A stretch of 64,000 nt of DNA from contig NZ_SLVX01000008.1 in NCBI RefSeq assembly GCF_004341885.1, forward strand, positions 187,745 to 251,744. The letters are read 5' to 3'. Source of the DNA: Shinella granuli (lineage in GTDB: Bacteria > Pseudomonadota > Alphaproteobacteria > Rhizobiales > Rhizobiaceae). The translations under genes and the position numbers were made by a program. Below, piece after piece: positions 1 through 64,000 of the stretch (position 1 is its first letter; every line of letters starts with the position of its first letter). Under the pieces are notes generated by a model, which did not search any database, had not been told where the DNA came from, and saw only the letters and a list, made by a program, of their open reading frames with translations.

Positions 1-115
1 GCGCTTCAACCTGCGCACCCGCGCCGTCACCACCGCGCTCCTGCGAAAACTGCTGAACTACAGCGCGCTGGAAAAAGCCGAAGCCGACCTTCAGGAATGG
101 CTGACCAACCTCTGA
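1..115 (+). CDS. C-terminal end of an unrecognised protein (partial)
   Basis: An open frame enters the window at base 2 and stops with TGA at 113-115, giving the last 37 residues (ending LQEWLTNL). The piece is a leucine- and alanine-rich amphipathic helix, and I do not recognise the family. It converges with the deacetylase gene at 146, leaving about 30 bases between the two stop codons, so it probably ends a separate plus-strand unit. Only the reading frame and the absence of another explanation support it. Confidence 0.5.
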   Translation, partial: RFNLRTRAVTTALLRKLLNYSALEKAEADLQEWLTNL

Positions 116-145
116 GGCGCGCCGCGGCCTTTTCCCCGCCCCGTT

Positions 146-1036
146 TCACCGGACCCGGACGGGTTCGGCATAGTAGGGCAGCCGGTCGATCCGTGGCGAC
201 CACAGCCCCTTGTCCACGACGGCGCGCACATGGGCGGCGATCTCCTCCATGGGCGCAAACCACACATCGCCGCGCGTCAGCACCTGCTCGAGGAACCGGT
301 GCACCACCTCCCAGCGCGCAAGCCGCCCGGTGGCGAAGGGATGCACGACCGGCACCCACAGCGCGCCGTGCCGCCAGGCGGCCTCGAACTCCTGCGCGAA
401 GGCGGCAAAGCCCTGTTCCGGCGCGCGGACCGGCATCATGTAGTCGAGGTCGATCGACTGGACATATTGCGGCCAGTCGTCGAGGCCCCAGTGCGACGGA
501 AGCTCGACCAGGCTGCCGGCCTCGCATTCCAGGAGATAGGGAATGTCGTCGCCCATCAGCGAGGCATCGTATTCGAAGCCGCGCGCGACCAGGAGATCGG
601 CCGAGCGATGCGAGAAGTTGTAGAGCGGCGCCCGCCAGCCACGCGGCCGCCGGCCGCTCGCCTTGACGATCACGTCGATGCCGCGGTCCAGCCAGTAGGC
701 CTCGTCCTCGTCGGAAAGCTCGCGCGGATGCTCGTGCAGGAAGCCGTGATGGGCGAGCTCGTGGCCGCCCTCCAAGATGGCCTCGATCGCCTGCGGATAG
801 CGCTCGATGCACCAGGCCGGCACGAAGAAGGTCTGCCTGATGCCGAGCTGGCGATAGCTTTCGACGATGCGCGGGATCGCCACCTTCGGCCCGTATTGCA
901 GCATGGAGATACCGGCGACGCGGCTATGGCCGTCCTCCGGATGGGCGATGTGGATGAGGCTGTCGGCATCCATGTCGAAGGTGATGCAGGCGGCGCATTT
1001 CGCGCCGTTCGGCCAGGGAATGGGATTCTTGATCAC
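146..1036 (-). CDS. Polysaccharide deacetylase-family hydrolase (NodB/PuuE-like)
   Basis: A 296-residue protein of the carbohydrate esterase 4 / NodB-homology fold. This family removes N-acetyl groups or opens cyclic amides with a divalent metal. Visible signatures are the TFDMDADS motif (D21, D23, D25) and the metal-ligand histidine cluster H92-H101 (HELAHHGFLH). No signal peptide is seen, so it is probably cytoplasmic, which argues for a small-molecule substrate, as in the allantoinase PuuE branch, rather than a cell-wall polymer. The start is a GTG at 1034-1036 that overlaps the stop of the upstream dehydrogenase (GTGA), so the two are translationally coupled. It is the last gene of the operon that begins with the permease at 4991. 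The substrate is unknown. Confidence 0.8.
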   Translation of the reverse strand: MIKNPIPWPNGAKCAACITFDMDADSLIHIAHPEDGHSRVAGISMLQYGPKVAIPRIVESYRQLGIRQTFFVPAWCIERYPQAIEAILEGGHELAHHGFLHEHPRELSDEDEAYWLDRGIDVIVKASGRRPRGWRAPLYNFSHRSADLLVARGFEYDASLMGDDIPYLLECEAGSLVELPSHWGLDDWPQYVQSIDLDYMMPVRAPEQGFAAFAQEFEAAWRHGALWVPVVHPFATGRLARWEVVHRFLEQVLTRGDVWFAPMEEIAAHVRAVVDKGLWSPRIDRLPYYAEPVRVR

Positions 1037-1770
1037 GGCATGATGCTCCCGCCATTGCTGCCGACGCCCTGGCCGGTGAAGTACCGTCCGCCGGAGCCGG
1101 CGAGGAACAGCGCCAGTTCGCCGATCTCCTCCGGCTGGCCGAAGCGGGCGAGCGGGATGGCAAGCTCGCGCGCCCGCCATTCGGCGCTCATGTTCGCCGC
1201 GCCGAGCATGTCCGTGTCGATCGGGCCGGGGCAGATGGCGTTGACCAGGATGCGGGGGGCGAATTCCTTCGCCCAGGAGCGGGTGAGGCCGAGCACGCCG
1301 TGCTTGGAGGCGACGTAGGGCGAGAAGGTCTCGCGGCCGTAATAGGCCATGTCCGAGGCGATCAGGATCACCCGGGCCGGCACCTCCGCCGTACCCTCCA
1401 TCAGCCCGATCGCCATCTTGCCGACGAGGAAGCTGCCGCGCAGGTTGATGGCGATCACCCGGTCGAAATCGGCGACGGGCGTGTCCAGCAGCGGTGCCTC
1501 GTGGATGACGCCCGCGCAGTGCACGACCACGTCGAGCCCGCCGAACCTTTCCTTCACCGCATCGCCGACCGCAAGAACGGCGCTTTCGTCGGAGACGTCG
1601 CAGGAAAGCGCCAGCGTCTCCGCCGCACCGGCCCCGGCCGCCGCGACGGCGGTTTCATCGGGCCTGCGGATGTCGGCGAGCGCGACGCGCGCACCCGTTG
1701 CGGCAAAGGCAAGGGCGCAGGCCGCACCGATGCCGCGATAGGCACCCGTAACGAGAACGCGCCTGTTCAT
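1033..1770 (-). CDS. Short-chain dehydrogenase/reductase (SDR)
   Basis: A 245-residue classical SDR, NAD(P)-dependent. It shows the Rossmann motif TGAYRGIG (residues 8-15), a HCAG variant of the NNAG motif (84-87), catalytic Ser139 and the YVASK motif with Tyr152 and Lys156. The C-terminal region PGPIDTDM and the FLAGSGG...TGQ segment are typical of 3-oxoacyl-ACP reductase-like members. It overlaps the neighbouring genes by 4 bases at both ends, so it belongs to a tightly coupled five-gene operon. A second SDR lies directly upstream; the pair may oxidise and reduce consecutive intermediates of one pathway. The substrate cannot be read from sequence. Confidence 0.88.
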   Translation of the reverse strand: MNRRVLVTGAYRGIGAACALAFAATGARVALADIRRPDETAVAAAGAGAAETLALSCDVSDESAVLAVGDAVKERFGGLDVVVHCAGVIHEAPLLDTPVADFDRVIAINLRGSFLVGKMAIGLMEGTAEVPARVILIASDMAYYGRETFSPYVASKHGVLGLTRSWAKEFAPRILVNAICPGPIDTDMLGAANMSAEWRARELAIPLARFGQPEEIGELALFLAGSGGRYFTGQGVGSNGGSIMP

Positions 1771-2549
1771 GCCATCACCTCGCCGCGATCGAGCATCAGG
1801 CCCTGGCCCGTCATGTCCTTCGCCCCGTCCGAGGCGAGGAAGAGATAGGGTGCGGCAAGGTCCTCCGGCTCCAGCAGGCCGGGCAGGACCTGCGCTCCGA
1901 CGATCTCGGCCAGCAGGTCCTCCTCGCTGCGGCCGGTGCGCAGCGACATGTTCTTCAAGGACAGCATGGCCGCCTCCGTGCGCACCCAGCCGGGGCAGAC
2001 GGCGTTGACGCGGATGCCCCTCGGGCCAAGCTCCTTCGCCATCACGCGCGTGAAGCCGAGATTGGCATGCTTGGAGGTGATGTAGGCGGCGAAGTCCGGC
2101 ACCGCGACGCGGCTCCAGATCGAGGCCGTCACGATGATGCGGCCGCCCTCCACCATATGGGGCACCGCGTTGCGGGTCACGTAGAACGTGCCGTTGGTGT
2201 TGATGTCGGTGATGCGGCGGAACGTGTCCTCGATGGACGGATCGGGATCGAGCAGCGGGGTGATGCGCTCCAGCCCCGCATTGTTGACCAGCACGTCGAT
2301 GCGGCCGAGCGGCGCGAGCGCCGCCTTCACGGCGGCGCTGTCGGTGATGTCGCATTCGATCGCCGCGACCTTGCGGCCGAAGCGGGCGGTCATTTCCTGC
2401 GCCGTCTCCTGAATGCCCGCGCCGGAGGAGAGGATCGTCACATCGGCGCCGGCGGCGGCGAAACCTTCCGCCACGGCCCGGCCGATGCCCCGGCTCGCCC
2501 CCGTGACGAGCACATGCTCGCCGGAGAAGTCATAGTGAAGTCGTCCCAT
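1767..2549 (-). CDS. Short-chain dehydrogenase/reductase (SDR)
   Basis: A 260-residue classical SDR with TGASRGIG near residue 16, the NNAG motif, a serine in the TASIW segment and a YITSKH catalytic Tyr/Lys motif. The protein is related to, but clearly different from, the neighbouring SDR at 1033, so this is not a recent duplication. ATG at 2547-2549 follows the agmatinase-family stop by three bases, and its own stop overlaps the next ATG. Role: NAD(P)-dependent oxidoreductase in the permease/agmatinase/deacetylase operon. The substrate is unknown. Confidence 0.88.
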   Translation of the reverse strand: MGRLHYDFSGEHVLVTGASRGIGRAVAEGFAAAGADVTILSSGAGIQETAQEMTARFGRKVAAIECDITDSAAVKAALAPLGRIDVLVNNAGLERITPLLDPDPSIEDTFRRITDINTNGTFYVTRNAVPHMVEGGRIIVTASIWSRVAVPDFAAYITSKHANLGFTRVMAKELGPRGIRVNAVCPGWVRTEAAMLSLKNMSLRTGRSEEDLLAEIVGAQVLPGLLEPEDLAAPYLFLASDGAKDMTGQGLMLDRGEVMA

Positions 2550-2552
2550 GGT

Positions 2553-3524
2553 TCAGCCCTTCCTTGCGTGCATGATGCGGCCGATGAGGTTCATGAGAAC
2601 CTGGGCGGCGAGAATGGCGGTGCCACCGGTCTGGTCGTAATCGGGGGCGACCTCGACGAGATCGATGCCGACGATGTCGCCGCGCTTTGCAAGCGCCGCC
2701 AGGATCTCCAGCACCTCGTAGTAGATGAAGCCGCCATGCGACGGCGTGCCCGTGCCCGGCGCGATCGACGGGTCGAAACCGTCGATGTCGATGGTGACGT
2801 AGTAACGCGCCCCGGCCGGCACGCGCTCCACCACCGCCTGCGTGCCGAGCGCCCGGATCTGGCGGACCGAGAGGATATCGGACCCCATTTTCCGCGCATC
2901 CTCGTAGCCTTCCCTGGCCGTCGAGGAGACGTTGCGGATGCCGAGCTGCGTGAGGCCGCTGACATAGGATTTTTCCGCCGCGCGGCGCATCGGGTTGCCG
3001 TGGCCGTAGCGCACGCCGTGGCGCTCGTCGACGAAGTCGAGATGGGCGTCGATCTGCACGATATGGATCGGGCCGTTCTTCTCGCAGTCCTCGGCAAAGG
3101 CGTTGACGCAGGGGATGTTGACCGAATGGTCGCCGCCCAGCACCACCGGCAGCGCGCCGGCGTCAAGGATCTTGCGCACGCCGAATTCGATATTGGCATG
3201 GCTCTTCATCGTGTCGGTGTGCACGATGTCGGCATCGCCGATATCGACGACGGAGACCGCGCCGCTCGGCAGGTAGGTAACGTCGTCCTCGTGGTCATAG
3301 GCGCCGCCATGCCCGAAGGAGAAGAGCGTGGAGGCCTCGCGGATGGAGCGCGGCCCGAAGCGGGTGCCGGCGCGCCACTGCGTGCCGCAGTCGAAGGGGG
3401 CGCCGAGGATCGCCACATCGGCGTCGATGGCGTCCCAATCCGGCTGGTAGGGATATTTGCCGAAGGTGCAGATGCCGACGAACGGCAGGTTCAGGCGGCC
3501 GGTCTCATAGGAATTGCTGGTCAT
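2553..3524 (-). CDS. Agmatinase/ureohydrolase-family enzyme
   Basis: A 323-residue member of the arginase/agmatinase (ureohydrolase) family, which hydrolyses guanidino groups to urea with a binuclear metal centre. The metal ligands are all present: GGDHS (130-134, His133), DAHLD (159-163) and the DIDGFDP segment with Asp246 and Asp248. Length and motif order fit SpeB-like agmatinases, but guanidinobutyrase, proclavaminate amidinohydrolase and guanidine hydrolase share them, so the substrate is open. It sits between an amino acid permease and two SDRs in one minus-strand operon, which suggests hydrolysis of an imported guanidino compound. Confidence 0.88.
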   Translation of the reverse strand: MTSNSYETGRLNLPFVGICTFGKYPYQPDWDAIDADVAILGAPFDCGTQWRAGTRFGPRSIREASTLFSFGHGGAYDHEDDVTYLPSGAVSVVDIGDADIVHTDTMKSHANIEFGVRKILDAGALPVVLGGDHSVNIPCVNAFAEDCEKNGPIHIVQIDAHLDFVDERHGVRYGHGNPMRRAAEKSYVSGLTQLGIRNVSSTAREGYEDARKMGSDILSVRQIRALGTQAVVERVPAGARYYVTIDIDGFDPSIAPGTGTPSHGGFIYYEVLEILAALAKRGDIVGIDLVEVAPDYDQTGGTAILAAQVLMNLIGRIMHARKG

Positions 3525-3575
3525 GGTCGTTCCGTTTCAGATGGATGACAATCGAGGTGACGGGCGCCACGGCCC

Positions 3576-4991
3576 TTACGGCTCCGTGCCGTTCGGGGCC
3601 GCCTTGCGCCAGAGCTTCGACAGCGCCCAGAGGCCGACGGCGACCCCCGCCAGCACCAGCTCGCCGATCAGGAAATCGGTGGTCTGGGTGATAAGGGCAT
3701 AGCCGGTGAAGGCGACGACGATGACGGGCGGCAGCGGCCAGAACGGCATCTTGAAGGGCCGATGGACATGCTTCTGCGAGATGCGGCTCCAGAAGGCGGC
3801 GACCCCGACGAAGAAGTAGACGGTCGCGATCATCGTCCCCGCGAACATGATGAGCCAGTCGAGGCTGGACATCATGATCAGGAACGCCGAGGGGACGAGC
3901 AGCGCGGCGACGCCCCAGCCCGGCGAACGGAAGCGGTTCAGCCCGGCAAGCCTGTTGCCGATTGCCGGCGGCCAGAGACCGTCGCGCGCCGAGGCGAAGA
4001 CACCGCGGGCGAAATACATCTGGAGCGTCAGCGCGGCGTTGAAGAGCGCCGCGATGACGCCGATATTGACGATCGTGCTCGCCCAGGGGCCGAGCGCGCT
4101 TTCGACCGCCGAAACGATCGGCGCATCCGACTGCAGGAAGGCGACCAGGTCCGGCGCGGCGATGACGCCGGCGAAGAGCGGGATCGTGATGAGGATCGAG
4201 GCGAGGATCGCGGCATAGATGACGGCCCGGCCGACATCGCGCGCGCCGCCGACAAGCTCCTCGACGAAGCCGCAGACGGCGTCATAGCCGTTCAGGACGT
4301 TGAAGGCCGGCGCCAGCGTCGCCAGCGCGATGCCGAGGGTCAGCGGCACGAGCTGGCCGTTCTCCAGCACGACCGGATGGAACACGATGTCGACCGGATT
4401 TTGCACCGGGGCGACGATCGCCGCCAGCACGATGAGCCCGACGACGACGAGCTGCACGACGAGAATGGCGATGTTCACCTTCGCGCCGATCTCCACCTTG
4501 GTGATGGCGATGGCGCCGGAAACGGCCAGCAGCAGGAAGGCGATCACCTCATTGGGCACGGTGATCCATGGCAGCAGGTTCTTCAGGAAGATCGGAATGC
4601 CCAGCAGCAGCGATGCGGGGATCACGATGCCCTGCGTCACGAAGTTGAACAGCGTGATCCAGGCCAGCGGCTCCGGCAAGGCGCTGCGCACCATCGAATA
4701 GGAGCCGCCCGTCGACGGATAGGTCGAGGCGAGCTCGCCGAGGCACATGGCGATCAGGACCACGACGACGCTGAGGATCAGCATCGCCCCGACGCCGAAG
4801 GTCCCGCCGACCTGGAAGACGCCCGCCGTCAGCAGCAGCACGGCCATGGCCGGCGAGGCGTCGGCCATGGCCAGGCACACCACATGCGACACCTGGAGCC
4901 GCCGCCGCAGCGTATGCGCCTCCCCCTCGGCCGCCACCCCTTCATAGTCCGGGCTCTGCCCGGATCCTTCCAGCACTTTCGTCGATGACAT
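3576..4991 (-). CDS. APC-superfamily amino acid/polyamine permease
   Basis: A 471-residue inner-membrane permease with about 12 hydrophobic segments. It starts with a soluble 30-residue N-terminus, then the first APC helices (the DASPAMAVLLLTAG region) and the conserved GGSYSMVRSALPEPLAW stretch typical of APC transporters. It is the promoter-proximal gene of the operon 4991 to 146, followed by the agmatinase-family enzyme 51 bases downstream. The likely job is uptake (or antiport) of the compound that the downstream hydrolases and dehydrogenases degrade. The start ATG at 4989-4991 follows a purine-rich GGGGGAGTGAGCG leader. Confidence 0.87.
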   Translation of the reverse strand: MSSTKVLEGSGQSPDYEGVAAEGEAHTLRRRLQVSHVVCLAMADASPAMAVLLLTAGVFQVGGTFGVGAMLILSVVVVLIAMCLGELASTYPSTGGSYSMVRSALPEPLAWITLFNFVTQGIVIPASLLLGIPIFLKNLLPWITVPNEVIAFLLLAVSGAIAITKVEIGAKVNIAILVVQLVVVGLIVLAAIVAPVQNPVDIVFHPVVLENGQLVPLTLGIALATLAPAFNVLNGYDAVCGFVEELVGGARDVGRAVIYAAILASILITIPLFAGVIAAPDLVAFLQSDAPIVSAVESALGPWASTIVNIGVIAALFNAALTLQMYFARGVFASARDGLWPPAIGNRLAGLNRFRSPGWGVAALLVPSAFLIMMSSLDWLIMFAGTMIATVYFFVGVAAFWSRISQKHVHRPFKMPFWPLPPVIVVAFTGYALITQTTDFLIGELVLAGVAVGLWALSKLWRKAAPNGTEP

Positions 4992-5399
4992 CGCTCACTC
5001 CCCCTCTTCGCATCCGGCATGGATGCAACCCACGGCCCGACGCCCGCCACGTCGTCGCACGGGCCCGGTCCCTCCGACCGGGCACGCCACGCAGGGGCGC
5101 CATCAATCTATAGCCGATTAAAACTTTTACTAAGTAAATTTTTTAGTCGCGAAAACTTTCTTCGTCAACGGCGAATCTTTCGAAACGCGATGCGATTTCC
5201 GGCGGGTCGACGGCGGGCAGGATGGGAGATGGGGGCGGGTCGCCAGGCAGGCGCCCTGTGGCGGGCCTGTTCGGCACGGGCGACCGGCCGCTTCCGGCGG
5301 CACCGGCACATCTCTGCCGGACGCGGCGTTCCATTTCAGCCGTCGTCCGCGGTCAGATATATAGCGCGTCCTTGTGCGTCCGTCCGGACGCACGGCGCT
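4992..5399. other. Non-coding leader of the permease operon
   Basis: These 408 bases separate the aapP-like stop from the permease start; both genes run leftwards. No convincing gene is seen. An AT-rich patch at about 5108-5155 stands out in the GC-rich surroundings and holds a small inverted repeat TTTAC-TAA-GTAAA (5126-5138) followed by TTTTTTAGT, which repeats the ACTAA arm in inverse. This is the natural place for the permease operon promoter and operator, but no regulator for it is encoded nearby. Confidence 0.4.
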
Positions 5400-6158
5400 T
5401 CAGTGCTTCAACACGCGTGCGAGGAAGGCGCGTGCGCGTTCGTTCTGCGGGTTGTCGAAGAATGCGTCCGGCTTGCCGATTTCCAGGATCGCGCCCTGGT
5501 CGATATAGACGATCCGGTCGGCCACTTCGCGGGCAAAGCCCATTTCGTGCGTCACGATCATCATCGTCATGCCGTCGGCGGCCAGCTCGCGCATCACGTC
5601 GAGCACCTCGCCGATCATTTCCGGATCGAGCGCCGAGGTCGGCTCGTCGAACAGCATCAGGTGCGGCTCCATCGCCAGCGAACGGGCGATCGCCACGCGC
5701 TGCTGCTGGCCGCCGGAGAGCTGGCCGGGATATTTGTGCGCATGCGCCTTCAGGCCGACGCGGTCGAGCAGCCTGAGCGCGGTCGCCTCGGCCTCGGCCT
5801 TCGACTTGCGGTGCACGCGCATCGGCGCGATGGTGATGTTCTCCACCACCGTCTTGTGCGGGAAGAGGTTGAACTGCTGGAACACCATGCCGACGCCCTT
5901 GCGGATGGCGGCAAGCTCGCTTTCGCCGCCGAGAAGGCGATCCTCCTCCACGGGCATCGGGTAGCCGTCCACCAGGAGGCTGCCGTTCTGGTACATTTCC
6001 AGCCCGTTGACGCAGCGGATGAGCGTCGACTTGCCCGAGCCGCTCGCGCCGATCACCACCACCACCTCGCCGCGCGCCACGGAGAGGTCGATGTTCTTCA
6101 GGACGTGATGGCTTCCGTAGAACTTGTTGAGGGTCTTCATTTCGACGATGGTGCTCAT
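5400..6158 (-). CDS. aapP: Polar amino acid ABC transporter ATPase (AapP-like)
   Basis: A 252-residue cytoplasmic ATPase of the GlnQ/HisP/AapP type. It shows Walker [10 protein letters not shown], the LSGGQQQR signature, Walker [13 protein letters not shown] and the switch histidine in VTHEMGF. The start was placed at ATG 6156-6158 because a GGAGG lies seven bases upstream; an in-frame ATG at 6191 overlaps the permease stop (ATGA) and would add 11 residues. It is the fourth and last gene of a J-Q-M-P ordered importer operon. In rhizobia Aap is a broad-specificity L-amino acid importer, and that is the inferred role here. Confidence 0.92.
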
Positions 6159-6187
6159 GGAGCGGCCTCCGGTGGTGTTCGCGTCGC

Positions 6188-7318
6188 TCATCGGCTGCCC
6201 CGCGCAAGGTGCTTTTCGAGCTTGCGGGCGACGAAGGTGATCAGGGATCCGACGAGGAAATAGGTCAGGAACAGGAACGAATAGACTTCATAGGTGCGGT
6301 CGCCATATTGCGGGTTGGCGAGGATCATCTGGCCGGCGCGCAGGAAGTCGGTGAGGCCGATGATGAAGACCAGCGGCGCCGTGTTGAAGATGTCGAGCAC
6401 ATTGCCGACGAGCGGCGGCACCACCACGCGAAGGGCCTGCGGCAGGACGATCGAGCGGTTGATGTCGAACTCGCTCATGCCGAGCGACCGGGCGGCTTCC
6501 GTCTGCCCGCGCGGCACGGCCTGCAGGCCGCTGCGGACATATTCGGCGACATAGGCGGAATAGAACAGCGTGAAGCCGATCATGCCGCGCACCACATCCG
6601 CCAGATTGAGCTGCGGCGTCAGCACGGGCATCAGGATCCAGATCCAGTAGACGACCATGATCAGCGGCACCGAGCGCATCACCTCGATATAGGCGGTGCA
6701 GATCCAGCGCACGCTGGAAAAGCGGCTGCGGCGGCCGAAGGCGAGCAGGATGCCGATCGGCAGGGTGACGACCGCGGTGACGAGCGTCAGGAGGATGCTG
6801 AGCAGCAGGCCGCCCCACAGGCCGGCGCCGGGCGGCGCCATCACGGCGAAGATCGCGATCAGCCCGACGAAACTTGCCGGCACGAGACCCCTGCGGGCCG
6901 CGGGAACGCGGGAAATCAGCGCCCAGGACAGTCCGAAGAGAGCGACGAGCGCGGCAACGCACAGGATGTTCGCAAGGCCCTTCGTCCCCGTCAGGACCAG
7001 CGCAACCGCCACCACGAGGAGGAGGCCGCCGGCATGCCGCCCGCGGAACGCGAAGACGCAGCCCAGCGCCGCGCCGAGCAGGGCGGCGATGATCATCGCC
7101 GCGACCCAGGTCCGCCACGCCTGGTCGACCGGGAAGATGCCGATCATCAGGACGCGCAGGCTTTGCGGAATGATGTCCCATTGCGCCACCGTCAGCGCCC
7201 AGCCGGCGATCTGCCAGATGAGCCAGAGCACGCCGGGAATGACCGTGAGGGACAGGAGGACGTCGAACGGCTTGGCAAACAGGTTGTGCCGCGACCATTT
7301 CAGGGATCTGGCGATCAT
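6188..7318 (-). CDS. aapM: Amino acid ABC transporter permease (AapM-like)
   Basis: A 376-residue inner-membrane subunit. The N-terminal half carries extra hydrophobic helices (about residues 20-150), as in AapM. The C-terminal half is the HisMQ-type permease domain with the EAA loop ([15 protein letters not shown]...IVLPQALR). ATG at 7316-7318 overlaps the stop of the upstream permease. It pairs with the AapQ-like protein to form the membrane channel. Its stop is 30 bases before the chosen ATPase start. Confidence 0.9.
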
Positions 7319-8526
7319 CGCGACGCTCCGTGTCTTGTCATGCGGCGGTCGGCCCAGCCGACGGCGGCGCTGATGGCCCAGCTCAGGATGAGGTAGGAGG
7401 CCATCACGATGACGATGCCTTCCAGACTGTGGCCGGTCTGGTTCGCGATGGTACCGTAGATGTTGAACAGCTCGGGATATCCGATGGCGATGCCGAGGGC
7501 GGTGTTCTTCGTCAGGCTGATATACTGGTTGCCGAAGGACGGGAGGACGACGCGGAAGACCTGCGGCAGGATGATGTCGTTGACGGTGTCGCGGCGCGTG
7601 AGGCCGAGGGAGGCGGCCGCCTCCCATTGCCCCTTCGGCAGCGCGTCGATGGCGCCGCGCACGATTTCCGCGATGTAGGACGCGCTGTTGACGACGATGG
7701 CAAGCAGCAGCGCGGCCATTTCCGGGCTCATGCTCGTGCCGCCACGCGCCTGGAATTTCGAGGCGACTGGAAGGTCGAGGCCGACGATGCCGGTTGCGAA
7801 CATCATTGCGCCAAGCAGGAGGACGGCGCCGGCGCAGATCCACCGGACCGTCCCGTTGCGATCGAAGAGCACGCCGAGGATGGCGACCCAGAATGCCGTC
7901 GCGGTCCCGATGGCGAGGACCGAGTCACCCCCCTGCCAGGTGGGGACGGGAAAATAGAGGCCCTGCTGGCTGATCACGACGCCGTAGACTTTCGCGGCGG
8001 CGGCGATCGGCGGGAAATGCAGGACGACGGCGAAATACCAGAAGACGAGCTGGATCAGGAGCGGCGTGTTGCGCACGAACTCCACGCACCAGAAGGAGAG
8101 GTTGCGCACCACCCAGTTGGTCGAGAGCCGGCCGACGCCGAGCAGCGTTCCGAGCACGGTGCTGAGAAGGATGGCGAGGACGGCCACCTTGATCGTGTTG
8201 AAGATGCCGGTGACGAAGGCCTGGGCGATCAGGTGATCCGACGTGAAGTTCAGCAAGGCCGGCCAGACGCCGTCCTCCAGGGCGACCGTCTTGCCTTCGC
8301 TGATGTCGAAGCCCGCGGCATCCCAGAGGAAGGAGAAGCTGAACCTGATCCCGTGCCGGGCAAGTCCCTCCTTCACCGCGAAGGCGAAGAGGACCACGAG
8401 GACGATGGCAGCCGCGACGATGGCGGACTGGGTGGCGTTGTACCGAATCCGGTTGCGCCGGCGGCGAGCCGGCAGGTCGTCGTCGGCCACGTTACCGGCC
8501 ACGTTCGCTTGGGTTTGCACAGTCAT
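7315..8526 (-). CDS. aapQ: Amino acid ABC transporter permease (AapQ-like)
   Basis: A 403-residue inner-membrane subunit with a cytoplasmic N-terminus (RRRRNRIRYN), about eight hydrophobic segments and the EAA loop KGQWEAAASLGLTRRDTVNDIILPQ. The length matches AapQ (about 400 residues) and the order after the binding-protein gene is that of aapJQMP. A GC-rich stem-loop (8551-8578) separates it from the aapJ-like gene and probably lowers expression of the membrane subunits relative to the binding protein. Confidence 0.9.
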   Translation of the reverse strand: MTVQTQANVAGNVADDDLPARRRRNRIRYNATQSAIVAAAIVLVVLFAFAVKEGLARHGIRFSFSFLWDAAGFDISEGKTVALEDGVWPALLNFTSDHLIAQAFVTGIFNTIKVAVLAILLSTVLGTLLGVGRLSTNWVVRNLSFWCVEFVRNTPLLIQLVFWYFAVVLHFPPIAAAAKVYGVVISQQGLYFPVPTWQGGDSVLAIGTATAFWVAILGVLFDRNGTVRWICAGAVLLLGAMMFATGIVGLDLPVASKFQARGGTSMSPEMAALLLAIVVNSASYIAEIVRGAIDALPKGQWEAAASLGLTRRDTVNDIILPQVFRVVLPSFGNQYISLTKNTALGIAIGYPELFNIYGTIANQTGHSLEGIVIVMASYLILSWAISAAVGWADRRMTRHGASR

Positions 8527-8550
8527 GTCGAAATACCAGAACCGATTGGG

Positions 8551-8578
8551 GGACCGGGGCGCGATGCCGCCCCGGTCC
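8551..8578 (-). terminator. Stem-loop between binding-protein and permease genes
   Basis: Perfect 11-bp arms (GGACCGGGGCG and CGCCCCGGTCC) close a 6-base loop, with no T-run after either side. It lies 13 bases downstream of the aapJ-like stop and before the aapQ-like start. Such hairpins in ABC importer operons commonly protect the upstream mRNA and cause partial termination, giving excess binding protein. Confidence 0.6.
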
Positions 8579-8591
8579 GGTCAGGAGGGGA

Positions 8592-9623
8592 TCAGTTCCA
8601 GAGCGGCGAATAGATGGCGCCGCCCTCGGTCCACAGGGCATTCGGCGTGCCCTTGCGGTCGAGGAACATCCGGGTGTCCGGGCCGAGATTGCGCGCATAG
8701 ATCTCGCCGTAATTGCCGGTGACCTTGAGCGCCTGCGCGACGAAGTCGTCGGGAAGGCCGAAATCCTTGCCGTAGCCGCCGCCGACGCCGAGGAACTTCT
8801 GGACGAACGGATCCTCGCTCTTCTGCTTCTCTTCGAGATTGGCCTGCGTGATGCCGGATTCCTCCGCCTGGAACAGGCCGTAGGTGACCCAGCGCAGCGC
8901 GTTGCGCCACTTGGAATCATTGGCCGCGACGAAGCCGCCGAAGGGCGATTTGTCGAGCGTGTCGGGCAGGATCAGATAGTCGGCCGGCGTCGGCGAATTG
9001 CCGGCCCAGGCGGCAAGCGCGGACTTGTCCGTGCTCATCGCGTTGCAGCGGCCGGAATTGAGGGCGGCGAAGAGCTTTTCGAGGTTCTCGTAGGTCAGGA
9101 CCTTGGAGCCTTCCCAGCCGCGCGCCTTGAAGGCGCTGGTGAGGACCGTCTCGGTCACCGAGCCCTGCGTCGTGCAGAAGGTGGCGCCGTCGAGGTCGGC
9201 GAATTCCTTCACGCCCGACTCCGTCTTCACCATGACGCCCGTGCCGTCGTAGAAATTGACCGGCAGGAAATCGATGGCGATGGAGGATTCGCGCGCCGGC
9301 TTGATGGTGGTGTGCGCGAAGACGACATCGACCTGGTTGGTGAGGACCGCATCGAAGCGGCTCTTGTCGGTGACCGTCACGAACTTGACCTTCGACGCAT
9401 CGCCGAGGACCGCGGCGGCGACCGCGCGGCAGAAGTCGACATCGAGGCCTTCCATCTGGCCCGTCGTCGTGTTGAGGTAGCCGAAACCGGGCGCGGTGTT
9501 GTCCGTGCCGCAGTTCAGCGTGCCGCGCTGCTTGACCGTATCGAGGACGGAGGCCGACGCGTGCCCTGCGGTAACGGCGAGGCCGGCAAACATGCCGGCC
9601 GTGAGAAGCTTGATCAGTTTCAT
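8592..9623 (-). CDS. aapJ: Periplasmic amino acid-binding protein (AapJ-like)
   Basis: A 343-residue periplasmic solute-binding protein (family 3). A classical signal peptide ends near residue 24 (AGHASA), followed by the LDTVKQRGTLNCGTDNTAPGFGYLN start typical of AapJ/BztA proteins. ATG at 9621-9623 is preceded by CAGGGGACTGCA (good SD), which favours it over longer in-frame openings. It is the first gene of the importer operon. Together with aapQMP it should import L-amino acids in an ATP-driven way. Confidence 0.92.
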   Translation of the reverse strand: MKLIKLLTAGMFAGLAVTAGHASASVLDTVKQRGTLNCGTDNTAPGFGYLNTTTGQMEGLDVDFCRAVAAAVLGDASKVKFVTVTDKSRFDAVLTNQVDVVFAHTTIKPARESSIAIDFLPVNFYDGTGVMVKTESGVKEFADLDGATFCTTQGSVTETVLTSAFKARGWEGSKVLTYENLEKLFAALNSGRCNAMSTDKSALAAWAGNSPTPADYLILPDTLDKSPFGGFVAANDSKWRNALRWVTYGLFQAEESGITQANLEEKQKSEDPFVQKFLGVGGGYGKDFGLPDDFVAQALKVTGNYGEIYARNLGPDTRMFLDRKGTPNALWTEGGAIYSPLWN

Positions 9624-9878
9624 TGCAGTCCCCTGTGAATATCGCGAGCGCCCTGCACGCTGGTGCAGAGCCCGGTTCTCATGCCGAGAGCTGATTTGGG
9701 CGATAGGGCAACAGCGGCTCTTGCCGTTCTGTAGCGATTGTTCCCGCCATTGGCCTAAGTCCGCCGTTTGGTAGCCAAGCTGCGAACCCATATCAATCGA
9801 CAGGGGGACGATAGGAACACGATTTGTTCAGGTCTACTTAATTCTGCTTTACGTACTATTTAGCAAAACTGTTTGATT
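9624..9878. promoter_or_regulatory. Promoter region of the aap operon
   Basis: These 255 bases lie between the aapJ-like start and the LysR stop, both on the minus strand. No gene is seen. The part near 9820-9875 is AT-rich (TTCAGGTCTACTTAATTCTGCTTTACG) and should hold the aap promoter. I could not pick a defined -35/-10 pair with confidence. Confidence 0.35.
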
Positions 9879-10847
9879 TTAACCGTCGGCATTGCCTGCG
9901 GAAGCCGTATCGGGCGGGATCCGCGCCTCGCCCTTGCCGGTGGGTAACCGGCGGCGGGAACCGATCCGCGCGTTGATCTCCGCGATGAAGGCCTGGACGG
10001 CGGGGCTGCGTTTCTCCCCCTTGCGGAAGGCGAGCGAGATCTTGCGGCGGATCTCCGGCTCGACCTTGCAGACCCAGACGTCCTCGAGGTCGTAGCTCGC
10101 CCGAAGACCCGGCAGGATCGAGATGCCGTAGCCCTCCCGGATCAGCGCGATCGTCACCTCGAAGCCCTTGCAGCGAGCGACGATGTTGGGGGTGAAGCCG
10201 GCCTCCTGGCACGCATCGGTGATCATGCGGTTATAGGCCGAGGAGGCGGTGTCGAGCGCCCAGCGCTCGCCGCGCAACTGATGCAGCATGACGGTCGGCT
10301 GCTCGGCCAGCGGATGGGTCTGGGACACCATCACATTGAAGACATCCTCCATCAACGGGATCGTCTCGATGTTCGGATCGACGGCACCGGCGGGCACGTT
10401 GAGGTCGTCGATGATCGCGATGTCCGTCTGCCAGCTGCGCAGGGCCGCGAGGCTCTCGGCGGGTTCCATCTCGTCGAACTGCACCGTGAGGCGCGGATGG
10501 AGGCGATGGAGGCCCTGGATCGCCCCCGCCACCACCGCCGCGGCGACGGAGGGAAAGGCCGCCACCCGCAGCTCGCCGGCAATGACCTTCTTCAGTTCGG
10601 CGATGTCGGCACGGGCCGATTCCAGCTCGATGAGGATCCGCTCCGCCCGTTCGACGAGCTGCTTTCCGGCCGGCGTCAGCTCGACGCCGCGCCCGCGCCG
10701 CTCGATGAGGTCGATGCCGACCTCCTGTTCCAGCAGCGCGATCTGCTGCGAGACGGCGGATGGGGAAACGTATAGCGCCTCGGCCACCGCGGCCATGGTC
10801 TTGCGGATCGACAGTTCGCGCAGCGCGCGCAAGCGGGCAAGGTCCAT
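9879..10847 (-). CDS. LysR-family transcriptional regulator
   Basis: A 322-residue LysR-type regulator: N-terminal winged helix-turn-helix (residues 1-60, with VAEALYVSPSAVSQQIALLEQEVG) and a periplasmic-binding-protein-like effector domain (about 90-300). The start at 10845-10847 has an ideal SD (AGGAGG, about five bases away). It is divergent from the hydroxymethyltransferase operon across 131 bases that hold an inverted repeat. LysR proteins usually control the divergent operon, so it probably responds to an amino acid-like inducer of the 10979-15640 genes and may also act on the aap genes downstream of it. The last 30 residues are a charged, probably disordered tail. Confidence 0.9.
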   Translation of the reverse strand: MDLARLRALRELSIRKTMAAVAEALYVSPSAVSQQIALLEQEVGIDLIERRGRGVELTPAGKQLVERAERILIELESARADIAELKKVIAGELRVAAFPSVAAAVVAGAIQGLHRLHPRLTVQFDEMEPAESLAALRSWQTDIAIIDDLNVPAGAVDPNIETIPLMEDVFNVMVSQTHPLAEQPTVMLHQLRGERWALDTASSAYNRMITDACQEAGFTPNIVARCKGFEVTIALIREGYGISILPGLRASYDLEDVWVCKVEPEIRRKISLAFRKGEKRSPAVQAFIAEINARIGSRRRLPTGKGEARIPPDTASAGNADG

Positions 10848-10874
10848 TCTTTCCTCCTGGAGCAACACGAAGAA

Positions 10875-10888
10875 TGATTAGCAAATCA
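10875..10888. promoter_or_regulatory. LysR-type operator candidate
   Basis: Perfect inverted repeat TGATT-AGCA-AATCA, between the LysR start (10847) and the hydroxymethyltransferase start (10979). It has the interrupted-dyad look of LysR recognition sites (T-N11/12-A) and lies in an AT-rich patch. Its position close to the lysR start fits autorepression plus activation of the divergent operon. Confidence 0.5.
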
Positions 10889-10978
10889 GAACGCATGTGC
10901 AAATATTATTAACTTTTTCTGGATCGAAGCCGTGACTAGCCTTTCTCCAAGCCCTCATACCCCTTGCGGAGACTGGTC

Positions 10979-12256
10979 ATGACCGAACAGACGAAAGCCT
11001 ATTTCAACGCCCCCGTTCACGAGCGCGACCCGCTCGTCGCCGGCGCCATCGACAACGAGCGCAAGCGCCAGCAGGACCAGATCGAGCTCATCGCATCCGA
11101 GAACATCGTCAGCCGCGCCGTGCTCGACGCGCTCGGCCACGAGATGACCAACAAGACGCTGGAAGGCTATCCGGGCAACCGCTTCCACGGCGGCGGCCAG
11201 TTCGTCGACGTCGTCGAGCAGGCGGCGATCGACCGCGCCAAGCAGCTCTTCGGCTGCGCCTATGCCAACGTCCAGCCCCATTCGGGCACGCAGGCCAACC
11301 TCGCCGTCTTCTTCCTGCTGCTGAAGCCGGGCGACAAGGTCCTCTCGCTCGATCTGGCCGCCGGCGGCCACCTGTCGCATGGCATGAAGGGCAACCTGTC
11401 GGGCCGCTGGTTCGAATCGCACAACTACAATGTGGACCCGGAAACCGAGGTCATCGACTATGACGCGCTGGAGCGCATCGCCGAGGAGGTCCGCCCGACG
11501 CTGCTGATCACCGGCGGCTCGGCCTATCCGCGCGAACTCGACTTCGAGCGCATGGGCAGGATCGCGAAGAAGGTCGGCGCCTGGTTCCTCGTCGACATGG
11601 CGCATATCGCCGGCCTCGTCGCGGGAGGCGCCCACCCCTCGCCCTTCCCGCATGCCGACATCGTCACCTGCACCACGACCAAGACGCTGCGCGGCCCGCG
11701 CGGCGGCCTGATCCTCACCAACAACGAGGCCTGGTTCAAGAAGCTGCAGGCTGCCGTCTTCCCGGGCGTCCAGGGCTCGCTGCACAGCAACGTGCTCGCC
11801 GCCAAGGCCGTCTGCCTTGGCGAAGCGCTGCAGGACGACTTCAAGGTCTATGCCGCGCAGGTCAAGGCCAATGCCCGCGCCCTTGCCGAGACCCTGATCG
11901 ACCGCGGCGTGCGCATCGTCTCCGGCGGCACGGACACGCACATCGTGCTGGTCGACCTGTCGAGCAAGGGCCTGATCGGCAAGCAGGCGGAAGACCTTCT
12001 GGCGCGCGCCAACATCACCGCCAACAAGAACCCGATCCCGGGCGACAGCCCGCGCCCACCCGAATGGGTCGGCATGCGCCTCGGCGTCTCCGCCGCCACC
12101 ACGCGCGGCATGAAGGAAGAGGAGTTCCGCACGCTCGGCACCATCATCGCCGACCTCATCGAGGCGGAAGCCGCCGGCACGGCGGACGACGTCGTCGACG
12201 GCGCGAAGGCCAAGGTGGCCAGGCTGACGGCCGCCTTCCCGGTCTACGCGCACTGA
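10979..12256 (+). CDS. glyA: Divergent serine hydroxymethyltransferase; candidate 2-methylserine/2-hydroxymethylserine hydroxymethyltransferase
   Basis: A 425-residue fold-type I PLP enzyme of the SHMT family, which moves a hydroxymethyl group between an amino acid and tetrahydrofolate. Family motifs are present: IASENIVS (38-45), QPHSGTQAN (99-107), VDMAHIAGL (205-213) and the PLP lysine K235 in [12 protein letters not shown]. Residues nearly invariant in true GlyA differ: the histidine before the PLP lysine is Thr234, the YAEGYP tyrosine is Thr60, and the RYYGG tyrosines are Phe69-His70. This marks a separate subfamily. The operon partners (folD, purU, dsdA) suggest the EC 2.1.2.7 reaction, releasing D-alanine or D-serine plus methylene-THF. 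ATG at 10979 has GGAG about eight bases upstream. An ordinary SHMT paralogue remains the alternative. Confidence 0.88.
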
Positions 12257-12347
12257 GCGAGAGAGATCCGGACCGACAGAAGGGGGCGCGCCATTCGCGC
12301 CTCGTTCCGGCCCGAGCCGGGCCTTGGATGATGCGAAAGGGAACGTC

Positions 12348-13244
12348 ATGGGAATGGACAGGGTTGCGGGCGGTGCGATCATCGACGGCAGGATGTTCGC
12401 GGCCGGCCTGCTGGACGACGTCGCGGTGAAGGTCGCACGGCTGAAGAACGCGACCGGCGCCGTGCCGGGCCTCGCCGTGGTCCTCGTCGGCAGCGATCCC
12501 GCCAGCGCCGTCTATGTCGGCTCGAAGCACCGCCAGACGGCCGCCGCCGGCATGAATTCCTTCAAGCACGAGCTTGCGGCCGACACGACGCAGGACGACC
12601 TGATGGCGCTGATCGGCCGGCTCAACGGCGATCCCGCCGTGCACGGCATCCTCGTCCAGCTACCCCTGCCGCCTCATCTCGACGCCGGTGCCGTCATCCA
12701 GGGCATCGATCCCGACAAGGATGTCGACGGCTTCCACATTTCCAATGCCGGGCGCCTTTCCACCGGCCAGCCGGCGCTGGTGCCCTGCACGCCGCTCGGC
12801 TGCCTGATGCTGCTGAAGCACCGGCTCGGCGGCGATCTTTCCGGCCTGCACGCCGTGGTGGTCGGCAAGTCGAACATCGTCGGCAAGCCGATGGCGCAAC
12901 TGCTGCTTTCGGAAAACTGCACGGTGACCATCGCCCATTCGCGCACGCGGAACACGCCGGAGCTCTGCCGCACCGCCGATATTCTCGTCGTCGCGGTCGG
13001 GCGGCCGGGCCTCGTGCGCGGCGACTGGATCAAGCCGGGCGCCATCGTCATCGACGTCGGCATCAACCGGGTGCAGATCGACGGCAGGTCGCGCATCGTC
13101 GGCGACGTCGCCTTCGAGGAGGCCCGCCATGTGGCCGGCGCGATCACGCCCGTTCCGGGCGGCGTCGGCCCCATGACAATCGCCTGCCTGCTCTCCAACA
13201 CGCTCACGGCCTTCGGCCGCCAGCATTCCATCCCTATCGACTGA
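12348..13244 (+). CDS. folD: Methylenetetrahydrofolate dehydrogenase/cyclohydrolase (FolD)
   Basis: A 298-residue bifunctional enzyme converting 5,10-methylene-THF to 10-formyl-THF with reduction of NADP. It contains the YVGSKHR active-site lysine segment, the QLPLPPHLD motif, the DKDVDGFH loop and the [14 protein letters not shown] nucleotide-binding motif, ending in [18 protein letters not shown] at 12348 follows AAAGGGA; an upstream in-frame ATG (12324) lacks such a signal. Lying directly after the hydroxymethyltransferase gene, it would oxidise the methylene-THF that enzyme makes. Confidence 0.95.
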
Positions 13245-13264
13245 TCGACCCGAAAGGATCGCCA

Positions 13265-14161
13265 ATGTCCGCCCTTTCCAACCGCTATGCCCTGCGCGTC
13301 GCCTGCCCCTCGATACGGGGCGTGACCGCCGCCATCGCCACCTACCTCTCCGCCAACGGCTGCAACATCTCCGACAGCGCCCAGTTCGACGACAAGAGCA
13401 CCGGCCGCTACTTCATGCGCGTCAGCTTCCAGTCCGAGGAGGGCCTTACGCTGGAAGCGCTGCGCGAGGGCTTTGCCGAGATCGCCGCAGCCTATCAGGC
13501 GGATGCCGAATTCTTCGACGAGACGACCAAGCGCAGGGTCATCCTCATGGTCTCGCGCTTCGGCCATTGCCTCAACGACCTGCTCTATCGCCAGCGCATC
13601 GGCGCCCTGCCGATCGACATCGTCGGCGTCATCTCCAACCATTTCGATTACCAGAAGGTGGTCGTGAACCACGACATCCCCTTCCACCACATCAAGGTGA
13701 CGAAGGAGAACAAGCCGGAAGCCGAGGCCGAGCAGATGCGCATCGTCGAGGAGACGGGCGCCGAGCTCATCGTGCTCGCCCGCTACATGCAGGTGCTCTC
13801 CGACGAGATGTGCCGGACGATGTCGGGCCGCATCATCAACATCCACCATTCCTTCCTGCCGTCCTTCAAGGGCGCCAATCCCTACAAGCAGGCCTTCGAG
13901 CGCGGCGTGAAGCTGATCGGCGCGACCTCGCATTACGTGACCGCCGATCTCGACGAGGGCCCGATCATCGAGCAGGACACGGTGCGCGTGACGCACGCCC
14001 AGAGCGCCGAAGACTATGTCAGCCTCGGCCGCGACGTGGAGAGCCAGGTGCTCGCCCGCGCCATCCACGCCCATATCCACGGCCGCGTCTTCCTCAACGG
14101 CAACCGGACCATCGTCTTCCCGCCCTCGCCCGGCTCCTATGCCTCCGAGCGCATGGGATAG
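13265..14161 (+). CDS. purU: Formyltetrahydrofolate deformylase (PurU)
   Basis: A 298-residue hydrolase of 10-formyl-THF to formate and THF. It has an N-terminal ACT domain (residues about 8-85, starting RVACPSIRGVTAAIATYL) and a C-terminal formyltransferase-fold domain with the catalytic HHSFLPSF motif and ATSHYVTADLDEGPIIEQD. It follows folD after 20 bases. With FolD it forms a route that turns methylene-THF into formate and recovers THF, expected where a pathway floods the cell with one-carbon units. Confidence 0.95.
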   Translation: MSALSNRYALRVACPSIRGVTAAIATYLSANGCNISDSAQFDDKSTGRYFMRVSFQSEEGLTLEALREGFAEIAAAYQADAEFFDETTKRRVILMVSRFGHCLNDLLYRQRIGALPIDIVGVISNHFDYQKVVVNHDIPFHHIKVTKENKPEAEAEQMRIVEETGAELIVLARYMQVLSDEMCRTMSGRIINIHHSFLPSFKGANPYKQAFERGVKLIGATSHYVTADLDEGPIIEQDTVRVTHAQSAEDYVSLGRDVESQVLARAIHAHIHGRVFLNGNRTIVFPPSPGSYASERMG

Positions 14162-14311
14162 GCTCCGCCCGCCACGGGACCCGTGAAAGGCGTCGCTGCC
14201 GGCACGCGCCTTGCCAGGTCGAGATCGCCGCGGCTATCGCTACCCCCTGAAGACCGGCACGCCGCCGCCAATGGCGCGGCGCGCGCCTCCCACCCGAAGC
14301 AGGATCACGAC

Positions 14312-15640
14312 ATGGCCATCCACCTCCCCGACAATCCCGCCCGCTCGGATGTGCTGGCGGCGCGCCCGACGCTCTGGACGAACCCGCACTACTCGGAGAA
14401 CGCCATCGCGGATGCGACGCTTCCCGTGCGGCCGTCGGATGTGGACGAGGCGCGGGAAAACTGGCGGCTGGCGCCCCTGCTGGAAGCCTGCTTCCCCGAA
14501 CTGCAAGCCACGAACGGCGAAATCCGCTCCGATCTCGTGCCGCTGGAGGCCATGCGCAAGGCGCTGGGCTATGACGGCGCCGAATTCGGCACCCTTCTCG
14601 TCAAGGCGGACAATGCCCTTCCCGTCGCCGGGTCGATCAAGGCGCGCGGCGGCGTCTACGAGGTCTTCCTGTTCGCCGAATGGCTGGCCCGGCGCGAGGG
14701 CCTGCTGAAGGCGGGCGAGGACATCCGGCGCCTTGCCGGACCGGACGCGAAAGCCTTTTTCTCCCGCTACACCATCGCCGTCGGCAGCACCGGCAATCTC
14801 GGGCTCAGCGTGGGCGTCGCGGCCCGCGCGCTCGGCTTCAGGGCGACGGTCCACATGTCCGCCGACGCCAAGGCGTGGAAGGTCGAGCGGCTGACGCGGC
14901 TCGGCGTCGCAGTCGTCAGGCACGACGCCGACTATACGACCGCGGTGGAGAATGCCCGCATCGCCGCCGAGAGCGACCCGACGATCTACTTCGTCGACGA
15001 CGAGCAATCCCGGCAGCTTTTCCTCGGCTACAGCGTCGCCGCGCTGGAGCTTGCCGGACAGCTCCAGGCCCGCGGCATCGTCGTCGATGCGGAGCATCCG
15101 CTGTTCCTCTACCTGCCCTGCGGCATCGGCGGCGCACCGGGCGGCGTCGCCTATGGCGCGAAGACGGTCTTCGGCGACAATGTGCACTGCTTCTTCGTGG
15201 AGCCGGTGCAATCGCCCTGCGCGCTGGTCCATCTCATGAGCGGTTCGGCGGATCTCGTCTCCGTCTACGATGTCGGCCTGACCAACCGCACGGAGGCGGA
15301 CGGCATGGCCGTCGCCCGCATGTCGGCCTTCGTCGCCACCGTCATGCGCCGCATGCTGGCCGGCGTCTTCACCGTCGACGACCCGTCCCTGTTCCGCTGG
15401 CTCCTGAGCGCCCACCATAGCCAGAACCTGCGCCTCGAACCGTCCGCCGCCGCCGGCTTTGCCGGCCCGGACTTCCTGGTGAAGCACCCGGCAGGCAAGG
15501 ACTTCTGCGCGCAATGGCAGATCGGCGGCCGCCTCGCCCAGGCCACCCATGTCATCTGGACCACCGGCGGCGCCTTCGTGCCGGAGGACCGGTTCCAGGC
15601 CTTCCTGCGCACGGCGAACGAGATCGGCGGGCCGACCTGA
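14312..15640 (+). CDS. dsdA: D-serine ammonia-lyase (DsdA)
   Basis: A 442-residue fold-type II PLP enzyme, the same length as E. coli DsdA, deaminating D-serine to pyruvate and ammonia. It shows the PLP lysine K110 in GSIKARGG, the glycine-rich phosphate loop VGSTGNLGLSVG, and the HLMSGSADLVSVYDVGLTNRTEADG and CGIGGAPGG segments conserved in DsdA. It lies 150 bases after purU on the same strand with no terminator seen, so it is probably co-transcribed. No dsdC or dsdX is adjacent. Its presence with an SHMT homologue, folD and purU suggests D-serine as an intermediate of 2-hydroxymethylserine breakdown. Confidence 0.93.
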   Translation: MAIHLPDNPARSDVLAARPTLWTNPHYSENAIADATLPVRPSDVDEARENWRLAPLLEACFPELQATNGEIRSDLVPLEAMRKALGYDGAEFGTLLVKADNALPVAGSIKARGGVYEVFLFAEWLARREGLLKAGEDIRRLAGPDAKAFFSRYTIAVGSTGNLGLSVGVAARALGFRATVHMSADAKAWKVERLTRLGVAVVRHDADYTTAVENARIAAESDPTIYFVDDEQSRQLFLGYSVAALELAGQLQARGIVVDAEHPLFLYLPCGIGGAPGGVAYGAKTVFGDNVHCFFVEPVQSPCALVHLMSGSADLVSVYDVGLTNRTEADGMAVARMSAFVATVMRRMLAGVFTVDDPSLFRWLLSAHHSQNLRLEPSAAAGFAGPDFLVKHPAGKDFCAQWQIGGRLAQATHVIWTTGGAFVPEDRFQAFLRTANEIGGPT

Positions 15641-15736
15641 CCGCCGGCAACCCGCCTTGGTGCAAAGCGGACATACCGCGGCACGGCCCGTTCGCATCAT
15701 CGATGCGTGCGCCACCAAGCGTCCGTATCCGCCGCC

Positions 15737-18700
15737 TCAGAACAAGGCCATGTCGCCGACCAGCAGGTTGCGGGCGAGCCACGGGCTCTGCCGGCCCTCC
15801 GTGTCGCGCAGCACGCGGGTCTTGACTGCGGCGTAGAACTCGCCGAGGTCGATGACGCCGTTGGTGTCCGCATCCGCCGCGCCGCGCCCCGCGCCCAGCA
15901 CCTCGACGATGGCCGAGGTGAAGACGCCGCCGCCCCTGCCGGCGCTTTCCAGCGCCACCTGCCGGCCCTTCGAGGCGGCGAGCACCACCATGGGCGCGCC
16001 GGCACGGGTCAGGAGCGCGCCGGCCACGTCGTCGTTCGTCGCGAAGGCGCTGCTGCCGGCAAGGCCCGTATGGCAGGCATCGAGCAGCACCACGACCTTC
16101 GCCTCGGCCTTGGCCAGGACGGCCGCGACCTCCCGCCAGGCCAGCGCGGTTTCCTTCAGCGCCGCGGTGCGCGTGCCGGGCAGCGCGAGCAGCAATTCGC
16201 CCGTCGTGCCGCGCTCGCCCGAGCCGACGGCATGGCCGGCGAAGGAGAAGAGCAGCGTATCCTCCGGCCCCGCCGCCGCGACGGCATCCGCCACCGCCTT
16301 CAGGATCGTTTCCGCCCGCGCGGCCTCGTCGGTCAGCAGGATCGGTTCCCTGCGCCCGTCGCCCGCCTGCGCCAGAACCGCCTTCAGGCGCTCGGCATCG
16401 CTGCGCGCGAAGGAAAGCGCGGGAATGGCGGGATCGCCGCTATAGGCGTCGATGCCGACGAGGACGGCATGGAGCATTCCCCGGCCGCCCGCGGGCGGCG
16501 GCAGGACGAGGCCTTTCGGCGTGCTGACGAGGCCGTCGGCATCGTCAGCGAGCACGGTGATCCAGTGGCCGCCGCCGGGATCGTCTATCTCGAAGACCGC
16601 CTCGGCCGTCGCGCCCGTAACGGCGCGCTCGCTCACCAGGCGGCCGTCGACGAAGACGCGCAGGCGGGCAAGCGCGGTATCGTCGCTGGCGCTGACGACG
16701 AGGCGGCGCCGGCCGGCCTCCGCCGCGCGCGCGGAAAAGGCGACCAGCGGCGGCGCGCCGAGCGTTTCCGGCCGCGCGGCGACGTCGTGGCCCGCCAGCA
16801 CCGCCTGTGCAAGGCCGGGCCGGTGCAGCGCCGCGCCGAACTGGTGGACGGTCTGCAGGCCGGCCATGCCGGCAAAGCGGACATTCAGCGCATGCGCGCC
16901 CTCGTAGCTGGTGTCGAAGCGGCCGTCCGGCAGCATGACGACGATCTCGTCGTCGATATGCACGCCCGCCAGTGCCTGCTCGCCGGTATCGACGCGGGAG
17001 ACAGTGAAGCGGCCGTCGTGGTTGAGCTGCACCAGATGCCGGCCGTCGCGGGTGAGCCGCATGGCGCGCACCAGCGTCGGGTTGTCCAGCGGCATGAGGT
17101 TGCCGATGCGCCTGCCGGTGCGCGTGTCGATGACGGCGGCCATGCCGGAATAGCTGGCGGAGACGAGGATGCGCTCCTGCGCCACCGCAAAAACGCTGAT
17201 CGCGCTGGCATCGGACGCACTCCAGCCGAAGGCGCTCGTATCCTCGGAGGCCTTGTCGGGCACGAGCTGCCGGTCGATATCCACGATGAGGCCGTCCGAA
17301 ACCAGGATGAGGCCCGCCTGGCTGATCCGCGAGCTGCCGGCATAACAATTGACGAACAGCAGGCGGCGGACCTTCGTCTCCTCCCCCCAGCGCCAGGCCT
17401 GCTCGATGGCGGCCGGATCGAACGCCTCGGCGGAGGTGCTGCATGCAAGGCCGATGTCTTCCCGCGGCAACGGGCGGATGCGCCCGCGGATGGCCGGCGT
17501 CGCCGCGGCGATCTCTGTCACGAGCGCGTCGATCTTCGCCTTCCGCGCGGCGCCGAAATCCATATGGTCGCCATAGGTGTCGTGATCGATCCGCGACACG
17601 CGGTCGATCTCGCCGATGACATCGCCGATCCGGTCGAAGATCGTCGCCTCGGAGGCCTGGAAGACGGGTTGCGGCAGGCGGCCGAGGCCGCGGCCCGCCA
17701 CCGCGACGGCGCAGAGCACGTCCCCGCCCTCCACGCGGGCAAGGCCGCGCCCGTCCTCGGCCGTTTCACAGCGCTCGTCGGTATCCGCCGCCGTCGCCGT
17801 CACCGCCGGCAGGGGATTTTCGACGGCCTGGTCCTCGGCCACGAAGGCCTGCACGTCCGGTTCGCGCGCGTTGATACGGTAGCTCTCCATGCCATGGGTG
17901 ACACGAACGGGTTCGCCGAACCGCCAAAGCGGGCTTTCAAGCGGAATATCGATGCCGCGGTGGGTTTTCACAAGCTGGCGAAGCGCCTTGCGTGCGCCGT
18001 CGGGGTCGAAATCGTCGCTCTTGCCCTGCGACATCAAGGCAAAGAGCCCCGGCCCGCTTTCCGCCAGATCGTGGGTCTCATCGGAAATCATGTCCCAGAA
18101 CAGCCCGCCGTCCTTCAAGCCGTCGGCGTTGGGGCCGGTCATCGCCACGAACATGCGGTCGATATCGAGCACGATTTCGGTGAGCCAGCCGACCTCCATG
18201 TTCCGCATGGAGGTTCCGGTGACAAGATCGCTGTCGAGGGTGGAGACGACGGTGTTTTCCAACTGGCGGATTTCCGCGCCGAGCACGATGAAACTGTCGT
18301 TGCGCGCCCAAGCGAGCACTCCGGGGCGCAGCACCTGGATCACCGCGCCATCGGCAAGGTCGACGACCTCGATCCGGTTGTCCGTCGCCCGCCCCGCCGC
18401 CACGAACCGCCCCGCCGGCGAGAACCGCGGGTTCAGCCCCGCCCGGGCGAGCAGCAGCGCGCCCGTCTCCCGGTCGAAGACCTCGTAGCGGCCATCATAG
18501 ACCTTCATCGCGTGGCGGCCGGAGGCATCGGCCAGCACCATCTCCGGCGCATCGGTCGTGAAGCGGTCCTGGACAACGATCTCCGGCAGGCCGAGCTGGA
18601 CCGTCAGGTCTGGCGAACGCTCCGTGCGCAGCACATGTTCGCCGCATTTTCCGCCCGTCACCAGGCTGACGCCGATATCCTGCCGGCCGGCGGAAAGCAG

Positions 18701-19366
18701 GAAGGCCGTGATGAGCCCGCTTGCCGCGGGCTGGCGGCCGAAGAGCGGGATGATGGCGCGCACGCGCGCCTGCGCATGCCGCAGGCCGTCCGGCCCCTTC
18801 GCCCCGGCCGTCAGCGGGAGGAAGCCCTTGCCCCTGAAGCGCGTGGCGGGCGGGAAATCGGCGACGATGAACAGCGGCAGGGGCGAAGGCCGCGCCGCCG
18901 GGAACTGGTAGCCCAGTTGCAGGCCGGTGTCCGGCGTCAGCTTCTGCGTCAGGCCGACGGTGAACCGGATGCCGGCGACGAGCGCCCGCGCCTCGCCGAG
19001 CGCCGCGGGACAGGCCATCGCCCCGGTCTCCACAACGGGAGAGCGCCGGAGCACGGCGATCCTTTCGCGCATCTGCCGGCCGAGGCAGGCGGCATCGCCA
19101 CCGCAGCGGCCGCGTTGCCGCAGCCAGGCGCGCTGCTCCGCCACCAGCGTCTCCGCGGCGCTGCCCGTCGCCGCGGCGCGCGCGGCGCCGTAGACCGCCG
19201 ACATTTCGGCATCGAGCGCCGCCAGCGCCGGATCGGCGCAGATCGCCTGCTCCACCGCGTTCGAGGCCTTCCGGCAATCGAAGCTGGGCTGGGCGGTCGC
19301 GGAAAGGGCGAAAAGCAGCAGGAGAACTGCGGAGGCCGGCAGGACGAATGTCAGGCGCATCGGCAT
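15737..19366 (-). CDS. Secreted LprI-domain / beta-propeller / caspase-like peptidase
   Basis: A 1209-residue protein with a signal peptide (residues 1-24). Next comes an LprI/DUF1311-type cysteine-containing domain (about 26-110: SFDCRKASNAVEQAICADPALAALD, LVAEQRAWLRQRGRCG). The long middle region looks like WD40/YVTN-type propeller repeats (segments such as FSPAGRFVAAG and RLTRDGRHLVQLNHDGRF). The C-terminal C14 caspase/metacaspase domain (about 963-1209) has the dyad His1045 (FSFAGHA) and Cys1098 (LLDACHTG). A canonical EF-hand loop (1165-1176, DADTNGVIDLGE) follows the dyad. ATG 19364-19366 has GAGGTG just upstream. It converges with dsdA and stands alone. The predicted location is periplasmic or extracellular; the biological role is unknown. 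Confidence 0.87.
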   Translation of the reverse strand: MPMRLTFVLPASAVLLLLFALSATAQPSFDCRKASNAVEQAICADPALAALDAEMSAVYGAARAAATGSAAETLVAEQRAWLRQRGRCGGDAACLGRQMRERIAVLRRSPVVETGAMACPAALGEARALVAGIRFTVGLTQKLTPDTGLQLGYQFPAARPSPLPLFIVADFPPATRFRGKGFLPLTAGAKGPDGLRHAQARVRAIIPLFGRQPAASGLITAFLLSAGRQDIGVSLVTGGKCGEHVLRTERSPDLTVQLGLPEIVVQDRFTTDAPEMVLADASGRHAMKVYDGRYEVFDRETGALLLARAGLNPRFSPAGRFVAAGRATDNRIEVVDLADGAVIQVLRPGVLAWARNDSFIVLGAEIRQLENTVVSTLDSDLVTGTSMRNMEVGWLTEIVLDIDRMFVAMTGPNADGLKDGGLFWDMISDETHDLAESGPGLFALMSQGKSDDFDPDGARKALRQLVKTHRGIDIPLESPLWRFGEPVRVTHGMESYRINAREPDVQAFVAEDQAVENPLPAVTATAADTDERCETAEDGRGLARVEGGDVLCAVAVAGRGLGRLPQPVFQASEATIFDRIGDVIGEIDRVSRIDHDTYGDHMDFGAARKAKIDALVTEIAAATPAIRGRIRPLPREDIGLACSTSAEAFDPAAIEQAWRWGEETKVRRLLFVNCYAGSSRISQAGLILVSDGLIVDIDRQLVPDKASEDTSAFGWSASDASAISVFAVAQERILVSASYSGMAAVIDTRTGRRIGNLMPLDNPTLVRAMRLTRDGRHLVQLNHDGRFTVSRVDTGEQALAGVHIDDEIVVMLPDGRFDTSYEGAHALNVRFAGMAGLQTVHQFGAALHRPGLAQAVLAGHDVAARPETLGAPPLVAFSARAAEAGRRRLVVSASDDTALARLRVFVDGRLVSERAVTGATAEAVFEIDDPGGGHWITVLADDADGLVSTPKGLVLPPPAGGRGMLHAVLVGIDAYSGDPAIPALSFARSDAERLKAVLAQAGDGRREPILLTDEAARAETILKAVADAVAAAGPEDTLLFSFAGHAVGSGERGTTGELLLALPGTRTAALKETALAWREVAAVLAKAEAKVVVLLDACHTGLAGSSAFATNDDVAGALLTRAGAPMVVLAASKGRQVALESAGRGGGVFTSAIVEVLGAGRGAADADTNGVIDLGEFYAAVKTRVLRDTEGRQSPWLARNLLVGDMALF

Positions 19367-19711
19367 CACCTCGGAAACGAAACCGCGATCCCTTGTCTTC
19401 CGTGCCCCGGCGCTTACGGATCGCCCGCCCTCTTCGCGCCCCGCCCCAGAACGTCGTGCATGGGAATTCCGGCCCAGGCGGCGACTCACGCTCGCTTGTT
19501 AGCGCTAACGGATCAAAGGCGCCGCTCATTCGCGGCATGGTTAAATAAAAGACAAAGGAGGCGCCCCGTCGATCTCACATCAGCACGCCAAGCGGATATG
19601 CCGGCGACAAAACGGACCTCAACGGCGTTCTTGCGCCCCAATGCAATATCGCAAGCAAACGAGATCGATGCCCGGCCGGGCCGGATTTTGTCGAAGGCGG
19701 GCGCTTTTGCA
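19367..19711. other. Upstream region of the caspase-like gene
   Basis: These 345 bases between the caspase-like start and the repC stop contain no convincing gene. They hold the LacI-type palindrome at 19498-19509. Nearby are AT-rich stretches (GGTTAAATAAAAGAC near 19540) that could serve as promoter elements for the leftward caspase-like gene. Confidence 0.4.
19498..19509. promoter_or_regulatory. LacI/GalR-type operator palindrome
   Basis: Perfect 12-bp palindrome GTTAGCGCTAAC (in context TTGTTAGCGCTAACGG), about 130 bases upstream of the caspase-like start. A central CG step with TTAGCGCTAA-like arms is characteristic of LacI-family binding sites in alphaproteobacteria. No LacI-family gene is present in the window, so the regulator would act in trans. 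Confidence 0.5.
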
Positions 19712-20938
19712 TCAGTCGTCCCCGGCGGATCGCCCGCGTTCCAATGCCTGCAGCATCGGATAGATGCTGAACGCCCCGCGGACGGCCTTTTCGGTGAGAT
19801 CGCGCAGGTAACCGCCGGGCGAGCGGATGGCTTCGCCCCGCTGCAGGAGGACGGCGATCACCACCGCGGCCGCCTGTTCACCCATCGCGGCCTTGGCCTT
19901 CTGCCAGGCATCGGGCGAAATGCCCAGCATGGAGCGCACGAGATCGGCCGCCGCCAGAAGATCGGCCCAGCTTGTCAGGCCGTCCCGTCCATAATCGGCG
20001 ATGTCGGGGCAAAGCCTGACCAGCCGGCCAAGGCTGATCGCCATTTTCTGTTCCGGCGCCGGCCTCGCCTCGTTCACGGCCTTCGCCTTTTGAGTTTCTC
20101 GGCCGTAGGATTCAAGATTCTGGTCTGTGTTTGAATTCTGTATATGCTGCTCGGTTTGAAGGTCATTGCCGCTCATTTCTTCTTCCGAAAGGCTTGAGAG
20201 GTAAGCGCTTTCCACTTCGGCCCGAAGGCGCAGCAGTCCCTCGCGCCGCGCCGCGAGGAGATCGCCGGCGGCGCGGCGGCCGAGGCCGGCGGAAAGGTCT
20301 GCCAGGCGCGCGGAATAATCCAGCCAGTCGCCGGCCCTGCCCTCCTCCAGGGCCGTGGCGAGGATCTTGGCGATGTCGCGCTGGTGCAGCGTCACCTCGC
20401 CGCGCAGGGCCCGCACGGCCCTGTCCTCGGCCCGCACGGCCTCCGCCGCCTCGAAGATCTCGCCGGCCCGCAGCGCCAGCGGCGCAAGGTCGAAGCCGAA
20501 GGCATCCTCCAGCGCGCCCGTCTCGTCGCGGCGGCAGAAGCGCTTGCCGTTGGCGCTGTCGCGGCGGAAGATCAGGCCGGCCTCGACGAGCGCCGCAAGA
20601 TGGCGGCGGATCGTCGCCGGGGCCATGCCCCGCGCACGCAGCGAAAGCTCACGATTGGACGGGAAGACGATGATCGGCGCCGCGCCGTCGAGCTCCCGCT
20701 CGGCGACGAAGGAAACGAGCGCCTCCAGCACGCTGATCGTGCGGTCGCCGATGCCGTAGGCCCGGCGGGCCTCCGTCACGGCGCGCATGAGCTGCCACTT
20801 GTCGGCGCGCCCGGTGTCGTTGCCGCCCGCGCCGGCGCGCAGCTTCTCCTGCCGCCCGGCCGCCGCGCGCTGGCGCAGGAAAAGGCGCGCACTCATCCGT
20901 CCGCCGCCGAAAGGCGTCGTTGCAATCTGCTCCATCAT
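19712..20938 (-). CDS. repC: Replication initiator RepC
   Basis: A 408-residue initiator of repABC replicons. The N-terminus ATTPFGGGRMSARLFLRQR and the segment KWQLMRAVTEARRAYGIGDRTISVLEALVSF are typical, followed by a winged-helix region (ELSLRARGMAPATIRRHLAALVEAGLI). A low-complexity linker (about 250-290, MSGNDLQTEQHIQNSNTDQN) joins it to a C-terminal domain ending SIYPMLQALERGR. The start is ATG 20936-20938 (a second ATG follows at once) after AAGGGGACCC. RepC binds the origin, usually inside its own gene, and is limiting for copy number. It is preceded by a 261-base gap holding the antisense RNA. Confidence 0.95.
   Translation of the reverse strand: MMEQIATTPFGGGRMSARLFLRQRAAAGRQEKLRAGAGGNDTGRADKWQLMRAVTEARRAYGIGDRTISVLEALVSFVAERELDGAAPIIVFPSNRELSLRARGMAPATIRRHLAALVEAGLIFRRDSANGKRFCRRDETGALEDAFGFDLAPLALRAGEIFEAAEAVRAEDRAVRALRGEVTLHQRDIAKILATALEEGRAGDWLDYSARLADLSAGLGRRAAGDLLAARREGLLRLRAEVESAYLSSLSEEEMSGNDLQTEQHIQNSNTDQNLESYGRETQKAKAVNEARPAPEQKMAISLGRLVRLCPDIADYGRDGLTSWADLLAAADLVRSMLGISPDAWQKAKAAMGEQAAAVVIAVLLQRGEAIRSPGGYLRDLTEKAVRGAFSIYPMLQALERGRSAGDD
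20088..20200. other. AT-rich stretch inside repC, candidate origin (oriV)
   Basis: In the middle of GC-rich repC lies a clearly AT-richer stretch (TTTGAGTTTCTC ... TTCAAGATTCTGG ... TTTGAATTCTGTATATGC) with an inverted pair ATTCAA/TTGAAT. In several repABC plasmids the origin was mapped within repC at an AT-rich region. This assignment is by analogy only. Confidence 0.35.
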
Positions 20939-21049
20939 TGTCGGGTCCCCTTTTCCGAGGCAAGGAGGTCCCGTCGACGCCGGCCATCAGGCAGACGAAG
21001 TCCTTCATTTCGTGCGGCGATCAGGCCGGACGACTCTTGACTTTGACTG

Positions 21050-21121
21050 TTGGAAGTGATTCTCTCGAATTGCTACATAGAAGAGGGCTTCCGAAATGGT
21101 GACGTTTTGGGGGCCTTTTTT
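21050..21121 (+). ncRNA. Counter-transcribed antisense RNA (ctRNA) of repABC, with promoter and terminator
   Basis: On the strand opposite repC, in the repB-repC gap, a possible promoter TTGGAA (21050-21055), 18 bases, TACATA (21074-21079) precedes an excellent intrinsic terminator. The terminator has 11-bp arms GGCTTCCGAAA (21086-21096) and TTTTGGGGGCC (21105-21115), including G-U pairs, an 8-base loop and six Ts. The RNA itself would span roughly 21085-21121. Position and orientation match the small antisense RNAs that repress RepC synthesis and cause incompatibility in this plasmid family. The promoter choice is uncertain; two overlapping TTGACT sequences (21037, 21043) also lie upstream. 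Confidence 0.6.
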
Positions 21122-21199
21122 CTTGTCTCCGCGTTTCCTTTCGCTGGTTTCTCAGGTGTTTGCCGGCCGCTCAGGCGGCCGAATCACATGTGTTCGCGC

Positions 21200-22279
21200 T
21201 CAGTCCCTGCCCGCCTTTTCGGCCAGGAAGACCGCATAATCCTCCCGCAGACGGCCCGTCAGCGCCGCGATGAAGGCCGGATCGACATCCTTCGCGAAGG
21301 AAAGGCGCACCGCCCTGCCCTTGCGCTCGACCGTGGCAAGCAGCGCGCCGTCGGCCCGCACGATCTTCTCTTCGGCCACCACCGGCGCCTTCTGCGCCGG
21401 GCGCAGCAGCCGGTCGAACAGCATCTGGAAGCGCTCGTCGCTTGCCGCCGCCGCAAAGCGCTCGGAGGTCGTCTCATCGGCCGCCTTCTCGATCTCCGCC
21501 CCGTTGCCGTTGGAAAACAGCGTGCCGAGCGCCATCCAGCGCTCGCGCCCCGCCTTCGGCGCCGGGCCGATCGCGCGGATGAAGCGGAAGGGCACCGCCT
21601 CGGCCACCTGCAGCAGCCGCGACAACTCGCTCTTCTGCACGGTCAGCGCATCGCAGACGAGCCGGCGCTCGAAGCCGCGGCCGACCAGCGTATGGGCAAA
21701 GAGCGCGCGCTCGATGAAGCTCAGATTGCGCCGCTCGGCATTCTCCTTGCCCTGGGCGAGCACCAGCTCGTCGTCGGTGAGCGGCCGCACGATCGCCTTG
21801 ACCTTGATGCCGAGGCGGTGGGCGGCCTTCAGGCGGCGATGACCGTAGGCAACCTGGTAGCGGCCTTCGCCCTCCCCTGCCCCACCCGCCGCCGGCGAGG
21901 GGCGCACGAGGATCGGCACCTGCTGGCCGTTCTCGCGCATGCTCTCGACGAGGGCGAGGAAATCCGGATCGTCGCGCTCCTCGTCGGAAAGGCGGTCGCT
22001 GACGAAGGAGACGTCGATCCGACCGGTATCGAGCGAGACGATGCGCTCGCCCTCTTCCAGCGCCTGGCGCAACGCGCGCGCCTCCTCCGCCTCGCGGGTG
22101 ATGGAGGAGAGCGTCAGCCCCATCGCCTTGACGGCGCCGGAGGACGCGCGGCCGGGGACGGCGGGCGTCTCGGCGCCGGGAAGCGACTTCGTCTCGGGCG
22201 CGCGCTCGGGGCCGGCGGGCAGGATGTCGCCGCCGAACAGCGCCTTGATCGAATTCTTGCGGTCGCGGCCGGTCATCAT
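21200..22279 (-). CDS. repB: Plasmid partition protein RepB (ParB-like)
   Basis: A 359-residue ParB/Spo0J-family DNA-binding partition protein. It shows the N-terminal RKNSIKALFGG motif of RepB, the ParB nuclease-fold motif YGHRRLKAAHRLG, the helix-turn-helix region (LSFIERALFAHTLVGRGFERRLVCDALTVQKSELSRLLQVA) and a C-terminal dimerisation part. ATG 22277-22279 overlaps the repA stop (ATGATGA), so translation is coupled. RepB should bind parS, candidate 23907-23936, and work with RepA in segregation and autoregulation. Confidence 0.95.
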   Translation of the reverse strand: MMTGRDRKNSIKALFGGDILPAGPERAPETKSLPGAETPAVPGRASSGAVKAMGLTLSSITREAEEARALRQALEEGERIVSLDTGRIDVSFVSDRLSDEERDDPDFLALVESMRENGQQVPILVRPSPAAGGAGEGEGRYQVAYGHRRLKAAHRLGIKVKAIVRPLTDDELVLAQGKENAERRNLSFIERALFAHTLVGRGFERRLVCDALTVQKSELSRLLQVAEAVPFRFIRAIGPAPKAGRERWMALGTLFSNGNGAEIEKAADETTSERFAAAASDERFQMLFDRLLRPAQKAPVVAEEKIVRADGALLATVERKGRAVRLSFAKDVDPAFIAALTGRLREDYAVFLAEKAGRD

Positions 22280-23493
22280 GCACGACCCCATGCGCTGTGG
22301 ACGAGCTGCTCGATCTCCTGGTTGACGGCTTCGAGCGAATCCATCGCCCGGTCGTAGGTGCCGCGGGAGAAATTCTCGCGGCCGACCTCGTAGAGCGTCT
22401 GCTTGGTGAGGCCGGCATCGGAGACGGCGGTGGATTTCAGCATGGCCGCGGTCAGCACGCGGTTGCCGAAGAGCGAGCGCAGGAAGCCGACGATCTGCGC
22501 CTGCGGCCCGTCATGCGGCTCGTAGCGGGTGACGAGGTAGCGCAGGAAATCGAAATTGAGCTGGCCGCCCGCCTCGCGCACCACGCCGAGCAGGTCCGAG
22601 GTCATGAACAGGAACTGGCTCATCGAGGCGACGTCGAGCATCTGCGGATGCACGGTGACGATGACCGAGGTGGAGGCGCAGAGCGCCGAAAGCGTGAGGT
22701 AGCCGAGCTGCGGCGGGCAATCGATGACGACGACGTCGTAATCGTCGGCGACCGAGGCGAGCGCCGCCTGCACGCGGGTGAAGAACAGGCCGTGCGCCTC
22801 CCCTGCCCGGCGCTCGGCGAGCGCGCGCGGCGTCGCATGCTCGAATTCCTGCAGTTCCAGATTGCCCGGCACGAGGTCGAGATTGTGGAAATAGGTCTTT
22901 CGCACGATGGCGGAGAGCGGGCGGGCCTCGCCGTCATAGCGGATCGCGCCGTAGATCGTGTCGTTGCCGGCCAGGTCGAGCTCCGGCTGGTAGCCGAAGA
23001 GCGCCGAGAGCGAGGCCTGCGGGTCGAGATCGATGGCGAGCACCCGGTGGCCGGTCATGGCGAGGTGCTGGGCAAGGTGCACGGAGGAGGTCGTCTTGCC
23101 GGAGCCGCCCTTGAAATTGGTGACGGAGAGGACCTGCAGGTGCTCACCGCGCGCCGGATCGCGCCACTTCACATAGGAGCGGGCCTTCGCCGCATTGCCC
23201 TTGGCGCGGGCCTGTTCGGCAAGGTGATGGCGCAGCGCATCGATGTCGGCGAGCGAATACATGCGCCGCCCGCCGGGACCCGTGGCCAGTTCCGGTCCCT
23301 CTCCCGCCAGCGAGATCTGCCGCAGGTAGCCGTCCGAAACGCCGATCAGCCGCGCCGCCTCGCCCGAGGTGAAGCTGCGCAGGGTCTTCTGCGAGGTCGG
23401 CGGGAAGAGCCGGTCGCGCATCGCCTGGAGCTGCACGGACAGCGCCTGTGCATCCTCCGCAATGGTTTCGTCGGCCGGGCGAAGCGTCGACAT
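22276..23493 (-). CDS. repA: Plasmid partition ATPase RepA (ParA-like)
   Basis: A 405-residue ParA-type ATPase. It has an N-terminal MerR-like DNA-binding region (FTSGEAARLIGVSDGYLRQISLAGEGP, residues 41-67), a deviant Walker A KGGSGKTT (128-135), DLDPQASLSALFG and the VVVIDCPPQLGYLT switch. Start choice: ATG 23491-23493 with GGGAGAATCC upstream gives the usual RepA length. An ATG at 23527-23529, also with an SD (GGAG), would add 12 residues. It is the first gene of the repABC operon, and RepA-ADP/RepB typically repress its promoter. Confidence 0.95.
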   Translation of the reverse strand: MSTLRPADETIAEDAQALSVQLQAMRDRLFPPTSQKTLRSFTSGEAARLIGVSDGYLRQISLAGEGPELATGPGGRRMYSLADIDALRHHLAEQARAKGNAAKARSYVKWRDPARGEHLQVLSVTNFKGGSGKTTSSVHLAQHLAMTGHRVLAIDLDPQASLSALFGYQPELDLAGNDTIYGAIRYDGEARPLSAIVRKTYFHNLDLVPGNLELQEFEHATPRALAERRAGEAHGLFFTRVQAALASVADDYDVVVIDCPPQLGYLTLSALCASTSVIVTVHPQMLDVASMSQFLFMTSDLLGVVREAGGQLNFDFLRYLVTRYEPHDGPQAQIVGFLRSLFGNRVLTAAMLKSTAVSDAGLTKQTLYEVGRENFSRGTYDRAMDSLEAVNQEIEQLVHSAWGRA

Positions 23494-24020
23494 GGATTCT
23501 CCCAGGGCTGTGTGCGACGGCTTGGCCATCGGCAGTCTCCGTTCATTCCCGACCCGCGGCCCCTCATGGTCCGGCGGATCGCCTTGCCCATAGTCTCCCC
23601 GATTCTCCACCCCGGGGATATGCGGGGACGGAAAAATCTACAGAGGCTTCCGGCAGTTACGGCAAAAAACACAATCTTTGCCCAGTTCCGTAGGAGACGG
23701 TGGGACAGGTTGCGAGTCGCGTCAAGCGTTTTTTGGTTAACGAGCCCTTAACGGAGGAGGGCCGGAGTCCCGGAGAATCAGGGTTCATGCGCATCTTGCG
23801 GGATCGTCGTCCACCGGATTCTGGCTCCGCCGCGCGTAAGGCGGGACGACCGCTGCCCCAGGCCGCATGCCGATCCTCGGCCGATTCGCGTCCCCGCCTT
23901 GCCGGCCCGCGCCGTTGACAACTGTCAACGGCGCGGTCCATCAGCATCGTGAATCGATGCGCCGTCATCGATTCCAAAAAGGCGTTGGACGGGATTCGCT
24001 CCACAGGCGAGACTCGCCCC
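23494..24020. promoter_or_regulatory. repABC upstream region
   Basis: These 527 bases between repA and the WGR gene hold no convincing gene. They contain the repABC promoter region (AT-rich near 23630-23690, with TACAGAGGC and AAAAAACACAATC), an inverted pair GTTAA/TTAAC spaced by seven bases (23736-23752) next to a TTTTTT run, and the long parS-like palindrome at 23907-23936. Such upstream segments often carry partition and incompatibility determinants. Confidence 0.5.
23907..23936. promoter_or_regulatory. parS-like RepB-binding palindrome
   Basis: A 30-bp palindrome with perfect 14-bp arms (CCGCGCCGTTGACA and TGTCAACGGCGCGG) around a central AC. Its core GTTGACAACTGTCAAC (23914-23929) fits the repABC partition-site consensus GTTNNCNGCNGNNAAC at all fixed positions except one central G. 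No T-run follows, so a terminator is unlikely. It lies about 410 bases upstream of repA. Confidence 0.7.
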
Positions 24021-24278
24021 ATGGAAGAGACGAGGTCAAGCCATTTCGAGCGCCGCGATGCGGCCCGCAACATGCAGCGCTTCTACCGCCTGACGGTGAC
24101 GCGCGATCTCTTCGGCGCCGTGCTGCTGGTGCGCGAATGGGGACGCATCGGCGCCTATGCCCGCGAGCGCAGGGAGGTCAAGGCAAGCCTCGCGGACGCC
24201 CGCCGGGACGCCGCGAGGCTTGCCGCGCAAAAACAGCGGCGCGGCTACCGCGCCGTCGAGGACGGGGACCGGCGTTGA
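24021..24278 (+). CDS. WGR-domain protein
   Basis: An 85-residue protein made of essentially one WGR domain: FYRLTVTRDLFGAVLLVREWGRIGAYARERREVKASLADARRDAARL contains the diagnostic WGRIG. WGR domains occur in PARPs and DNA-repair proteins and bind nucleic acid. Stand-alone versions are common on rhizobial plasmids, but their role is not established. The start was placed at ATG 24021, matching typical family N-termini (ERRDAARNMQRFY); an in-frame ATG at 23949 would add 24 unusual residues. It faces away from repA. Confidence 0.75.
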   Translation: MEETRSSHFERRDAARNMQRFYRLTVTRDLFGAVLLVREWGRIGAYARERREVKASLADARRDAARLAAQKQRRGYRAVEDGDRR

Positions 24279-24375
24279 TACCCCTTGAGAAGGGCTTTTC
24301 GGCCTTGTCGCCGAAGCGCCGGAAAGGTTGCTGGTTCGCCGCGTCGCGCGACGATCTCTTCCGAGAGCCCCCAAC

Positions 24376-24459
24376 ATGCCGGCGCTCATCCTCACCGACG
24401 GCCCGCTGATGATCGAAAACCCGGCCATCATCGACTGGATCGCGTCAAGGCTCGACGGC
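24376..24459 (+). pseudogene. Glutathione S-transferase N-domain remnant
   Basis: In one frame this reads MPALILTDGPLMIENPAIIDWIA followed by SRLDG. This resembles the beta3-beta4-alpha3 part of GST N-terminal domains (VPALxLxDGxxLxESxAIxxYL), including the glutathione-contacting E-N/S pair. The match stops abruptly, and nothing upstream or downstream in frame continues the fold. It reads as a decayed fragment between the WGR gene and the sugar operon. Confidence 0.4.
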
Positions 24460-24492
24460 GCTGCTGCAGCGCCGCCGTGCCTTTCGAGAAAT

Positions 24493-24515
24493 CGGGCCGC
24501 GTGTCGCACGGCCCG
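24493..24515 (-). terminator. Terminator candidate of the sugar ABC operon
   Basis: Seven-bp perfect arms CGGGCCG (24493-24499) and CGGCCCG (24509-24515) close a short loop, nine bases after the stop of the binding-protein gene in its direction of transcription. The following minus-strand sequence is moderately T-rich (ATTTCTCG). Confidence 0.5.
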
Positions 24516-24523
24516 GCTCCTGT

Positions 24524-25648
24524 TTACTTGCCGCCCCAGGCGGCCGGATAGTCCGGCAGCTTTTCGCAGCCGCACATGGCGTGGTGCAGCGGCGGCATCT
24601 TCTCGTTGACGTACTGGTCGAGCGTCTCGGCGGTGATGGATGGCTGCGGCATCACCCATTCCGGACCGGGCACGGCCTCGCCGTTCAGCACCTTGACCGC
24701 GGCGATGATCGGCGTGCGCCACTGGTAGGTCGGATAGGTCGGGGCGATCGCCTTGAAGCCCTCGGCCTTCCATTTCATCAGGAAGTCCTGCTGGTCCTCC
24801 CCGGTGATGATCGGCAGCGGCAGGCCGGAATCCTCGAAGGCTTCCAATGCCGCGACAGCGGTCGCGCCCGCATCCATCCAGATCGCATCGATCGAGCCGC
24901 GTTGCAGATAGTCCTCGACGATCGACTTGGTCTTGGCATTGTCGCCCTCGGTGAATTCCTCGCCGATGACGTTCAGTCCCTTCTCCTTGAAGATGCGCTT
25001 GGCGGCGGAGGCGCGGGTCTCCAGCACGTCGACGCCGGGCACGATGCGCAGCATCAGCACGTTGGCGCCAGCCGCGGCGTTGGCCGCCACGAACTCGCCG
25101 GCCTGGATGCCGAAACCGTAGCCGCCGACCGGATGGATGAAGGTCACCGGGCACTTGGTGTTGACGCCGCGGTCGAAGACGATGACCGGCAGCCTGGCGC
25201 AGGCCTTCTCGACAGCGGGGGTCAGGGCGGCGGTGGTGTTCGGCGAGACGATCAGCACCGAGCACTTGCCGCCGTTGATCAGGTCGTCGATGTCGGAAAT
25301 CTGCTTGTCGTCGGAACCTTCGGCATCGACGTGGATGAGCTCCTTGATCTCCGGATGCAGCTTCACCTCGGCCTGCATGTTGGTCCAGCCGGTCACGCGC
25401 CAGGCATTGTTCACCCCGGCATTGGAGAAGCAGATCGTATGGGGACCGTCCTTCCTGTACTGCGCGGTGTCGGCCATCTGGTCACCGTAATATTGCACCC
25501 ATGGCTCCCCCTCCGGGCCATTGGCCTTCGCCGTCAGCATCTCGCGCTGCCTGGCGAATTCGGCGGGGTCGTCGAAGTTCAGCTGTTGGGCCTGCGCGGT
25601 GCCCGCAAAAAGGGCAGCCGAAACAGCGGCGGTCAGCAGTCTTTTCAT
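24524..25648 (-). CDS. Sugar ABC transporter periplasmic binding protein
   Basis: A 374-residue periplasmic binding protein of the RbsB-like class (Peripla_BP_4). A signal peptide ends near residue 20 (GTAQA|QQ). Typical features are TICFSNAGVNNAWRVTGW at the first lobe, VSPNTTAALTPAVEKA, PVIVFDRGV and DAIWMDAGATAVAALEAFEDSG, plus a C-terminal CGC motif. It is unusual in being the last gene of its operon, after ATPase and permeases. The substrate is a sugar or polyol; the two TIM-barrel isomerases of the operon suggest an inositol-like or rare-sugar ligand. Confidence 0.88.
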   Translation of the reverse strand: MKRLLTAAVSAALFAGTAQAQQLNFDDPAEFARQREMLTAKANGPEGEPWVQYYGDQMADTAQYRKDGPHTICFSNAGVNNAWRVTGWTNMQAEVKLHPEIKELIHVDAEGSDDKQISDIDDLINGGKCSVLIVSPNTTAALTPAVEKACARLPVIVFDRGVNTKCPVTFIHPVGGYGFGIQAGEFVAANAAAGANVLMLRIVPGVDVLETRASAAKRIFKEKGLNVIGEEFTEGDNAKTKSIVEDYLQRGSIDAIWMDAGATAVAALEAFEDSGLPLPIITGEDQQDFLMKWKAEGFKAIAPTYPTYQWRTPIIAAVKVLNGEAVPGPEWVMPQPSITAETLDQYVNEKMPPLHHAMCGCEKLPDYPAAWGGK

Positions 25649-25708
25649 GTCTCACTCCCGTTGATCATGATGTTCAGTTCCTCCCGGCGGCCTTGCGGCC
25701 GACGAAAT

Positions 25709-26710
25709 TCAGGTCCCGCCGGCGCGGTTGCGCCGGTAGGTGGCAAGCACGACGGCGACGATCAGGATCAGGCCCTGCACGACATCGCGCACCGGCTTGG
25801 GCAAGCCGATGAAGTTGAGCAGCGTGAAGATGGCGGTCAGCGTCAGCGCACCGGCGATCGACGCCGGCACCGAGCCGCGCCCGCCGAGAAGCTGCGCCCC
25901 GCCGATGACGCAGGCGGTGATCGCCTGCAATTCGTAGCCCACGCCGACATCGGTCGACACGCCCGCAAAACCGCCGAGCAGGATGCCGGCCGTCACCGCG
26001 CTCAGCGACGAGATGACGAAGGCGATGATGCGTACCTTCTCGATCGGCACGCCCGACATCTGGGCGGCCCGCGGATTATCGCCAAGCGCATGCAGCATGC
26101 GCCCGAGATTGGTGCGGTGCATGAGCCAGAACAGCACCGTGCCGACGACCATGAGCACCAGCAGCGCCACCGGCAGGAACTGGACGAGCGGGATACCCTG
26201 GAGGTTCACGCGCCCGAAAAAGCGGAACGTCTCCGGCAGGTAGCCGCGCGGCGAACCGCTCGACCACATGAAGGCCGCGCCGTTCAGCGTGATCATCATG
26301 CCGAGCGTGGCGATCAGCGAGGGCACCCTCAGGAAGCTGACGACGACGCCGTTGACGACCCCCACCGCCAGCCCGACGGCATACATGACCGGGATCACCC
26401 ACCAGGTCGCATCGGCATTGTTGTCGAGCAGCATGGAGGAACCGACCACCGTCAGGGTGATCAGCGAGCCGGCGGACAGGTCGAAGCCGCCGGAGACGAT
26501 GACGTAGATCTGGCCGGCCGCGAGGATGGCGAGCGGCGCGGCACGCTTCAGGAAATTCATGTAGCCGGTGGGCTCGACGAAGTTCGGGTTCGACAGCGTG
26601 ATGGCGACGAGAAGCGCCGCCAGCACGAAGAAGACGGGATTGATCTTCGGCAGGCGCCCCGCCCTGGCCGCGGCGTGCGTCTTTGCGGAGCCGGCGGTTT
26701 CCCGGATCAT
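25709..26710 (-). CDS. Sugar ABC transporter permease (RbsC-like)
   Basis: A 333-residue inner-membrane permease with about ten hydrophobic segments and the family motifs GGFDLSAGSLITLTVV, NGVVVSFLRVPSLIATLGMM and GNPRAAQMSGVPIEKVRI-like EAA loop (here GDNPRAAQMSGV). ATG 26708-26710 overlaps the stop of the second permease gene (ATGA). It is one of two different permeases that should form a heterodimeric channel with the ATPase at 27684. Confidence 0.9.
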   Translation of the reverse strand: MIRETAGSAKTHAAARAGRLPKINPVFFVLAALLVAITLSNPNFVEPTGYMNFLKRAAPLAILAAGQIYVIVSGGFDLSAGSLITLTVVGSSMLLDNNADATWWVIPVMYAVGLAVGVVNGVVVSFLRVPSLIATLGMMITLNGAAFMWSSGSPRGYLPETFRFFGRVNLQGIPLVQFLPVALLVLMVVGTVLFWLMHRTNLGRMLHALGDNPRAAQMSGVPIEKVRIIAFVISSLSAVTAGILLGGFAGVSTDVGVGYELQAITACVIGGAQLLGGRGSVPASIAGALTLTAIFTLLNFIGLPKPVRDVVQGLILIVAVVLATYRRNRAGGT

Positions 26711-27687
26711 GCCACTATCCTCTTTGAACGTATGGCGTAGAAGGCGACGGCGGCGACGATGATGATGCCGCGCATGACCTGCTTGGCGAAGGCGTCGACG
26801 CCGGCCAGGTTGAAGATGGAGTCGATCAGCGAGAAGATGATCACGCCGGCGACGGTGCCCCAGATCCCGCCCTTGCCGCCGGACAGGATCGTGCCGCCGA
26901 TGACGACGACCGCGATCGATTCCAGGTCGTAGGCGCCCTCCGTGCCGATCCAGGGCGAGCCGGATTTCAGGCGGCTGGCGAGATAGAGACCGGCCAGCGA
27001 CGCGCACAGGCTGCAGATGATATGGCTCGCCATCACCACGCGCGTCGTCTTGATGCCGGCCGCGCGCGCCGTGTCGCGGTTGCCGCCGACCGAATAGATG
27101 TTGGAGCCGAAGCGGGTGAAGCGCAGCACGATCCATGCGGCAAGGACGAGAAGCGTCAGCACGATGAGGCTGACCGGCAGGCCCAGCACCGCGCCATAGG
27201 CGAAATACTGGAACGCATCCGGCACCGAACCGCCGAACCGGCCGTGGAAGGAGGCAAGGCACCCCTGGATGATCAGCGCCATGCCGAGCGTCGCGATCAG
27301 CGGATTGACCTCCAGCCGGGTGATCATCAGCCCGTTCAGCGTGCCGACCAGCGCCCCCATGAGAAGCACGGCAAGAACGGCCGGCAGCATCATCGCCGGA
27401 TCGCCGTTCATGATGGCGGAGGCGACCACCGCCGATGCCGAGATCAGGTGCGCCACCGACAGGTCGATGGAGCCGACGAGGATGGCGAAGGTCTGGCCGA
27501 CGGCCGTGATGCCGAGCGCGATGGACCGGTTGAGGATGGCGATCGCCGCTTCCGGCGTCAGGAAGCGCGTGAGGCCGAGGCCGAGTGCGATGGCGACGTA
27601 GATGGCGAGCGCCACGCCGAGCAGCAGCGCGGGTGCGTAGCGTTCCATGCGCCGGGCCGGGCGCTTGACGAAAATTGCCGTGCTCAT
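26707..27687 (-). CDS. Sugar ABC transporter permease (RbsC-like)
   Basis: A 326-residue permease of the branched-chain/ribose type with about nine hydrophobic segments, VGSIDLSVAHLISASAVV, NGLMITRLEVNPLIATLGMALI and GGNRDTARAAGIKTTRV. It overlaps the ATPase gene upstream and the second permease downstream by 4 bases each (ATGA), so the three are translationally coupled. Confidence 0.9.
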   Translation of the reverse strand: MSTAIFVKRPARRMERYAPALLLGVALAIYVAIALGLGLTRFLTPEAAIAILNRSIALGITAVGQTFAILVGSIDLSVAHLISASAVVASAIMNGDPAMMLPAVLAVLLMGALVGTLNGLMITRLEVNPLIATLGMALIIQGCLASFHGRFGGSVPDAFQYFAYGAVLGLPVSLIVLTLLVLAAWIVLRFTRFGSNIYSVGGNRDTARAAGIKTTRVVMASHIICSLCASLAGLYLASRLKSGSPWIGTEGAYDLESIAVVVIGGTILSGGKGGIWGTVAGVIIFSLIDSIFNLAGVDAFAKQVMRGIIIVAAVAFYAIRSKRIVA

Positions 27688-29192
27688 GCCGCGACCGCCT
27701 CCTCGCCGGTTGCCGCCAGCATGATATCCGCCTCGCTGACGCCGCGCGGGAACGCCGCCACGAGTTCCCCGCTGCGCATGACGAGGATGCGGTCGGACGC
27801 GCCCAGCACTTCCGGCAGGTCGGACGAGACCATCATGATGGCCGCGCCCTTGCGCGCCAGATCGCGCATGAGATGGTAGATGCCGGCCTTGGCGTTGACG
27901 TCGATGCCGCGCGTCGGCTCGATGAAGATCAGCAGGCGCGGCGCCAGCGCCAGCCAGCGCGCGACGATGGCCTTCTGCTGGTTGCCGCCGGACAGGGCCT
28001 TGATGTCCTGCGAGAAGCTGCCGGCGCGCACATCGACATTGCGCAGCAGCGTCTCCATTTCCTCTGCCGAGACGAAGGGCGTGGCGTCGGCCTTTGCGGA
28101 AAGGCCGGACAGTGCCCGCGCCGTCAGCATGCCGTTGTCCGAGACCGACTGCATCAGCACCAGCGCCTCGGCCTTGCGGTCTCCCGGCAGGAGGCCGACG
28201 CCGGCGCGGATGGCCTCGCGCGGACTGGTAAAGCGTGCCGGCGTGCCGGCGAGCGTGACCTCGCCCTCGGTGAACGGCGTAAACCCGAATATCGCCTGGG
28301 CGAGCGCGACGCGCCCTGCCCCCTGCAATCCGGCAAAACCGACGATCTCGCCGGCGCGCAGATCGAACGACACGGATTTCAACCGGTCATTGCCGGCGTT
28401 GCGCACGCTGAGCACGACATCGCCGATCTCCTCCAGCCTGGCCGGCTCGGCATAGAAATCGCCGAGGTCGCGGCCGACCATGGCGCGCACGATCGCATCG
28501 GGCTCCGGCACATGGTCGAAGCTCGCCGCCGTCTCGCCATCCTTGAGCACCGTCACCCGGTCGGCCAGCCGCGTGATCTCACGCATGCGGTGGGTGATGT
28601 AGACGATCGCCACGCCCCTTTTCCTCAGCGTGTCGACGAGGCCGAAGAGGACCTCGCATTCCGCCTCGTTCAGCGCGGCGGTCGGCTCGTCCATCACGAT
28701 CACCCGCGCATCGAGCGACACCGCCTTGGCGATCTCGACCAGTTGCTGGCTGGCGACGTCGAGGTCGGCCACAACCGTGTCCGGCTCGATGCGGTGCGCC
28801 GAGCCGAACAGCGCGAGCACGCGCCGCGCCTCGTCGTTCATCGCCCTGTGGTCGATCAGGCCGAAGCGCGTCGGCTCGCGACCGAGGAAGATGTTCTGCG
28901 CGACCGTGCGCTCCGGCAGCAGGGAGAATTCCTGGTAGATCACGGCAATGCCCGCGCGGATCGCCGCCAGCGGATGGGTGAAATGCCGTTCCGTACCGCC
29001 GACGATCACGGCGCCGCCATCCGGCCGGTAGAGGCCGGAGAGGATCTTCATCAGGGTCGACTTGCCGGCGCCGTTCTCGCCGGCAAGCGCGTGCACCTCG
29101 CCGGAAAAGGCCGAGAAGCTCACGCTCTTCAGCGCCTTCACGCCGGGGAAACTCTTGGTGATGCCGCGCATCTCGATTGCGGGACTGCTCAT
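27684..29192 (-). CDS. Sugar ABC transporter ATPase (RbsA-like, two nucleotide-binding domains)
   Basis: A 502-residue tandem ATPase. The first domain has Walker A GENGAGKST, signature VASQQLVEIAKAVS and Walker B VIVMDEPTAAL. The degenerate second domain has LQGAGRVALAQAIFG in place of a Walker A and LSGGNQQKAIVARWL before IFIEPTRGIDV. Start ATG 29190-29192 overlaps the upstream isomerase stop (ATGA); an ATG 12 bases earlier is possible. It energises import through the two RbsC-like permeases. Confidence 0.92.
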   Translation of the reverse strand: MSSPAIEMRGITKSFPGVKALKSVSFSAFSGEVHALAGENGAGKSTLMKILSGLYRPDGGAVIVGGTERHFTHPLAAIRAGIAVIYQEFSLLPERTVAQNIFLGREPTRFGLIDHRAMNDEARRVLALFGSAHRIEPDTVVADLDVASQQLVEIAKAVSLDARVIVMDEPTAALNEAECEVLFGLVDTLRKRGVAIVYITHRMREITRLADRVTVLKDGETAASFDHVPEPDAIVRAMVGRDLGDFYAEPARLEEIGDVVLSVRNAGNDRLKSVSFDLRAGEIVGFAGLQGAGRVALAQAIFGFTPFTEGEVTLAGTPARFTSPREAIRAGVGLLPGDRKAEALVLMQSVSDNGMLTARALSGLSAKADATPFVSAEEMETLLRNVDVRAGSFSQDIKALSGGNQQKAIVARWLALAPRLLIFIEPTRGIDVNAKAGIYHLMRDLARKGAAIMMVSSDLPEVLGASDRILVMRSGELVAAFPRGVSEADIMLAATGEEAVAA

Positions 29193-30037
29193 GCTGCTGC
29201 CCATGTCTTGCGAATGAAGGTTGCGCTTTCGGAGAAAAGCGTCTCGAAATCCGGGAACAGCGGCCGCCAGACGCGGGTCGCCGTCGCGATGGCCGGCAGT
29301 CCGGCCCCGAAGGCCTCCAGCGTCAGCCAGCCGTCATAACCGATCTCCTTCAGCACCGTGAACATCGCCGGAAAGTCTATGTGCCCGCGCCCGGGGATGC
29401 CACGGTCGTTCTCCGAGACATGGAAGACGCCGATATGCTCTCCGATCAGCCGGATGGCCTCCTGCGGCCGGCGCTCCTCCACATTGGCGTGGAAGGTGTC
29501 GTACATGATCTTGAAGGCGGGATGCCCGACCCGGTCGACATAGGCGCGGGCCTGTTCCATCGTGTTGAGGTAATAGGTCTCGAAACGATTGAGCGGCTCC
29601 AGGCTCAGGTGCATGCCGCTGGCCGCCGCCCGCTCGGCCAGCGCCCGGTGCGCATCCGCGCCGTATCTCAGCTCGTCCTCGCTGGCGCCCGCGCCGGTGA
29701 AGAAGCCGATCGGCGCATGGAACGGTCCGCCCATGCTTTCGGCGCCGAGCGCAATGGCGCAATCGAGCGCCCAGTCGAGATGGGCAAGGCCGCGCGCGCG
29801 CATCGCCGCATCGAGGCTGACCGGATTGGCGTCCGGCGTCGGCACGATCGACGTCGTCGACCGGCCGAGGCCGAGGGCATCCAGCCTCCTGCCCAGCCGC
29901 TCGTAGTGTCCGACCTCGCCCTTGAGGACCGGCACTTCGACGCCGTCATAGCCGAGGTCGCGCAGCCGCCCGATACTGTCGAGATGACTCTCCTCGACGA
30001 AATCGGTCAGGCAAAGGAGATTGATGCCGAGTTTCAT
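29189..30037 (-). CDS. TIM-barrel sugar phosphate isomerase/epimerase-family protein
   Basis: A 282-residue xylose-isomerase-like TIM barrel (AP_endonuc_2). It shows metal-ligand motifs typical of IolE/IolI/ketose 3-epimerases: the glutamate in LSLEPLNRFE, the aspartate/histidine in MYDTFHANVEE, HVSENDRGIPGRGHIDF and the final glutamate in LTLEAFG. The GRGHIDF box is close to that of D-tagatose/D-psicose 3-epimerases. It is the second gene of the operon, seven bases after the other isomerase. The exact sugar is unknown. Confidence 0.82.
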   Translation of the reverse strand: MKLGINLLCLTDFVEESHLDSIGRLRDLGYDGVEVPVLKGEVGHYERLGRRLDALGLGRSTTSIVPTPDANPVSLDAAMRARGLAHLDWALDCAIALGAESMGGPFHAPIGFFTGAGASEDELRYGADAHRALAERAAASGMHLSLEPLNRFETYYLNTMEQARAYVDRVGHPAFKIMYDTFHANVEERRPQEAIRLIGEHIGVFHVSENDRGIPGRGHIDFPAMFTVLKEIGYDGWLTLEAFGAGLPAIATATRVWRPLFPDFETLFSESATFIRKTWAAA

Positions 30038-30044
30038 GATGCGC

Positions 30045-30911
30045 TCAATGCAGCCTGATGCCGAGATCGCCGCAGGTCGCGCGGAGCCAGGCCAAGGATT
30101 TTTCAATCATCGCGCCGGCGGTTCCCTCGCATTCGAGGCTGAGCACGCCGTCATAGCCATGGTCGCGCAGTATCGCGAGGCAGGCCTTGATGTTGTCCGC
30201 ATTGACGCCGTCGCCCAGCGCGCAATGGCTGACCGCAATGCCGGTCTGCCCGCCGCGCACCGCATCCGCCAGCGATTGCGACACGTCCTTGACGTGGACA
30301 TGGCTCACCTTGTCGATGAAGCGCTGCAGGAATTCCGTCGGCTCCTGGCCGGCGATGAAGGTGTTGCCGGTGTCCATGTTCAGGCGCAGCCACCTGGAAT
30401 CGACGAAGGCCAGCATGCGCTCCATGAATTCCGGACGGGTGGTGAAATATCCGTGCGGCTCGATGTTGACGATGATCTCGTGCGCTTCCGCGACCTCGAT
30501 GATCGTCTCGTAGCTGCGCTTCATCAGCGCCATCGATTCTTCCTCGGAAAGGCCCTCGGGCATATGGAGGCCGTCGGTCGTATCGACGCAGGGGCTGCCG
30601 GCCTGCGCGGCCCAGGCGATCGACTTCAGCACATAGGGCACGCCCCGCAGCGGCCCGTCCTTGCCCGAAAGCGGATAGGCGGCATCGACCTGGGAGAAGC
30701 GCACGCCGTAGCGGTCCATCTTCCGGCGCAGCAGGACAGGATCCTCGTAAAGCGCGACATGCGGCTGATAGCCAAGCCCGTGGATCCAGCTCACGCCGTC
30801 GATCAGGCCGCATTCGATGAAGTGCACATCATTGTCGCTCGCCCACTGCAAGCATTTTTCGAACGACCAGTAGGCCGAGTTGAACGCGTCCGTGTGGAAG
30901 CCTATCCGCAC
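30045..30911 (-). CDS. TIM-barrel sugar phosphate isomerase/epimerase-family protein
   Basis: A 288-residue xylose-isomerase-like TIM barrel with FHTDAFNSAYWSFEKCLQWASDN at the N-terminus and metal-site candidates IIVNIEPHGYF, RLNMDTGNTF, VSHVHVKDVS and LSLECEG. GTG 30909-30911 was chosen because GGGAGG lies eight bases upstream. A TTG at 30915-30917 reads through the same frame but sits too close to the SD. It is the first gene of the six-gene sugar operon, divergent from the AraC-family gene. Inosose or keto-sugar isomerisation is plausible, not proven. Confidence 0.82.
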   Translation of the reverse strand: MRIGFHTDAFNSAYWSFEKCLQWASDNDVHFIECGLIDGVSWIHGLGYQPHVALYEDPVLLRRKMDRYGVRFSQVDAAYPLSGKDGPLRGVPYVLKSIAWAAQAGSPCVDTTDGLHMPEGLSEEESMALMKRSYETIIEVAEAHEIIVNIEPHGYFTTRPEFMERMLAFVDSRWLRLNMDTGNTFIAGQEPTEFLQRFIDKVSHVHVKDVSQSLADAVRGGQTGIAVSHCALGDGVNADNIKACLAILRDHGYDGVLSLECEGTAGAMIEKSLAWLRATCGDLGIRLH

Positions 30912-30938
30912 CGGCAAATCCTCCCAATTTCTCCTCCA

Positions 30939-30959
30939 TACCGTTGAACTTCAACGGTA
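30939..30959. promoter_or_regulatory. 21-bp palindromic operator of the sugar operon
   Basis: Perfect 10-bp arms TACCGTTGAA (30939-30948) and TTCAACGGTA (30950-30959) around a single C, 28 bases before the GTG start of the leftward sugar operon. There is no T-run. The symmetry suggests a dimeric repressor. The adjacent regulator is AraC-type, and AraC proteins more often use direct repeats, so another regulator may bind here. Confidence 0.6.
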
Positions 30960-31073
30960 ATCACCAGCGCCTCCATTTTGCCGCTTGATGATGGCGCAGC
31001 ATTGCGCAATAAATCCCTGCCCGCGTTCGAAATAGAGGACTGGTAAATTTCAAACACGGGCGGAGGAGATTTC

Positions 31074-32108
31074 ATGAGCAAGACCAACAACGAACGCGCC
31101 GTGAACCGGCCGGCGGTTTTCCGCGAGCCGGGCGCGCTGCTCTATGCCGGAAACTGCCAGGACCTGATGAAAGCGTCGCTCGCCGGGCAGGTTGCGCTCA
31201 ATGCGTGGACACGGCGCGGCTATCCCGGCATCGACCTCGGCAAGGCCCTGCCGCAGGTCTGCTCCGTCGGCGGCTGGGATGCCACGACCCCGCAGGACTG
31301 GGGTCTGCGCGAGCATTGCAACGAGGGCGTCAAGATCGCCTATCTCGCACGCGGCTCGCTGACGATCACCATGGATGGCCGCAAGACCACCATCAGCGAG
31401 GGGCAGATGTTCGTCGTGCGGCCCTGGCAGTTGCATGCGCTCGGCGATCCCACGATCGGCGCCAGCCACATCATCTGGGTTCTCATGGACATGGGCGTGC
31501 GCCGCCCGCACGAGAGCTGGCTCTGGCCCGACTGGATCGGCTGGCCGGAACGGGACCGCAAGCGGCTGAGCGAACTCCTGTCGAAAAACGAGCAGATGTC
31601 CTACCTCGCCTCACGCGACGTCGCCCGCACCTTCCTGGAAATCCACGAGGTGGTCGCGGGAGGCGATATCGAGGGCGGCGAGGCACGGTTGCGCCTGCTG
31701 ATCTCGATGATGTTGCTGCAGTTCCGCCAGATGCTGGAAAGCCAGTCGCCCGTGCTGGACCTTGCGCTTGCAAGCTCCAAGCGCACGGTGGAGATTTTCC
31801 TGAAGCGGCTCAGGCATGCGCTCGACGAAGACTGGACGCTGGAAAACATGGCCGCCGAGTGCAATCTTTCCCGCACCCAGTTCACCCAGCATTGTCAGGT
31901 CCTGACCAACATGACGCCCGTCCGCTACCTGCAGATGCTGCGACTCAATGCGGCGCGCGAGCTGCTCGAAAACGGTCAGCATTCGGTTACGCACGTCGCC
32001 TTTGACTGCGGCTTCTCCTCCAGCCAGTATTTCGCCACCTGCTACAAGAAACGCTTCGGCTTCTCGCCGATCGAGACGCCCCGGCCGCAGGTATCCATCG
32101 CCAATTGA
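31074..32108 (+). CDS. AraC-family transcriptional regulator
   Basis: A 344-residue regulator. An N-terminal cupin-like sensing domain (about 50-160, with HCNEGVKIAYLARGSLTITMDGRKTTISEGQMFVVRPWQLHALGD) precedes a C-terminal double helix-turn-helix (about 240-335: WTLENMAAECNLSRTQFTQHC and SVTHVAFDCGFSSSQYFATCYKKRFGFSP). Divergent from the isomerase/ABC operon, which it most likely controls in response to the imported sugar. Confidence 0.9.
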   Translation: MSKTNNERAVNRPAVFREPGALLYAGNCQDLMKASLAGQVALNAWTRRGYPGIDLGKALPQVCSVGGWDATTPQDWGLREHCNEGVKIAYLARGSLTITMDGRKTTISEGQMFVVRPWQLHALGDPTIGASHIIWVLMDMGVRRPHESWLWPDWIGWPERDRKRLSELLSKNEQMSYLASRDVARTFLEIHEVVAGGDIEGGEARLRLLISMMLLQFRQMLESQSPVLDLALASSKRTVEIFLKRLRHALDEDWTLENMAAECNLSRTQFTQHCQVLTNMTPVRYLQMLRLNAARELLENGQHSVTHVAFDCGFSSSQYFATCYKKRFGFSPIETPRPQVSIAN

Positions 32109-32171
32109 GCCACAGGCTCGAATGCATGGCGTTACCGAGCGTGATGCGCCGCACGGGATCGTGCGTCGGCC

Positions 32172-32190
32172 TGACCGGCGTTACCGGTCA
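32172..32190. terminator. Hairpin between convergent genes
   Basis: Perfect 7-bp arms TGACCGG (32172-32178) and CCGGTCA (32184-32190) with a 5-base loop, at the junction of the convergent araC-type and DUF4112 genes; it overlaps the DUF4112 stop codon. No T-run, so termination is only suggested. Confidence 0.35.
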
Positions 32191-32558
32191 AGGTCGCCCT
32201 GATCGAGACCGAAGTGATCCAGCACCAGTTGAAGATTACGGCGGTTGGATTTGAAATAGACATCGAAGACGTCGCCCAGCACCGGCACGCTTCCCGCGAC
32301 CGTGTCGAAGCCGACATTGACCAGCATCCTGACGAGCTTGTCGTTGGGCACGCCAAGGCGGCGGGCCTCGTTGACGATGACGAGGCTGACGGCCGCGGCC
32401 GCGAAATCGCCGATGCCCGGGATCAGCCCGAGGACCGAGTCCGCCCCGAGCGAGATCCGCGTGCCCGGAACGCGAAGCGCCGTGTCCATCAGACGCGCCA
32501 GTCCGCGGATCCGTCGAAGACGCGTCAAATGCTCGATGGGTATGTCGTGCTTTTTCAT
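32181..32558 (-). CDS. DUF4112 membrane-associated protein
   Basis: A 125-residue protein covering a DUF4112 domain: ARLMDTALRVPGTRISLGADSVLGLIPGIGDFAAAAVSLVIVNEARRLGV and GSVPVLGDVFDVYFKSNRRN are the family hallmarks, with one or two hydrophobic helices. The function of the family is unknown. ATG 32556-32558 has AAGGAG immediately before it, rather close; a longer in-frame start at 32588 exists. It is downstream of the MgtC-like gene on the same strand. Confidence 0.75.
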   Translation of the reverse strand: MKKHDIPIEHLTRLRRIRGLARLMDTALRVPGTRISLGADSVLGLIPGIGDFAAAAVSLVIVNEARRLGVPNDKLVRMLVNVGFDTVAGSVPVLGDVFDVYFKSNRRNLQLVLDHFGLDQGDLDR

Positions 32559-32664
32559 TCTCCTTATGTGGTCTCCGCGCCCTGGCATTCAAATGTCATG
32601 CCGCAGCCTTGTGCTTGCCGAGGCAGCCACCCCGGCGACGATGCGCGGGCGCTTCGCCCCGGGG

Positions 32665-33126
32665 TCATTCGTGCGGCCTGGCGGCATCGTCAGGATCATC
32701 CTTGAAGGTCGACATCGCGCGAAGGGTCACGAAGGTCACCACGGAAAGCACGATTGCGGTATCGTAGGATCCGAGACCGACGGCCGTGCCGATGGCACCC
32801 GTCGCCCAAAGGCTTGCGGCCGTCGCCGTTCCGCGCACGCTGTTCTTCACGACCAGGATTGCCCCTCCGCCGATAAAACCCATACCCGTTATCAGCCCTT
32901 CCACGATGCGTGCGGTCGCTTCCGCATTGCCCTGAAGAAGCGGCTCGGCGGCCTGTACGAAGCCGCAACTCGCGATGGCGACGAGGGGAAAGGTTCTCAG
33001 CCCTGCGCTGCGTTCGTGCCTCTCGCGGTCCCACCCTATCGGAAGCGCAAGAATATAGGCGGTCAACAAGGTAGCGAGGTGAGGAAGCACGTCGAGATTG
33101 ACGCCGATTGTCTGCAGCCACTGCAT
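32665..33126 (-). CDS. MgtC/SapB-family membrane protein
   Basis: A 153-residue inner-membrane protein with four to five hydrophobic segments and the MgtC-family core: ALPIGWDRERHERSAGLRTFPLVAIASCGF, GLITGMGFIGGGAILV and VRGTATAASLWATGAIGTAVGLG. MgtC proteins are linked to growth in low magnesium and modulation of the F-type ATP synthase, but many family members are uncharacterised. It is divergent from the dehydrogenase/oxidase operon. Confidence 0.88.
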   Translation of the reverse strand: MQWLQTIGVNLDVLPHLATLLTAYILALPIGWDRERHERSAGLRTFPLVAIASCGFVQAAEPLLQGNAEATARIVEGLITGMGFIGGGAILVVKNSVRGTATAASLWATGAIGTAVGLGSYDTAIVLSVVTFVTLRAMSTFKDDPDDAARPHE

Positions 33127-33216
33127 GGAGGATCCGGGGTTCGGGTTTATTCCTGACGTGCGAAATAGCCGCCCTCGTCATCACGGCAAGGTCACGGCCA
33201 GTCACATCTTTGTTTT

Positions 33217-33241
33217 GGAACCATTCCAAGTCACCGCGGTT
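33217..33241 (+). promoter_or_regulatory. EcfG (general stress response) promoter candidate
   Basis: GGAAC at 33217-33221, 17 bases, GTT at 33239-33241. The alphaproteobacterial EcfG promoter is GGAAC-N16/17-cGTT; here the base before GTT is G instead of C. The transcript would begin about 20 bases before the TTG start of the first dehydrogenase gene. Confidence 0.4.
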
Positions 33242-33268
33242 CAGACCTTTGGCTGAGGGAGGAGCGAC

Positions 33269-33991
33269 TTGGCGACGCGTCGACAGTTCATTCATTCGAT
33301 TTTGTTTGCAAGCGCAGCGATTGCTGCGCCTTCGGCTTTCGCAAGGACGATATCCGGAATCCCGTGGGTTGCGGGCATGGCGGACCAGCCTGCGCTGCCG
33401 GACCCAACCCGGACGTTCTTCACTGCGGCCGAGCGCGCCTGCGTGCGCGCCATCAGCGCGCGCCTGATACCCTCGGACGACACCGGTCCGGGTGCCGAGG
33501 AGGCCGACGTCGTCACCTTCATCGACCGGCAGCTTGCCGGCTTTTATGGCCGCGGCGAACGTTGGTACACGAAGGGCCCTTTCTCCGAAGGCACGGAGCA
33601 GCAAGGATACCAGTTCGAAAGCCCGCCGGCCGGGCTCTACCGCAAGGCGCTCGCCGCGCTCGACGCGCACTGTCGCAGGACCCATGAAGGAAAGGCGTTC
33701 GACGAACTCGGCGCCGAGGTCCAAGACGGCATCCTCACGGCCATGGAGGAAGGCGAACTCGAATTCGAGGGCGTCGCGGCGACGGCCTTTTTCGAACTCG
33801 TTCTCGACAACACGATCGAGGGCTTCTTCAGCGATCCGATTTATGGCGGCAACCGGGACATGGTCGGCTGGCGCCTCGTCGGCTTTCCCGGCGCGCGCTA
33901 CGACTACCGCGATTACCTCGACCATGACGGAAAACGCCTCGACATCCCTCCCGTCGGCCTCGCCGGACGGCCGGAATGGAAAACCCCGTAG
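33269..33991 (+). CDS. Gluconate 2-dehydrogenase subunit 3-like protein (Tat-exported)
   Basis: A 240-residue small subunit of a GMC-type membrane-bound dehydrogenase. The N-terminus ATRRQFIHSILFASAAIAAPSAFA is a twin-arginine signal peptide (RRQFI). The rest matches the gluconate_2-dh3 family (RTFFTAAERACVRAISARLIPSDDTGPGAEEADVVTFIDRQLAG, and GGNRDMVGWRLVGFPGA). The start is TTG at 33269-33271 with GGGAGGAG five bases upstream. This subunit normally carries the co-folded flavoprotein through the Tat system. It overlaps the region just before the GMC gene. Confidence 0.88.
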   Translation: MATRRQFIHSILFASAAIAAPSAFARTISGIPWVAGMADQPALPDPTRTFFTAAERACVRAISARLIPSDDTGPGAEEADVVTFIDRQLAGFYGRGERWYTKGPFSEGTEQQGYQFESPPAGLYRKALAALDAHCRRTHEGKAFDELGAEVQDGILTAMEEGELEFEGVAATAFFELVLDNTIEGFFSDPIYGGNRDMVGWRLVGFPGARYDYRDYLDHDGKRLDIPPVGLAGRPEWKTP

Positions 33992-34005
33992 GAGGAGGCG
34001 AAGGC

Positions 34006-35766
34006 ATGGCGAAAAAATTGCCGCCGGTGGATGTGGTGCTCGTCGGCTTCGGCTGGACCGGCGCGATCATGGCGCAGGAACTGACGGAGGCCGGCCTTCA
34101 GGTTCTGGCGCTCGAACGCGGCGGCTGGCGCGACACGCCGACCCACTTTCCGACGACGGTCGCGCCCGATGAACTGCGCTTCTACTGGCGGCACGAGATG
34201 TTCCAGGACACGGCCCGCGAAACACTGACCTTCCGCAACAACGACAGCCAGACGGCCCTGCCGATGCGCCGCTGGGGATCGTTCCTGCCCGGCAGCGGCG
34301 TCGGTGGAAGCGGCGTGCACTGGAATGGCCAGACCTTCCGCTTCCTGCCGTCGGATTTCGTCGCCGCCAGCCACAATACCGATCGCTACGGCCCGCTGCC
34401 GGAGGGCATGACCGTGCAGGATTACGGCGTCACCTATGACGAACTGGAAACCCATTTCGACCGCTTCGAGAAGCTCTGCGGCATCGGCGGCAAGGCCGGC
34501 AACCTGCGCGGCGCGCTGCAGGCGGGGGGCAATCCGTTCGAGGGCCGGCGCAGCGACGACTATCCCAACCCGCCCATGGAGATGACATTCGCCCAGAAGC
34601 AGTTCGGCATGGCGGCGAGGGAACTCGGCCTGAACCCCTTTCCCGCGCCGTCCGCGAACATGAGCCGCCCCTATACCAATCCGCTCGGCGTGCAACTGGC
34701 GCCCTGCACCTATTGCGGCTTCTGCGAGAAATACGGCTGCGGCAACTATTCCAAGGCCATTCCGCAGACGACGATCCTGCCCGTCCTGATGGGAAAGCAC
34801 AACTTCACGCTGAAGACGCACAACGAGGTGCTGGAGATCACGCGCGACAGCAGCGGCCGGCGGGCGACCGGCGTCACGCATGTCGACGTGCACGGCGAGG
34901 TCTTCGAACAGCCGGCTGAGATCGTCATCCTCTGCGCCTATCCCCTGCAGAACGCCCGGCTGATGATGCTCTCCGGCATCGGAAGGACCTACGATCCACG
35001 CAGCGGCGAAGGCCTTGTCGGCAAGAACTACTGCTATCAGGTGGTCTCGTCCGTCGATGTCTTCTACGAGGACAGATACACCAACCAGTTCGTCGGGGCC
35101 GGCGCGCTCGGCATGGTGATCGACGAGTACAACGGCGATAATTTCGACCATGCCGGGCTCGGCTTCATCGGCGGCGGCTACCTCGCCTGCTGGACGACCA
35201 ATGCGCGGCCCATCGAAACGCACCGCACCCCGGAAGGCACGCCGGAATGGGGCGCGGGCTGGAAGAAGGCCGTCAAGGAGAACTTCCTGAAATCGACCGG
35301 CGTCTCGACCCACGGCGCGTCCATGGCCTATGCGCAGAACCGCCTGGACCTCGACCCGACCTATACGGACGTCTACGGCCGGCCGCTCCTGCGCATGACC
35401 TACGATTTCACGCCGAACGACCGCGCCATGACGGCGTATCTCACCGAACGCGCCACGGAGATCGCAAAGCGGATGGGCGGCCGGGAGATCAAGGTGAATG
35501 CGCGCGAGGGCGCCTACGATTCCATGCCCTACCAGACGACGCACAATACGGGCGGCACGATCATGGGCAGCACGCCGGCAAACAGCGTCGTCAACCGCTA
35601 CCTGCAAAGCTGGGACGTGCCAAACCTCTTCGTGATGGGCGCGGGCGTCTTCCCCCAGAATGCCGGCTACAACCCGACGGGCACCGTCGCCGCGCTGACC
35701 TACTGGGCGGCCGAGGCCATCAAGTCCCGCTATCTTCCAGATCCCGGCCCGATGGTGCGGGCATGA
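34006..35766 (+). CDS. GMC-family flavoprotein dehydrogenase (gluconate 2-dehydrogenase-like)
   Basis: A 586-residue FAD-dependent GMC oxidoreductase, catalytic subunit. FAD motif VLVGFGWTGA (11-20); SGVGGSGVHWNGQTFRF; a cysteine-rich CTYCGFCEKYGCGNYSKA segment that may ligate an FeS cluster or heme edge, as in sugar-alcohol dehydrogenases; C-terminal THNTGGTIMG and NAGYNPTGTVAAL. No signal peptide of its own, consistent with piggy-back Tat export with subunit 3. Starts at ATG 34006 after GGAGGAGG. The substrate is probably a sugar acid, sugar or polyol in the periplasm. Confidence 0.9.
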   Translation: MAKKLPPVDVVLVGFGWTGAIMAQELTEAGLQVLALERGGWRDTPTHFPTTVAPDELRFYWRHEMFQDTARETLTFRNNDSQTALPMRRWGSFLPGSGVGGSGVHWNGQTFRFLPSDFVAASHNTDRYGPLPEGMTVQDYGVTYDELETHFDRFEKLCGIGGKAGNLRGALQAGGNPFEGRRSDDYPNPPMEMTFAQKQFGMAARELGLNPFPAPSANMSRPYTNPLGVQLAPCTYCGFCEKYGCGNYSKAIPQTTILPVLMGKHNFTLKTHNEVLEITRDSSGRRATGVTHVDVHGEVFEQPAEIVILCAYPLQNARLMMLSGIGRTYDPRSGEGLVGKNYCYQVVSSVDVFYEDRYTNQFVGAGALGMVIDEYNGDNFDHAGLGFIGGGYLACWTTNARPIETHRTPEGTPEWGAGWKKAVKENFLKSTGVSTHGASMAYAQNRLDLDPTYTDVYGRPLLRMTYDFTPNDRAMTAYLTERATEIAKRMGGREIKVNAREGAYDSMPYQTTHNTGGTIMGSTPANSVVNRYLQSWDVPNLFVMGAGVFPQNAGYNPTGTVAALTYWAAEAIKSRYLPDPGPMVRA

Positions 35767-36986
35767 GGAAGAGCGCGTCCTTCCTTGTCGCGGGCTCGGC
35801 TCTTCTCGGGGCGGTCGAAGCCGCTCGGGCCAACGATTTCGCTGCGGTCGAACGCGGGCGCTATCTCACACAGGCCGGCAATTGCCAGGGCTGCCACACG
35901 CCTGCGGGCGAGGAACCCTTCGCCGGAAGCCGCCCGCTGGAGACACCCTTCGGCGTGATCTACACCCCCAACATCACCTTCGACACCGAGACCGGCCTCG
36001 GGCGCTGGACCAAGGACGATTTCTGGCGGGCGATGCACGAGGGCAAGGCGAAGGACGGGTCTCAGCTCTATCCCGCCTTTCCCTACCCGCACTTCACGAA
36101 GATGCCGCGCGAGGATGTGGATGCGATCTACGCCTATCTCGCGACGCTCGAACCGGTGCGCAAGAAGAGGCCGGAGAACGAACTGCCCTTCCCGCTGAAC
36201 TGGCGCTTCACCGTGAAGGGCTGGAACATGACGTTCTTCGAACCCGGCGTCTTCCGGCCGGATCCCGAAAAATCACAGGCCTGGAACCGGGGGGCATATC
36301 TCGTCGAGGGCCCGGGGCACTGTTCGGGCTGCCACACGGAGAAGAACCTCCTCGGGGCTGACAAGAAGGGCAGGCACCTGGCGGGCGGCAGGCTGGAGAA
36401 CTGGTCGGCGCCCGATATCCGCGCAGGACGGCACGGCGGGCTGGAGAAATGGTCCGAGGAGGAGATCGTCGAGTTCTTGCGAACCGGGCGCAATGCCCAT
36501 AGCGCCGCATTCTCGATCATGTCCGAGGTCATCTCCTACTCCACGCAGCACATGGCCGAAGCGGATCTGAAGGCGATCGCCACCTATCTCAAGGACCTCA
36601 CGGGCGAGGAACGCGCAGCACCGCGAAAGCCGGCCGACGCCGTGATGACGGCGGGCGCGGCGATCTATCTCGACAATTGCACGGCCTGCCACGTTTCCGA
36701 TGGCAGCGGCGTTCCCCGCTTCTTCCCGCCGCTCGCGGGCTCCGGCAAGGTGAACAACCCCGATCCGACGACCGTCATCCGCGTGCTCCTCGAAGGCGCG
36801 CGGGCGGTGCCGACGAAGACGCATCCTTCGCCGCTCACCATGCCTGCCTTCGGCTGGAAGCTCGACGACGATGAAATCGCGGCGGTTGCGACCTATGTCA
36901 GGTCGAGCTGGGGCAATTCCGGCGGCGCAGTGGAGGCGGACGAGGTGCGCAAGCTGCGCGGCCTGCTTGCAGAAGGTCCGCCATGA
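35763..36986 (+). CDS. Triheme cytochrome c subunit
   Basis: A 407-residue periplasmic cytochrome with an N-terminal signal peptide (ending near AARA|ND) and three CxxCH heme-c sites: CQGCH, CSGCH and CTACH. This is the usual architecture of the electron-transfer subunit of gluconate, alcohol and sorbitol dehydrogenases. ATG 35763-35765 overlaps the GMC stop. Unlike many relatives, no clear C-terminal membrane anchor is visible. Electrons would pass to quinone or straight to the cytochrome oxidase encoded downstream. Confidence 0.92.
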   Translation: MRKSASFLVAGSALLGAVEAARANDFAAVERGRYLTQAGNCQGCHTPAGEEPFAGSRPLETPFGVIYTPNITFDTETGLGRWTKDDFWRAMHEGKAKDGSQLYPAFPYPHFTKMPREDVDAIYAYLATLEPVRKKRPENELPFPLNWRFTVKGWNMTFFEPGVFRPDPEKSQAWNRGAYLVEGPGHCSGCHTEKNLLGADKKGRHLAGGRLENWSAPDIRAGRHGGLEKWSEEEIVEFLRTGRNAHSAAFSIMSEVISYSTQHMAEADLKAIATYLKDLTGEERAAPRKPADAVMTAGAAIYLDNCTACHVSDGSGVPRFFPPLAGSGKVNNPDPTTVIRVLLEGARAVPTKTHPSPLTMPAFGWKLDDDEIAAVATYVRSSWGNSGGAVEADEVRKLRGLLAEGPP

Positions 36987-37744
36987 TGGGAGCTCCGAGG
37001 GAGACGACGATGCCGCAGGCCATCTACGACATCTATTGCGGCCCCGCTCCCGATCTTGCGTCCCTGCCGTGGCGCTGGAACCTCGATCCCCTATTGCTTG
37101 CCGCATTGGCCGTGCTCGCGCTCGCGCTTTTCCGGAACGGGGGTGAGCGTGTCTCCGCGGCGCTCGGGCTCACGGTCCTCGTCGTCGCCTTCGTCTCGCC
37201 GCTCTGCGCGCTGGCCTCGGCGCTGTTTTCCGCGCGCGTGTTCCATCATGTGCTGCTGGTCGCCGTCGCAGCGCCCTTCCTGGCCCTGGCGCTCGGCCGC
37301 GCGCCCTGGCTCGCGCGCGCGCCGCAATTCGGCTTCGCCGCCCATACGCTGCTGTTCTGGCTCTGGCATTCGCCGGCCGCCTATGGCTTTGCGCTTTCGT
37401 CCCACACCGCCTACTGGCTGATGCAGCTTTCCCTGCTGGGCTCGGCGGTTTGGCTCTGGGCGGCGGCCCTGAATCCACGCACGCCAACTGGCAGCGCCTG
37501 CGCCCTTCTGTTCGGCTCCGTGCTCCAGATGGGCATGCTCGCCGCGCTTCTCACCTTCTCCCGCGCACCGCTTTACGACGCGCATTTCGCAACGACCGCG
37601 GCGTTCGGCCTGACGCCGCTCGAAGACCAGCAGCTTGCCGGCGTGCTGATGTGGGTTCCGGCCGCAGGCCCCTATCTTCTCGCGATGCTGTGGCGCATCC
37701 GCGCGGTCCTTTCGGAACGCAGCCCCGATCGGCGGGCTCCATGA
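36983..37744 (+). CDS. Cytochrome c oxidase assembly factor, CtaG/caa3 type
   Basis: A 253-residue membrane protein with about seven hydrophobic segments and the CtaG_2 features: IYCGPAPDLASLPWRWNLDP, FSARVFHHVLLVAVAAPFLALG-like histidine pair, and FLFWLWHSPAAYGFAL. The EDQQLAGVLMWVPAAGPYLLA segment is typical of this family. ATG 36983 overlaps the preceding stop. It should help insert copper into the oxidase encoded at 38747-41955. Confidence 0.85.
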   Translation: MMGAPRETTMPQAIYDIYCGPAPDLASLPWRWNLDPLLLAALAVLALALFRNGGERVSAALGLTVLVVAFVSPLCALASALFSARVFHHVLLVAVAAPFLALALGRAPWLARAPQFGFAAHTLLFWLWHSPAAYGFALSSHTAYWLMQLSLLGSAVWLWAAALNPRTPTGSACALLFGSVLQMGMLAALLTFSRAPLYDAHFATTAAFGLTPLEDQQLAGVLMWVPAAGPYLLAMLWRIRAVLSERSPDRRAP

Positions 37745-38241
37745 TCGCGCTCACCAAGTTCATGCACATTGCAGCGATCGCGATCTGGGCTGCGGGCGTG
37801 GTCAGCCTGCCGGGCCTTTACGTGCAGAGGGCCCATGTGAAGGACGAGGATGCGCTTCTGCGTCTACAGCGGCTGGTGCGGTTCGCCTATGTAGCCGTCA
37901 TTTCGCCGGCCGCTTTTCTCGCCGTTGTCACGGGAACGGCGCTGATCTTCCTGCGCCAGACATTCGAGCCGTGGTTCTCGGTGAAGCTCGCCTTCGTCGG
38001 CGTTCTCGCGACCTTCCACGTCCTCACCGGGCTCGTCGTCATCCGGCTCTTCCGCAAGGGGGAGATCTATCCGGTCTGGCGCTTCGTCACGGCAACGGTG
38101 CTCAGCGGCGCGGTCGTCGTCGCGATCTTCTTCATCGTCCTCGCCAAGCCGGCCATCGACCTTGCCGTTCTCGACGTCCTTGCCGAACCCGGCGGCCTCA
38201 AGCGTCTCTATGACGAATTCAGTCCTTGGAGGAAACCATGA
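37741..38241 (+). CDS. CopD-family membrane protein
   Basis: A 166-residue protein with four hydrophobic segments and the CopD-like HIAAIAIWAAGVVSLPGL start with conserved His/Trp, and FVGVLATFHVLTGLVV. CopD/YebZ-type proteins are linked to copper import or oxidase assembly. It overlaps the CtaG gene by 4 bases, and its 3' end overlaps the convergent DUF2231 gene by 23 bases. Confidence 0.75.
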   Translation: MIALTKFMHIAAIAIWAAGVVSLPGLYVQRAHVKDEDALLRLQRLVRFAYVAVISPAAFLAVVTGTALIFLRQTFEPWFSVKLAFVGVLATFHVLTGLVVIRLFRKGEIYPVWRFVTATVLSGAVVVAIFFIVLAKPAIDLAVLDVLAEPGGLKRLYDEFSPWRKP

Positions 38242-38719
38242 GGCCGACGCCGTGATCGAAGATAAGCTTGCCCCCGTGCCAGCCGGCGATCCCCGTAAGA
38301 ACGGCGGAAAGCCCCGACAGGAACAGCCCCTGCGGCAGGACGTCGAGCAGGTTGGTCGCGCGCACGCCCCAGTTGGCACCCATCACGGCGATGAGGGTCA
38401 TGGCCGCGATGGCATGCGCCCAGCTTGCAACGCGCGCGCGGATGCCCGGGACAAGCAACAGTTCAGCCGTTCCGACGGCACCGGCGGCCATGCCGAGGAA
38501 GAACGCGCCGCCGGAAGACCAGAGCCCGACACGAAGCCAGAATGCATCACCCGTCCACCAGTAAAGGAGGTCCACACCGAGCGTGGCAAAGACGAAGGCG
38601 ATGGGAAAATGCACGCTCATGGCATGCAGCGGATGGCCACTGATCGCAACGAGCGAACTCGCATCCTTTTCCTCCACCTTCTGGATGACCGGATTTCCCT
38701 GATCTCGCGTTTCTTCCAT
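38219..38719 (-). CDS. DUF2231 membrane protein
   Basis: A 166-residue protein with four hydrophobic segments and the DUF2231 signature HPLHAMSVHFPIAFVFATLGVDLLYWWTGD, followed by ASWAHAIAAMTLIAVMGANWGVRA. Such proteins often sit beside c-type cytochrome and oxidase genes, and the conserved histidines may bind heme. It is the only minus-strand gene in the oxidase locus, overlapping the CopD gene tail to tail and divergent from the subunit II gene with only 27 bases between the starts. Confidence 0.75.
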   Translation of the reverse strand: MEETRDQGNPVIQKVEEKDASSLVAISGHPLHAMSVHFPIAFVFATLGVDLLYWWTGDAFWLRVGLWSSGGAFFLGMAAGAVGTAELLLVPGIRARVASWAHAIAAMTLIAVMGANWGVRATNLLDVLPQGLFLSGLSAVLTGIAGWHGGKLIFDHGVGLMVSSKD

Positions 38720-38746
38720 GCGCGTTCTCCCTTCCGGCCGATAACC

Positions 38747-39451
38747 ATGCGGCGCGCCATCGGGTTCCGCGGCGTGCTCGCCTTTTCCTCGGTCCTTCCG
38801 CTCGCCGGCTGCACGGGCGATCTTTCCGCGCTCGATCCGGCCGGCCCCTTCGCCGCCGCCATCGCGGATCTCTGGTGGCTGATGCTGGCAGGCGGGGCGG
38901 CGATCTTCCTTCTCGTCCTCGGGCTGTTCCTGCTTGTCCTCTTCAGGCCGGGATCGGGACGGCGGATATCGCCCTCCCGCTGGATCTGGGTCGGCGGCGT
39001 CGTCTTTCCGCTCGTTACGCTGGTCGCGCTCATCGGCCACGGCCTGATTCGCGGCGAGTACATCCTCAACCTGCGGATCGGCGGCGATCCTGTCGAGGTG
39101 GAGGCGCGCGGCAGCATGTGGCACTGGGAGTTCCGCTATGCGGACGGCGCGCGCGCAAGCCGCGGCGTTCTTCATATTCCGGTGGGCAGGACGGTCGTGG
39201 TGACGGCAACCAGCGAAGACGTGATCCATAGCTTCTGGGCGCCGCGGCTCGGCGGCAAGATCGACGCGATCCCCGGCCATGCCGCCACCGTGCGCATCCT
39301 CGCCGACCGCCCCGGCATCTACGGCGGCATCTGCTCGGAATATTGCGGCACGGGCCATGACGGCATGCGCTTCGAGGTCCATGCGCATCCGGCCGAGGCG
39401 TACGAGGCGGTGCTGGCCGGCCTTTCGGGCGAACGGGAGGCGGCGCGATGA
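38747..39451 (+). CDS. coxB: Cytochrome c oxidase subunit II
   Basis: A 234-residue lipoprotein-type subunit II. It has a signal peptide with lipobox LAGC (Cys about 22), two transmembrane helices (about 40-60 and 80-100), then the cupredoxin domain. CuA ligands are the histidine in DVIHSFW and the set CSEYCGTGHDGM. MWHWEFRYADG is the electron-entry tryptophan region. No fused heme-c domain. It overlaps the subunit I gene by 4 bases. Confidence 0.9.
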   Translation: MRRAIGFRGVLAFSSVLPLAGCTGDLSALDPAGPFAAAIADLWWLMLAGGAAIFLLVLGLFLLVLFRPGSGRRISPSRWIWVGGVVFPLVTLVALIGHGLIRGEYILNLRIGGDPVEVEARGSMWHWEFRYADGARASRGVLHIPVGRTVVVTATSEDVIHSFWAPRLGGKIDAIPGHAATVRILADRPGIYGGICSEYCGTGHDGMRFEVHAHPAEAYEAVLAGLSGEREAAR

Positions 39452-41955
39452 CCCCTTCTCGTCATAAAACGGCCCTGCGCCTCCACCGGGAACTGACGGA
39501 CATCTGGGCCACGCCACCGGGATGGGGCCGCCTGCAGGCGGTCAACCACACGGTCATCGGCAAGCGCTTCATGCTGACTGCGCTCGTCTTCTTCGCCATC
39601 GGCGGCGTGCTGGCGATGCTGATCCGCACGCAGCTTGCGACGACGCAAAGCGCTTTCCTCGACGCCGCCGCCTATGCGCAGGTCTTCACCATGCATGGCG
39701 TGGTGATGATGTTCCTTTTCGCCATACCCTTCTTCGAGGGGCTGGCCATGTATCTGCTGCCGAAGATGCTGGGCAGCCGCGACCTCGCCTTCCCGCGCAT
39801 GTCCGCCTATGGCTACTGGTGCTACCTTTTCGGCGGCATGTTCCTCGTGGGCGCGCTTGTCGCCGGCGTCGCGCCCGATGGCGGCTGGTTCATGTACACG
39901 CCGCTCTCCTCGGCAACCTATACGCCGGGCGTCAATGCCGATGTCTGGCTGCTCGGCATCACCTTCGTCGAAATCTCCGCGCTTTCCGCGGCGATCGAGA
40001 TCCTCGTTTCCGTGCTGAAGCTGCGCGCGCCCGGCATGTCGCTGACGCGGATGCCGATCTTCGCCTGGTACATGCTCGTCGTCGCGGGCATGATGCTGAT
40101 CGGCTTTCCGCCGCTGATCCTCGGCTCCATCCTCCTGGAGGCCGAGAGAGCCTTCAGCCTGCCCTTCTTCGATCCGGCCCGCGGCGGCGATCCGCTGCTG
40201 TGGCAGCATCTCTTCTGGCTGTTCGGCCATCCGGAGGTCTACATCATCTTCCTGCCGGCCGCCGGCGCCCTTTCGACGATCATACCGACGCTCGCCCGCC
40301 GCCCGCTCGAAGGCTACGAGATCGCCGTCGCGGCGGTCATCGCCATCGCCTTCCTCTCCTTCGGCCTGTGGGTCCACCACATGTACACGGTCGGCATTCC
40401 GCATGTCGCCCTCTCCTTCTTCTCGGCGGCGAGCGGGCTGGTCGCGGTCCCGACCGGCGTGCAGATCTTCGCCTGGCTCGCGACGCTCGCGCATGGAAAG
40501 CCACGCATGTCGGTGCCCATGCTGCATGTCTTCGGCTTCCTGTTCGTCTTCGTGCTGGGCGGGCTGACGGGCGTGATGCTTGCCATGGTGCCCTTCGACT
40601 GGCAGGCGCACGACACGCATTTCGTCGTCGCGCATCTCCATTACGTGCTGGTCGGCGGCTTCGTCTTCCCCATGATGGCGGCCGCCTATTACTGGCTGCC
40701 GCACATCTTCGGCCGGCAGTCCGTGCAGCATCTCTCGCACGCCGCCTTCTGGATGATCTTCGTGGGTTTCAACCTCACCTTCTTCGCCATGCACCTCACG
40801 GGGTTGCGCGGCATGCCCCGGCGCATCTCCACCTATCCGCCGGAGGCCGGCTGGGAGACGCTCAACTTCGTCTCTTCCATGGGCGGCTTCATCATGACGA
40901 CGGGCTTTGCCCTCGTGGCGCTCGACTTCCTGCTGCTCGCCGTCTTCGGCAAGCCCTTTCGTCGCAACCCCTGGCGGGCGGGAACGCTGGAATGGGCGAT
41001 GCCGACACCGCCACCGGCCTATGCCTTCGCATCGCTTCCCGAGATCTCGGCGCGCGCGGACCGGCTCGACCCCGACCGGCTCGGGCCGGCGCTTGCAGCG
41101 GGAAAAGGCTATCTGGGTTCCACCCGTCACGGATGGATGGAGGTTCTCGGCGTCGACATGGTAACCGGACGGGCCGAGCAGGTCGTCGTCCTGCCCAACA
41201 GAACCTGCCTTCCCCTGCTGACGGCGCTCGCGAGCGGCAGCGTCTTCGCGCTCCTCCTCCTGAAGCTCTATTGGCTCGCCCCGCTGGCTCTTCTCGTCGT
41301 GGTCGCGCTGTTTCTGCTATGGACCCGCGATTGCGGTCTGACGTCCGATCTTGCCGACCTGCCCGTCGGCCATGGTCCGAACCTGCCGCATCACTACCAT
41401 GCCGAAAGACCGCCATCCTACTGGGCGATGGTCTTCACCCTCGCCGCCGACGCGACGCTCTATGCATCGCTCCTGTTCGGGGCACTCTTCCTCTGGCTGT
41501 CCGCCCCCAACTGGCCACCCGGCCTCGACATCCCCGTCGATGCCTTCACCTGCGTGGCGGTCGTCGCGGCCTTGGTCATCGCGGCAGCCTTCGGCCGCCA
41601 ATCCCTTTCCGGCAATGACAGGGTGGCGAGAAGCCTGTGCTTTGCCGCGCTCGCCTATGGCGCCGCGCTGATCGTCCTCGTCGCCTTCCTCGTCGGCATC
41701 CATGGCGCGGCGACACGGCATGCCGCCGTCGCCAGCATCTTTGCCGTCAAGAGCTACGCTGCCCTTCACATTGCCGTCGGTCTCGTCCTGTCGTTGTTCT
41801 GCTTGTGGCGCATCGGAAGCGGACATGTTTCCGCCCGCAGGGATCTCGACCTGCGTCTCGGCCGGCTCTGGCATATGTTCACCTTGATCACGGGCCTTGC
41901 CGCCATGGCCTTCCCGTTCATCCTCACACTCCTGGCCGGCGGAGCAGGCCCATGA
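39448..41955 (+). CDS. ctaD: Cytochrome c oxidase subunit I + III fusion
   Basis: An 835-residue fused oxidase core. Subunit I part (about 1-540): His83 (TMHGVVMMF) and one histidine of HFVVAHLHYV (396/398) for heme ligation; CuB site His261 with Tyr265 (GHPEVY), His310-His311 (WVHHMYT). After a loop it continues as a subunit III-like part (about 640-835: HHYHAERPPSYWAMVFTLAADATLYASLLFGALFLWL, and YAALHIAVGLVLSLF). The natural fusion fixes 1:1 stoichiometry. The locus resembles aa3/caa3-type oxidases with dedicated CtaG. Electrons may come from the triheme cytochrome just upstream. Confidence 0.92.
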   Translation: MTPSRHKTALRLHRELTDIWATPPGWGRLQAVNHTVIGKRFMLTALVFFAIGGVLAMLIRTQLATTQSAFLDAAAYAQVFTMHGVVMMFLFAIPFFEGLAMYLLPKMLGSRDLAFPRMSAYGYWCYLFGGMFLVGALVAGVAPDGGWFMYTPLSSATYTPGVNADVWLLGITFVEISALSAAIEILVSVLKLRAPGMSLTRMPIFAWYMLVVAGMMLIGFPPLILGSILLEAERAFSLPFFDPARGGDPLLWQHLFWLFGHPEVYIIFLPAAGALSTIIPTLARRPLEGYEIAVAAVIAIAFLSFGLWVHHMYTVGIPHVALSFFSAASGLVAVPTGVQIFAWLATLAHGKPRMSVPMLHVFGFLFVFVLGGLTGVMLAMVPFDWQAHDTHFVVAHLHYVLVGGFVFPMMAAAYYWLPHIFGRQSVQHLSHAAFWMIFVGFNLTFFAMHLTGLRGMPRRISTYPPEAGWETLNFVSSMGGFIMTTGFALVALDFLLLAVFGKPFRRNPWRAGTLEWAMPTPPPAYAFASLPEISARADRLDPDRLGPALAAGKGYLGSTRHGWMEVLGVDMVTGRAEQVVVLPNRTCLPLLTALASGSVFALLLLKLYWLAPLALLVVVALFLLWTRDCGLTSDLADLPVGHGPNLPHHYHAERPPSYWAMVFTLAADATLYASLLFGALFLWLSAPNWPPGLDIPVDAFTCVAVVAALVIAAAFGRQSLSGNDRVARSLCFAALAYGAALIVLVAFLVGIHGAATRHAAVASIFAVKSYAALHIAVGLVLSLFCLWRIGSGHVSARRDLDLRLGRLWHMFTLITGLAAMAFPFILTLLAGGAGP

Positions 41956-42269
41956 GCGGAAATCCCCTGTTTGGTCTCTTCGCGGCCTGGATCGGCTGGG
42001 CCGGCGGCTTTCTCATCCTCTACGCCCTTCAAGCGACCGGCTGCCGGGCGGGTTGGGACAGCCACATGATAGGCGCGGTCTCCACGCTCCGCCTGCTGCT
42101 GGTCGCGACCGCCTTGACCATCGTCTTCGTCCTCCTCGGGCTTTCATGGAAGGCGAGGCGGAACGGGCCGGCATCGCCGCTGGCGAGGATCGGCGCCCTG
42201 GCAAACGGCGCAGCGATCCTCGCCACGCTGTGTTTCGCCGGCGTCCTGTGGCTGGGCATGTGCGCGTAA
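41952..42269 (+). CDS. Small membrane protein of the oxidase operon
   Basis: A 105-residue protein with three hydrophobic segments (about 5-25, 45-62, 80-100), ATG 41952 overlapping the oxidase stop. I do not recognise a family. Position and size suggest an oxidase assembly or subunit IV-like protein. It ends the plus-strand unit that starts at 33269. Confidence 0.7.
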   Translation: MSGNPLFGLFAAWIGWAGGFLILYALQATGCRAGWDSHMIGAVSTLRLLLVATALTIVFVLLGLSWKARRNGPASPLARIGALANGAAILATLCFAGVLWLGMCA

Positions 42270-42313
42270 CCTGGAAGAGACCCCCTGATAGGCAGGCATA
42301 ATTTGATGCAGGC

Positions 42314-42338
42314 GGAACAAATTGTTCCTGTCGATGTT
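42314..42338 (+). promoter_or_regulatory. EcfG-type promoter / palindrome upstream of DUF6894 gene
   Basis: GGAAC at 42314-42318, 17 bases, GTT at 42336-42338, close to GGAAC-N16/17-cGTT (T instead of C before GTT). The GGAAC is also the left end of a perfect dyad GGAACAA-A-TTGTTCC (42314-42328). A start site near 42345 would leave an 80-base leader before the DUF6894 gene. Confidence 0.4.
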
Positions 42339-42428
42339 CCTGCGATACTGATTGCGTCGGGGTCCGTAGCAGCCGCTCGCACCGACCACGCTTGCCTCGA
42401 CATTGGCTGTTTGAGCGGAGGCAAGGCG

Positions 42429-42665
42429 ATGCCGAAATTCTATTTTCACGTAAGGACCGCTTTCACCTTCCACAGGGACCTGGAAGGCAGTGTCCTCGCC
42501 ACCATGGACATGGCGAGGCAGCAAGCGGTCGCCGCCGCACGAGAGATCTTGTCCCACTCTGTCGCGCGTGGCCAGACGATAGACGGGCGCTCCTTCGAGA
42601 TCGTCAACGAAGACGGCGTGATACTTGAGATCATATCCTTCATGTCGGCGATCCGGCGTGGCTGA
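42429..42665 (+). CDS. DUF6894 small protein
   Basis: A 78-residue protein PKFYFHVRTAFTFHRDLEGSVLATMDMARQQAVAAAREIL, matching the common rhizobial small-protein family with a YFHV...DxxGxxLxDxxxAxxxAxxxAREI pattern (DUF6894). The function is unknown, and paralogues are usually numerous in Rhizobiales genomes. ATG 42429 follows GGAGGCAAGGCG. The putative EcfG promoter upstream would place it in the general stress response. Confidence 0.75.
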   Translation: MPKFYFHVRTAFTFHRDLEGSVLATMDMARQQAVAAAREILSHSVARGQTIDGRSFEIVNEDGVILEIISFMSAIRRG

Positions 42666-42770
42666 TTTCGCGGATGGGCTGGTCATTCGCAACCCCGGCG
42701 CCGGATGCAACAATGGTGCACTATCACGTTACAATGCGCATTCGGCCAGCAACGTGGTCAGCCTATCCTC

Positions 42771-43844
42771 CTATGCGCGAAAACCCGCTGCTTCTCGTTC
42801 AAGCACCATCAGATGAATCCGCTGGGAAGCTGCCTCGGCAATGGTGATGAGCGCTTCACGGTCTTCCTTGCCCAGCGTCCTGGGGACGACGTCGATGACA
42901 CATATCGAACCCAGCGCAAAACCGAGCGGGTCGCGGACGGGCGCGCCGGCATAGAACCGAAAGCCATAGGGTTCGGCCAAGGTCGGATTCTGCGCGAATT
43001 TGTTCGCTTTCGTAAGATCCTCAATCACGGTCAGCTCGTTCGCGACGAGCGTTTCATTGCAGAAAGCCCAATCTCGCGGGGTATCGGAGCCCTCGAAACC
43101 AACCCGCGATTTGAACCACTGTTCGGCCTGCGTGATAAGCGTAAACATCGCGATAGGAGCACGGGTAGCGTGCGCCGCCAAGCGTACAAGCCGGTCGAAA
43201 CCGGCATCCGGTGGAGAACCCACCAATCCCGACTGCCTCACCGCCTCCAGGCGTGCGCGCTCGCTCCACGGCTTCGGGAATGCCGCAGGCTCGCTCTCGT
43301 CCTGCTCGTGGGCGGAGAGATAGTCCACAATTGCGGCGCTCGTTGCGGCAACATCGGCCGCCATCCTGAACTGGGCATGCCGTGGCGCCAAAGCGACGGG
43401 ACCAGCGGCGCCGGCCGCTTTCAGGCTGATGATGAGCGTCCGGTTGAAGCGCACGTCATTGCTGAGCGCGGCCACCAGCCTCTTCCGCTCCCCCTCATCG
43501 GCGTTCTCGACGACGACAAGCATGGGCGGAATGAAAGCGAGCCACGCCTTCACGATTTGAATTTCTTCGGCAACATCCACCAGCAGCCCCGATCCGGGAA
43601 GACCGGCAGTGCGCCACCGGGCGGCACGCCCTTCGCCCGCCAGTATCACGGCATGAGCCCGGACGGCCGATTGCTCGTGGGCAGAGTTGTCAATGAGATC
43701 GAGCACAGCCTGACGCGGTATCCGCCGGTGACCCCCGGGCGTTTTCCAGGAAGGCAACTGGCCGCTCTCCACCCAAAGCTGGGCAGTGCGTACCGATACG
43801 CCTAGTAGCTGGGCTGCCTTCGCAGTTGTAAGAACATCGTCCAC
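42771..43844 (-). CDS. HTH (MerR/excisionase-type) and GAF domain regulator
   Basis: A 357-residue protein. An N-terminal helix-turn-helix DDVLTTAKAAQLLGVSVRTAQLWVESGQLPSWKTPGGHRRI (2-42) precedes a receiver-like middle part (about 60-170, VVVENADEGERKRLVAALS). A C-terminal GAF domain (about 200-350: FDRLVRLAAHATRAPIAMFTLITQAEQWFKSRVGFEG, YAGAPVRDPLGFALGSICVIDVVPR) completes it. GTG 43842-43844 fits related N-termini; a GTG at 43856 would leave only about seven bases of leader after the predicted promoter. Probable cytoplasmic sensor-regulator; target unknown. Confidence 0.78.
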   Translation of the reverse strand: MDDVLTTAKAAQLLGVSVRTAQLWVESGQLPSWKTPGGHRRIPRQAVLDLIDNSAHEQSAVRAHAVILAGEGRAARWRTAGLPGSGLLVDVAEEIQIVKAWLAFIPPMLVVVENADEGERKRLVAALSNDVRFNRTLIISLKAAGAAGPVALAPRHAQFRMAADVAATSAAIVDYLSAHEQDESEPAAFPKPWSERARLEAVRQSGLVGSPPDAGFDRLVRLAAHATRAPIAMFTLITQAEQWFKSRVGFEGSDTPRDWAFCNETLVANELTVIEDLTKANKFAQNPTLAEPYGFRFYAGAPVRDPLGFALGSICVIDVVPRTLGKEDREALITIAEAASQRIHLMVLEREAAGFRA

Positions 43845-43869
43845 GGCTTGATCCACGATTGTGGCGCAA

Positions 43870-43897
43870 GATATAGTAAAAAATGCTAAATATGCAA
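43870..43897 (-). promoter_or_regulatory. Promoter of the GAF/HTH regulator gene
   Basis: On the minus strand, TTGCAT (43897-43892), 16 bases, TATATC (43875-43870) lies in an AT-rich island just upstream of the GTG starts. The transcription start would fall near 43863. Confidence 0.45.
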
Positions 43898-44062
43898 TAA
43901 ATGAAAGACGCCACCTTCCCGCGCGGCCTCGGCTGACGCCGGGAGAGACGCGGACTTGGAACGACGCCACCGACTGGCGGCATAAGTTCGAGAAAACCGG
44001 GCCGGACGTGGCGATGGATATCGCCACGTGCTGAACTGCCTGAAAGCAGCGACCGATGAACT

Positions 44063-45700
44063 TCAGCCGTGTTCGCTGTTTCGTGCGGGCGACAAGCCGT
44101 GCTGCAGCCTGATCATGTCGGCGGCCCGTTCTCCGATGACGACGCAGGGCGCCATCGTGTTTCCGACGGTAATTCGCGGCATGATCGAGGCATCGGCGAT
44201 GCGAAGGCCTTCTATGCCGTAAACCTTGAGCCGGTTGTCGACCACCGACATCCAATCACGCCCCATCTTTGCCGTGCAGGACTGATGCCAATAGGTGACC
44301 GCGGACCTGCGAATGAAGTCGATCATTCCCGCCCGGTCCCGCATGCGCGGGGCCGTCTCCCCCTTGATCAGCGGGGTGAAAGCCTCGCTGTTTCCGACCT
44401 CGCGGCACAGTTCCACGGCCGCCAAGGCGGCAGCCATGTCTTCAGGCTCGCTCAGAGAGTTTGGCTCGATGAGGATAGGATCATCCGCAGCAGGCCCGGA
44501 GAGGCGCAGCCGACCACGGCTTTTCGGTTGTGCAAGCCCGGCAAACATCGTCCAGCCATGCTCCGGCGTCTCCACTTCCACCTCTGCCGGCGAAGGCACG
44601 GCGAATTCGAGTTGGCACTGAAGGATATCCGGCTGGCGGAGACGCGAATCGCTTTTCCAGTAGAGTGTCGCTTCGCAGCCACCGCCGCCGATGCCTTCAG
44701 GCTTGCGGTAGGCCCAGGTGCAGCCGAACGCGATATGATCCTGGTGATTGCGGCCGACGCCCGGGAGATGCTGGACAACAGGAATTCCGTGGGCCTGCAA
44801 CTCTTCCTTGGGACCGATGCCAGACTGCATGAGGACTTTCGGCGTATGGACCGCGCCAAGGGACAGCACCGTCTCGCAGCGCGCGCGATACTGGCGGTGC
44901 TCGCCATCGAGCAGAACGTCGACCCCGATCACCGTCTTGCCATCGAGCACCAGCCGTGTCACCAGCGCATTCGTGAGCACAGTCAGGTTCGGCCGCGCCA
45001 TCAACGGATAAACGTAGGAGCGGAACACAGATTCCCGCTTGCCGCCGCGGATTCGCAACTCCGCGATCGATGCGCCTCCCGCGCCTTCCATCATCTCTCC
45101 ATTGGGGCTGTCAAACACCGGAATGCCCGCTAGGCCCGCGGCGTCGACCAGGGCCTGTGCGACCGGCTGGGGGCTATCAGGCTGCGCCACGTAGACCGGT
45201 CCTCCGGTTCCCCTTCGCAAGGGATCCGGTGCGCCGCGCCAGTCTTCGATCCGGCGATAGTAGCCCAGCACCGACTCATAACCCCAAGCCTCATCGCCCG
45301 CTTCGGCTGCGAAGTGGTTCCAGTCCTCCTTGTGGCCGCGCGCCCACACCATGACGTTGATGCTCGAGCCGCCGCCAAGCCCCTTGCCCATGCTCAAAGG
45401 AAGCCGCCGTCCATTAAGCCTGGGTGTGGGCTCTCCGGAGAAACCCCAATCCCGCTCGCTGCCGAGGTTCAGCGGCCACCGGGATGGATCGGAGACACTC
45501 TCGGCCGCGTCGTCCCCGCCCGCCTCGAGAAGCAGTACCCGCGCATTGCCGTCTTCCGCCAATCGGGCTGCGACGACCGATCCGCTGGAGCCGCCACCGC
45601 ACACGATGAAATCGAAATCGTTGCCGGAATATTCGCGCAGCGCGTCCTGTTTCTCTGACCGGGCTTCGGCTTCGGTCATGAGCTCAACTGTCCTTTTCAT
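44063..45700 (-). CDS. GMC-family oxidoreductase (choline dehydrogenase-like)
   Basis: A 545-residue FAD flavoenzyme. FAD motif FIVCGGGSSGSVVAARL (about 31-47), GMC signature 1 MGKGLGGGSSINVMVWARG, signature 2 GAVHTPKVLMQSGIG, and C-terminal catalytic YWHQSCTAKMG with TVGNTMAPCVVIGE. It is the alcohol dehydrogenase/choline dehydrogenase branch; the substrate is unknown. Start ATG 45698-45700 follows AGGAAAGG by eight bases and overlaps the stop of a tiny upstream ORF. It has no adjacent aldehyde dehydrogenase. Confidence 0.88.
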   Translation of the reverse strand: MKRTVELMTEAEARSEKQDALREYSGNDFDFIVCGGGSSGSVVAARLAEDGNARVLLLEAGGDDAAESVSDPSRWPLNLGSERDWGFSGEPTPRLNGRRLPLSMGKGLGGGSSINVMVWARGHKEDWNHFAAEAGDEAWGYESVLGYYRRIEDWRGAPDPLRRGTGGPVYVAQPDSPQPVAQALVDAAGLAGIPVFDSPNGEMMEGAGGASIAELRIRGGKRESVFRSYVYPLMARPNLTVLTNALVTRLVLDGKTVIGVDVLLDGEHRQYRARCETVLSLGAVHTPKVLMQSGIGPKEELQAHGIPVVQHLPGVGRNHQDHIAFGCTWAYRKPEGIGGGGCEATLYWKSDSRLRQPDILQCQLEFAVPSPAEVEVETPEHGWTMFAGLAQPKSRGRLRLSGPAADDPILIEPNSLSEPEDMAAALAAVELCREVGNSEAFTPLIKGETAPRMRDRAGMIDFIRRSAVTYWHQSCTAKMGRDWMSVVDNRLKVYGIEGLRIADASIMPRITVGNTMAPCVVIGERAADMIRLQHGLSPARNSEHG

Positions 45701-45810
45701 GGGGTCGACCTTTCCTGAGGGTTTCCAGTGAAGAGGGTTGCTACATAACCTGAGCCATTTTCAAAAACAACAATTTTATCATTTATATCATTTTTTACGA
45801 ATTCTATCAT
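45697..45810 (-). CDS. Tiny low-GC ORF coupled to the GMC gene
   Basis: A 37-codon frame, MIEFVKNDINDKIVVFENGS followed by GYVATLFTGNPQERSTP, whose TGA overlaps the GMC start (ATGA). The first 75 bases are strikingly AT-rich compared with all neighbours and the peptide reads like a beta-hairpin, but no SD is visible before its ATG. It could be a leader peptide, a foreign fragment, or simply an AT-rich promoter region that is open by chance. Confidence 0.3.
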   Translation of the reverse strand: MIEFVKNDINDKIVVFENGSGYVATLFTGNPQERSTP

Positions 45811-46268
45811 CCGTGAGGAGGACTGAGCAGGGCGTGCATCGGGGCAGCCGCGACCGAAGATCGCCGGCTCCGACGGGGAAAAATTGATGAGCAGCGATAG
45901 GACCGCATGCACCTGCCCCACCTTCCGATCCGGCCGAAGCGGCTTGCGCAGCAAACGCCCAATGGAAGGAAGGCGGGCATGGCTTGCCACCAGATCGGGA
46001 TTTATCCGTTCAGTCCGTCCTGCCGGGCAGGGCCGGCGATCGACATGGTCGTTCACGGCCTGAACCAGGCCGCGCAATATGCCGATCATGTGATTGCGGT
46101 TGGGCGGCGGCATATTGGCGACAGGCAGTCCCGGCGCGTTGCTGCCCCGCCCTCGTTAAGGCGACCTCATCCAGTCGACGCGATGCAGGAACGCGCCTGA
46201 CGGCACGCTGAATGTCCTTGGCCGAGACCACTGCGATATCGTGACCGCCGACAGGCATGCAGCCTGGA
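45811..46268. other. Gap with gene debris
   Basis: These 458 bases between the GMC/sORF unit and the marR-type gene have no intact gene. They include a fragment resembling the C-terminal part of a siderophore ABC ATPase (46045-46104). On the opposite strand a short stretch (about 45925-46000, DLVASHARLPSIGRLL) could be a second piece of such a protein. Read as decayed sequence. Confidence 0.4.
46045..46104 (+). pseudogene. Remnant of an iron-siderophore-type ABC ATPase
   Basis: One frame reads MVVHGLNQAAQYADHVIAVG, close to the switch-histidine region of FecE/FhuC-type ATPases (VxHDLNQAxRYAxHxIA). Neither Walker A nor the LSGGQ signature is present in frame nearby, and the match ends at both sides. 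It is a short decayed fragment. Confidence 0.4.
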
Positions 46269-46739
46269 TCACAACGGTGCCGACCATGACCCCGTGTGAT
46301 CGTAGATCTGGTTGCGCAGCTCCCGGATACCCTTGTTCAGCGTGGCGAGATCGCCGGGCGTCTTTCCGGACGCGCTCAGGAGCGCGTCTCCGAGACAGCC
46401 CCCGCGGAGCCTGAGCGCCTTGCCCTCATCGGTCAGCGCGACCACGACCTGTCGTTCGTTTTCCGGGTTTCGTGACCGGTGTACCAGCCCGGACGTCTCA
46501 AGCCGCTTGAGCAGCGGCGTCAGCGTGCTCGATTCCAGGGCCAGCTTTTCGGCGATAGCGCCGACGGTCTGACTGTCATCGCGCCAGAGCACGTTGAGGA
46601 CGAGATACTGGGGATAGGTCAGCCCCAGTTCATCGAGAACCGGCTTGTAAAGCCGCTGGATGGCGATGCCGGCCGTGTAGATGGCATAGCAGAGCTGGTC
46701 ATCGAGTGGCACGGGGATATTGGCGGCTTCATCGGTCAT
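46269..46739 (-). CDS. MarR/OhrR-family redox-type repressor
   Basis: A 156-residue winged-helix repressor. The N-terminal LDDQLCYAIYTAGIAIQRLYKPVLDELGLTYPQYLVLNVLW matches OhrR, including the reactive cysteine (about Cys17) in QLCYA that senses organic hydroperoxides. The HTH is VGAIAEKLALESSTLTPLLKRLETSGLV with the wing RSRNPENERQVVVALTDEG. Divergent from a secreted alpha/beta hydrolase instead of the usual ohr gene; two palindromes lie between them. Confidence 0.88.
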   Translation of the reverse strand: MTDEAANIPVPLDDQLCYAIYTAGIAIQRLYKPVLDELGLTYPQYLVLNVLWRDDSQTVGAIAEKLALESSTLTPLLKRLETSGLVHRSRNPENERQVVVALTDEGKALRLRGGCLGDALLSASGKTPGDLATLNKGIRELRNQIYDHTGSWSAPL

Positions 46740-46786
46740 GGCGGTTCCTCTTCGCCTTATATAGCGATGTGAATGGCGAAAATATA

Positions 46787-46852
46787 TATCGCGATAAAAA
46801 TTTCGCTGGACAAACCGAGCGCCCTCCTTTACGTCATTATTTATCGCGATAA
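46787..46852. promoter_or_regulatory. Two MarR-type operators
   Basis: Palindromes TATCGCGATA (46787-46796) and TTATCGCGATAA (46841-46852), 55 bp centre to centre, lie in the AT-rich gap between the marR-type gene and the hydrolase. A related half-site TATAGCGAT (46760-46768) is next to the repressor start. Repeated identical cores flanking two divergent starts are the usual layout for autoregulated MarR/OhrR pairs. Confidence 0.65.
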
Positions 46853-46897
46853 TATTTATCTTGATATGACAAATTCACCCCTGAAGGAGACAGAACG

Positions 46898-47689
46898 ATG
46901 CCCTCGATGACCAAAGCCCTGCTCGCCGCCACCGCCGCCGCCGTCATTTCCGCCGGTTCCGCAGCGCATGCCGAAGACCGTATCCCGGCCGACCAGGCCG
47001 TCCGCAACGTCGTGCTGGTTCACGGCGCCTTCGCCGATGGATCCGGCTGGCGCGGCGTCTATGACAATCTCACCGCCCGCGGCTATCACGTCAGCATCGT
47101 GCAGAACCCGCTCACCTCGCTGGCGGACGACGTTGCGGCAACCAAGCGCGCCCTCGACCGCCAGGACGGCCCGGCGATCCTCGTCGGCCATTCCTGGGGC
47201 GGGGTCGTCATCACCGAGGCGGGCGATCATTCCAAGGTCGCGGGCCTGGTCTACGTTTCCGCTCTTTCGCCCGATGCCGGCGAAACGACCGCCCAGCAGT
47301 ACGAAGGCTTTGCACCGACGCCCGACTTCGTCATCGATATCGGCGAGGATGGCTACGGCTTCGTGAATCCGGACAAGTTCAAGGCCGGCTTCGCGCACGA
47401 TACCACCGATGCCGATGCCGCATTCCTGCGTGACTCGCAGGTGCCGATCAACATGTCCGTCTTCGGCACCAAGCTGACGAACGCGGCCTGGCGGACGAAG
47501 CCGAGCTGGGCTGTTATCGCCACCGAAGACAAGGCCTTCGACCAGGCCATGCTGATCCATATGGCCGAGCGCATCGGGGCGAAGATCACCAAGGTCTCCG
47601 CCAGCCATGCCCTCTTCATGACCCAGCCGACGGTGGTCGCAGACGCGATCGACAGTGCCGCACAAAGCGTTGCGGCCGAGCTAAAGTGA
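46898..47689 (+). CDS. Secreted alpha/beta hydrolase
   Basis: A 263-residue alpha/beta-fold hydrolase with a signal peptide (residues 1-25, ending AAHA). VVLVHGAFADGSGW (38-51) is the oxyanion region, GHSWGG holds nucleophile Ser99, and the catalytic histidine is probably in SASHALFM. It resembles the salicylate esterase/EstC-like group often induced through MarR regulators. ATG 46898 follows AGGAGACAG. Periplasmic location predicted; substrate unknown. Confidence 0.85.
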   Translation: MPSMTKALLAATAAAVISAGSAAHAEDRIPADQAVRNVVLVHGAFADGSGWRGVYDNLTARGYHVSIVQNPLTSLADDVAATKRALDRQDGPAILVGHSWGGVVITEAGDHSKVAGLVYVSALSPDAGETTAQQYEGFAPTPDFVIDIGEDGYGFVNPDKFKAGFAHDTTDADAAFLRDSQVPINMSVFGTKLTNAAWRTKPSWAVIATEDKAFDQAMLIHMAERIGAKITKVSASHALFMTQPTVVADAIDSAAQSVAAELK

Positions 47690-47717
47690 TGGCCAGCGCT
47701 TGCGCTTGAGAAAAGCA

Positions 47718-47750
47718 AAGCGGGCGAAGCATCAGTCGCTTCGTCCGCTT
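47718..47750. terminator. Bidirectional terminator between hydrolase and acdR
   Basis: A 13-bp stem with one G-U pair (left arm 47718-47730, right arm 47738-47750; core GCGGGCGAAGC) and a 7-base loop, between two convergent genes. On the minus strand the stem is followed by a T-rich tail (TTTGCTTTTCTC), good for termination of acdR. Confidence 0.6.
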
Positions 47751-47775
47751 CGCAATGCCAATCCACAGCTACGCC

Positions 47776-48252
47776 CTAGAACGGCAGGCGTGCATTGTCC
47801 TTGACGTTCTTCATGACGAAGAAGGTCCGCGTCTGCCGGACGCCGGGCAGCGCGATGAGTTTGTGACCATGCAGCTTGTTGAAATCCGCCATGTCTCGAA
47901 CGCGGATCTTGAGAAGATAGTCGAAGTCACCGGCCACCAGGTTGCAGTCCAGCACCTCCTTCAGTTCGAGCACCGCCCCCTCGAATGCCGCAAAGCTCTC
48001 CGGGGTCGATCGATCCAGTACGACGCCGACCATGACCAGCGCCCCCAGCCCGACCGAGGCCGGCGCGATCTCGGCCCGAACACCGGTAATGTAGCCCGCT
48101 TCGAACAGGCGCTGGGTGCGCCGATGGCAGGTCGCCGGGCTGGCATTCACCCGGCTGGCCAGTTCCGCATTGGTGAGGCGCCCTTCGACCTGGAGCGTGC
48201 GCAGGATGCGCAGATCGGTACGGTCCAGAGGAGCCTTGGAAGAATCTTCCAT
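47776..48252 (-). CDS. acdR: Lrp/AsnC-family regulator of ACC deaminase (AcdR)
   Basis: A 158-residue Lrp-type regulator: N-terminal HTH (LDRTDLRILRTLQVEGRLTNAELASRVNASPATCHRRTQRLFEAGYI) and a C-terminal RAM/AsnC ligand domain (VMVGVVLDRSTPESFAAFEGAV ... VAGDFDYLLKIRVRDMADFNKL). Divergent, immediate neighbour of acdS, which is the classical acdR position in rhizobia and other ACC-deaminase bacteria. It should activate acdS in response to ACC. Start ATG 48250-48252; an in-frame ATG at 48264 would add four residues. Confidence 0.9.
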   Translation of the reverse strand: MEDSSKAPLDRTDLRILRTLQVEGRLTNAELASRVNASPATCHRRTQRLFEAGYITGVRAEIAPASVGLGALVMVGVVLDRSTPESFAAFEGAVLELKEVLDCNLVAGDFDYLLKIRVRDMADFNKLHGHKLIALPGVRQTRTFFVMKNVKDNARLPF

Positions 48253-48263
48253 ATTCTTATCCA

Positions 48264-48276
48264 TTATGGTTCATAA
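48264..48276. promoter_or_regulatory. Lrp-box-like dyad in the acdR-acdS gap
   Basis: Inverted repeat TTATG-GTT-CATAA, at the acdR side of the 154-base divergent gap. Lrp-box elements in acdS promoters are AT-rich dyads of this kind. Only one clear copy was seen. Confidence 0.4.
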
Positions 48277-48406
48277 ACCTCATTTCAGCGCCAGTCTATC
48301 ACGACAACTACGTGAAGCCAGGCGAACTTCGGAAGCACCTTTCAGGAAAAGCGCACTATTCTGCGGATGACGTGCAAACACCAATCCACCGTTTCCGGAG
48401 CTCCCG

Positions 48407-49426
48407 ATGTCCCTTCTCGAAAAGTTCGAACGCTACCCTCTTACATTCGGCCCGACCCCGATCGAGCACCTGCCCCGCCTGACCGAAGCGCTGGGCGGCA
48501 AGGTGCAGATCTACGCCAAGCGCGACGACTGCAATTCGGGCCTGGCCATGGGCGGCAACAAGCTGCGCAAGCTGGAATATATCGTGCCGGACGCAATCGC
48601 TTCGGGCGCCGACACGCTGGTCTCGATCGGCGGGGTGCAATCGAACCACACGCGCATGGTCGCCGCGACCGCCGCCAAGATCGGCATGAAATGCGTGGTG
48701 ATCCAGGAAAAATGGGTGCCGCACTATGACGCCGTCTATGACCGCGTCGGCAACATCCTGATGACCCGCCTGATGGGCGCCGACAGCCGCCTCGTCGACG
48801 ACGGCTTCGACATCGGCATCCGCAAGAGCTGGGAAGACGCGATCCAGTCGGTCAAGGACGCCGGCGGCAAGCCCTATCCGATCCCCGCCGGCGCCTCGGT
48901 GCACAAATATGGCGCCCTCGGCTATGTCGGCTTCGCCGAGGAGGTTGCCGAACAGGAAGAGGCGCTCGGTTTCACCTTCGACTACATCGTCGTCTGCGTC
49001 GTCACGGGCTCCACCCAGGCCGGCATGATCGTCGGCTTTGCCGCGCAGGATCGCGCCGACCGGGTGATCGGCATCGACGCCTCCGGAACGCTGGACCAGA
49101 CGAGGGCGCAGGTGCGGTCCATCGTCGACAACACGTCCGAACTGGTCGGCCTTGGCCGCACGGTCCGCGAGGACGAGATCGTCATCAATCCCGACTATGC
49201 CTATCCGGCCTACGGCGTTCCCTCGGACGAGACCAACGACGCCATCCGCCTCGCCGCCCGCACCGAGGCGATGATCACCGACCCGGTCTACGAGGGCAAG
49301 TCGATGCAGGGAATGATCGACCTGACGCGCAAGGGTTTCTTCCCGGAAGGGTCGCGGGTGCTCTATGCGCATCTCGGCGGTGCGCCGGCGCTCAACGGCT
49401 ACAGCTACTATTACAGGGAGGGCTGA
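48407..49426 (+). CDS. acdS: 1-aminocyclopropane-1-carboxylate (ACC) deaminase
   Basis: A 339-residue fold-type II PLP enzyme cleaving ACC, the ethylene precursor, into ammonia and 2-oxobutyrate. The PLP lysine lies in [10 protein letters not shown] and the pocket serine in GGVQSNHTR. The residues that separate true ACC deaminase from D-cysteine desulfhydrase are present: Tyr295-Glu296 ([10 protein letters not shown]) and Leu323 ([10 protein letters not shown]). ATG 48407 follows CCGGAGCTCCCG. With AcdR next door this is a functional-looking plant-growth-promoting module: it lowers plant ethylene and feeds nitrogen. Confidence 0.96.
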
Positions 49427-49535
49427 GAGCTTATGCGCTCAACCGGTCCAGCCTTCTGCCCGCAGTTGACGGGCGACCTGCACCGCGACACCAAGACGGC
49501 TGTCCAACCTTGCGGGGCGGTGAGCGGGTGAAGGG

Positions 49536-49570
49536 CGGGAGGCCGGGCAAGAGGGTAGCCCGGCCTCCCG
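49536..49570. terminator. Strong hairpin downstream of the SDR gene
   Basis: Perfect 13-bp arms (CGGGAGGCCGGGC at 49536-49548 and its complement at 49558-49570) with a 9-base loop, nine bases after the SDR stop and 110 bases after the acdS stop. Very GC-rich, no T-run; it probably stops both convergent transcripts. Confidence 0.6.
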
Positions 49571-49578
49571 AAAGCCGC

Positions 49579-50361
49579 CTATGCCGTCGGTATAGTGCCG
49601 CCGTCGATCGTGTATTCGGTTCCCGAGATCGAACCGGCCCGCGGGGAGACAAGGAAGGTTATCAGATCCGCAACCTCCTGCGGCTTGGCAGGCCGCCCGA
49701 GCGGGATCCCGCCGAGGGCCTTCATGATGATCTGCCTGCCGCCCTCGACGTCGGTTCCGGCGTCGGCTGCCAAGCGCTCCGCCAATGCGACCGCCGCTTC
49801 GGTTTCGATCCAGCCCGGCGAGACGCGGACCACACGCACGCCCTTGGGCGTGACTTCCTTGGAAAGGCTCTTGCTGTAGGTCGAAAGCGCCGCCTTGGCC
49901 GCCGCGTAGCCGGTCGTGGCCTCCGGCAAGGGCAAGACATGCTGGATCGACGTGACGTGGATGACGACGCCCGATCCCTGCTCGATCATCGACGGCAACA
50001 GGGCCCGATCGAGGCGGACGGCTGACATCAGATTGAGGTTCAGCTCCTTGAACCACTCCTCATCGGTAAGGGCCGCAAAACCGCCGGGCGGCGCAGACGA
50101 GCCGCCCAGCACGTTGACGATGATGTCGACGCCGCCAAGGCGCTCGATGACGGCCCTGGCAACGACGGCGCAGCCTTCGGCGGTCGTCACGTCGGCGGCA
50201 ACGTAGTGGACACCATCCGGGGACGTCTCAGGCACGGTCCGCGCCGTGGCAAGGACCGTCACTCCGGCCCCCGACAACGCCAGGACTACTGCCGCGCCGG
50301 TACCTTTGGTGCCTGCCGTCACCAGTGCACGACGGCCGGCAAGCTGAAGATCGAAGCTCAT
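49579..50361 (-). CDS. Short-chain dehydrogenase/reductase (SDR)
   Basis: A 260-residue [14 protein letters not shown] variant of the glycine motif near residue 15, NVLGG in place of NNAG, VTSIQH serine and GYAAAKAAL Tyr/Lys motif. C-terminal [22 protein letters not shown] is typical of classical SDRs. It overlaps the SnoaL-like gene upstream by 4 bases; both are divergent from an HxlR regulator, which probably represses them. Likely reduces an aldehyde, ketone or quinone-like compound. Confidence 0.87.
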
Positions 50362-50693
50362 ACGGCGATCTCCAGCTCTGCGATCTTGTTGCCTTCGAAA
50401 ACGAAGACGTAGCGCAAGTCCACGGGGCTGCCGGGGAAATCTCCGGCCAGATGGCTTGTGACGACTGTCCTGCCGTCTTCGGCCGCGATCGCGAAAGGTT
50501 CGACGGTGTAGGTGTATTTCGTGGAGGAGCTTTCCTTCCAGTGCCGGATCGCCTCACGCCCGGCATAGGTGTTGCCCTCGTCCCGGACGATGGCGCCTTC
50601 GGTGAAGCACGCGGCGACATCCTCAGCGCTTCGTCCTTTGTCGGCGGCGAAATAGTCTGCAGCGGGTTGCGGTAGGTCGATAGACATCTTCAT
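50358..50693 (-). CDS. SnoaL-like (NTF2-fold) protein
   Basis: A 111-residue NTF2-like domain: [38 protein letters not shown] is the SnoaL_2 N-terminus and [28 protein letters not shown] the C-terminus. ATG 50691-50693 follows AGGAAGGA. NTF2-like proteins act as small isomerases, hydrolases or ligand binders. Co-operonic with the SDR and controlled from the same promoter gap as the HxlR gene. Confidence 0.85.
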
Positions 50694-50867
50694 TTCCTTC
50701 CTGAGCGACACGGATAATGGCGTGATCGGGTCAGCAGAGATCGCCGGCGGCGGTCGTCTCCTCCCCCCGCACTGCACGTTCTCTCCTTCGCCCCGACCCG
50801 TCGGCTTCAACGGTGCGGCGTCGGCCGCAATGAATGCCGGCGCTATCGGGGTTGATCAAAGGAATAG

Positions 50868-51290
50868 ATGCTGTATTCTGAAAAAATGACAAGTACAGAC
50901 AAAAAAGTAAGGTACTTACCTAAAAGTGAGCAAGGCGCGTATACGCGTGAGACCGCGGCCGCAGGCGTCGAACAGGCGCTGAAGCTGCTTGAGGGACGCT
51001 GGAAGCTGGTGATACTTTTCCATCTGTTCGGCGGCCATGTGATGCGCTTCTCCGATCTCGAACGAGCAATTCCCGCGGTCTCGCAGAAGATGCTGATCCA
51101 GCAGTTGCGACAGATGGAGAAGGACGGAATCGTCCGCCGCATCGTCCATCACCAGGTTCCGCCGAAGGTCGAGTATGCGCTGACGGATTGGGGCCAGGCG
51201 CTGTGTCCGGCGCTAGATGCACTGCTTACATGGGCCGCCGACCGTCCCCCCTTGGAGACCTCCGCCGCCACAGACGAAACGGCGCAATAG
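50868..51290 (+). CDS. HxlR-family transcriptional regulator
   Basis: A 140-residue winged-helix HxlR regulator: ALKLLEGRWKLVILFHLFGGHVMRFSDLERAIPAVSQKMLIQQLRQMEKDGIVRR and PPKVEYALTDWG are the family core. ATG 50868 has AAGGA five bases upstream, whereas ATG 50886 has none. The unusually AT-rich first 17 codons contain an inverted repeat (GTAAG-GTA-CTTAC, 50907-50919) that could be its own operator. Such regulators commonly sense aldehydes or quinones and control the divergent reductase. Confidence 0.88.
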   Translation: MLYSEKMTSTDKKVRYLPKSEQGAYTRETAAAGVEQALKLLEGRWKLVILFHLFGGHVMRFSDLERAIPAVSQKMLIQQLRQMEKDGIVRRIVHHQVPPKVEYALTDWGQALCPALDALLTWAADRPPLETSAATDETAQ

Positions 51291-51737
51291 TCGTCGAGAC
51301 GTCATGAGCCGTCTCCGGGGCGGAGCGCTGCTCCCGCCTCGATCATGTGAACATGGTTTTGAACCTCTGTCCGCTGACGGCCGGCGACATGCTGGCCGCA
51401 TGGCTCAGGGCAAACAGCGTCTCCGTCGTGCTGCTCGATGCCGCGCCCGGGCCAGCGCTCGCAAGCGCGTTGCGGGGCGGCGGGAAGGCCGTCTCACTTC
51501 TCTCGTTCAAACAGCCGAACCAGACCTCACCCTCAATCGGCGGCAAGCCCCTCCCAGACGCTACAGTTTCCGCCCGGTTCATCTCAGGGCATAATTTTCT
51601 ACTATTTATATAGAAAAAGAACGACCTGTCTTTCTCAGGGGCGCGCCGCTCCGTACGTTCTAGGCATGCCACGACCGGATAGCAGGACGCTTCTCGAGTT
51701 CGGGCGTCCAACCAGGCTCAAACAGCAGGAACCGATC
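51291..51737. promoter_or_regulatory. Promoter region of the metal-chelate operon
   Basis: These 447 bases precede the first ABC binding-protein gene. A weak 88-codon plus-strand frame (51347-51613) has no recognisable domain or SD and was not called. The last 130 bases hold an AT-rich patch and the TetR-type site at 51618-51635. Confidence 0.5.
51618..51659 (+). promoter_or_regulatory. TetR-type operator and promoter (site A)
   Basis: Palindrome AGAACGAC-CT-GTCTTTCT (51618-51635), with 8-bp arms differing at one position. Its right arm runs into TTTCTC (51631-51636), 17 bases before TACGTT (51654-51659). Two further copies with the same spacing lie at 59474 and 60377. The start site would be near 51666, about 70 bases before the binding-protein ATG. 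Confidence 0.65.
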
Positions 51738-52844
51738 ATGTCTCGTGCAGTCTTGAAATCCCGCCGCACCGCCGGAATAGGCGCAGCGTTTCTCCTGTCG
51801 GCCGCACTTGCCGTCGGCTTCTCGGCCCCCGCCAAGGCGGAGGATCGGCAGACGGTGACGATCACAGACGAACTCGGCCGCGAGGTGACGTTGCCCGTGC
51901 CGGTGAAGGCGGTCTATCCGGATCTCTGGTATCAGACGGAGATCGTCCGGGCGATCGGCGCCGGCAAGACGATCGTCGCCGTAGACCAGACCGCCGATCC
52001 GCGCAAGAACACCGCAAACAAGGACTATTTCTCGGAGTTCGCCGACGTACCGGATGCCGGCCATTTCGACGGCCCGAACTGGGAGACGATCGCGACCTCG
52101 GGCGCCGAGGTGTTCTTCGCGCGCCGCAACTCGCCCTGGCAGGATGCCGAGGAGAAGCTGAAGCCGTTCGGCATAGAGGTCGTGGTCGTCAGCACCTGGG
52201 ATCCGAAGGTGCTGCGGGCGCAGCTGCCGAACATCGGCAAGATCTTCGGCGCGGAAAAGGGCGCTGCCGACCTCGCGCAGCTTTACGACGACATCGAAAA
52301 GGTCCTGACCGAGAAGCTGAAGGGTGTCGAGCCGAAGACGGTCTACTTCGAGAACAACGCCGATTTCGTCACGTCCCTTCCCGGCTCCGGCTGGCACGAC
52401 ACGATCGTCCTCGGCGGCGGCCAGAACATCTTCGGCGACATCAAGATCGCCAACACCGGGAGCGCGTCCGTCCATACCTATACGGTCGACCCCGTCGAAA
52501 TCATCAACCGCAATCCCGACGTGATCATCCACAACGGTGTTGACGGCCTGGCCTCCGGCTACGAGCCCTGGGACCAGAAGCAGCTCGCCGATCAGTCCGA
52601 CCGCATTGCCGGCCGCGCCGGCTGGAGCGCGATCAAGGCCGTTCAGGACAAGAACGTCTTCGTCTTCAGCAACTTCTTCTTTTCCGCGCTGGGCAAGCAG
52701 GTCGGCGCCCTTGCGGTCGCCAAATGGCTCTATCCCGACCGCCTGGCCGATGTCGATGTCGACGCCTACTTCGCCCGCTGGCTCGAAGCGCAGGGCGTGA
52801 AGCCGCGGCCGGTTTCCGACTACGCCTACAAGCTCGGCGGTTGA
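51738..52844 (+). CDS. Periplasmic binding protein of a metal-chelate (siderophore/B12-type) ABC importer
   Basis: A 368-residue class III (helical backbone) binding protein like FecB/BtuF. Signal peptide about residues 1-34 (ending APAKA). VTITDELGREVTLPVPVKAVYPDLWYQTEIVRAIGAGKTIVAVDQ is the typical N-terminal start, then WETIATSGAEVFFA and NPDVIIHNGVDG. It has an unusually aromatic- and asparagine-rich middle. ATG 51738 follows CAGGAACCGATC. First gene of the operon; ligand probably a metal-organic complex. Confidence 0.9.
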   Translation: MSRAVLKSRRTAGIGAAFLLSAALAVGFSAPAKAEDRQTVTITDELGREVTLPVPVKAVYPDLWYQTEIVRAIGAGKTIVAVDQTADPRKNTANKDYFSEFADVPDAGHFDGPNWETIATSGAEVFFARRNSPWQDAEEKLKPFGIEVVVVSTWDPKVLRAQLPNIGKIFGAEKGAADLAQLYDDIEKVLTEKLKGVEPKTVYFENNADFVTSLPGSGWHDTIVLGGGQNIFGDIKIANTGSASVHTYTVDPVEIINRNPDVIIHNGVDGLASGYEPWDQKQLADQSDRIAGRAGWSAIKAVQDKNVFVFSNFFFSALGKQVGALAVAKWLYPDRLADVDVDAYFARWLEAQGVKPRPVSDYAYKLGG

Positions 52845-52896
52845 GCCCCCCCTTCGCCGACGCACCGCAGCGCGCAACCGATTAGCGAGGATTGCA

Positions 52897-54012
52897 ATGA
52901 GTTCCATCGAGACAGGCCCCGATCTGGCCGGCGCTCCCGGCCGGGGCCGGGGTGCCGGGAAATCCCGGCGCTCCCGTGACCGCTATGCGTTCCAGAACGC
53001 CGCGATCGCTTTCGGACTGGTCGCAGTGCTGGTCACCGCGGTCATCGGGATCCAGATCGGCACGTCGGGGGCAACGCTCGGCGACGTCTTGCAGACGTTC
53101 TGGGCGAAGGTGACGGGCGCCGTGCCCGCGGACCGCGCAACGCTCCAGATCCAGACCGTCATCTGGGAACTGCGCGTGCCGCGCATCATGCTGGCTATCC
53201 TCGGCGGCGCCGCGCTGGCGGTCGCAGGCACGCTCTTCCAGGGGCTCTTGCGCAATCCGCTCGTGAGCCCCTATACGCTCGGCATCGCACCGGCGGCGGC
53301 CTTCGGTGCATCGCTCGCGATCGTCCTGTTCGGGGCGACCGCCGGCAGCGCCGCGCTCTCGCTCGTGTTCGGCGCCCTGCTGTTTTCCTTCCTCAACACC
53401 GCATTGGTGCTGTCGCTGGCCTCGACGCGGAACCTCAATCCCACCTCGCTCATCCTCGTCGGCATCGCCCTGTCGCAATTGTTCGGCGCTCTCACGGCCT
53501 GCATCCAATACTTCGCCGAGGATGAGATCCTCGCCGCCATCGTCCGCTGGACCTGGGGCTCGGTCAACAATTCCGCCTGGTATCAGGTGCTGGTGCTGTT
53601 CGCCCTGCTCGGCATCGCCTTCCCCTACATCCGCTACCGCAGCGGCGCCCTCAACGCCATTGCCTTTGCCGGCGACGATTCCGCCAAGAGCCTCGGCGTC
53701 GCGGTCTCCCGGGTGCGGCTGGAAACCATCGCCATCGCCGCCACACTGACCGCCGTCACCATCGCCTTTACCGGCATCATTGGCTTCGTCGGTCTGGTCG
53801 CGCCCCATATCGCGCGGCTGGTGGTCGGTTCCAACCACCGCTTCCTCACGACCTTCTCGGCCATCATCGGCGCGCTCTTGCTCGTCGTCTCCGATGCCGT
53901 CGGCAGGCTCGTCATTTCGCCGGGCGTCATTCCGGTCGGCATCATCGATGCCTTGGTCGGCGCGCCCATCTTCCTCTACCTCATCCTCACTCGGCAAAAG
54001 GCGATCGAATGA
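52897..54012 (+). CDS. FecCD-family ABC permease
   Basis: A 371-residue permease with about ten transmembrane segments and the FecCD hallmarks RVPRIMLAILGGAALAVAGTLFQGLLRNPLVSPYTLGI and GFVGLVAPHIARLVVGSNHR, ending PVGIIDALVGAPIFLYLIL. A 45-residue basic N-terminal extension (RGRGAGKSRRSRDR) precedes the first helix. A single permease gene implies a homodimer. Overlaps the ATPase by 4 bases. Confidence 0.93.
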   Translation: MSSIETGPDLAGAPGRGRGAGKSRRSRDRYAFQNAAIAFGLVAVLVTAVIGIQIGTSGATLGDVLQTFWAKVTGAVPADRATLQIQTVIWELRVPRIMLAILGGAALAVAGTLFQGLLRNPLVSPYTLGIAPAAAFGASLAIVLFGATAGSAALSLVFGALLFSFLNTALVLSLASTRNLNPTSLILVGIALSQLFGALTACIQYFAEDEILAAIVRWTWGSVNNSAWYQVLVLFALLGIAFPYIRYRSGALNAIAFAGDDSAKSLGVAVSRVRLETIAIAATLTAVTIAFTGIIGFVGLVAPHIARLVVGSNHRFLTTFSAIIGALLLVVSDAVGRLVISPGVIPVGIIDALVGAPIFLYLILTRQKAIE

Positions 54013-54860
54013 CCCTCAGGATTGACTCCCTCGTCGTTGGCTACGGAAAGAGAGAGGTCGTCAAAGGCGCGACCCTCCAGGTCAGGAAAGGCGAACTGGT
54101 GGGGCTGCTCGGCTCCAACGGCTCCGGAAAATCCACCCTGATCAAGACCATTGCCGGCATCAACCGCCATACGCGCGGCTCGATCACCTGGAATGGCGGA
54201 ACGGACCTCGCGGCGCTGCCGCGGCGGGAACTGGCGAAAATCGTCGCCTATGTGCCCCAGTCCATCGGCCTTTCCTTCGCCCTCGACATCAAGGAGGCGG
54301 TCCTCCTGGGGCGCACCCCCTATTTCGGCACCCGCCCGCGGGACGACGACTGGGATCATGTGGAAGCGGCGATGCGCCTGCTCGGCCTCGACGAACTCGG
54401 CGACCGCGCCGTGACCGAACTCTCGGGCGGCCAGGGCCAGCGCGTGCTGATCGCCCGCGCCCTGGCGCAGGATCCGGAAATCCTGCTGCTCGACGAGCCG
54501 ACCAGCGCCCTCGACATCCGCTACCAGTGGCAGACGCTGAGCGTCGCGCGGGCGGTCACGCGGAAGAACAACGTCGCCGGCGTGATCGCCATCCACGACC
54601 TGAACCAGGCGGCCCGCTTCACCGACCGCGTCGTGTTCCTGCATGACGGCGAGGTCATCGCCGACGGTCCGCCGGCCGACGTCTATTCGCCGGAACTGAT
54701 CAAGCGGGTCTACGGCGTCGATGTCGAGCTCTCCGCCTACAAGGGCTTCGTTCAGGTCCATCCGCTTTCGGAGCACGCCGAGCACCATCACCGGCCGGCG
54801 CCGTTCGCCCCGGCCTTCACGCCGCGGCCCGCCGAAGGACGGCTGGAACTCCAGGCCTGA
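54009..54860 (+). CDS. Metal-chelate ABC transporter ATPase with His-rich tail
   Basis: A 283-residue FecE/BtuD-type ATPase: Walker A GSNGSGKS (35-42), LSGGQGQRVLIARAL, Walker [14 protein letters not shown] and AIHDLNQAARF. The last 35 residues extend past the usual end and are histidine-rich (His251, 256, 259, 260, 261 in HPLSEHAEHHHR), possibly metal-sensing. ATG 54009 overlaps the permease stop. It completes an importer of the iron/cobalamin superfamily. Confidence 0.93.
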   Translation: MTLRIDSLVVGYGKREVVKGATLQVRKGELVGLLGSNGSGKSTLIKTIAGINRHTRGSITWNGGTDLAALPRRELAKIVAYVPQSIGLSFALDIKEAVLLGRTPYFGTRPRDDDWDHVEAAMRLLGLDELGDRAVTELSGGQGQRVLIARALAQDPEILLLDEPTSALDIRYQWQTLSVARAVTRKNNVAGVIAIHDLNQAARFTDRVVFLHDGEVIADGPPADVYSPELIKRVYGVDVELSAYKGFVQVHPLSEHAEHHHRPAPFAPAFTPRPAEGRLELQA

Positions 54861-54891
54861 AGACCGCCACCATTTCTTGAGGACGACCGCC

Positions 54892-56211
54892 ATGACGAAC
54901 AAATGGGGAGGCCGCACAAGCGAGCGCGGCCAGGGATTGGTCCTGGGCCTGCTCCTGGGCGGGACCGGACAGACGAAGAAGCCCGGAAGGGACGGGCCGA
55001 CCGACAACCTGCTCGACATCGACGCCTATATCGAGCAGGCCCGGCAGGCCGAGCGCGGCAAGATCCACACGATCTTCCTCGCCGACGCCCTCGTCACCAG
55101 CGAGACGGCGCCGAAGCCCGGACTGGAGCCCGTCACCCTGCTGAGCGCCCTTGCCGCCCGCACGTCGCGGATCGGCCTCATCGGCTCCATCTCGACCTCG
55201 TTCACCGAGCCCTACAACCTTGCCCGCCAGGTCCTCTCGCTCGATCACATCTCGGGCGGACGGGCGGGCTGGAACCTCGTCACCTCCTCGGCCGGCGAGA
55301 AGAACTTCGGCAAGCCGCTGCCCGCCCATGACGACCGCTATGCCATCGCGGAGGAGTTCGCCGGCGTCGTCCAGGCGCTCTGGGAGAGCTGGGAGCGCGA
55401 CGCCGTGACCTATGACGACAGCGGGCGGCAGCGTGTCGATGCCAGGAAGGTCCACCGGATCGACTGGAGCAGCCGGCATTTCTCCGTTCAGGGTCCGCTC
55501 AACGTCTCGCGCAGCCCGCAGGACAAGCCGATCCTCGCCCAGGCCGGCTCGTCGGCCGAGGGACGCCAGCTCGGCGCGCGGATCGCGGACGTCATCTTCA
55601 CGACCGGCCTGACCGAAACCGAGCCGTCCATCGAGATCTACCGGGATTTCAAGCAGCGCGCGTCGGCTTTCGGCCGCTCGCCGGATGCCATCAAGATCCT
55701 GCCGGGCGTGGCCCCGGTCATCGGCTCGACGGACGAGGAGGCCAGGCGCTTCTGGCGAAATGTCATCGACGACATCGATTTCGAGGAAGGGCGCAAATCG
55801 CTCGCCAGCCAGTTCGGCGGCGTGGACTTCGAGGGGATCGACCTCGATGCGCCGATCCCCGTCGCCGAACTGCCCCAGACGGCGAAGGTGGAGGGCCGGC
55901 GGTCCCGGTTCGGCGTCTTCCGCGACCTGATCGAAAGCGGGAAGGTGCGCACGGTGCGCGATCTCATCATCTATCATTCCAGCGGCGCCGGGCACTGGTT
56001 CCCGATCGGCTCCGTGGAAAACATCGCCGATCAGTTGCAGGACCGCTACGAGCGCGGCGCAACCGACGGCTTCAACTTCCTCGCCTTCACGCTGAAATAC
56101 GAGCTCGGCCTCAGCGCGCTGACGGAACATCTCATTCCGGAACTCCAGCGCCGCGGCATCTTCCACCACGACTACCAGCACGAAACCCTGAGACAGAACC
56201 TCGGGGTCTGA
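54892..56211 (+). CDS. FMN-dependent monooxygenase of the NtaA/SnaA/DszA (luciferase-like) family
   Basis: A 439-residue luciferase-like monooxygenase, the flavin-using component of a two-component system. Features include GLLLGGTGQ near the N-terminus, HTIFLADALVTS, PVTLLSALAARTSRIGLIGSISTSFTEPYNLARQVLSLDHISGGRAGWNLVTSS and PILAQAGSSAEGRQLGA. The family includes nitrilotriacetate, EDTA, pristinamycin and dibenzothiophene sulfone monooxygenases. Its place directly after a metal-chelate importer favours an aminopolycarboxylate- or chelator-type substrate. No flavin reductase is encoded in the window, so FMNH2 must come from elsewhere. Confidence 0.9.
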   Translation: MTNKWGGRTSERGQGLVLGLLLGGTGQTKKPGRDGPTDNLLDIDAYIEQARQAERGKIHTIFLADALVTSETAPKPGLEPVTLLSALAARTSRIGLIGSISTSFTEPYNLARQVLSLDHISGGRAGWNLVTSSAGEKNFGKPLPAHDDRYAIAEEFAGVVQALWESWERDAVTYDDSGRQRVDARKVHRIDWSSRHFSVQGPLNVSRSPQDKPILAQAGSSAEGRQLGARIADVIFTTGLTETEPSIEIYRDFKQRASAFGRSPDAIKILPGVAPVIGSTDEEARRFWRNVIDDIDFEEGRKSLASQFGGVDFEGIDLDAPIPVAELPQTAKVEGRRSRFGVFRDLIESGKVRTVRDLIIYHSSGAGHWFPIGSVENIADQLQDRYERGATDGFNFLAFTLKYELGLSALTEHLIPELQRRGIFHHDYQHETLRQNLGV

Positions 56212-56263
56212 GCCGGCGCCGCTGCCCCGGCAGCAGCCGTCGCGTAACGGAGACAAGAAAGCG

Positions 56264-57292
56264 ATGACCCGATATATCATCATCGGCGCGGGCGCCGTCG
56301 GCGCAAGCCTTGCGGCACAGTTCGAGCTTTCCGGCGTGGACTATGCGCTCGTCGGCAGAGGCGCCCAGATCCGCCATATCCTTGAGCATGGCCTCACCTA
56401 TCGGCGTCCCTCCGGCACGCGCCAGCTCCGCCTGAAGGCCTCCGATACGGCGAGCCCGCCGCCCCTGCGCCGGGACGACATATTGCTCCTCACGGTCAAG
56501 GCACAGGATGCCGGGGGCGCCGTTTCCGATTGGGCCTGGCGTCCCCTCGACGGCACCGATGGCGAGACGGCGTCGAGCCTGCCGATCGTGACGTTCCAGA
56601 ACGGGCTTGCCACGGAATCCATAGCGCTGCGTCGCTTCGCCAATGTCTACGGCGCCAGTATCCTCACCCCTGCCCGCTTTACCGAGACGGGCACGGTGGT
56701 CGTCGGCGGTCATCCGCAGGTCGCCGTCGTCACCGTCGGGCGCTACCCGCGTGGCACGGACGATATTGCCGCCCAGGTCGTCGCCGACCTCGCACGGTCC
56801 GAATACATCGCCGAGACCACTTCGGATATCCGCCGCTGGAAGGCAGCCAAATTGCTCCACAATGTGCGCAATGTGCTCGAACTGTTCGATGGCGCAAACG
56901 AGGAGCAGGCCCTGGTGTCCGAGGCTCTTGTCGAGGAAGCGCGCAAAGCGCTGACTGCTGCGGGCTACAGCCTGGCTTCCCCCTCGGAACGCACGATCAG
57001 CATTGCCCATTGGGTAACGGCTGAAAACAGCGGCATCGAACCGGGACAGCAATCGACCTGGCAAAGCTTCAGGCGCGGCGCATCGAGCGAGGTCGACTAT
57101 CTCAATGGCGAGATCGTTCTGCTCGGGCGTCTTTCCGGCATCGCGACGCCCTATAACGAGGCTGCCCAGCAGCTTGCCGGCCGTGCCGCCGGGCAACCTG
57201 CCTTCGAGAGATTGCTGCCGCTGGAAAGGCTTCAGGCACATGCGAAGACCATCTCCGATGCAACGGGCGTCACCGCGCCGCATGCTGCCTGA
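56264..57292 (+). CDS. Ketopantoate reductase-family (PanE/ApbA) oxidoreductase
   Basis: A 342-residue NADPH-dependent dehydrogenase of the ApbA/PanE fold. The N-terminal Rossmann motif IIGAGAVGASLAAQFELSG (5-23) is followed by LTVKAQD, the NG motif TFQNGLATE and the C-terminal helical domain with WKAAKLLHNVRN and SSEVDYLNGEIVLLGRLSGIATPYN. The E-V-D-Y-LNG-E segment is characteristic. True pantothenate synthesis is unlikely in this catabolic context; reduction of a 2-oxo acid made by the cluster is a reasonable guess. It lies 52 bases after the monooxygenase gene. Confidence 0.85.
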   Translation: MTRYIIIGAGAVGASLAAQFELSGVDYALVGRGAQIRHILEHGLTYRRPSGTRQLRLKASDTASPPPLRRDDILLLTVKAQDAGGAVSDWAWRPLDGTDGETASSLPIVTFQNGLATESIALRRFANVYGASILTPARFTETGTVVVGGHPQVAVVTVGRYPRGTDDIAAQVVADLARSEYIAETTSDIRRWKAAKLLHNVRNVLELFDGANEEQALVSEALVEEARKALTAAGYSLASPSERTISIAHWVTAENSGIEPGQQSTWQSFRRGASSEVDYLNGEIVLLGRLSGIATPYNEAAQQLAGRAAGQPAFERLLPLERLQAHAKTISDATGVTAPHAA

Positions 57293-57312
57293 AGGCGGCA
57301 GCGGCCACCACC

Positions 57313-57381
57313 GTTGCGCGCGATTGTGCGCTTGCCGTCTTCGACCTTGCCCCTGGCAAGTACCAACCTGCAAAGAGATGA
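57313..57381 (+). pseudogene. 3' fragment of a TetR-family gene
   Basis: One frame reads VARDCALAVFDLAPGKYQPA, then KR and stop. The first 11 residues are identical to VARDCALAVFD near the end of the TetR protein at 59590 (60097-60129). The two 33-base stretches differ at four positions, all synonymous third codon positions, so they are homologous coding sequence, not chance. The rest of the gene is absent. It marks the former 3' end of a second tetR next to the isomerase gene. Confidence 0.7.
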
Positions 57382-57385
57382 CACA

Positions 57386-57988
57386 ATGACCCGCAGCATC
57401 GACTACTTCTTCGGCATCGGATCTCCGTGGGCCTATATCGGTCTCGACCCGTTTCTCGACCTCGCCCGGCGCTTCGGCGCAGAGGTCCGGCCCTATCTCA
57501 TCCCGCTCATCGTCGAAAATGGCGGCATCTATTCACGCGACCGGCCGGATGCCCGCCGCGCCTATTGGCTGAAGGACCTTCAGCGCTGGGCGGCGCTGCG
57601 CGGCAAGGTCGTCGATTTCTCCAACCGGGCCGGACTTTCCGATCCGACACCGGCGGGTTTTCTCATTCTGGCCGCCCAGCTTGAGGGCGCGGACTGGATT
57701 GGCCTGACGCGAGCCTTGCAGGCGCCCTATTGGAGCCGCAAGGCCGATATCGGCGATATCGCGGTGCGCCGGCCGATCATCCAGGCCGCGGGGTTCGATG
57801 CGGACGCTCTGGAGACCCGGGCGGCGCAGGACGATGTCGCCGCCCTCTGGCAGTCGAACCGCGAGTTTGCAAAGGAGGCGGGTGTTTTCGGCCTGCCGAC
57901 CTTCCGCTACCAGGGCGAACTCTATTGGGGCCAGGACAGCCTGCCCTTCCTGGAACGCCACCTCGAAGGCGCACGGCTCATCGCCTGA
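57386..57988 (+). CDS. 2-hydroxychromene-2-carboxylate isomerase-family (DsbA-like) protein
   Basis: A 200-residue DsbA/kappa-GST-fold protein: SIDYFFGIGSPWAYIGLDPFLDLARRFGAEVRPYLIPL at the N-terminus and AKEAGVFGLPTFRYQGELYWGQDSLPFLERHL at the C-terminus, with the cis-Pro GLPTF. The CxxC cysteine is replaced by serine in GSPWAY, as in glutathione-dependent isomerases. Known members isomerise naphthalene-pathway intermediates, but homologues are widespread in other pathways. ATG 57386 follows a weak AGAGATGA. Confidence 0.87.
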   Translation: MTRSIDYFFGIGSPWAYIGLDPFLDLARRFGAEVRPYLIPLIVENGGIYSRDRPDARRAYWLKDLQRWAALRGKVVDFSNRAGLSDPTPAGFLILAAQLEGADWIGLTRALQAPYWSRKADIGDIAVRRPIIQAAGFDADALETRAAQDDVAALWQSNREFAKEAGVFGLPTFRYQGELYWGQDSLPFLERHLEGARLIA

Positions 57989-58010
57989 CCGGATACCCGT
58001 GGAGACAGAC

Positions 58011-58067
58011 ATGCCCCTTGCACTGCCCGACGCCACCGGTCCCGCGAAGCTGGCCATCGGCATATGA
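58011..58067 (+). CDS. Short upstream ORF coupled to the FAD oxidase gene
   Basis: An 18-codon frame, MPLALPDATGPAKLAIGI, with a strong SD (GGAGACAGAC) directly before its ATG and a stop overlapping the next gene's ATG (ATGA). The oxidase has no SD of its own, so translation through this frame probably drives it. It may be a coupling ORF or the N-terminal stub of a deleted gene. Confidence 0.45.
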   Translation: MPLALPDATGPAKLAIGI

Positions 58068-59443
58068 CCGCACTTCCTCAAGAACTCGTCGGGCAACTGA
58101 AGGCGCGCTTCGCCGAGCGCTTCACGACCAATGCAGCGGTGCTGGAGCAGCACGGCCGCGGTGAATCCCACCATGTGGCGGCCCTGCCGGATGGTGTCGT
58201 CTTCGCCGGGAGCACGCAGGAGGTTGCCGATGTCGTGACGCTTTGCGCGCAACACCGCGTTCCCGTCATTCCCTATGGCGCAGGCACGTCGCTGGAAGGG
58301 CATCTCACGGCCGTAAAGGGCGGCATCTCGCTCGACCTTTCGCATATGACCGAGATCCTGCGCATCAGCCAGGAAGACCTCGACTGCACCGTACAGGCCG
58401 GCGTCACCCGCGAGCAGCTGAACACCTGGCTGCGCGACAAGGGCCTGTTCTTCCCCATCGATCCCGGCGCGAATGCCTCGATCGGCGGCATGGTCTCTAC
58501 CCGTGCTTCCGGCACCAATGCTGTCCGTTACGGCACGATGCGTGAAAACGTGCTGTCCCTGACGGTGGTTCTGCCGAACGGCGAGATCATCCAGACGGGT
58601 GGTCGAGCGCGAAAATCCTCCGCCGGGTATGACCTGACGCGGCTCTTCGTCGGCGCCGAAGGGACGCTTGGCGTCGTCACCGAGGTTACGCTGCGGCTCT
58701 ACGGCATTCCGGAGCACACCGTTGCCGCGCTCTGCTCCTTCCCAAGCGTCCAACAGGCGATCGACACCGCGATCGCCGTCGTGCAGCTTGGCATTCCCGT
58801 CGCGCGCATGGAGTTCATGGACCGCGGGCTGATCGCCGCGGTCAACGCCTATTCGGGCCTGTCCCTGAAGCTGGAGGATACGCTGGCCTTCGAATTCCAC
58901 GGCCCCGTCGGCGCCGTCAAGGAGCAGGTCGCGCTCGTCGCATCGCTGGTGCAGGAAAACGGCGGCAACGACTTCGAATGGGCGACATCGCCCGAGGAGA
59001 GAAACCGGCTGTGGAAGGCACGCCACAGCGCCTTCTACGCCGTCGTTTCGCAGCGACCGAATGCCAGGGGCTGGTCGTCCGACGTCTGCGTTCCGGTTTC
59101 AGAACTCGCCGGCTGCGTCCTGCACACCCGCGAATTGCTGAAGGGCTTTCCCGTCCCGGCCGCCATCCTCGGCCATGTCGGCGACGGCAACTACCACGTC
59201 GTCTTCGCCGTCGATCCTTCGAGCGAAAACGAGCTGGCCGCCGTCGCTGCCATCAACAAGAAGATGGTCGAAAAGGCACTCTCGGTCGGCGGAACGTCGA
59301 CGGGCGAGCACGGCGTCGGCACGGGCAAGATCGCCTATCTCAGACAGGAACACGGCAAGGCCGTGGACCTCATGGCCGTCATCAAACACGCCCTCGATCC
59401 GCTCGGCATCATGAACCCCGGAAAGATCCTGCCGACGGCATGA
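58064..59443 (+). CDS. FAD-linked 2-hydroxy acid oxidase/dehydrogenase (GlcD-like)
   Basis: A 459-residue flavoenzyme of the GlcD/D-lactate dehydrogenase (VAO) family. FAD-binding PCMH domain (about 40-220): VIPYGAGTSLEGHL, GANASIGGMVSTRASGTNAVRYGTMRENVL, RKSSAGYDLTRLFVGAEGTLGVVTE. The C-terminal cap has HVGDGNYHVVFAVDP and GGTSTGEHGVGTGK, ending HALDPLGIMNPGKILP. It oxidises D-lactate, glycolate or similar 2-hydroxy acids. In an NtaA-type pathway, two-carbon glyoxylate/glycolate products would make it useful. Start ATG 58064 overlaps the 18-codon ORF. Confidence 0.92.
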   Translation: MTALPQELVGQLKARFAERFTTNAAVLEQHGRGESHHVAALPDGVVFAGSTQEVADVVTLCAQHRVPVIPYGAGTSLEGHLTAVKGGISLDLSHMTEILRISQEDLDCTVQAGVTREQLNTWLRDKGLFFPIDPGANASIGGMVSTRASGTNAVRYGTMRENVLSLTVVLPNGEIIQTGGRARKSSAGYDLTRLFVGAEGTLGVVTEVTLRLYGIPEHTVAALCSFPSVQQAIDTAIAVVQLGIPVARMEFMDRGLIAAVNAYSGLSLKLEDTLAFEFHGPVGAVKEQVALVASLVQENGGNDFEWATSPEERNRLWKARHSAFYAVVSQRPNARGWSSDVCVPVSELAGCVLHTRELLKGFPVPAAILGHVGDGNYHVVFAVDPSSENELAAVAAINKKMVEKALSVGGTSTGEHGVGTGKIAYLRQEHGKAVDLMAVIKHALDPLGIMNPGKILPTA

Positions 59444-59473
59444 CGACGATCATCCACGGAAAGACTAAAAATA

Positions 59474-59515
59474 GGAACGACCTGTCTTTCTCTTCATCGC
59501 CGGATGGCCTAGAAC
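59474..59515 (+). promoter_or_regulatory. TetR-type operator and promoter (site B)
   Basis: GGAACGAC-CT-GTCTTTCT at 59474-59491, then TTTCTC (59487-59492), 17 bases, TAGAAC (59510-59515), in the gap before tetR. It is identical to site A over 17 consecutive bases. It implies autoregulation of the TetR gene. Confidence 0.65.
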
Positions 59516-59589
59516 CTTGCTCGCCTCATGCTGAACGGTCTCCGTCGTCTGAGGACCATAGGTGACGTACTCCAATCCGAAGCAATCCC

Positions 59590-60162
59590 ATGAAAGAACC
59601 CATATCAGACCAGATCGTCACAGCCGCCGGAGCGCTTTTCTACGGCGAAGGCATTCGTGCTGTCGGCATAGATCGCATCATCGAGGAAGCGAACGTCGCA
59701 AAGGCGACGCTCTATCGACACTTCCCGTCGAAAGACCATCTCGTCGCGGCCTATCTTCAGGATCGCCACGAACGGGTTATCCGTTCCCTCCACGAAGCTT
59801 TGGAAGCCCAATCGGACCCGCGAAATCAGATCAAACTGATTTTCGAACGTCTGCACGAAAAGGCCGATACCCCTGAATTTCGCGGCTGCGCCTTTGCGCT
59901 TGCCGTTGCCGAACACGGCGATTCCGACCGGATCGTGTCCGTCGCCCGAACGCACAAGAAGATGGTCGGCGACATTTTCCGGGATATCATGTCGAAGGCC
60001 AACGTCGAGGGAAAGCAGGCAGGTGCACATCTTTGCCTGCTTTATGAAGGGGCGCTTGCAACCGTCGCCGTCGGACGCGATCCCCAGGCCGTTCTCGTCG
60101 CGCGCGACTGTGCGCTCGCCGTTTTCGACGCGGCCACCCTCTCCGCCAAAAGCCCGCGCTGA
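59590..60162 (+). CDS. TetR-family transcriptional repressor
   Basis: A 190-residue TetR/AcrR regulator: N-terminal HTH (QIVTAAGALFYGEGIRAVGIDRIIEEANVAKATLYRHFPSKDHLVAAYL) and a C-terminal ligand/dimer domain (FRGCAFALAVAEHGDSDRIVSVARTHKKMVGDIF). It is central in the cluster, and the operator-like palindromes at 51618, 59474 and 60377 are placed to bring three promoters under its control. It probably responds to the imported substrate or a breakdown product. Confidence 0.9.
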   Translation: MKEPISDQIVTAAGALFYGEGIRAVGIDRIIEEANVAKATLYRHFPSKDHLVAAYLQDRHERVIRSLHEALEAQSDPRNQIKLIFERLHEKADTPEFRGCAFALAVAEHGDSDRIVSVARTHKKMVGDIFRDIMSKANVEGKQAGAHLCLLYEGALATVAVGRDPQAVLVARDCALAVFDAATLSAKSPR

Positions 60163-60376
60163 AGAGCACCTCTGTCCATCGATCGGCCGGAAACAGTCCA
60201 ATGTTCCTATTCTCTTGGAGCACTGGGCAATATGGGGTCGGCGACGCACCCGCCGTGCGGGTGTTCGAGGAAATGCGGTTTGCGGCCGGGAACGGCGATG
60301 CCGGACAGGCTTCGGGAAATGCTGATCCACCCCGTCGCGGAAATCGAACAAAATAATCCATAGATTTAGTAGAAAA

Positions 60377-60418
60377 AGAATAACCAGTCTTTCTCTCTGC
60401 TGGTCTCCTGCCTACGCT
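60377..60418 (+). promoter_or_regulatory. TetR-type operator and promoter (site C)
   Basis: AGAATAAC-CA-GTCTTTCT at 60377-60394, then TTTCTC (60390-60395), 17 bases, TACGCT (60413-60418), in front of the peptide/nickel-type ABC operon. It shares the right arm and both flanks (AGAAAAAGAA, TCTTTCTC) with site A. A start near 60425 argues that the binding protein begins at 60459, not at the ATG at 60426. Confidence 0.65.
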
Positions 60419-60458
60419 GTGCACCATGATCCGCCCGGCAACAAACAGGACCCGCACC

Positions 60459-62111
60459 ATGACTGACCGCTTCCTCCCGTTCTCCCTTTCCCGGCGCCGC
60501 CTGCTGACAGCCACCGCGGTGCTGGCATTCGCCACCCTGGTTGGCACGGCGAATTTCACGCCCGTTCAGGCAGAGGACAGCGACGCCAATGGCGGCGACA
60601 TCACCTTCCTGATCGATTCCCTGGGAGACACCTGGATCCCCAACAACAGCGCGATCTCCAGCTTTCAGGGCCACATCTGGGGCCATGTCACCGACAAGCT
60701 TCTCTATGTCGATGCCGAGGGCAAGGTCAGCCCGTGGATTGCCGAACGCTGGGAGCAGAACGATGCTGCCACCGAGTTCACCCTGCATCTGAAGAGCGGC
60801 GTGACCTTCTCCGACGGCACTGCGCTCGATGCCGCGGCGGTCGTCGCCAATCTCGACATCTGGTATGCCGGCCGCAAGAGCGAGGGCATCAACCCGATCG
60901 GCCTCTTCCCGAAGACCTACGACCATGCCGAAGCTGTCGATGCGACGACGGTGAAGGTCTTCTTCAACAAGCCGACGCTCGGCTTCATCCCGACGCTCGG
61001 CTACCACGGCTCGATCCTCATCTCGCCGAAGACGCTCGCGCAGCCTGCCTCCGAGCAGGCGGACCTCAGCAAGACCTCGGGCAGCGGCCCTTATGTCGTC
61101 GACTCCTGGAAGGAAGGCGACTTCGTCAAACTGGTCAAGCGCCAGGACTACAACTGGGGACCGGCAGCCGTCGGCCATACCGGTCCGGCATTCCTGGACA
61201 CGATCACCTACAAGCTCGTGTCCGAACCCTCGCTGCGCGTGGCTTCCGTCCAGTCGGGCCAGGCCGATGTTGCCTACAACGCCTCCCCTCAGGAGTTGAA
61301 GTCGCTCAAGGACGAGGGCTTCACGATTGCCACCCCGCGCTATCTCGGTTTCGTCAACGGATGGGCCGTCAACACGAAGCTGCCCCCCTATGACGACGTG
61401 AAGGTGCGCCAGGCCCTTCAGGCCGGCATCGATCGCCAGGAGATCATCGACACCGTCTACACCCCCGACTGGAAGCTCGCGACCTCCTTCATCCAGAGCA
61501 ACGTGCCGGGCGCAACCGACCACAGCGACCTGCTGGCCTACAATCCCGAAAAGGCCGAAACGCTGCTCGACGAGGCGGGCTGGGTGAAGGGCGCCGACGG
61601 CATCCGCACCAAGGATGGCAAGCCGCTGTCGCTGACGCTCCACTCCAACCCCTATCTGGCGACGTCGAAGTCGGTCGACGAGCTCATCGCCCAGCAGCTC
61701 GGCAAGATCGGCTGGAAGGTCGATATCCGCGCCTATGACGTCGTGACCTTCGGCGAGAAGGTCAAGTATGGCGGACCGGCCATCCCGGCCTACGAGGTGA
61801 CGCGCAGCTTCATCGACGCCGGCACCGTCGCCGGCATCCTCACCAATGCCAACAATGGCGAGAACTGGTTCGCCCTCGACGACCGCGATCCGAAGCTCAA
61901 CGACCTGCGCGACAAGATCGCCGGCGCCGGCTCCACCGAGACCCGCAGCCCGCTCCTGGATGAGCTGCAGACCTACATTCTCGACCAGGGCTACTTCATC
62001 CCCCGCACGCAGATCGTCCAGCGCATCTACGTGCAGTCCCCGGCGGTCAAGGGCGAAGTCTATAACGGGGTTGCCTATGCCAGCTACTACACGGCCAAGA
62101 AAAGCGACTGA
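60459..62111 (+). CDS. Peptide/nickel-type ABC transporter binding protein (Tat signal)
   Basis: A 550-residue family 5 solute-binding protein (DppA/NikA type). Twin-arginine-like signal FSLSRRRLLTATAVLAF, cleaved near residue 38 (TPVQA). Typical segments are VTDKLLYVDAEGKVSPWIAERWEQNDAATEFTLHLKSGVTFSDGTALDAAAVV, GSGPYVVDSWKEGDFVKLVKR and NPEKAETLLDEAGW. Tat export would allow binding a cofactor or folded ligand complex. ATG 60459 has CAGGA eight bases upstream and leaves a 34-base leader after promoter C. Ligand unknown: peptide, opine, metal chelate or similar. Confidence 0.92.
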   Translation: MTDRFLPFSLSRRRLLTATAVLAFATLVGTANFTPVQAEDSDANGGDITFLIDSLGDTWIPNNSAISSFQGHIWGHVTDKLLYVDAEGKVSPWIAERWEQNDAATEFTLHLKSGVTFSDGTALDAAAVVANLDIWYAGRKSEGINPIGLFPKTYDHAEAVDATTVKVFFNKPTLGFIPTLGYHGSILISPKTLAQPASEQADLSKTSGSGPYVVDSWKEGDFVKLVKRQDYNWGPAAVGHTGPAFLDTITYKLVSEPSLRVASVQSGQADVAYNASPQELKSLKDEGFTIATPRYLGFVNGWAVNTKLPPYDDVKVRQALQAGIDRQEIIDTVYTPDWKLATSFIQSNVPGATDHSDLLAYNPEKAETLLDEAGWVKGADGIRTKDGKPLSLTLHSNPYLATSKSVDELIAQQLGKIGWKVDIRAYDVVTFGEKVKYGGPAIPAYEVTRSFIDAGTVAGILTNANNGENWFALDDRDPKLNDLRDKIAGAGSTETRSPLLDELQTYILDQGYFIPRTQIVQRIYVQSPAVKGEVYNGVAYASYYTAKKSD

Positions 62112-62146
62112 TCCGCAATTCCACAAAGCAACGTGAGGTGACCGGC

Positions 62147-63154
62147 ATGAGGAATGCCTACCTGACCTACGCCGCAAAGCGTCTTGCCCAGGCCCTGGTC
62201 GTCATCCTGCTGACCTACGTCTTCACCTTTGTCGTGGTCAGCATTCTGCCGGGTGACCCCATCACCAACGTCCTGAACAATCCGCAGAGCGGGTTCACGC
62301 AGGAGGAGATCAAGGAGATCATCGCCGCCCAGGGCCTGGACAGGCCGGTGCTTGTCCAGCTCTGGTCGTCGTTCTCCGGCTTCGTCACCGGCGATCTTGG
62401 CCTGTCCATGCGCTCCCATCGGCCGGTGGCGACCCTGATCGCCGAGGTGCTTCCGTCGACGCTGGTCCTCGCGGCGTCGGGCCTTGCGGTCGCGCTGGTC
62501 CTGGCCGCCACGGTCGCCTACGGCACCCAGTTCGTTCCCAAGAGGTACGGCCAGGGGCTGCTGCGCGGCTTCCCGTCGCTGTTCCTGTCCGTGCCGAATT
62601 TCGTCATCGGCCTGGTGCTGATCCATTTCTTCGGCTTCCAGCTCGGCGTCTTCCGCGTCATCGAACCGGACAGCGTCTGGGCAACCCTCTTTGCGGCGAT
62701 CGCGCTCGGCATTCCGATTTCCGCCCAGATTGCCGAAGTGCTGATCGCAAACCTCGACAACGAGGCGGCGCAGGAATATGCGGCCGTCGCGCGCGGTCGC
62801 GGCCTGGGTCAGGCGCGCCTCTTCGCCAAGCACCTGCTCAAGCCTTCGTCACTTCCGGTCGTCACCGTCATCGCGCTCACCATCGGCGAATTGCTGGGCG
62901 GATCCCTCATCACCGAGACGGTGTTCGGGCGCACGGGCATCGGCAGTCTGGTGCAGCGGTCGGTCAGCACGCAGGACCTGCCCGTCCTGCAAGCGATCGT
63001 CTCGCTCGCGGCGGTGGTTTTCGTGCTCGTCAACCTGATCGCCGACCTGCTCTACCCGCTGCTCGACCCGCGCGTGACGCTTCTCGGCGGACCGAAATCC
63101 CGTGCCGATACCGAGGACGGCACGACCGGCGTTTCTCCGGCGGTGGCATCATGA
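62147..63154 (+). CDS. Peptide/nickel-type ABC permease (DppB-like)
   Basis: A 335-residue permease with six transmembrane segments: YAAKRLAQALVVILLTYVFTFVVVSILPGDP at the N-terminus, GDLGLSMRSHRPV, and the EAA region YAAVARGRGLGQARLFAKHLLKPSSLPVVTVIA followed by GGSLITETVFGRTGIG. ATG 62147 has GAGGTG upstream. It pairs with the next gene's product. Confidence 0.93.
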   Translation: MRNAYLTYAAKRLAQALVVILLTYVFTFVVVSILPGDPITNVLNNPQSGFTQEEIKEIIAAQGLDRPVLVQLWSSFSGFVTGDLGLSMRSHRPVATLIAEVLPSTLVLAASGLAVALVLAATVAYGTQFVPKRYGQGLLRGFPSLFLSVPNFVIGLVLIHFFGFQLGVFRVIEPDSVWATLFAAIALGIPISAQIAEVLIANLDNEAAQEYAAVARGRGLGQARLFAKHLLKPSSLPVVTVIALTIGELLGGSLITETVFGRTGIGSLVQRSVSTQDLPVLQAIVSLAAVVFVLVNLIADLLYPLLDPRVTLLGGPKSRADTEDGTTGVSPAVAS

Positions 63155-63993
63155 CCCTCACCTCCTATTCCACCACCCCCGGCATTTCCATCCGCAAAAG
63201 CCGTCTTCGCGTGCCGCCGACCGTCACGCTCTCCTTTGCGATCGTCGCGCTGGTGCTGGCCTGGTCACTCGCCCCGGCCCTCTTCACGAGCCTCAGCCCG
63301 GTCAACGGCTTTCCCGCCGACAAGCTGCTGGGGCCAAGCTTCACCCATTGGTTCGGCACCGACCATCTGGGCCGCGACGTCTACACCCGCGTCGTCTATG
63401 GCACCGCCTCCTCGGTTTCGAGCGCGCTCATCGCCGTCGTCATCGGCGTCGTCGCCGGCGGCATCATCGGTCTGCTCGCCGGTTTCTTCGGCGGCTGGGT
63501 GGATACGGTGCTTGCCCGCCTGGTCGATGTGCTGCTCGCCATCCCGAAATTCCTGCTGGCCGTCATCGTCGTGACGGCGATCGGTTTCGACACCATCAAT
63601 GCGGCCATCGCCACCGGCGTTTCGGCAGTTGCCGTCTTTGCGCGCGTCATGCGCTCGGAAGTCATCAAGACCCGGCGCGCGACCTTCGTCGAAGCCTCGT
63701 TCCTCCTGGGAGGCACGCGCGCGCATATCCTGTGGCGGCATGTCCTGCCGAATGCGTCGCGCTCGGTGCTGCCGCTCGCGGTGCTCCATTTCGGGGACTC
63801 GATCCTCGTCATCGCCAGCCTTGCCTTCCTCGGATACGGCGACCCGCCGCCGGCCTCCGACTGGGGCCTGCTGATCTCGATCGGCAAGGATTACCTCAAA
63901 TGGCCGTGGCTGGTTTACGCCCCCGCCTTTGTCACGATCGCGACCGTCCTCTCTGTGAACAGGATCAGCCGATGGCTACGCAAGACAGACTGA
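63151..63993 (+). CDS. Peptide/nickel-type ABC permease (DppC-like)
   Basis: A 280-residue permease with HWFGTDHLGRDVYTRVVYGTASSVSSALIAVVIG, the classical GTDxxGRDxxSR motif of DppC/NikC. It also has the EAA loop TRRATFVEASFLLGGTRAHILWRHVLPNA and AFLGYGDPPPASDWGLLI. It starts with the ATGA overlap and is followed by an overlapping ATPase start. Confidence 0.93.
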   Translation: MTLTSYSTTPGISIRKSRLRVPPTVTLSFAIVALVLAWSLAPALFTSLSPVNGFPADKLLGPSFTHWFGTDHLGRDVYTRVVYGTASSVSSALIAVVIGVVAGGIIGLLAGFFGGWVDTVLARLVDVLLAIPKFLLAVIVVTAIGFDTINAAIATGVSAVAVFARVMRSEVIKTRRATFVEASFLLGGTRAHILWRHVLPNASRSVLPLAVLHFGDSILVIASLAFLGYGDPPPASDWGLLISIGKDYLKWPWLVYAPAFVTIATVLSVNRISRWLRKTD

Positions 63994-64000
63994 CCACCCT
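63972..64000 (+). CDS. Start of an ABC transporter ATPase gene (partial)
   Basis: ATG 63972 opens a frame MATQDRLTTL that runs out of the window and overlaps the permease end by 22 bases. Position after DppB/C-type permeases makes a DppD/NikD-type ATPase (possibly a fused DppDF) the expectation; no motif is yet visible in the nine codons available. Confidence 0.55.

Follow-up and report, generated by a model that had tools for sequence, protein, structure and literature searches.

A conserved TetR regulon whose promoters pair the predicted operator with a putative sulfur-limitation box in Shinella granuli

The stretch of Shinella granuli DNA analysed here (64,000 nt, hereafter the window) carries genes of a conserved local TetR regulon; this conclusion is well supported by sequence comparison, and the conserved operators are predicted TetR sites. 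The regulon probably serves organosulfur scavenging under two layers of control, a general sulfur-limitation regulator and a substrate-specific TetR repressor. Because its promoters pair a repressor site with a box that is shared by sulfur-uptake genes, the genes probably need both conditions, and transcription from the promoters would start only under sulfur scarcity and in the presence of the compound. What can be read from the DNA itself is the conservation of the sites, the geometry of the promoters, the distribution of the box and the gene content. The composite promoter and the rhizobial sulfur box are new, whereas the TetR regulon is of a known kind.

The sequence-only reading had described three copies of an 18-bp palindrome, located before a FecBCD-type importer/monooxygenase operon, before tetR and before a peptide/nickel-type importer. 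A motif search of the window recovered all three as exact matches to RGAANNACCWGTCTTTCT (operators 1 to 3, Table 1). With up to three mismatches there were four window matches, the fourth being operator 1 read on the other strand, and this number was reached in none of 100 shuffles. At each of the three sites, a −10-like TA-hexamer begins 17 bases after TTTCTC. In the whole genome the full 18-mer was found exactly only at these three sites, and 10 places were found with up to two mismatches (three exact, one with one mismatch and six with two). The one-mismatch site, AGAAAGACCTGTCTTCCT (C8:254590-254607), is a fourth operator 2.8 kb past the window end. It has the same layout as the window sites (TTCCTC, 17 bases, TAACGT) and precedes an operon for an SsuD-like monooxygenase, an acyl-CoA-dehydrogenase-fold (SfnB-like) protein and an FMN reductase. 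Two of the six two-mismatch sites were inspected, on contigs C14 and C43, and were rejected as lying within coding sequence. The bare dyad GAANGACNNGTCNTTC was exact at three genome places, namely operator 1, operator 2 and one inside a C43 gene. The 18-bp operator dyad, AGAANGAC-NN-GTCNTTCT, is predicted to span the −35 region of four TetR-controlled promoters, those of tetR, the FecBCD/NtaA operon, the SBP5 importer/LLM operon and the SsuD/SfnB-like/MsuE operon.

Table 1. Predicted regulatory sites and genes of the TetR regulon in the window
Feature	Position	Strand	Basis
Box 1, TTTTCTACTATTTATATAGAAAA, 23-bp dyad abutting operator 1; predicted general sulfur-limitation box	51595..51617	+	16/16 positions
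TetR operator 1 (predicted), AGAACGACCTGTCTTTCT	51618..51635	+	motif match
−10-like hexamer TACGTT, operator 1	51654..51659	+	sequence; spacing conserved
FecB-type substrate-binding protein (Peripla_BP_2)	51738..52844	+	70 bits
FecCD permease	52897..54012	+	272 bits
ABC ATPase, FecE/FhuC group	54009..54860	+	profile match
NtaA/DmoA-family FMN-dependent monooxygenase	54892..56211	+	TIGR03860, 415 bits, above cut-off 279.7
ApbA/PanE-type reductase	56264..57292	+	profile match
DsbA-fold protein	57386..57988	+	80 bits
FAD-linked oxidase, GlcD group	58064..59443	+	profile match
TetR operator 2 (predicted), GGAACGACCTGTCTTTCT, tetR's own promoter, without adjoining box (box score 6/16)	59474..59491	+	
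−10-like hexamer TAGAAC, operator 2	59510..59515	+	sequence
TetR-family repressor, 190 aa	59590..60162	+	TetR_N 54 bits, cut-off 24; homologs
Degenerate box, TAATCCATAGATTTAGTAGAAAA, abutting operator 3	60354..60376	+	13/16 positions
TetR operator 3 (predicted), AGAATAACCAGTCTTTCT	60377..60394	+	motif match
−10-like hexamer TACGCT, operator 3	60413..60418	+	sequence
SBP_bac_5 substrate-binding protein	60459..62111	+	nearest NCBIfam model TIGR04028, 341 bits, below cut-off 468
DppB/NikB-type permease	62138..63154	+	profile match
DppC/NikC-type permease	63151..63993	+	profile match

The sites were kept in relatives that carry TetR. In 80 TetR loci (1.56 Mb), 54 exact and 110 one-mismatch operator dyads were detected, compared with 0 and 6 for the reversed dyad and means of 0.05 and 2.8 for 40 permuted dyads in the same loci; these loci are related, so that the counts are not independent. 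An operator stood at most 700 bp before FecB, NtaA, ApbA, TetR, SBP5 or SsuD in 78 of the 80, with position and promoter spacing conserved. The spacing of exactly 17 bases that had been reported from the window held at all four home sites, but spacers in relatives ranged from 16 to 18. The TA start lay 17, 18 and 19 bases after the 18-mer in 29, 55 and 41 of 136 distinct contexts, where one context may count twice, and at 15–19 bases in 126 of them. The sets of 136 and 140 contexts exclude contexts not flanked by A/G and T as well as a class without an assigned gene (21 contexts, 7 of them so flanked), some of which are SsuD promoters whose gene lies beyond the fetched DNA. The proposal that one repressor controls a complete uptake and degradation system can thus be kept in part: conservation in 78 of 80 loci points to a TetR regulon with autoregulation that joins both importers and the monooxygenase, but a fourth promoter lies outside the window and a second regulator is probable.

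It is very unlikely that a different conserved protein binds the 18-bp dyad, with tetR as a mere neighbour, as might be suggested by one genome (G169) in which an operator precedes SsuD and the best TetR match, at 36%, is not a close one, and by two loci (L103, L107) in which TetR is present and no operator was found in the fetched DNA. A dyad of 18 bp is of TetR-like size, and an operator stood directly before tetR in 24 loci and before ApbA upstream of tetR in 22, together 46 of 80. In addition, motif WGAAHGACCWGTCTTYCT, which was picked after the sites were seen, occurred in 5 of 199 family genomes. Four of these were among the six genomes with TetR and one among the 193 without (Fisher p 1.2e-6), the TetR search having scored at most 16 candidates per genome, so that absence of TetR is not exhaustive.

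A second dyad, WTTTCTAY-N7-RTAGAAAW (23 bp), which did not figure in the sequence-only reading, abuts the operator. Box 1 (C8:239339-239361 on the contig) has no mismatches and is kept at the same place in relatives. The core of the operator-3 box has two mismatches and alone is no better than chance; its degenerate form is shared with the SBP5 promoters of relatives. Among the regulon contexts, a box score of at least 12/16 was reached by 113 of 116 promoters of structural genes (FecB 6/7, NtaA 1/1, ApbA 22/22, SBP5 56/56, SsuD 28/30), by 6 of the 24 that lie directly before tetR and by 0 of 140 contexts of a downstream control, the threshold and a shift of ±2 having been chosen after the sites were seen. 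The −10-like TA lies 35–37 bases after the box in the TetR regulon. At the four exact boxes read (L226–L229) the operator starts at the next base, and the coordinates of an exact box at G205:C8:14675 match the ApbA site of L053. We set aside a reading of the AT-rich stretch as an UP element because it is a dyad at a fixed position and also occurs alone at other sulfur genes. TetR is probably not the sole regulator, since the dyad next to its operator recurs at genes for general sulfur uptake.

Exact boxes were searched in 25 genome entries, corresponding to 22 distinct genomes (G113/G210, G120/G211 and G009/G212 have identical coordinates). Four lay outside the TetR regulon: two before SsuA genes of SsuA-type sulfonate importers (L181, L184), one before an SsuA fragment (L183) and one between an OsmC-like gene and MetQ, 494 bp from the latter (L186). 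In the home genome, a box on contig C6 precedes a FAD/NAD-binding gene, CysP and CysT (sulfate importer operon). A −10-like TA follows the box after 36–37 bases at L181, L183, L184 and L191, and the box-to-−10 distance at SsuA-type importers is the same as in the TetR regulon. This spacing is not general beyond such importers: the hexamer lies 21 bases after the box at L187 and L188, and 6 bases at L190 and 11 at C6 (counted by eye), which is a repressor-like geometry, and at L182 and L186 no hexamer followed the box in the orientations tested. A sulfur link was absent at four of nine one-mismatch boxes outside the regulon (L189, L194, L195, L196). Weak home-genome matches on C7, C33 and C29 were rejected, being inside genes or without a sulfur link.

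The gene content was considered together with these boxes. Nearest to the window NtaA among solved proteins are 3sdo, MoxC and YtnJ (which we take to be CmoJ), then DszA and EmoA. The DsbA-fold protein presumably belongs to the HCCA isomerase/GST-kappa group. In the operon beyond the window, the FMN reductase exceeds the cut-off of the MsuE model TIGR03566 (216 vs 212.5); the monooxygenase is SsuD-like only (equivalog TIGR03565, 205 vs 518), and the SfnB-like protein is likewise far below its equivalog cut-off (91 vs 431). The regulon holds three FMN-dependent luciferase-like monooxygenases, and in relatives also a BisC-type S/N-oxide reductase. By their family names, FecB/FecCD/FecE, the Nik/Dpp-type importer and the NtaA/DmoA monooxygenase would suit a system that imports a metal chelate or siderophore (an NTA/EDTA-like ligand, a ferric siderophore or a nickel complex) and degrades it oxidatively, as would the naming of the top solved relative, 3sdo, as a nitrilotriacetate monooxygenase and the presence of EmoA among the other relatives; to our knowledge, moreover, neither FecBCD nor Nik/Dpp belongs to the classical importers of sulfur, which counts against a role in sulfur supply. 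We nevertheless regard chelate breakdown as improbable, because the adjoining box is also found at sulfonate and sulfate importers, MsuE, SfnB-like and SsuD-like genes are in the same regulon, and NtaA is nearer to YtnJ/MoxC (281 bits) than to EmoA (188). In the preferred organosulfur model, the enzymes most likely oxidise an imported compound and cleave its C–S bonds, the compound being a thioether, sulfoxide, sulfone or sulfonate, and TetR would be a local repressor that is released from its operator by an organosulfur substrate or metabolite. Both protein–DNA contacts, the sign of regulation, the ligand, the substrate and the identity of the second regulator are what we infer.

The second protein would be a general sulfur-limitation regulator acting via the box, which is usually centred near −60, a position that suggests activation; the best candidate is Rrf2/CymR-like. 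An Rrf2 candidate, encoded at C21:31191-31652 in the home genome, was present in all 24 genome entries (23 distinct genomes). The C6 Rrf2 protein scored above the cut-off of the Rrf2 superfamily model TIGR00738 (110 bits vs 73) and below that of the CymR equivalog (78 vs 195); the universal candidate, P0121, is 43% identical to this protein, to which the scores belong. A CX8CX2CX5C motif was seen in 25 of 25 candidate Rrf2 proteins read from 26 loci. At C6 and at L190 the box is next to an Rrf2 gene, and at L226 the SsuD operon has one downstream. The candidate gene was near a box in 0 of 4 16-kb regions and was found in the fetched DNA of 1 of 80 TetR loci (L051), and CTAY-N7-RTAG was found in 3 of 26 3-kb loci of the candidate.

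LysR-type activators bind T-N11-A dyads in an activator position, and the interrupted dyad CTAY-N7-RTAG fits the T-N11-A pattern. With the rest of the model unchanged, a LysR-type activator outside the CysB family could bind the box instead of Rrf2, as its centre near −60, the weak −35 and the mostly boxless Rrf2 genes would allow. We consider this rather unlikely, given the Rrf2 genes at C6, L190 and L226 and given that the site, 23 bp long around a centre of 7 bp, has the layout of the Rrf2 NsrR site (PMC9338935, in excerpt). The CysB-type model NF009327, the only family of this type searched, had no match at 1e-40 in nine of nine genomes, with a positive E. coli control, and a CysB-controlled regulon was rejected. 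For the Rrf2 candidate, we tentatively propose a Rhizobiaceae sulfur-limitation regulon in which a CX8CX2CX5C Rrf2 protein may read the 23-bp box, mostly near −60, with the operator of a substrate-specific repressor immediately downstream and covering the −35; the result would be a modular promoter with two inputs that is kept across the family.

In the literature searched, no sulfur-limitation box for rhizobia was found among the matches listed. The box offers a concrete handle for finding its regulator and for listing organosulfur genes in plant-associated bacteria, and a cluster whose family names point to iron, nickel or nitrilotriacetate becomes a testable sulfur-scavenging system. The host is a soil bacterium related to rhizobia.

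Excerpts of PMC8557817 describe global sulfur control by CysB/Cbl in Gram-negative bacteria and by CymR in Bacillus, and an Rrf2 candidate sulfur regulator in Rhodococcus IGTS8. As in the Rrf2/CymR control of cysteine and sulfur genes in Bacillus and Staphylococcus, the candidate here is an Rrf2-family general sulfur regulator. However, the C6 protein falls far below the CymR cut-off, the usual box position suggests activation, and the candidates carry CX8CX2CX5C, whereas BsCymR binds no Fe-S cluster according to an excerpt of PMC9338935. CmoJ is a homologue of DszA, and CmoO/CmoJ act in alkylcysteine salvage (PMC10863075, in excerpt). The window NtaA, which matches DszA and YtnJ, resembles these flavoenzymes that cleave C–S bonds, but the importers differ and the genes named here include, by names alone, no N-acetyltransferase or deacetylase. 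SsuD/MsuD-MsuE, SfnG/SfnB and DszA/DszC share enzyme families with the regulon, including the MsuE-type reductase above cut-off; the SsuD-like and SfnB-like proteins differ by their low equivalog scores, and FecBCD and SBP5 importers and a local TetR regulator set the present system apart. The nearest models for SBP5 and LLM2 are the KPN_01854 and KPN_01858 families (TIGR04028 and TIGR04027), although both proteins score below the cut-offs (SBP5 as in Table 1; LLM2 117 vs 413).

The three 18-bp operator sites that the sequence-only reading had placed before FecB, tetR and SBP5 were recovered there as exact matches, each with TTTCTC, 17 further bases and a TA-starting hexamer, as had been claimed. 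The motif search of the whole home genome which that reading had proposed (at most two mismatches) returned 10 places: the three window sites, one site with a single mismatch and six with two; the two of these six that were inspected (contigs C14 and C43) lay within coding sequence. The single-mismatch site had the same layout (TTCCTC, 17 bases, TAACGT) and, because it lay beyond the reader's view, provides an independent check of the operator/promoter pattern. Behind it are genes for an SsuD-like monooxygenase, an acyl-CoA-dehydrogenase-fold protein, an MsuE-type FMN reductase and a 2-hydroxyacid dehydrogenase. The exact dyad on C43, likely a chance occurrence, neighbors a gene that we take to encode a DnaB-like helicase, and the locus is perhaps a prophage.

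Coordinates of the operator sites and of individual features observed beside them or in related loci
Feature	Position	Remark
Operator before FecB	window 51618-51635	exact
Operator before tetR	window 59474-59491	exact
Operator before SBP5	window 60377-60394	exact
Fourth operator	C8:254590-254607	1 mismatch; 2.8 kb past window end
Sole other exact operator dyad in the home genome	G000:C43:3712-3727 (L013:3560-3900)	inside coding sequence
Presumed Lrp-type-like regulator gene and presumed ACC-deaminase-like gene	window 47776-49426	divergent pair
Presumed HxlR-type-like regulator gene	window 50868-51290	upstream of the TetR regulon
GlcD and SBP5 genes, Shinella UYSO24 genome	L095:11350-17369	found as multiple overlapping segments, suggestive of frameshifts
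SsuA-type gene, apparently first part only	L183:3558-3974	behind an exact box
OsmC-like gene, Rhizobium straminoryzae	L186:3122-3673	~0.4 kb from box
OsmC-like gene, same genome	L187:3088-3639	~0.4 kb from box
Rrf2 gene with two FAD/NAD-binding-like genes, PF13454 being confirmed for one	L125:7285-12689 (G000:C6)	directly before sulfate ABC transporter

Conservation in related clusters was borne out in the best 80 of 219 loci from a scan of genome contigs that used 23 aligned TetR sequences. The dyad GAANGACNNGTCNTTC gave 54 exact and 110 one-mismatch matches in these loci, against 0 and 6 for the reversed dyad and means of 0.05 and 2.8 for 40 permuted dyads. An A/G- and T-flanked site lay at most 700 bp before FecB, NtaA, ApbA, TetR, SBP5 or SsuD in 78 of the 80, and no such site was found in the other two (L103, L107). 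Where TetR identity was 58-61% (L106, L108, L109), an operator still stood upstream of SsuD, about 0.9 kb off in L106. TA followed the 18-mer by 15-19 bases in 126 of 136 distinct contexts, with 29, 55 and 41 matches at offsets 17, 18 and 19. Among 199 family genomes, the motif WGAAHGACCWGTCTTYCT occurred in five, TetR in six and both in four. The exception, G169, has an operator site before SsuD, and no TetR above 36% identity was found in it; G009 (whose coordinates coincide with those of the L088 genome) and G120 carry TetR with variant operator sites only.

The site contexts revealed a second dyad, WTTTCTAY-N7-RTAGAAAW (the box), abutting the operator on its upstream side. Twelve or more of its 16 positions were present at 113/116 structural-gene promoters versus 6/24 promoters directly before tetR, and a downstream control reached this score in 0/140; in the home genome, the scores were 16 (FecB), 14 (SsuD), 13 (SBP5) and 6 (tetR). 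The box is separable from the operator. Sulfur limitation would act through the box near -60, and TetR would occupy the -35 region and block the promoter until its ligand appears. Since a tetR with a promoter to itself, the arrangement seen in the window, mostly lacks the box (18/24 contexts), repressor supply would be independent of sulfur state; at 22 loci, a boxed operator precedes ApbA with tetR behind, and tetR may thus be co-transcribed there.

Scanning 25 handles, which represent 22 distinct genomes, for the box with at most one mismatch located four exact copies outside the TetR regulon. Two lie 84-85 bp before SsuA genes (L181 and L184; model scores 233 and 227, cut-off 163.5), one before an SsuA-like fragment (L183; a 138-aa ORF assigned without a model scan) and one (L186) is flanked by an OsmC-like gene (419 bp) and a MetQ, MetN, MetI set (494 bp to MetQ; NlpA 290 bits). 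The other exact boxes are part of the TetR regulon, one by coordinates alone, and every one read has an operator directly after it, with two mismatches in L160/L161. Nine further boxes, with one mismatch and likewise outside the regulon, were inspected. Four had no sulfur link (L189, L194, L195, L196); the others were 0.4 kb upstream of an NMT1/SsuA-like importer scoring below cut-off (L191), at FAD/NAD-binding PF13454 genes (L182, L190), at an OsmC-like gene within a BisC-containing cluster (L187) and at a 1-Cys peroxiredoxin (L188), a protein type linked to sulfate starvation. The DNA past the box is similar in L186 and L187. The C6 box of the home genome sits at the end of an Rrf2 gene and is followed by a PF13454 gene and by genes for a sulfate-binding protein (460 bits, cut-off 288) and for CysT (402, cut-off 246); the combination of Rrf2, PF13454 and box recurs in L190.

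At four SsuA-type promoters (L181, L183, L184, L191), a TANNNT hexamer begins 36 or 37 bases past the box. This matches the 35-37 bases of the TetR regulon, indicating that SsuA-type importers have the promoter core, box near -60 included, without TetR; judged from this spacing, the TetR operator looks to have been placed over the -35. Distances elsewhere were 6 (L190), 11 (C6, by eye) and 21 (L187, L188), and no TANNNT hexamer was found past the box in L182 and L186 in the orientations tested.

The leading, unproven candidate for the protein that reads the box is an Rrf2 protein (P0121, contig C21). Its relatives occur in 24/24 handles, and CX8CX2CX5C was present in all 25 relatives read (26 loci, one yielding no sequence). 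Rrf2 genes also adjoin the box at C6 and L190, and another follows the SsuD operon in L226. Counting against Rrf2, the universal gene is rarely near a box (0/4 regions; CTAY-N7-RTAG in 3/26 loci) and falls within the fetched DNA of only 1/80 TetR loci (L051). Reading by a LysR protein instead also fits; the CysB-type model NF009327 had no match at 1e-40 in 9/9 genomes, with a positive E. coli control. For the Rrf2 candidate, the site of the Rrf2 protein NsrR is described as 23 bp long with a 7-bp center (PMC9338935), the same layout as the box, and in Rhodococcus IGTS8 an Rrf2 protein has been put forward as a candidate for the global sulfur regulator (PMC8557817). 'Rrf2' was not found in the main text of two Proteobacteria regulon surveys (PMC5343134, PMC4239095). 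Among the matches listed, no title or abstract described the TetR regulon or a Rhizobiaceae sulfur box, which is weak evidence of absence, with few subscription papers covered.

The window encodes a FecB, FecCD, FecE-type importer, the NtaA/DmoA-family FMN monooxygenase (NtaA), ApbA, DsbA-fold and GlcD-type proteins, TetR and the SBP5 importer, whose ATPase follows past the window end, then LLM2 and the fourth operon. The nearest models of LLM2 and the SBP (TIGR04027 and TIGR04028) scored below cut-off; in the fourth operon, MsuE exceeded its cut-off, and SsuD and SfnB did not reach theirs. An additional ORF cluster was present in 48/82 clustered sources (80 loci, window and L011); its single scanned member (L038) reached 937 bits against a cut-off of 1018 for the BisC S/N-oxide reductase model. 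NtaA matched YtnJ and MoxC chains at 281 bits, 3sdo (deposited as nitrilotriacetate monooxygenase) at 286, DszA at 196, EmoA at 188 and dimethyl-sulfide monooxygenase at 167. The regulon enzymes resemble C-S cleaving flavin systems, the nearest chemistry identified being CmoO/CmoJ salvage of S-alkylcysteines through sulfoxides (PMC10863075).
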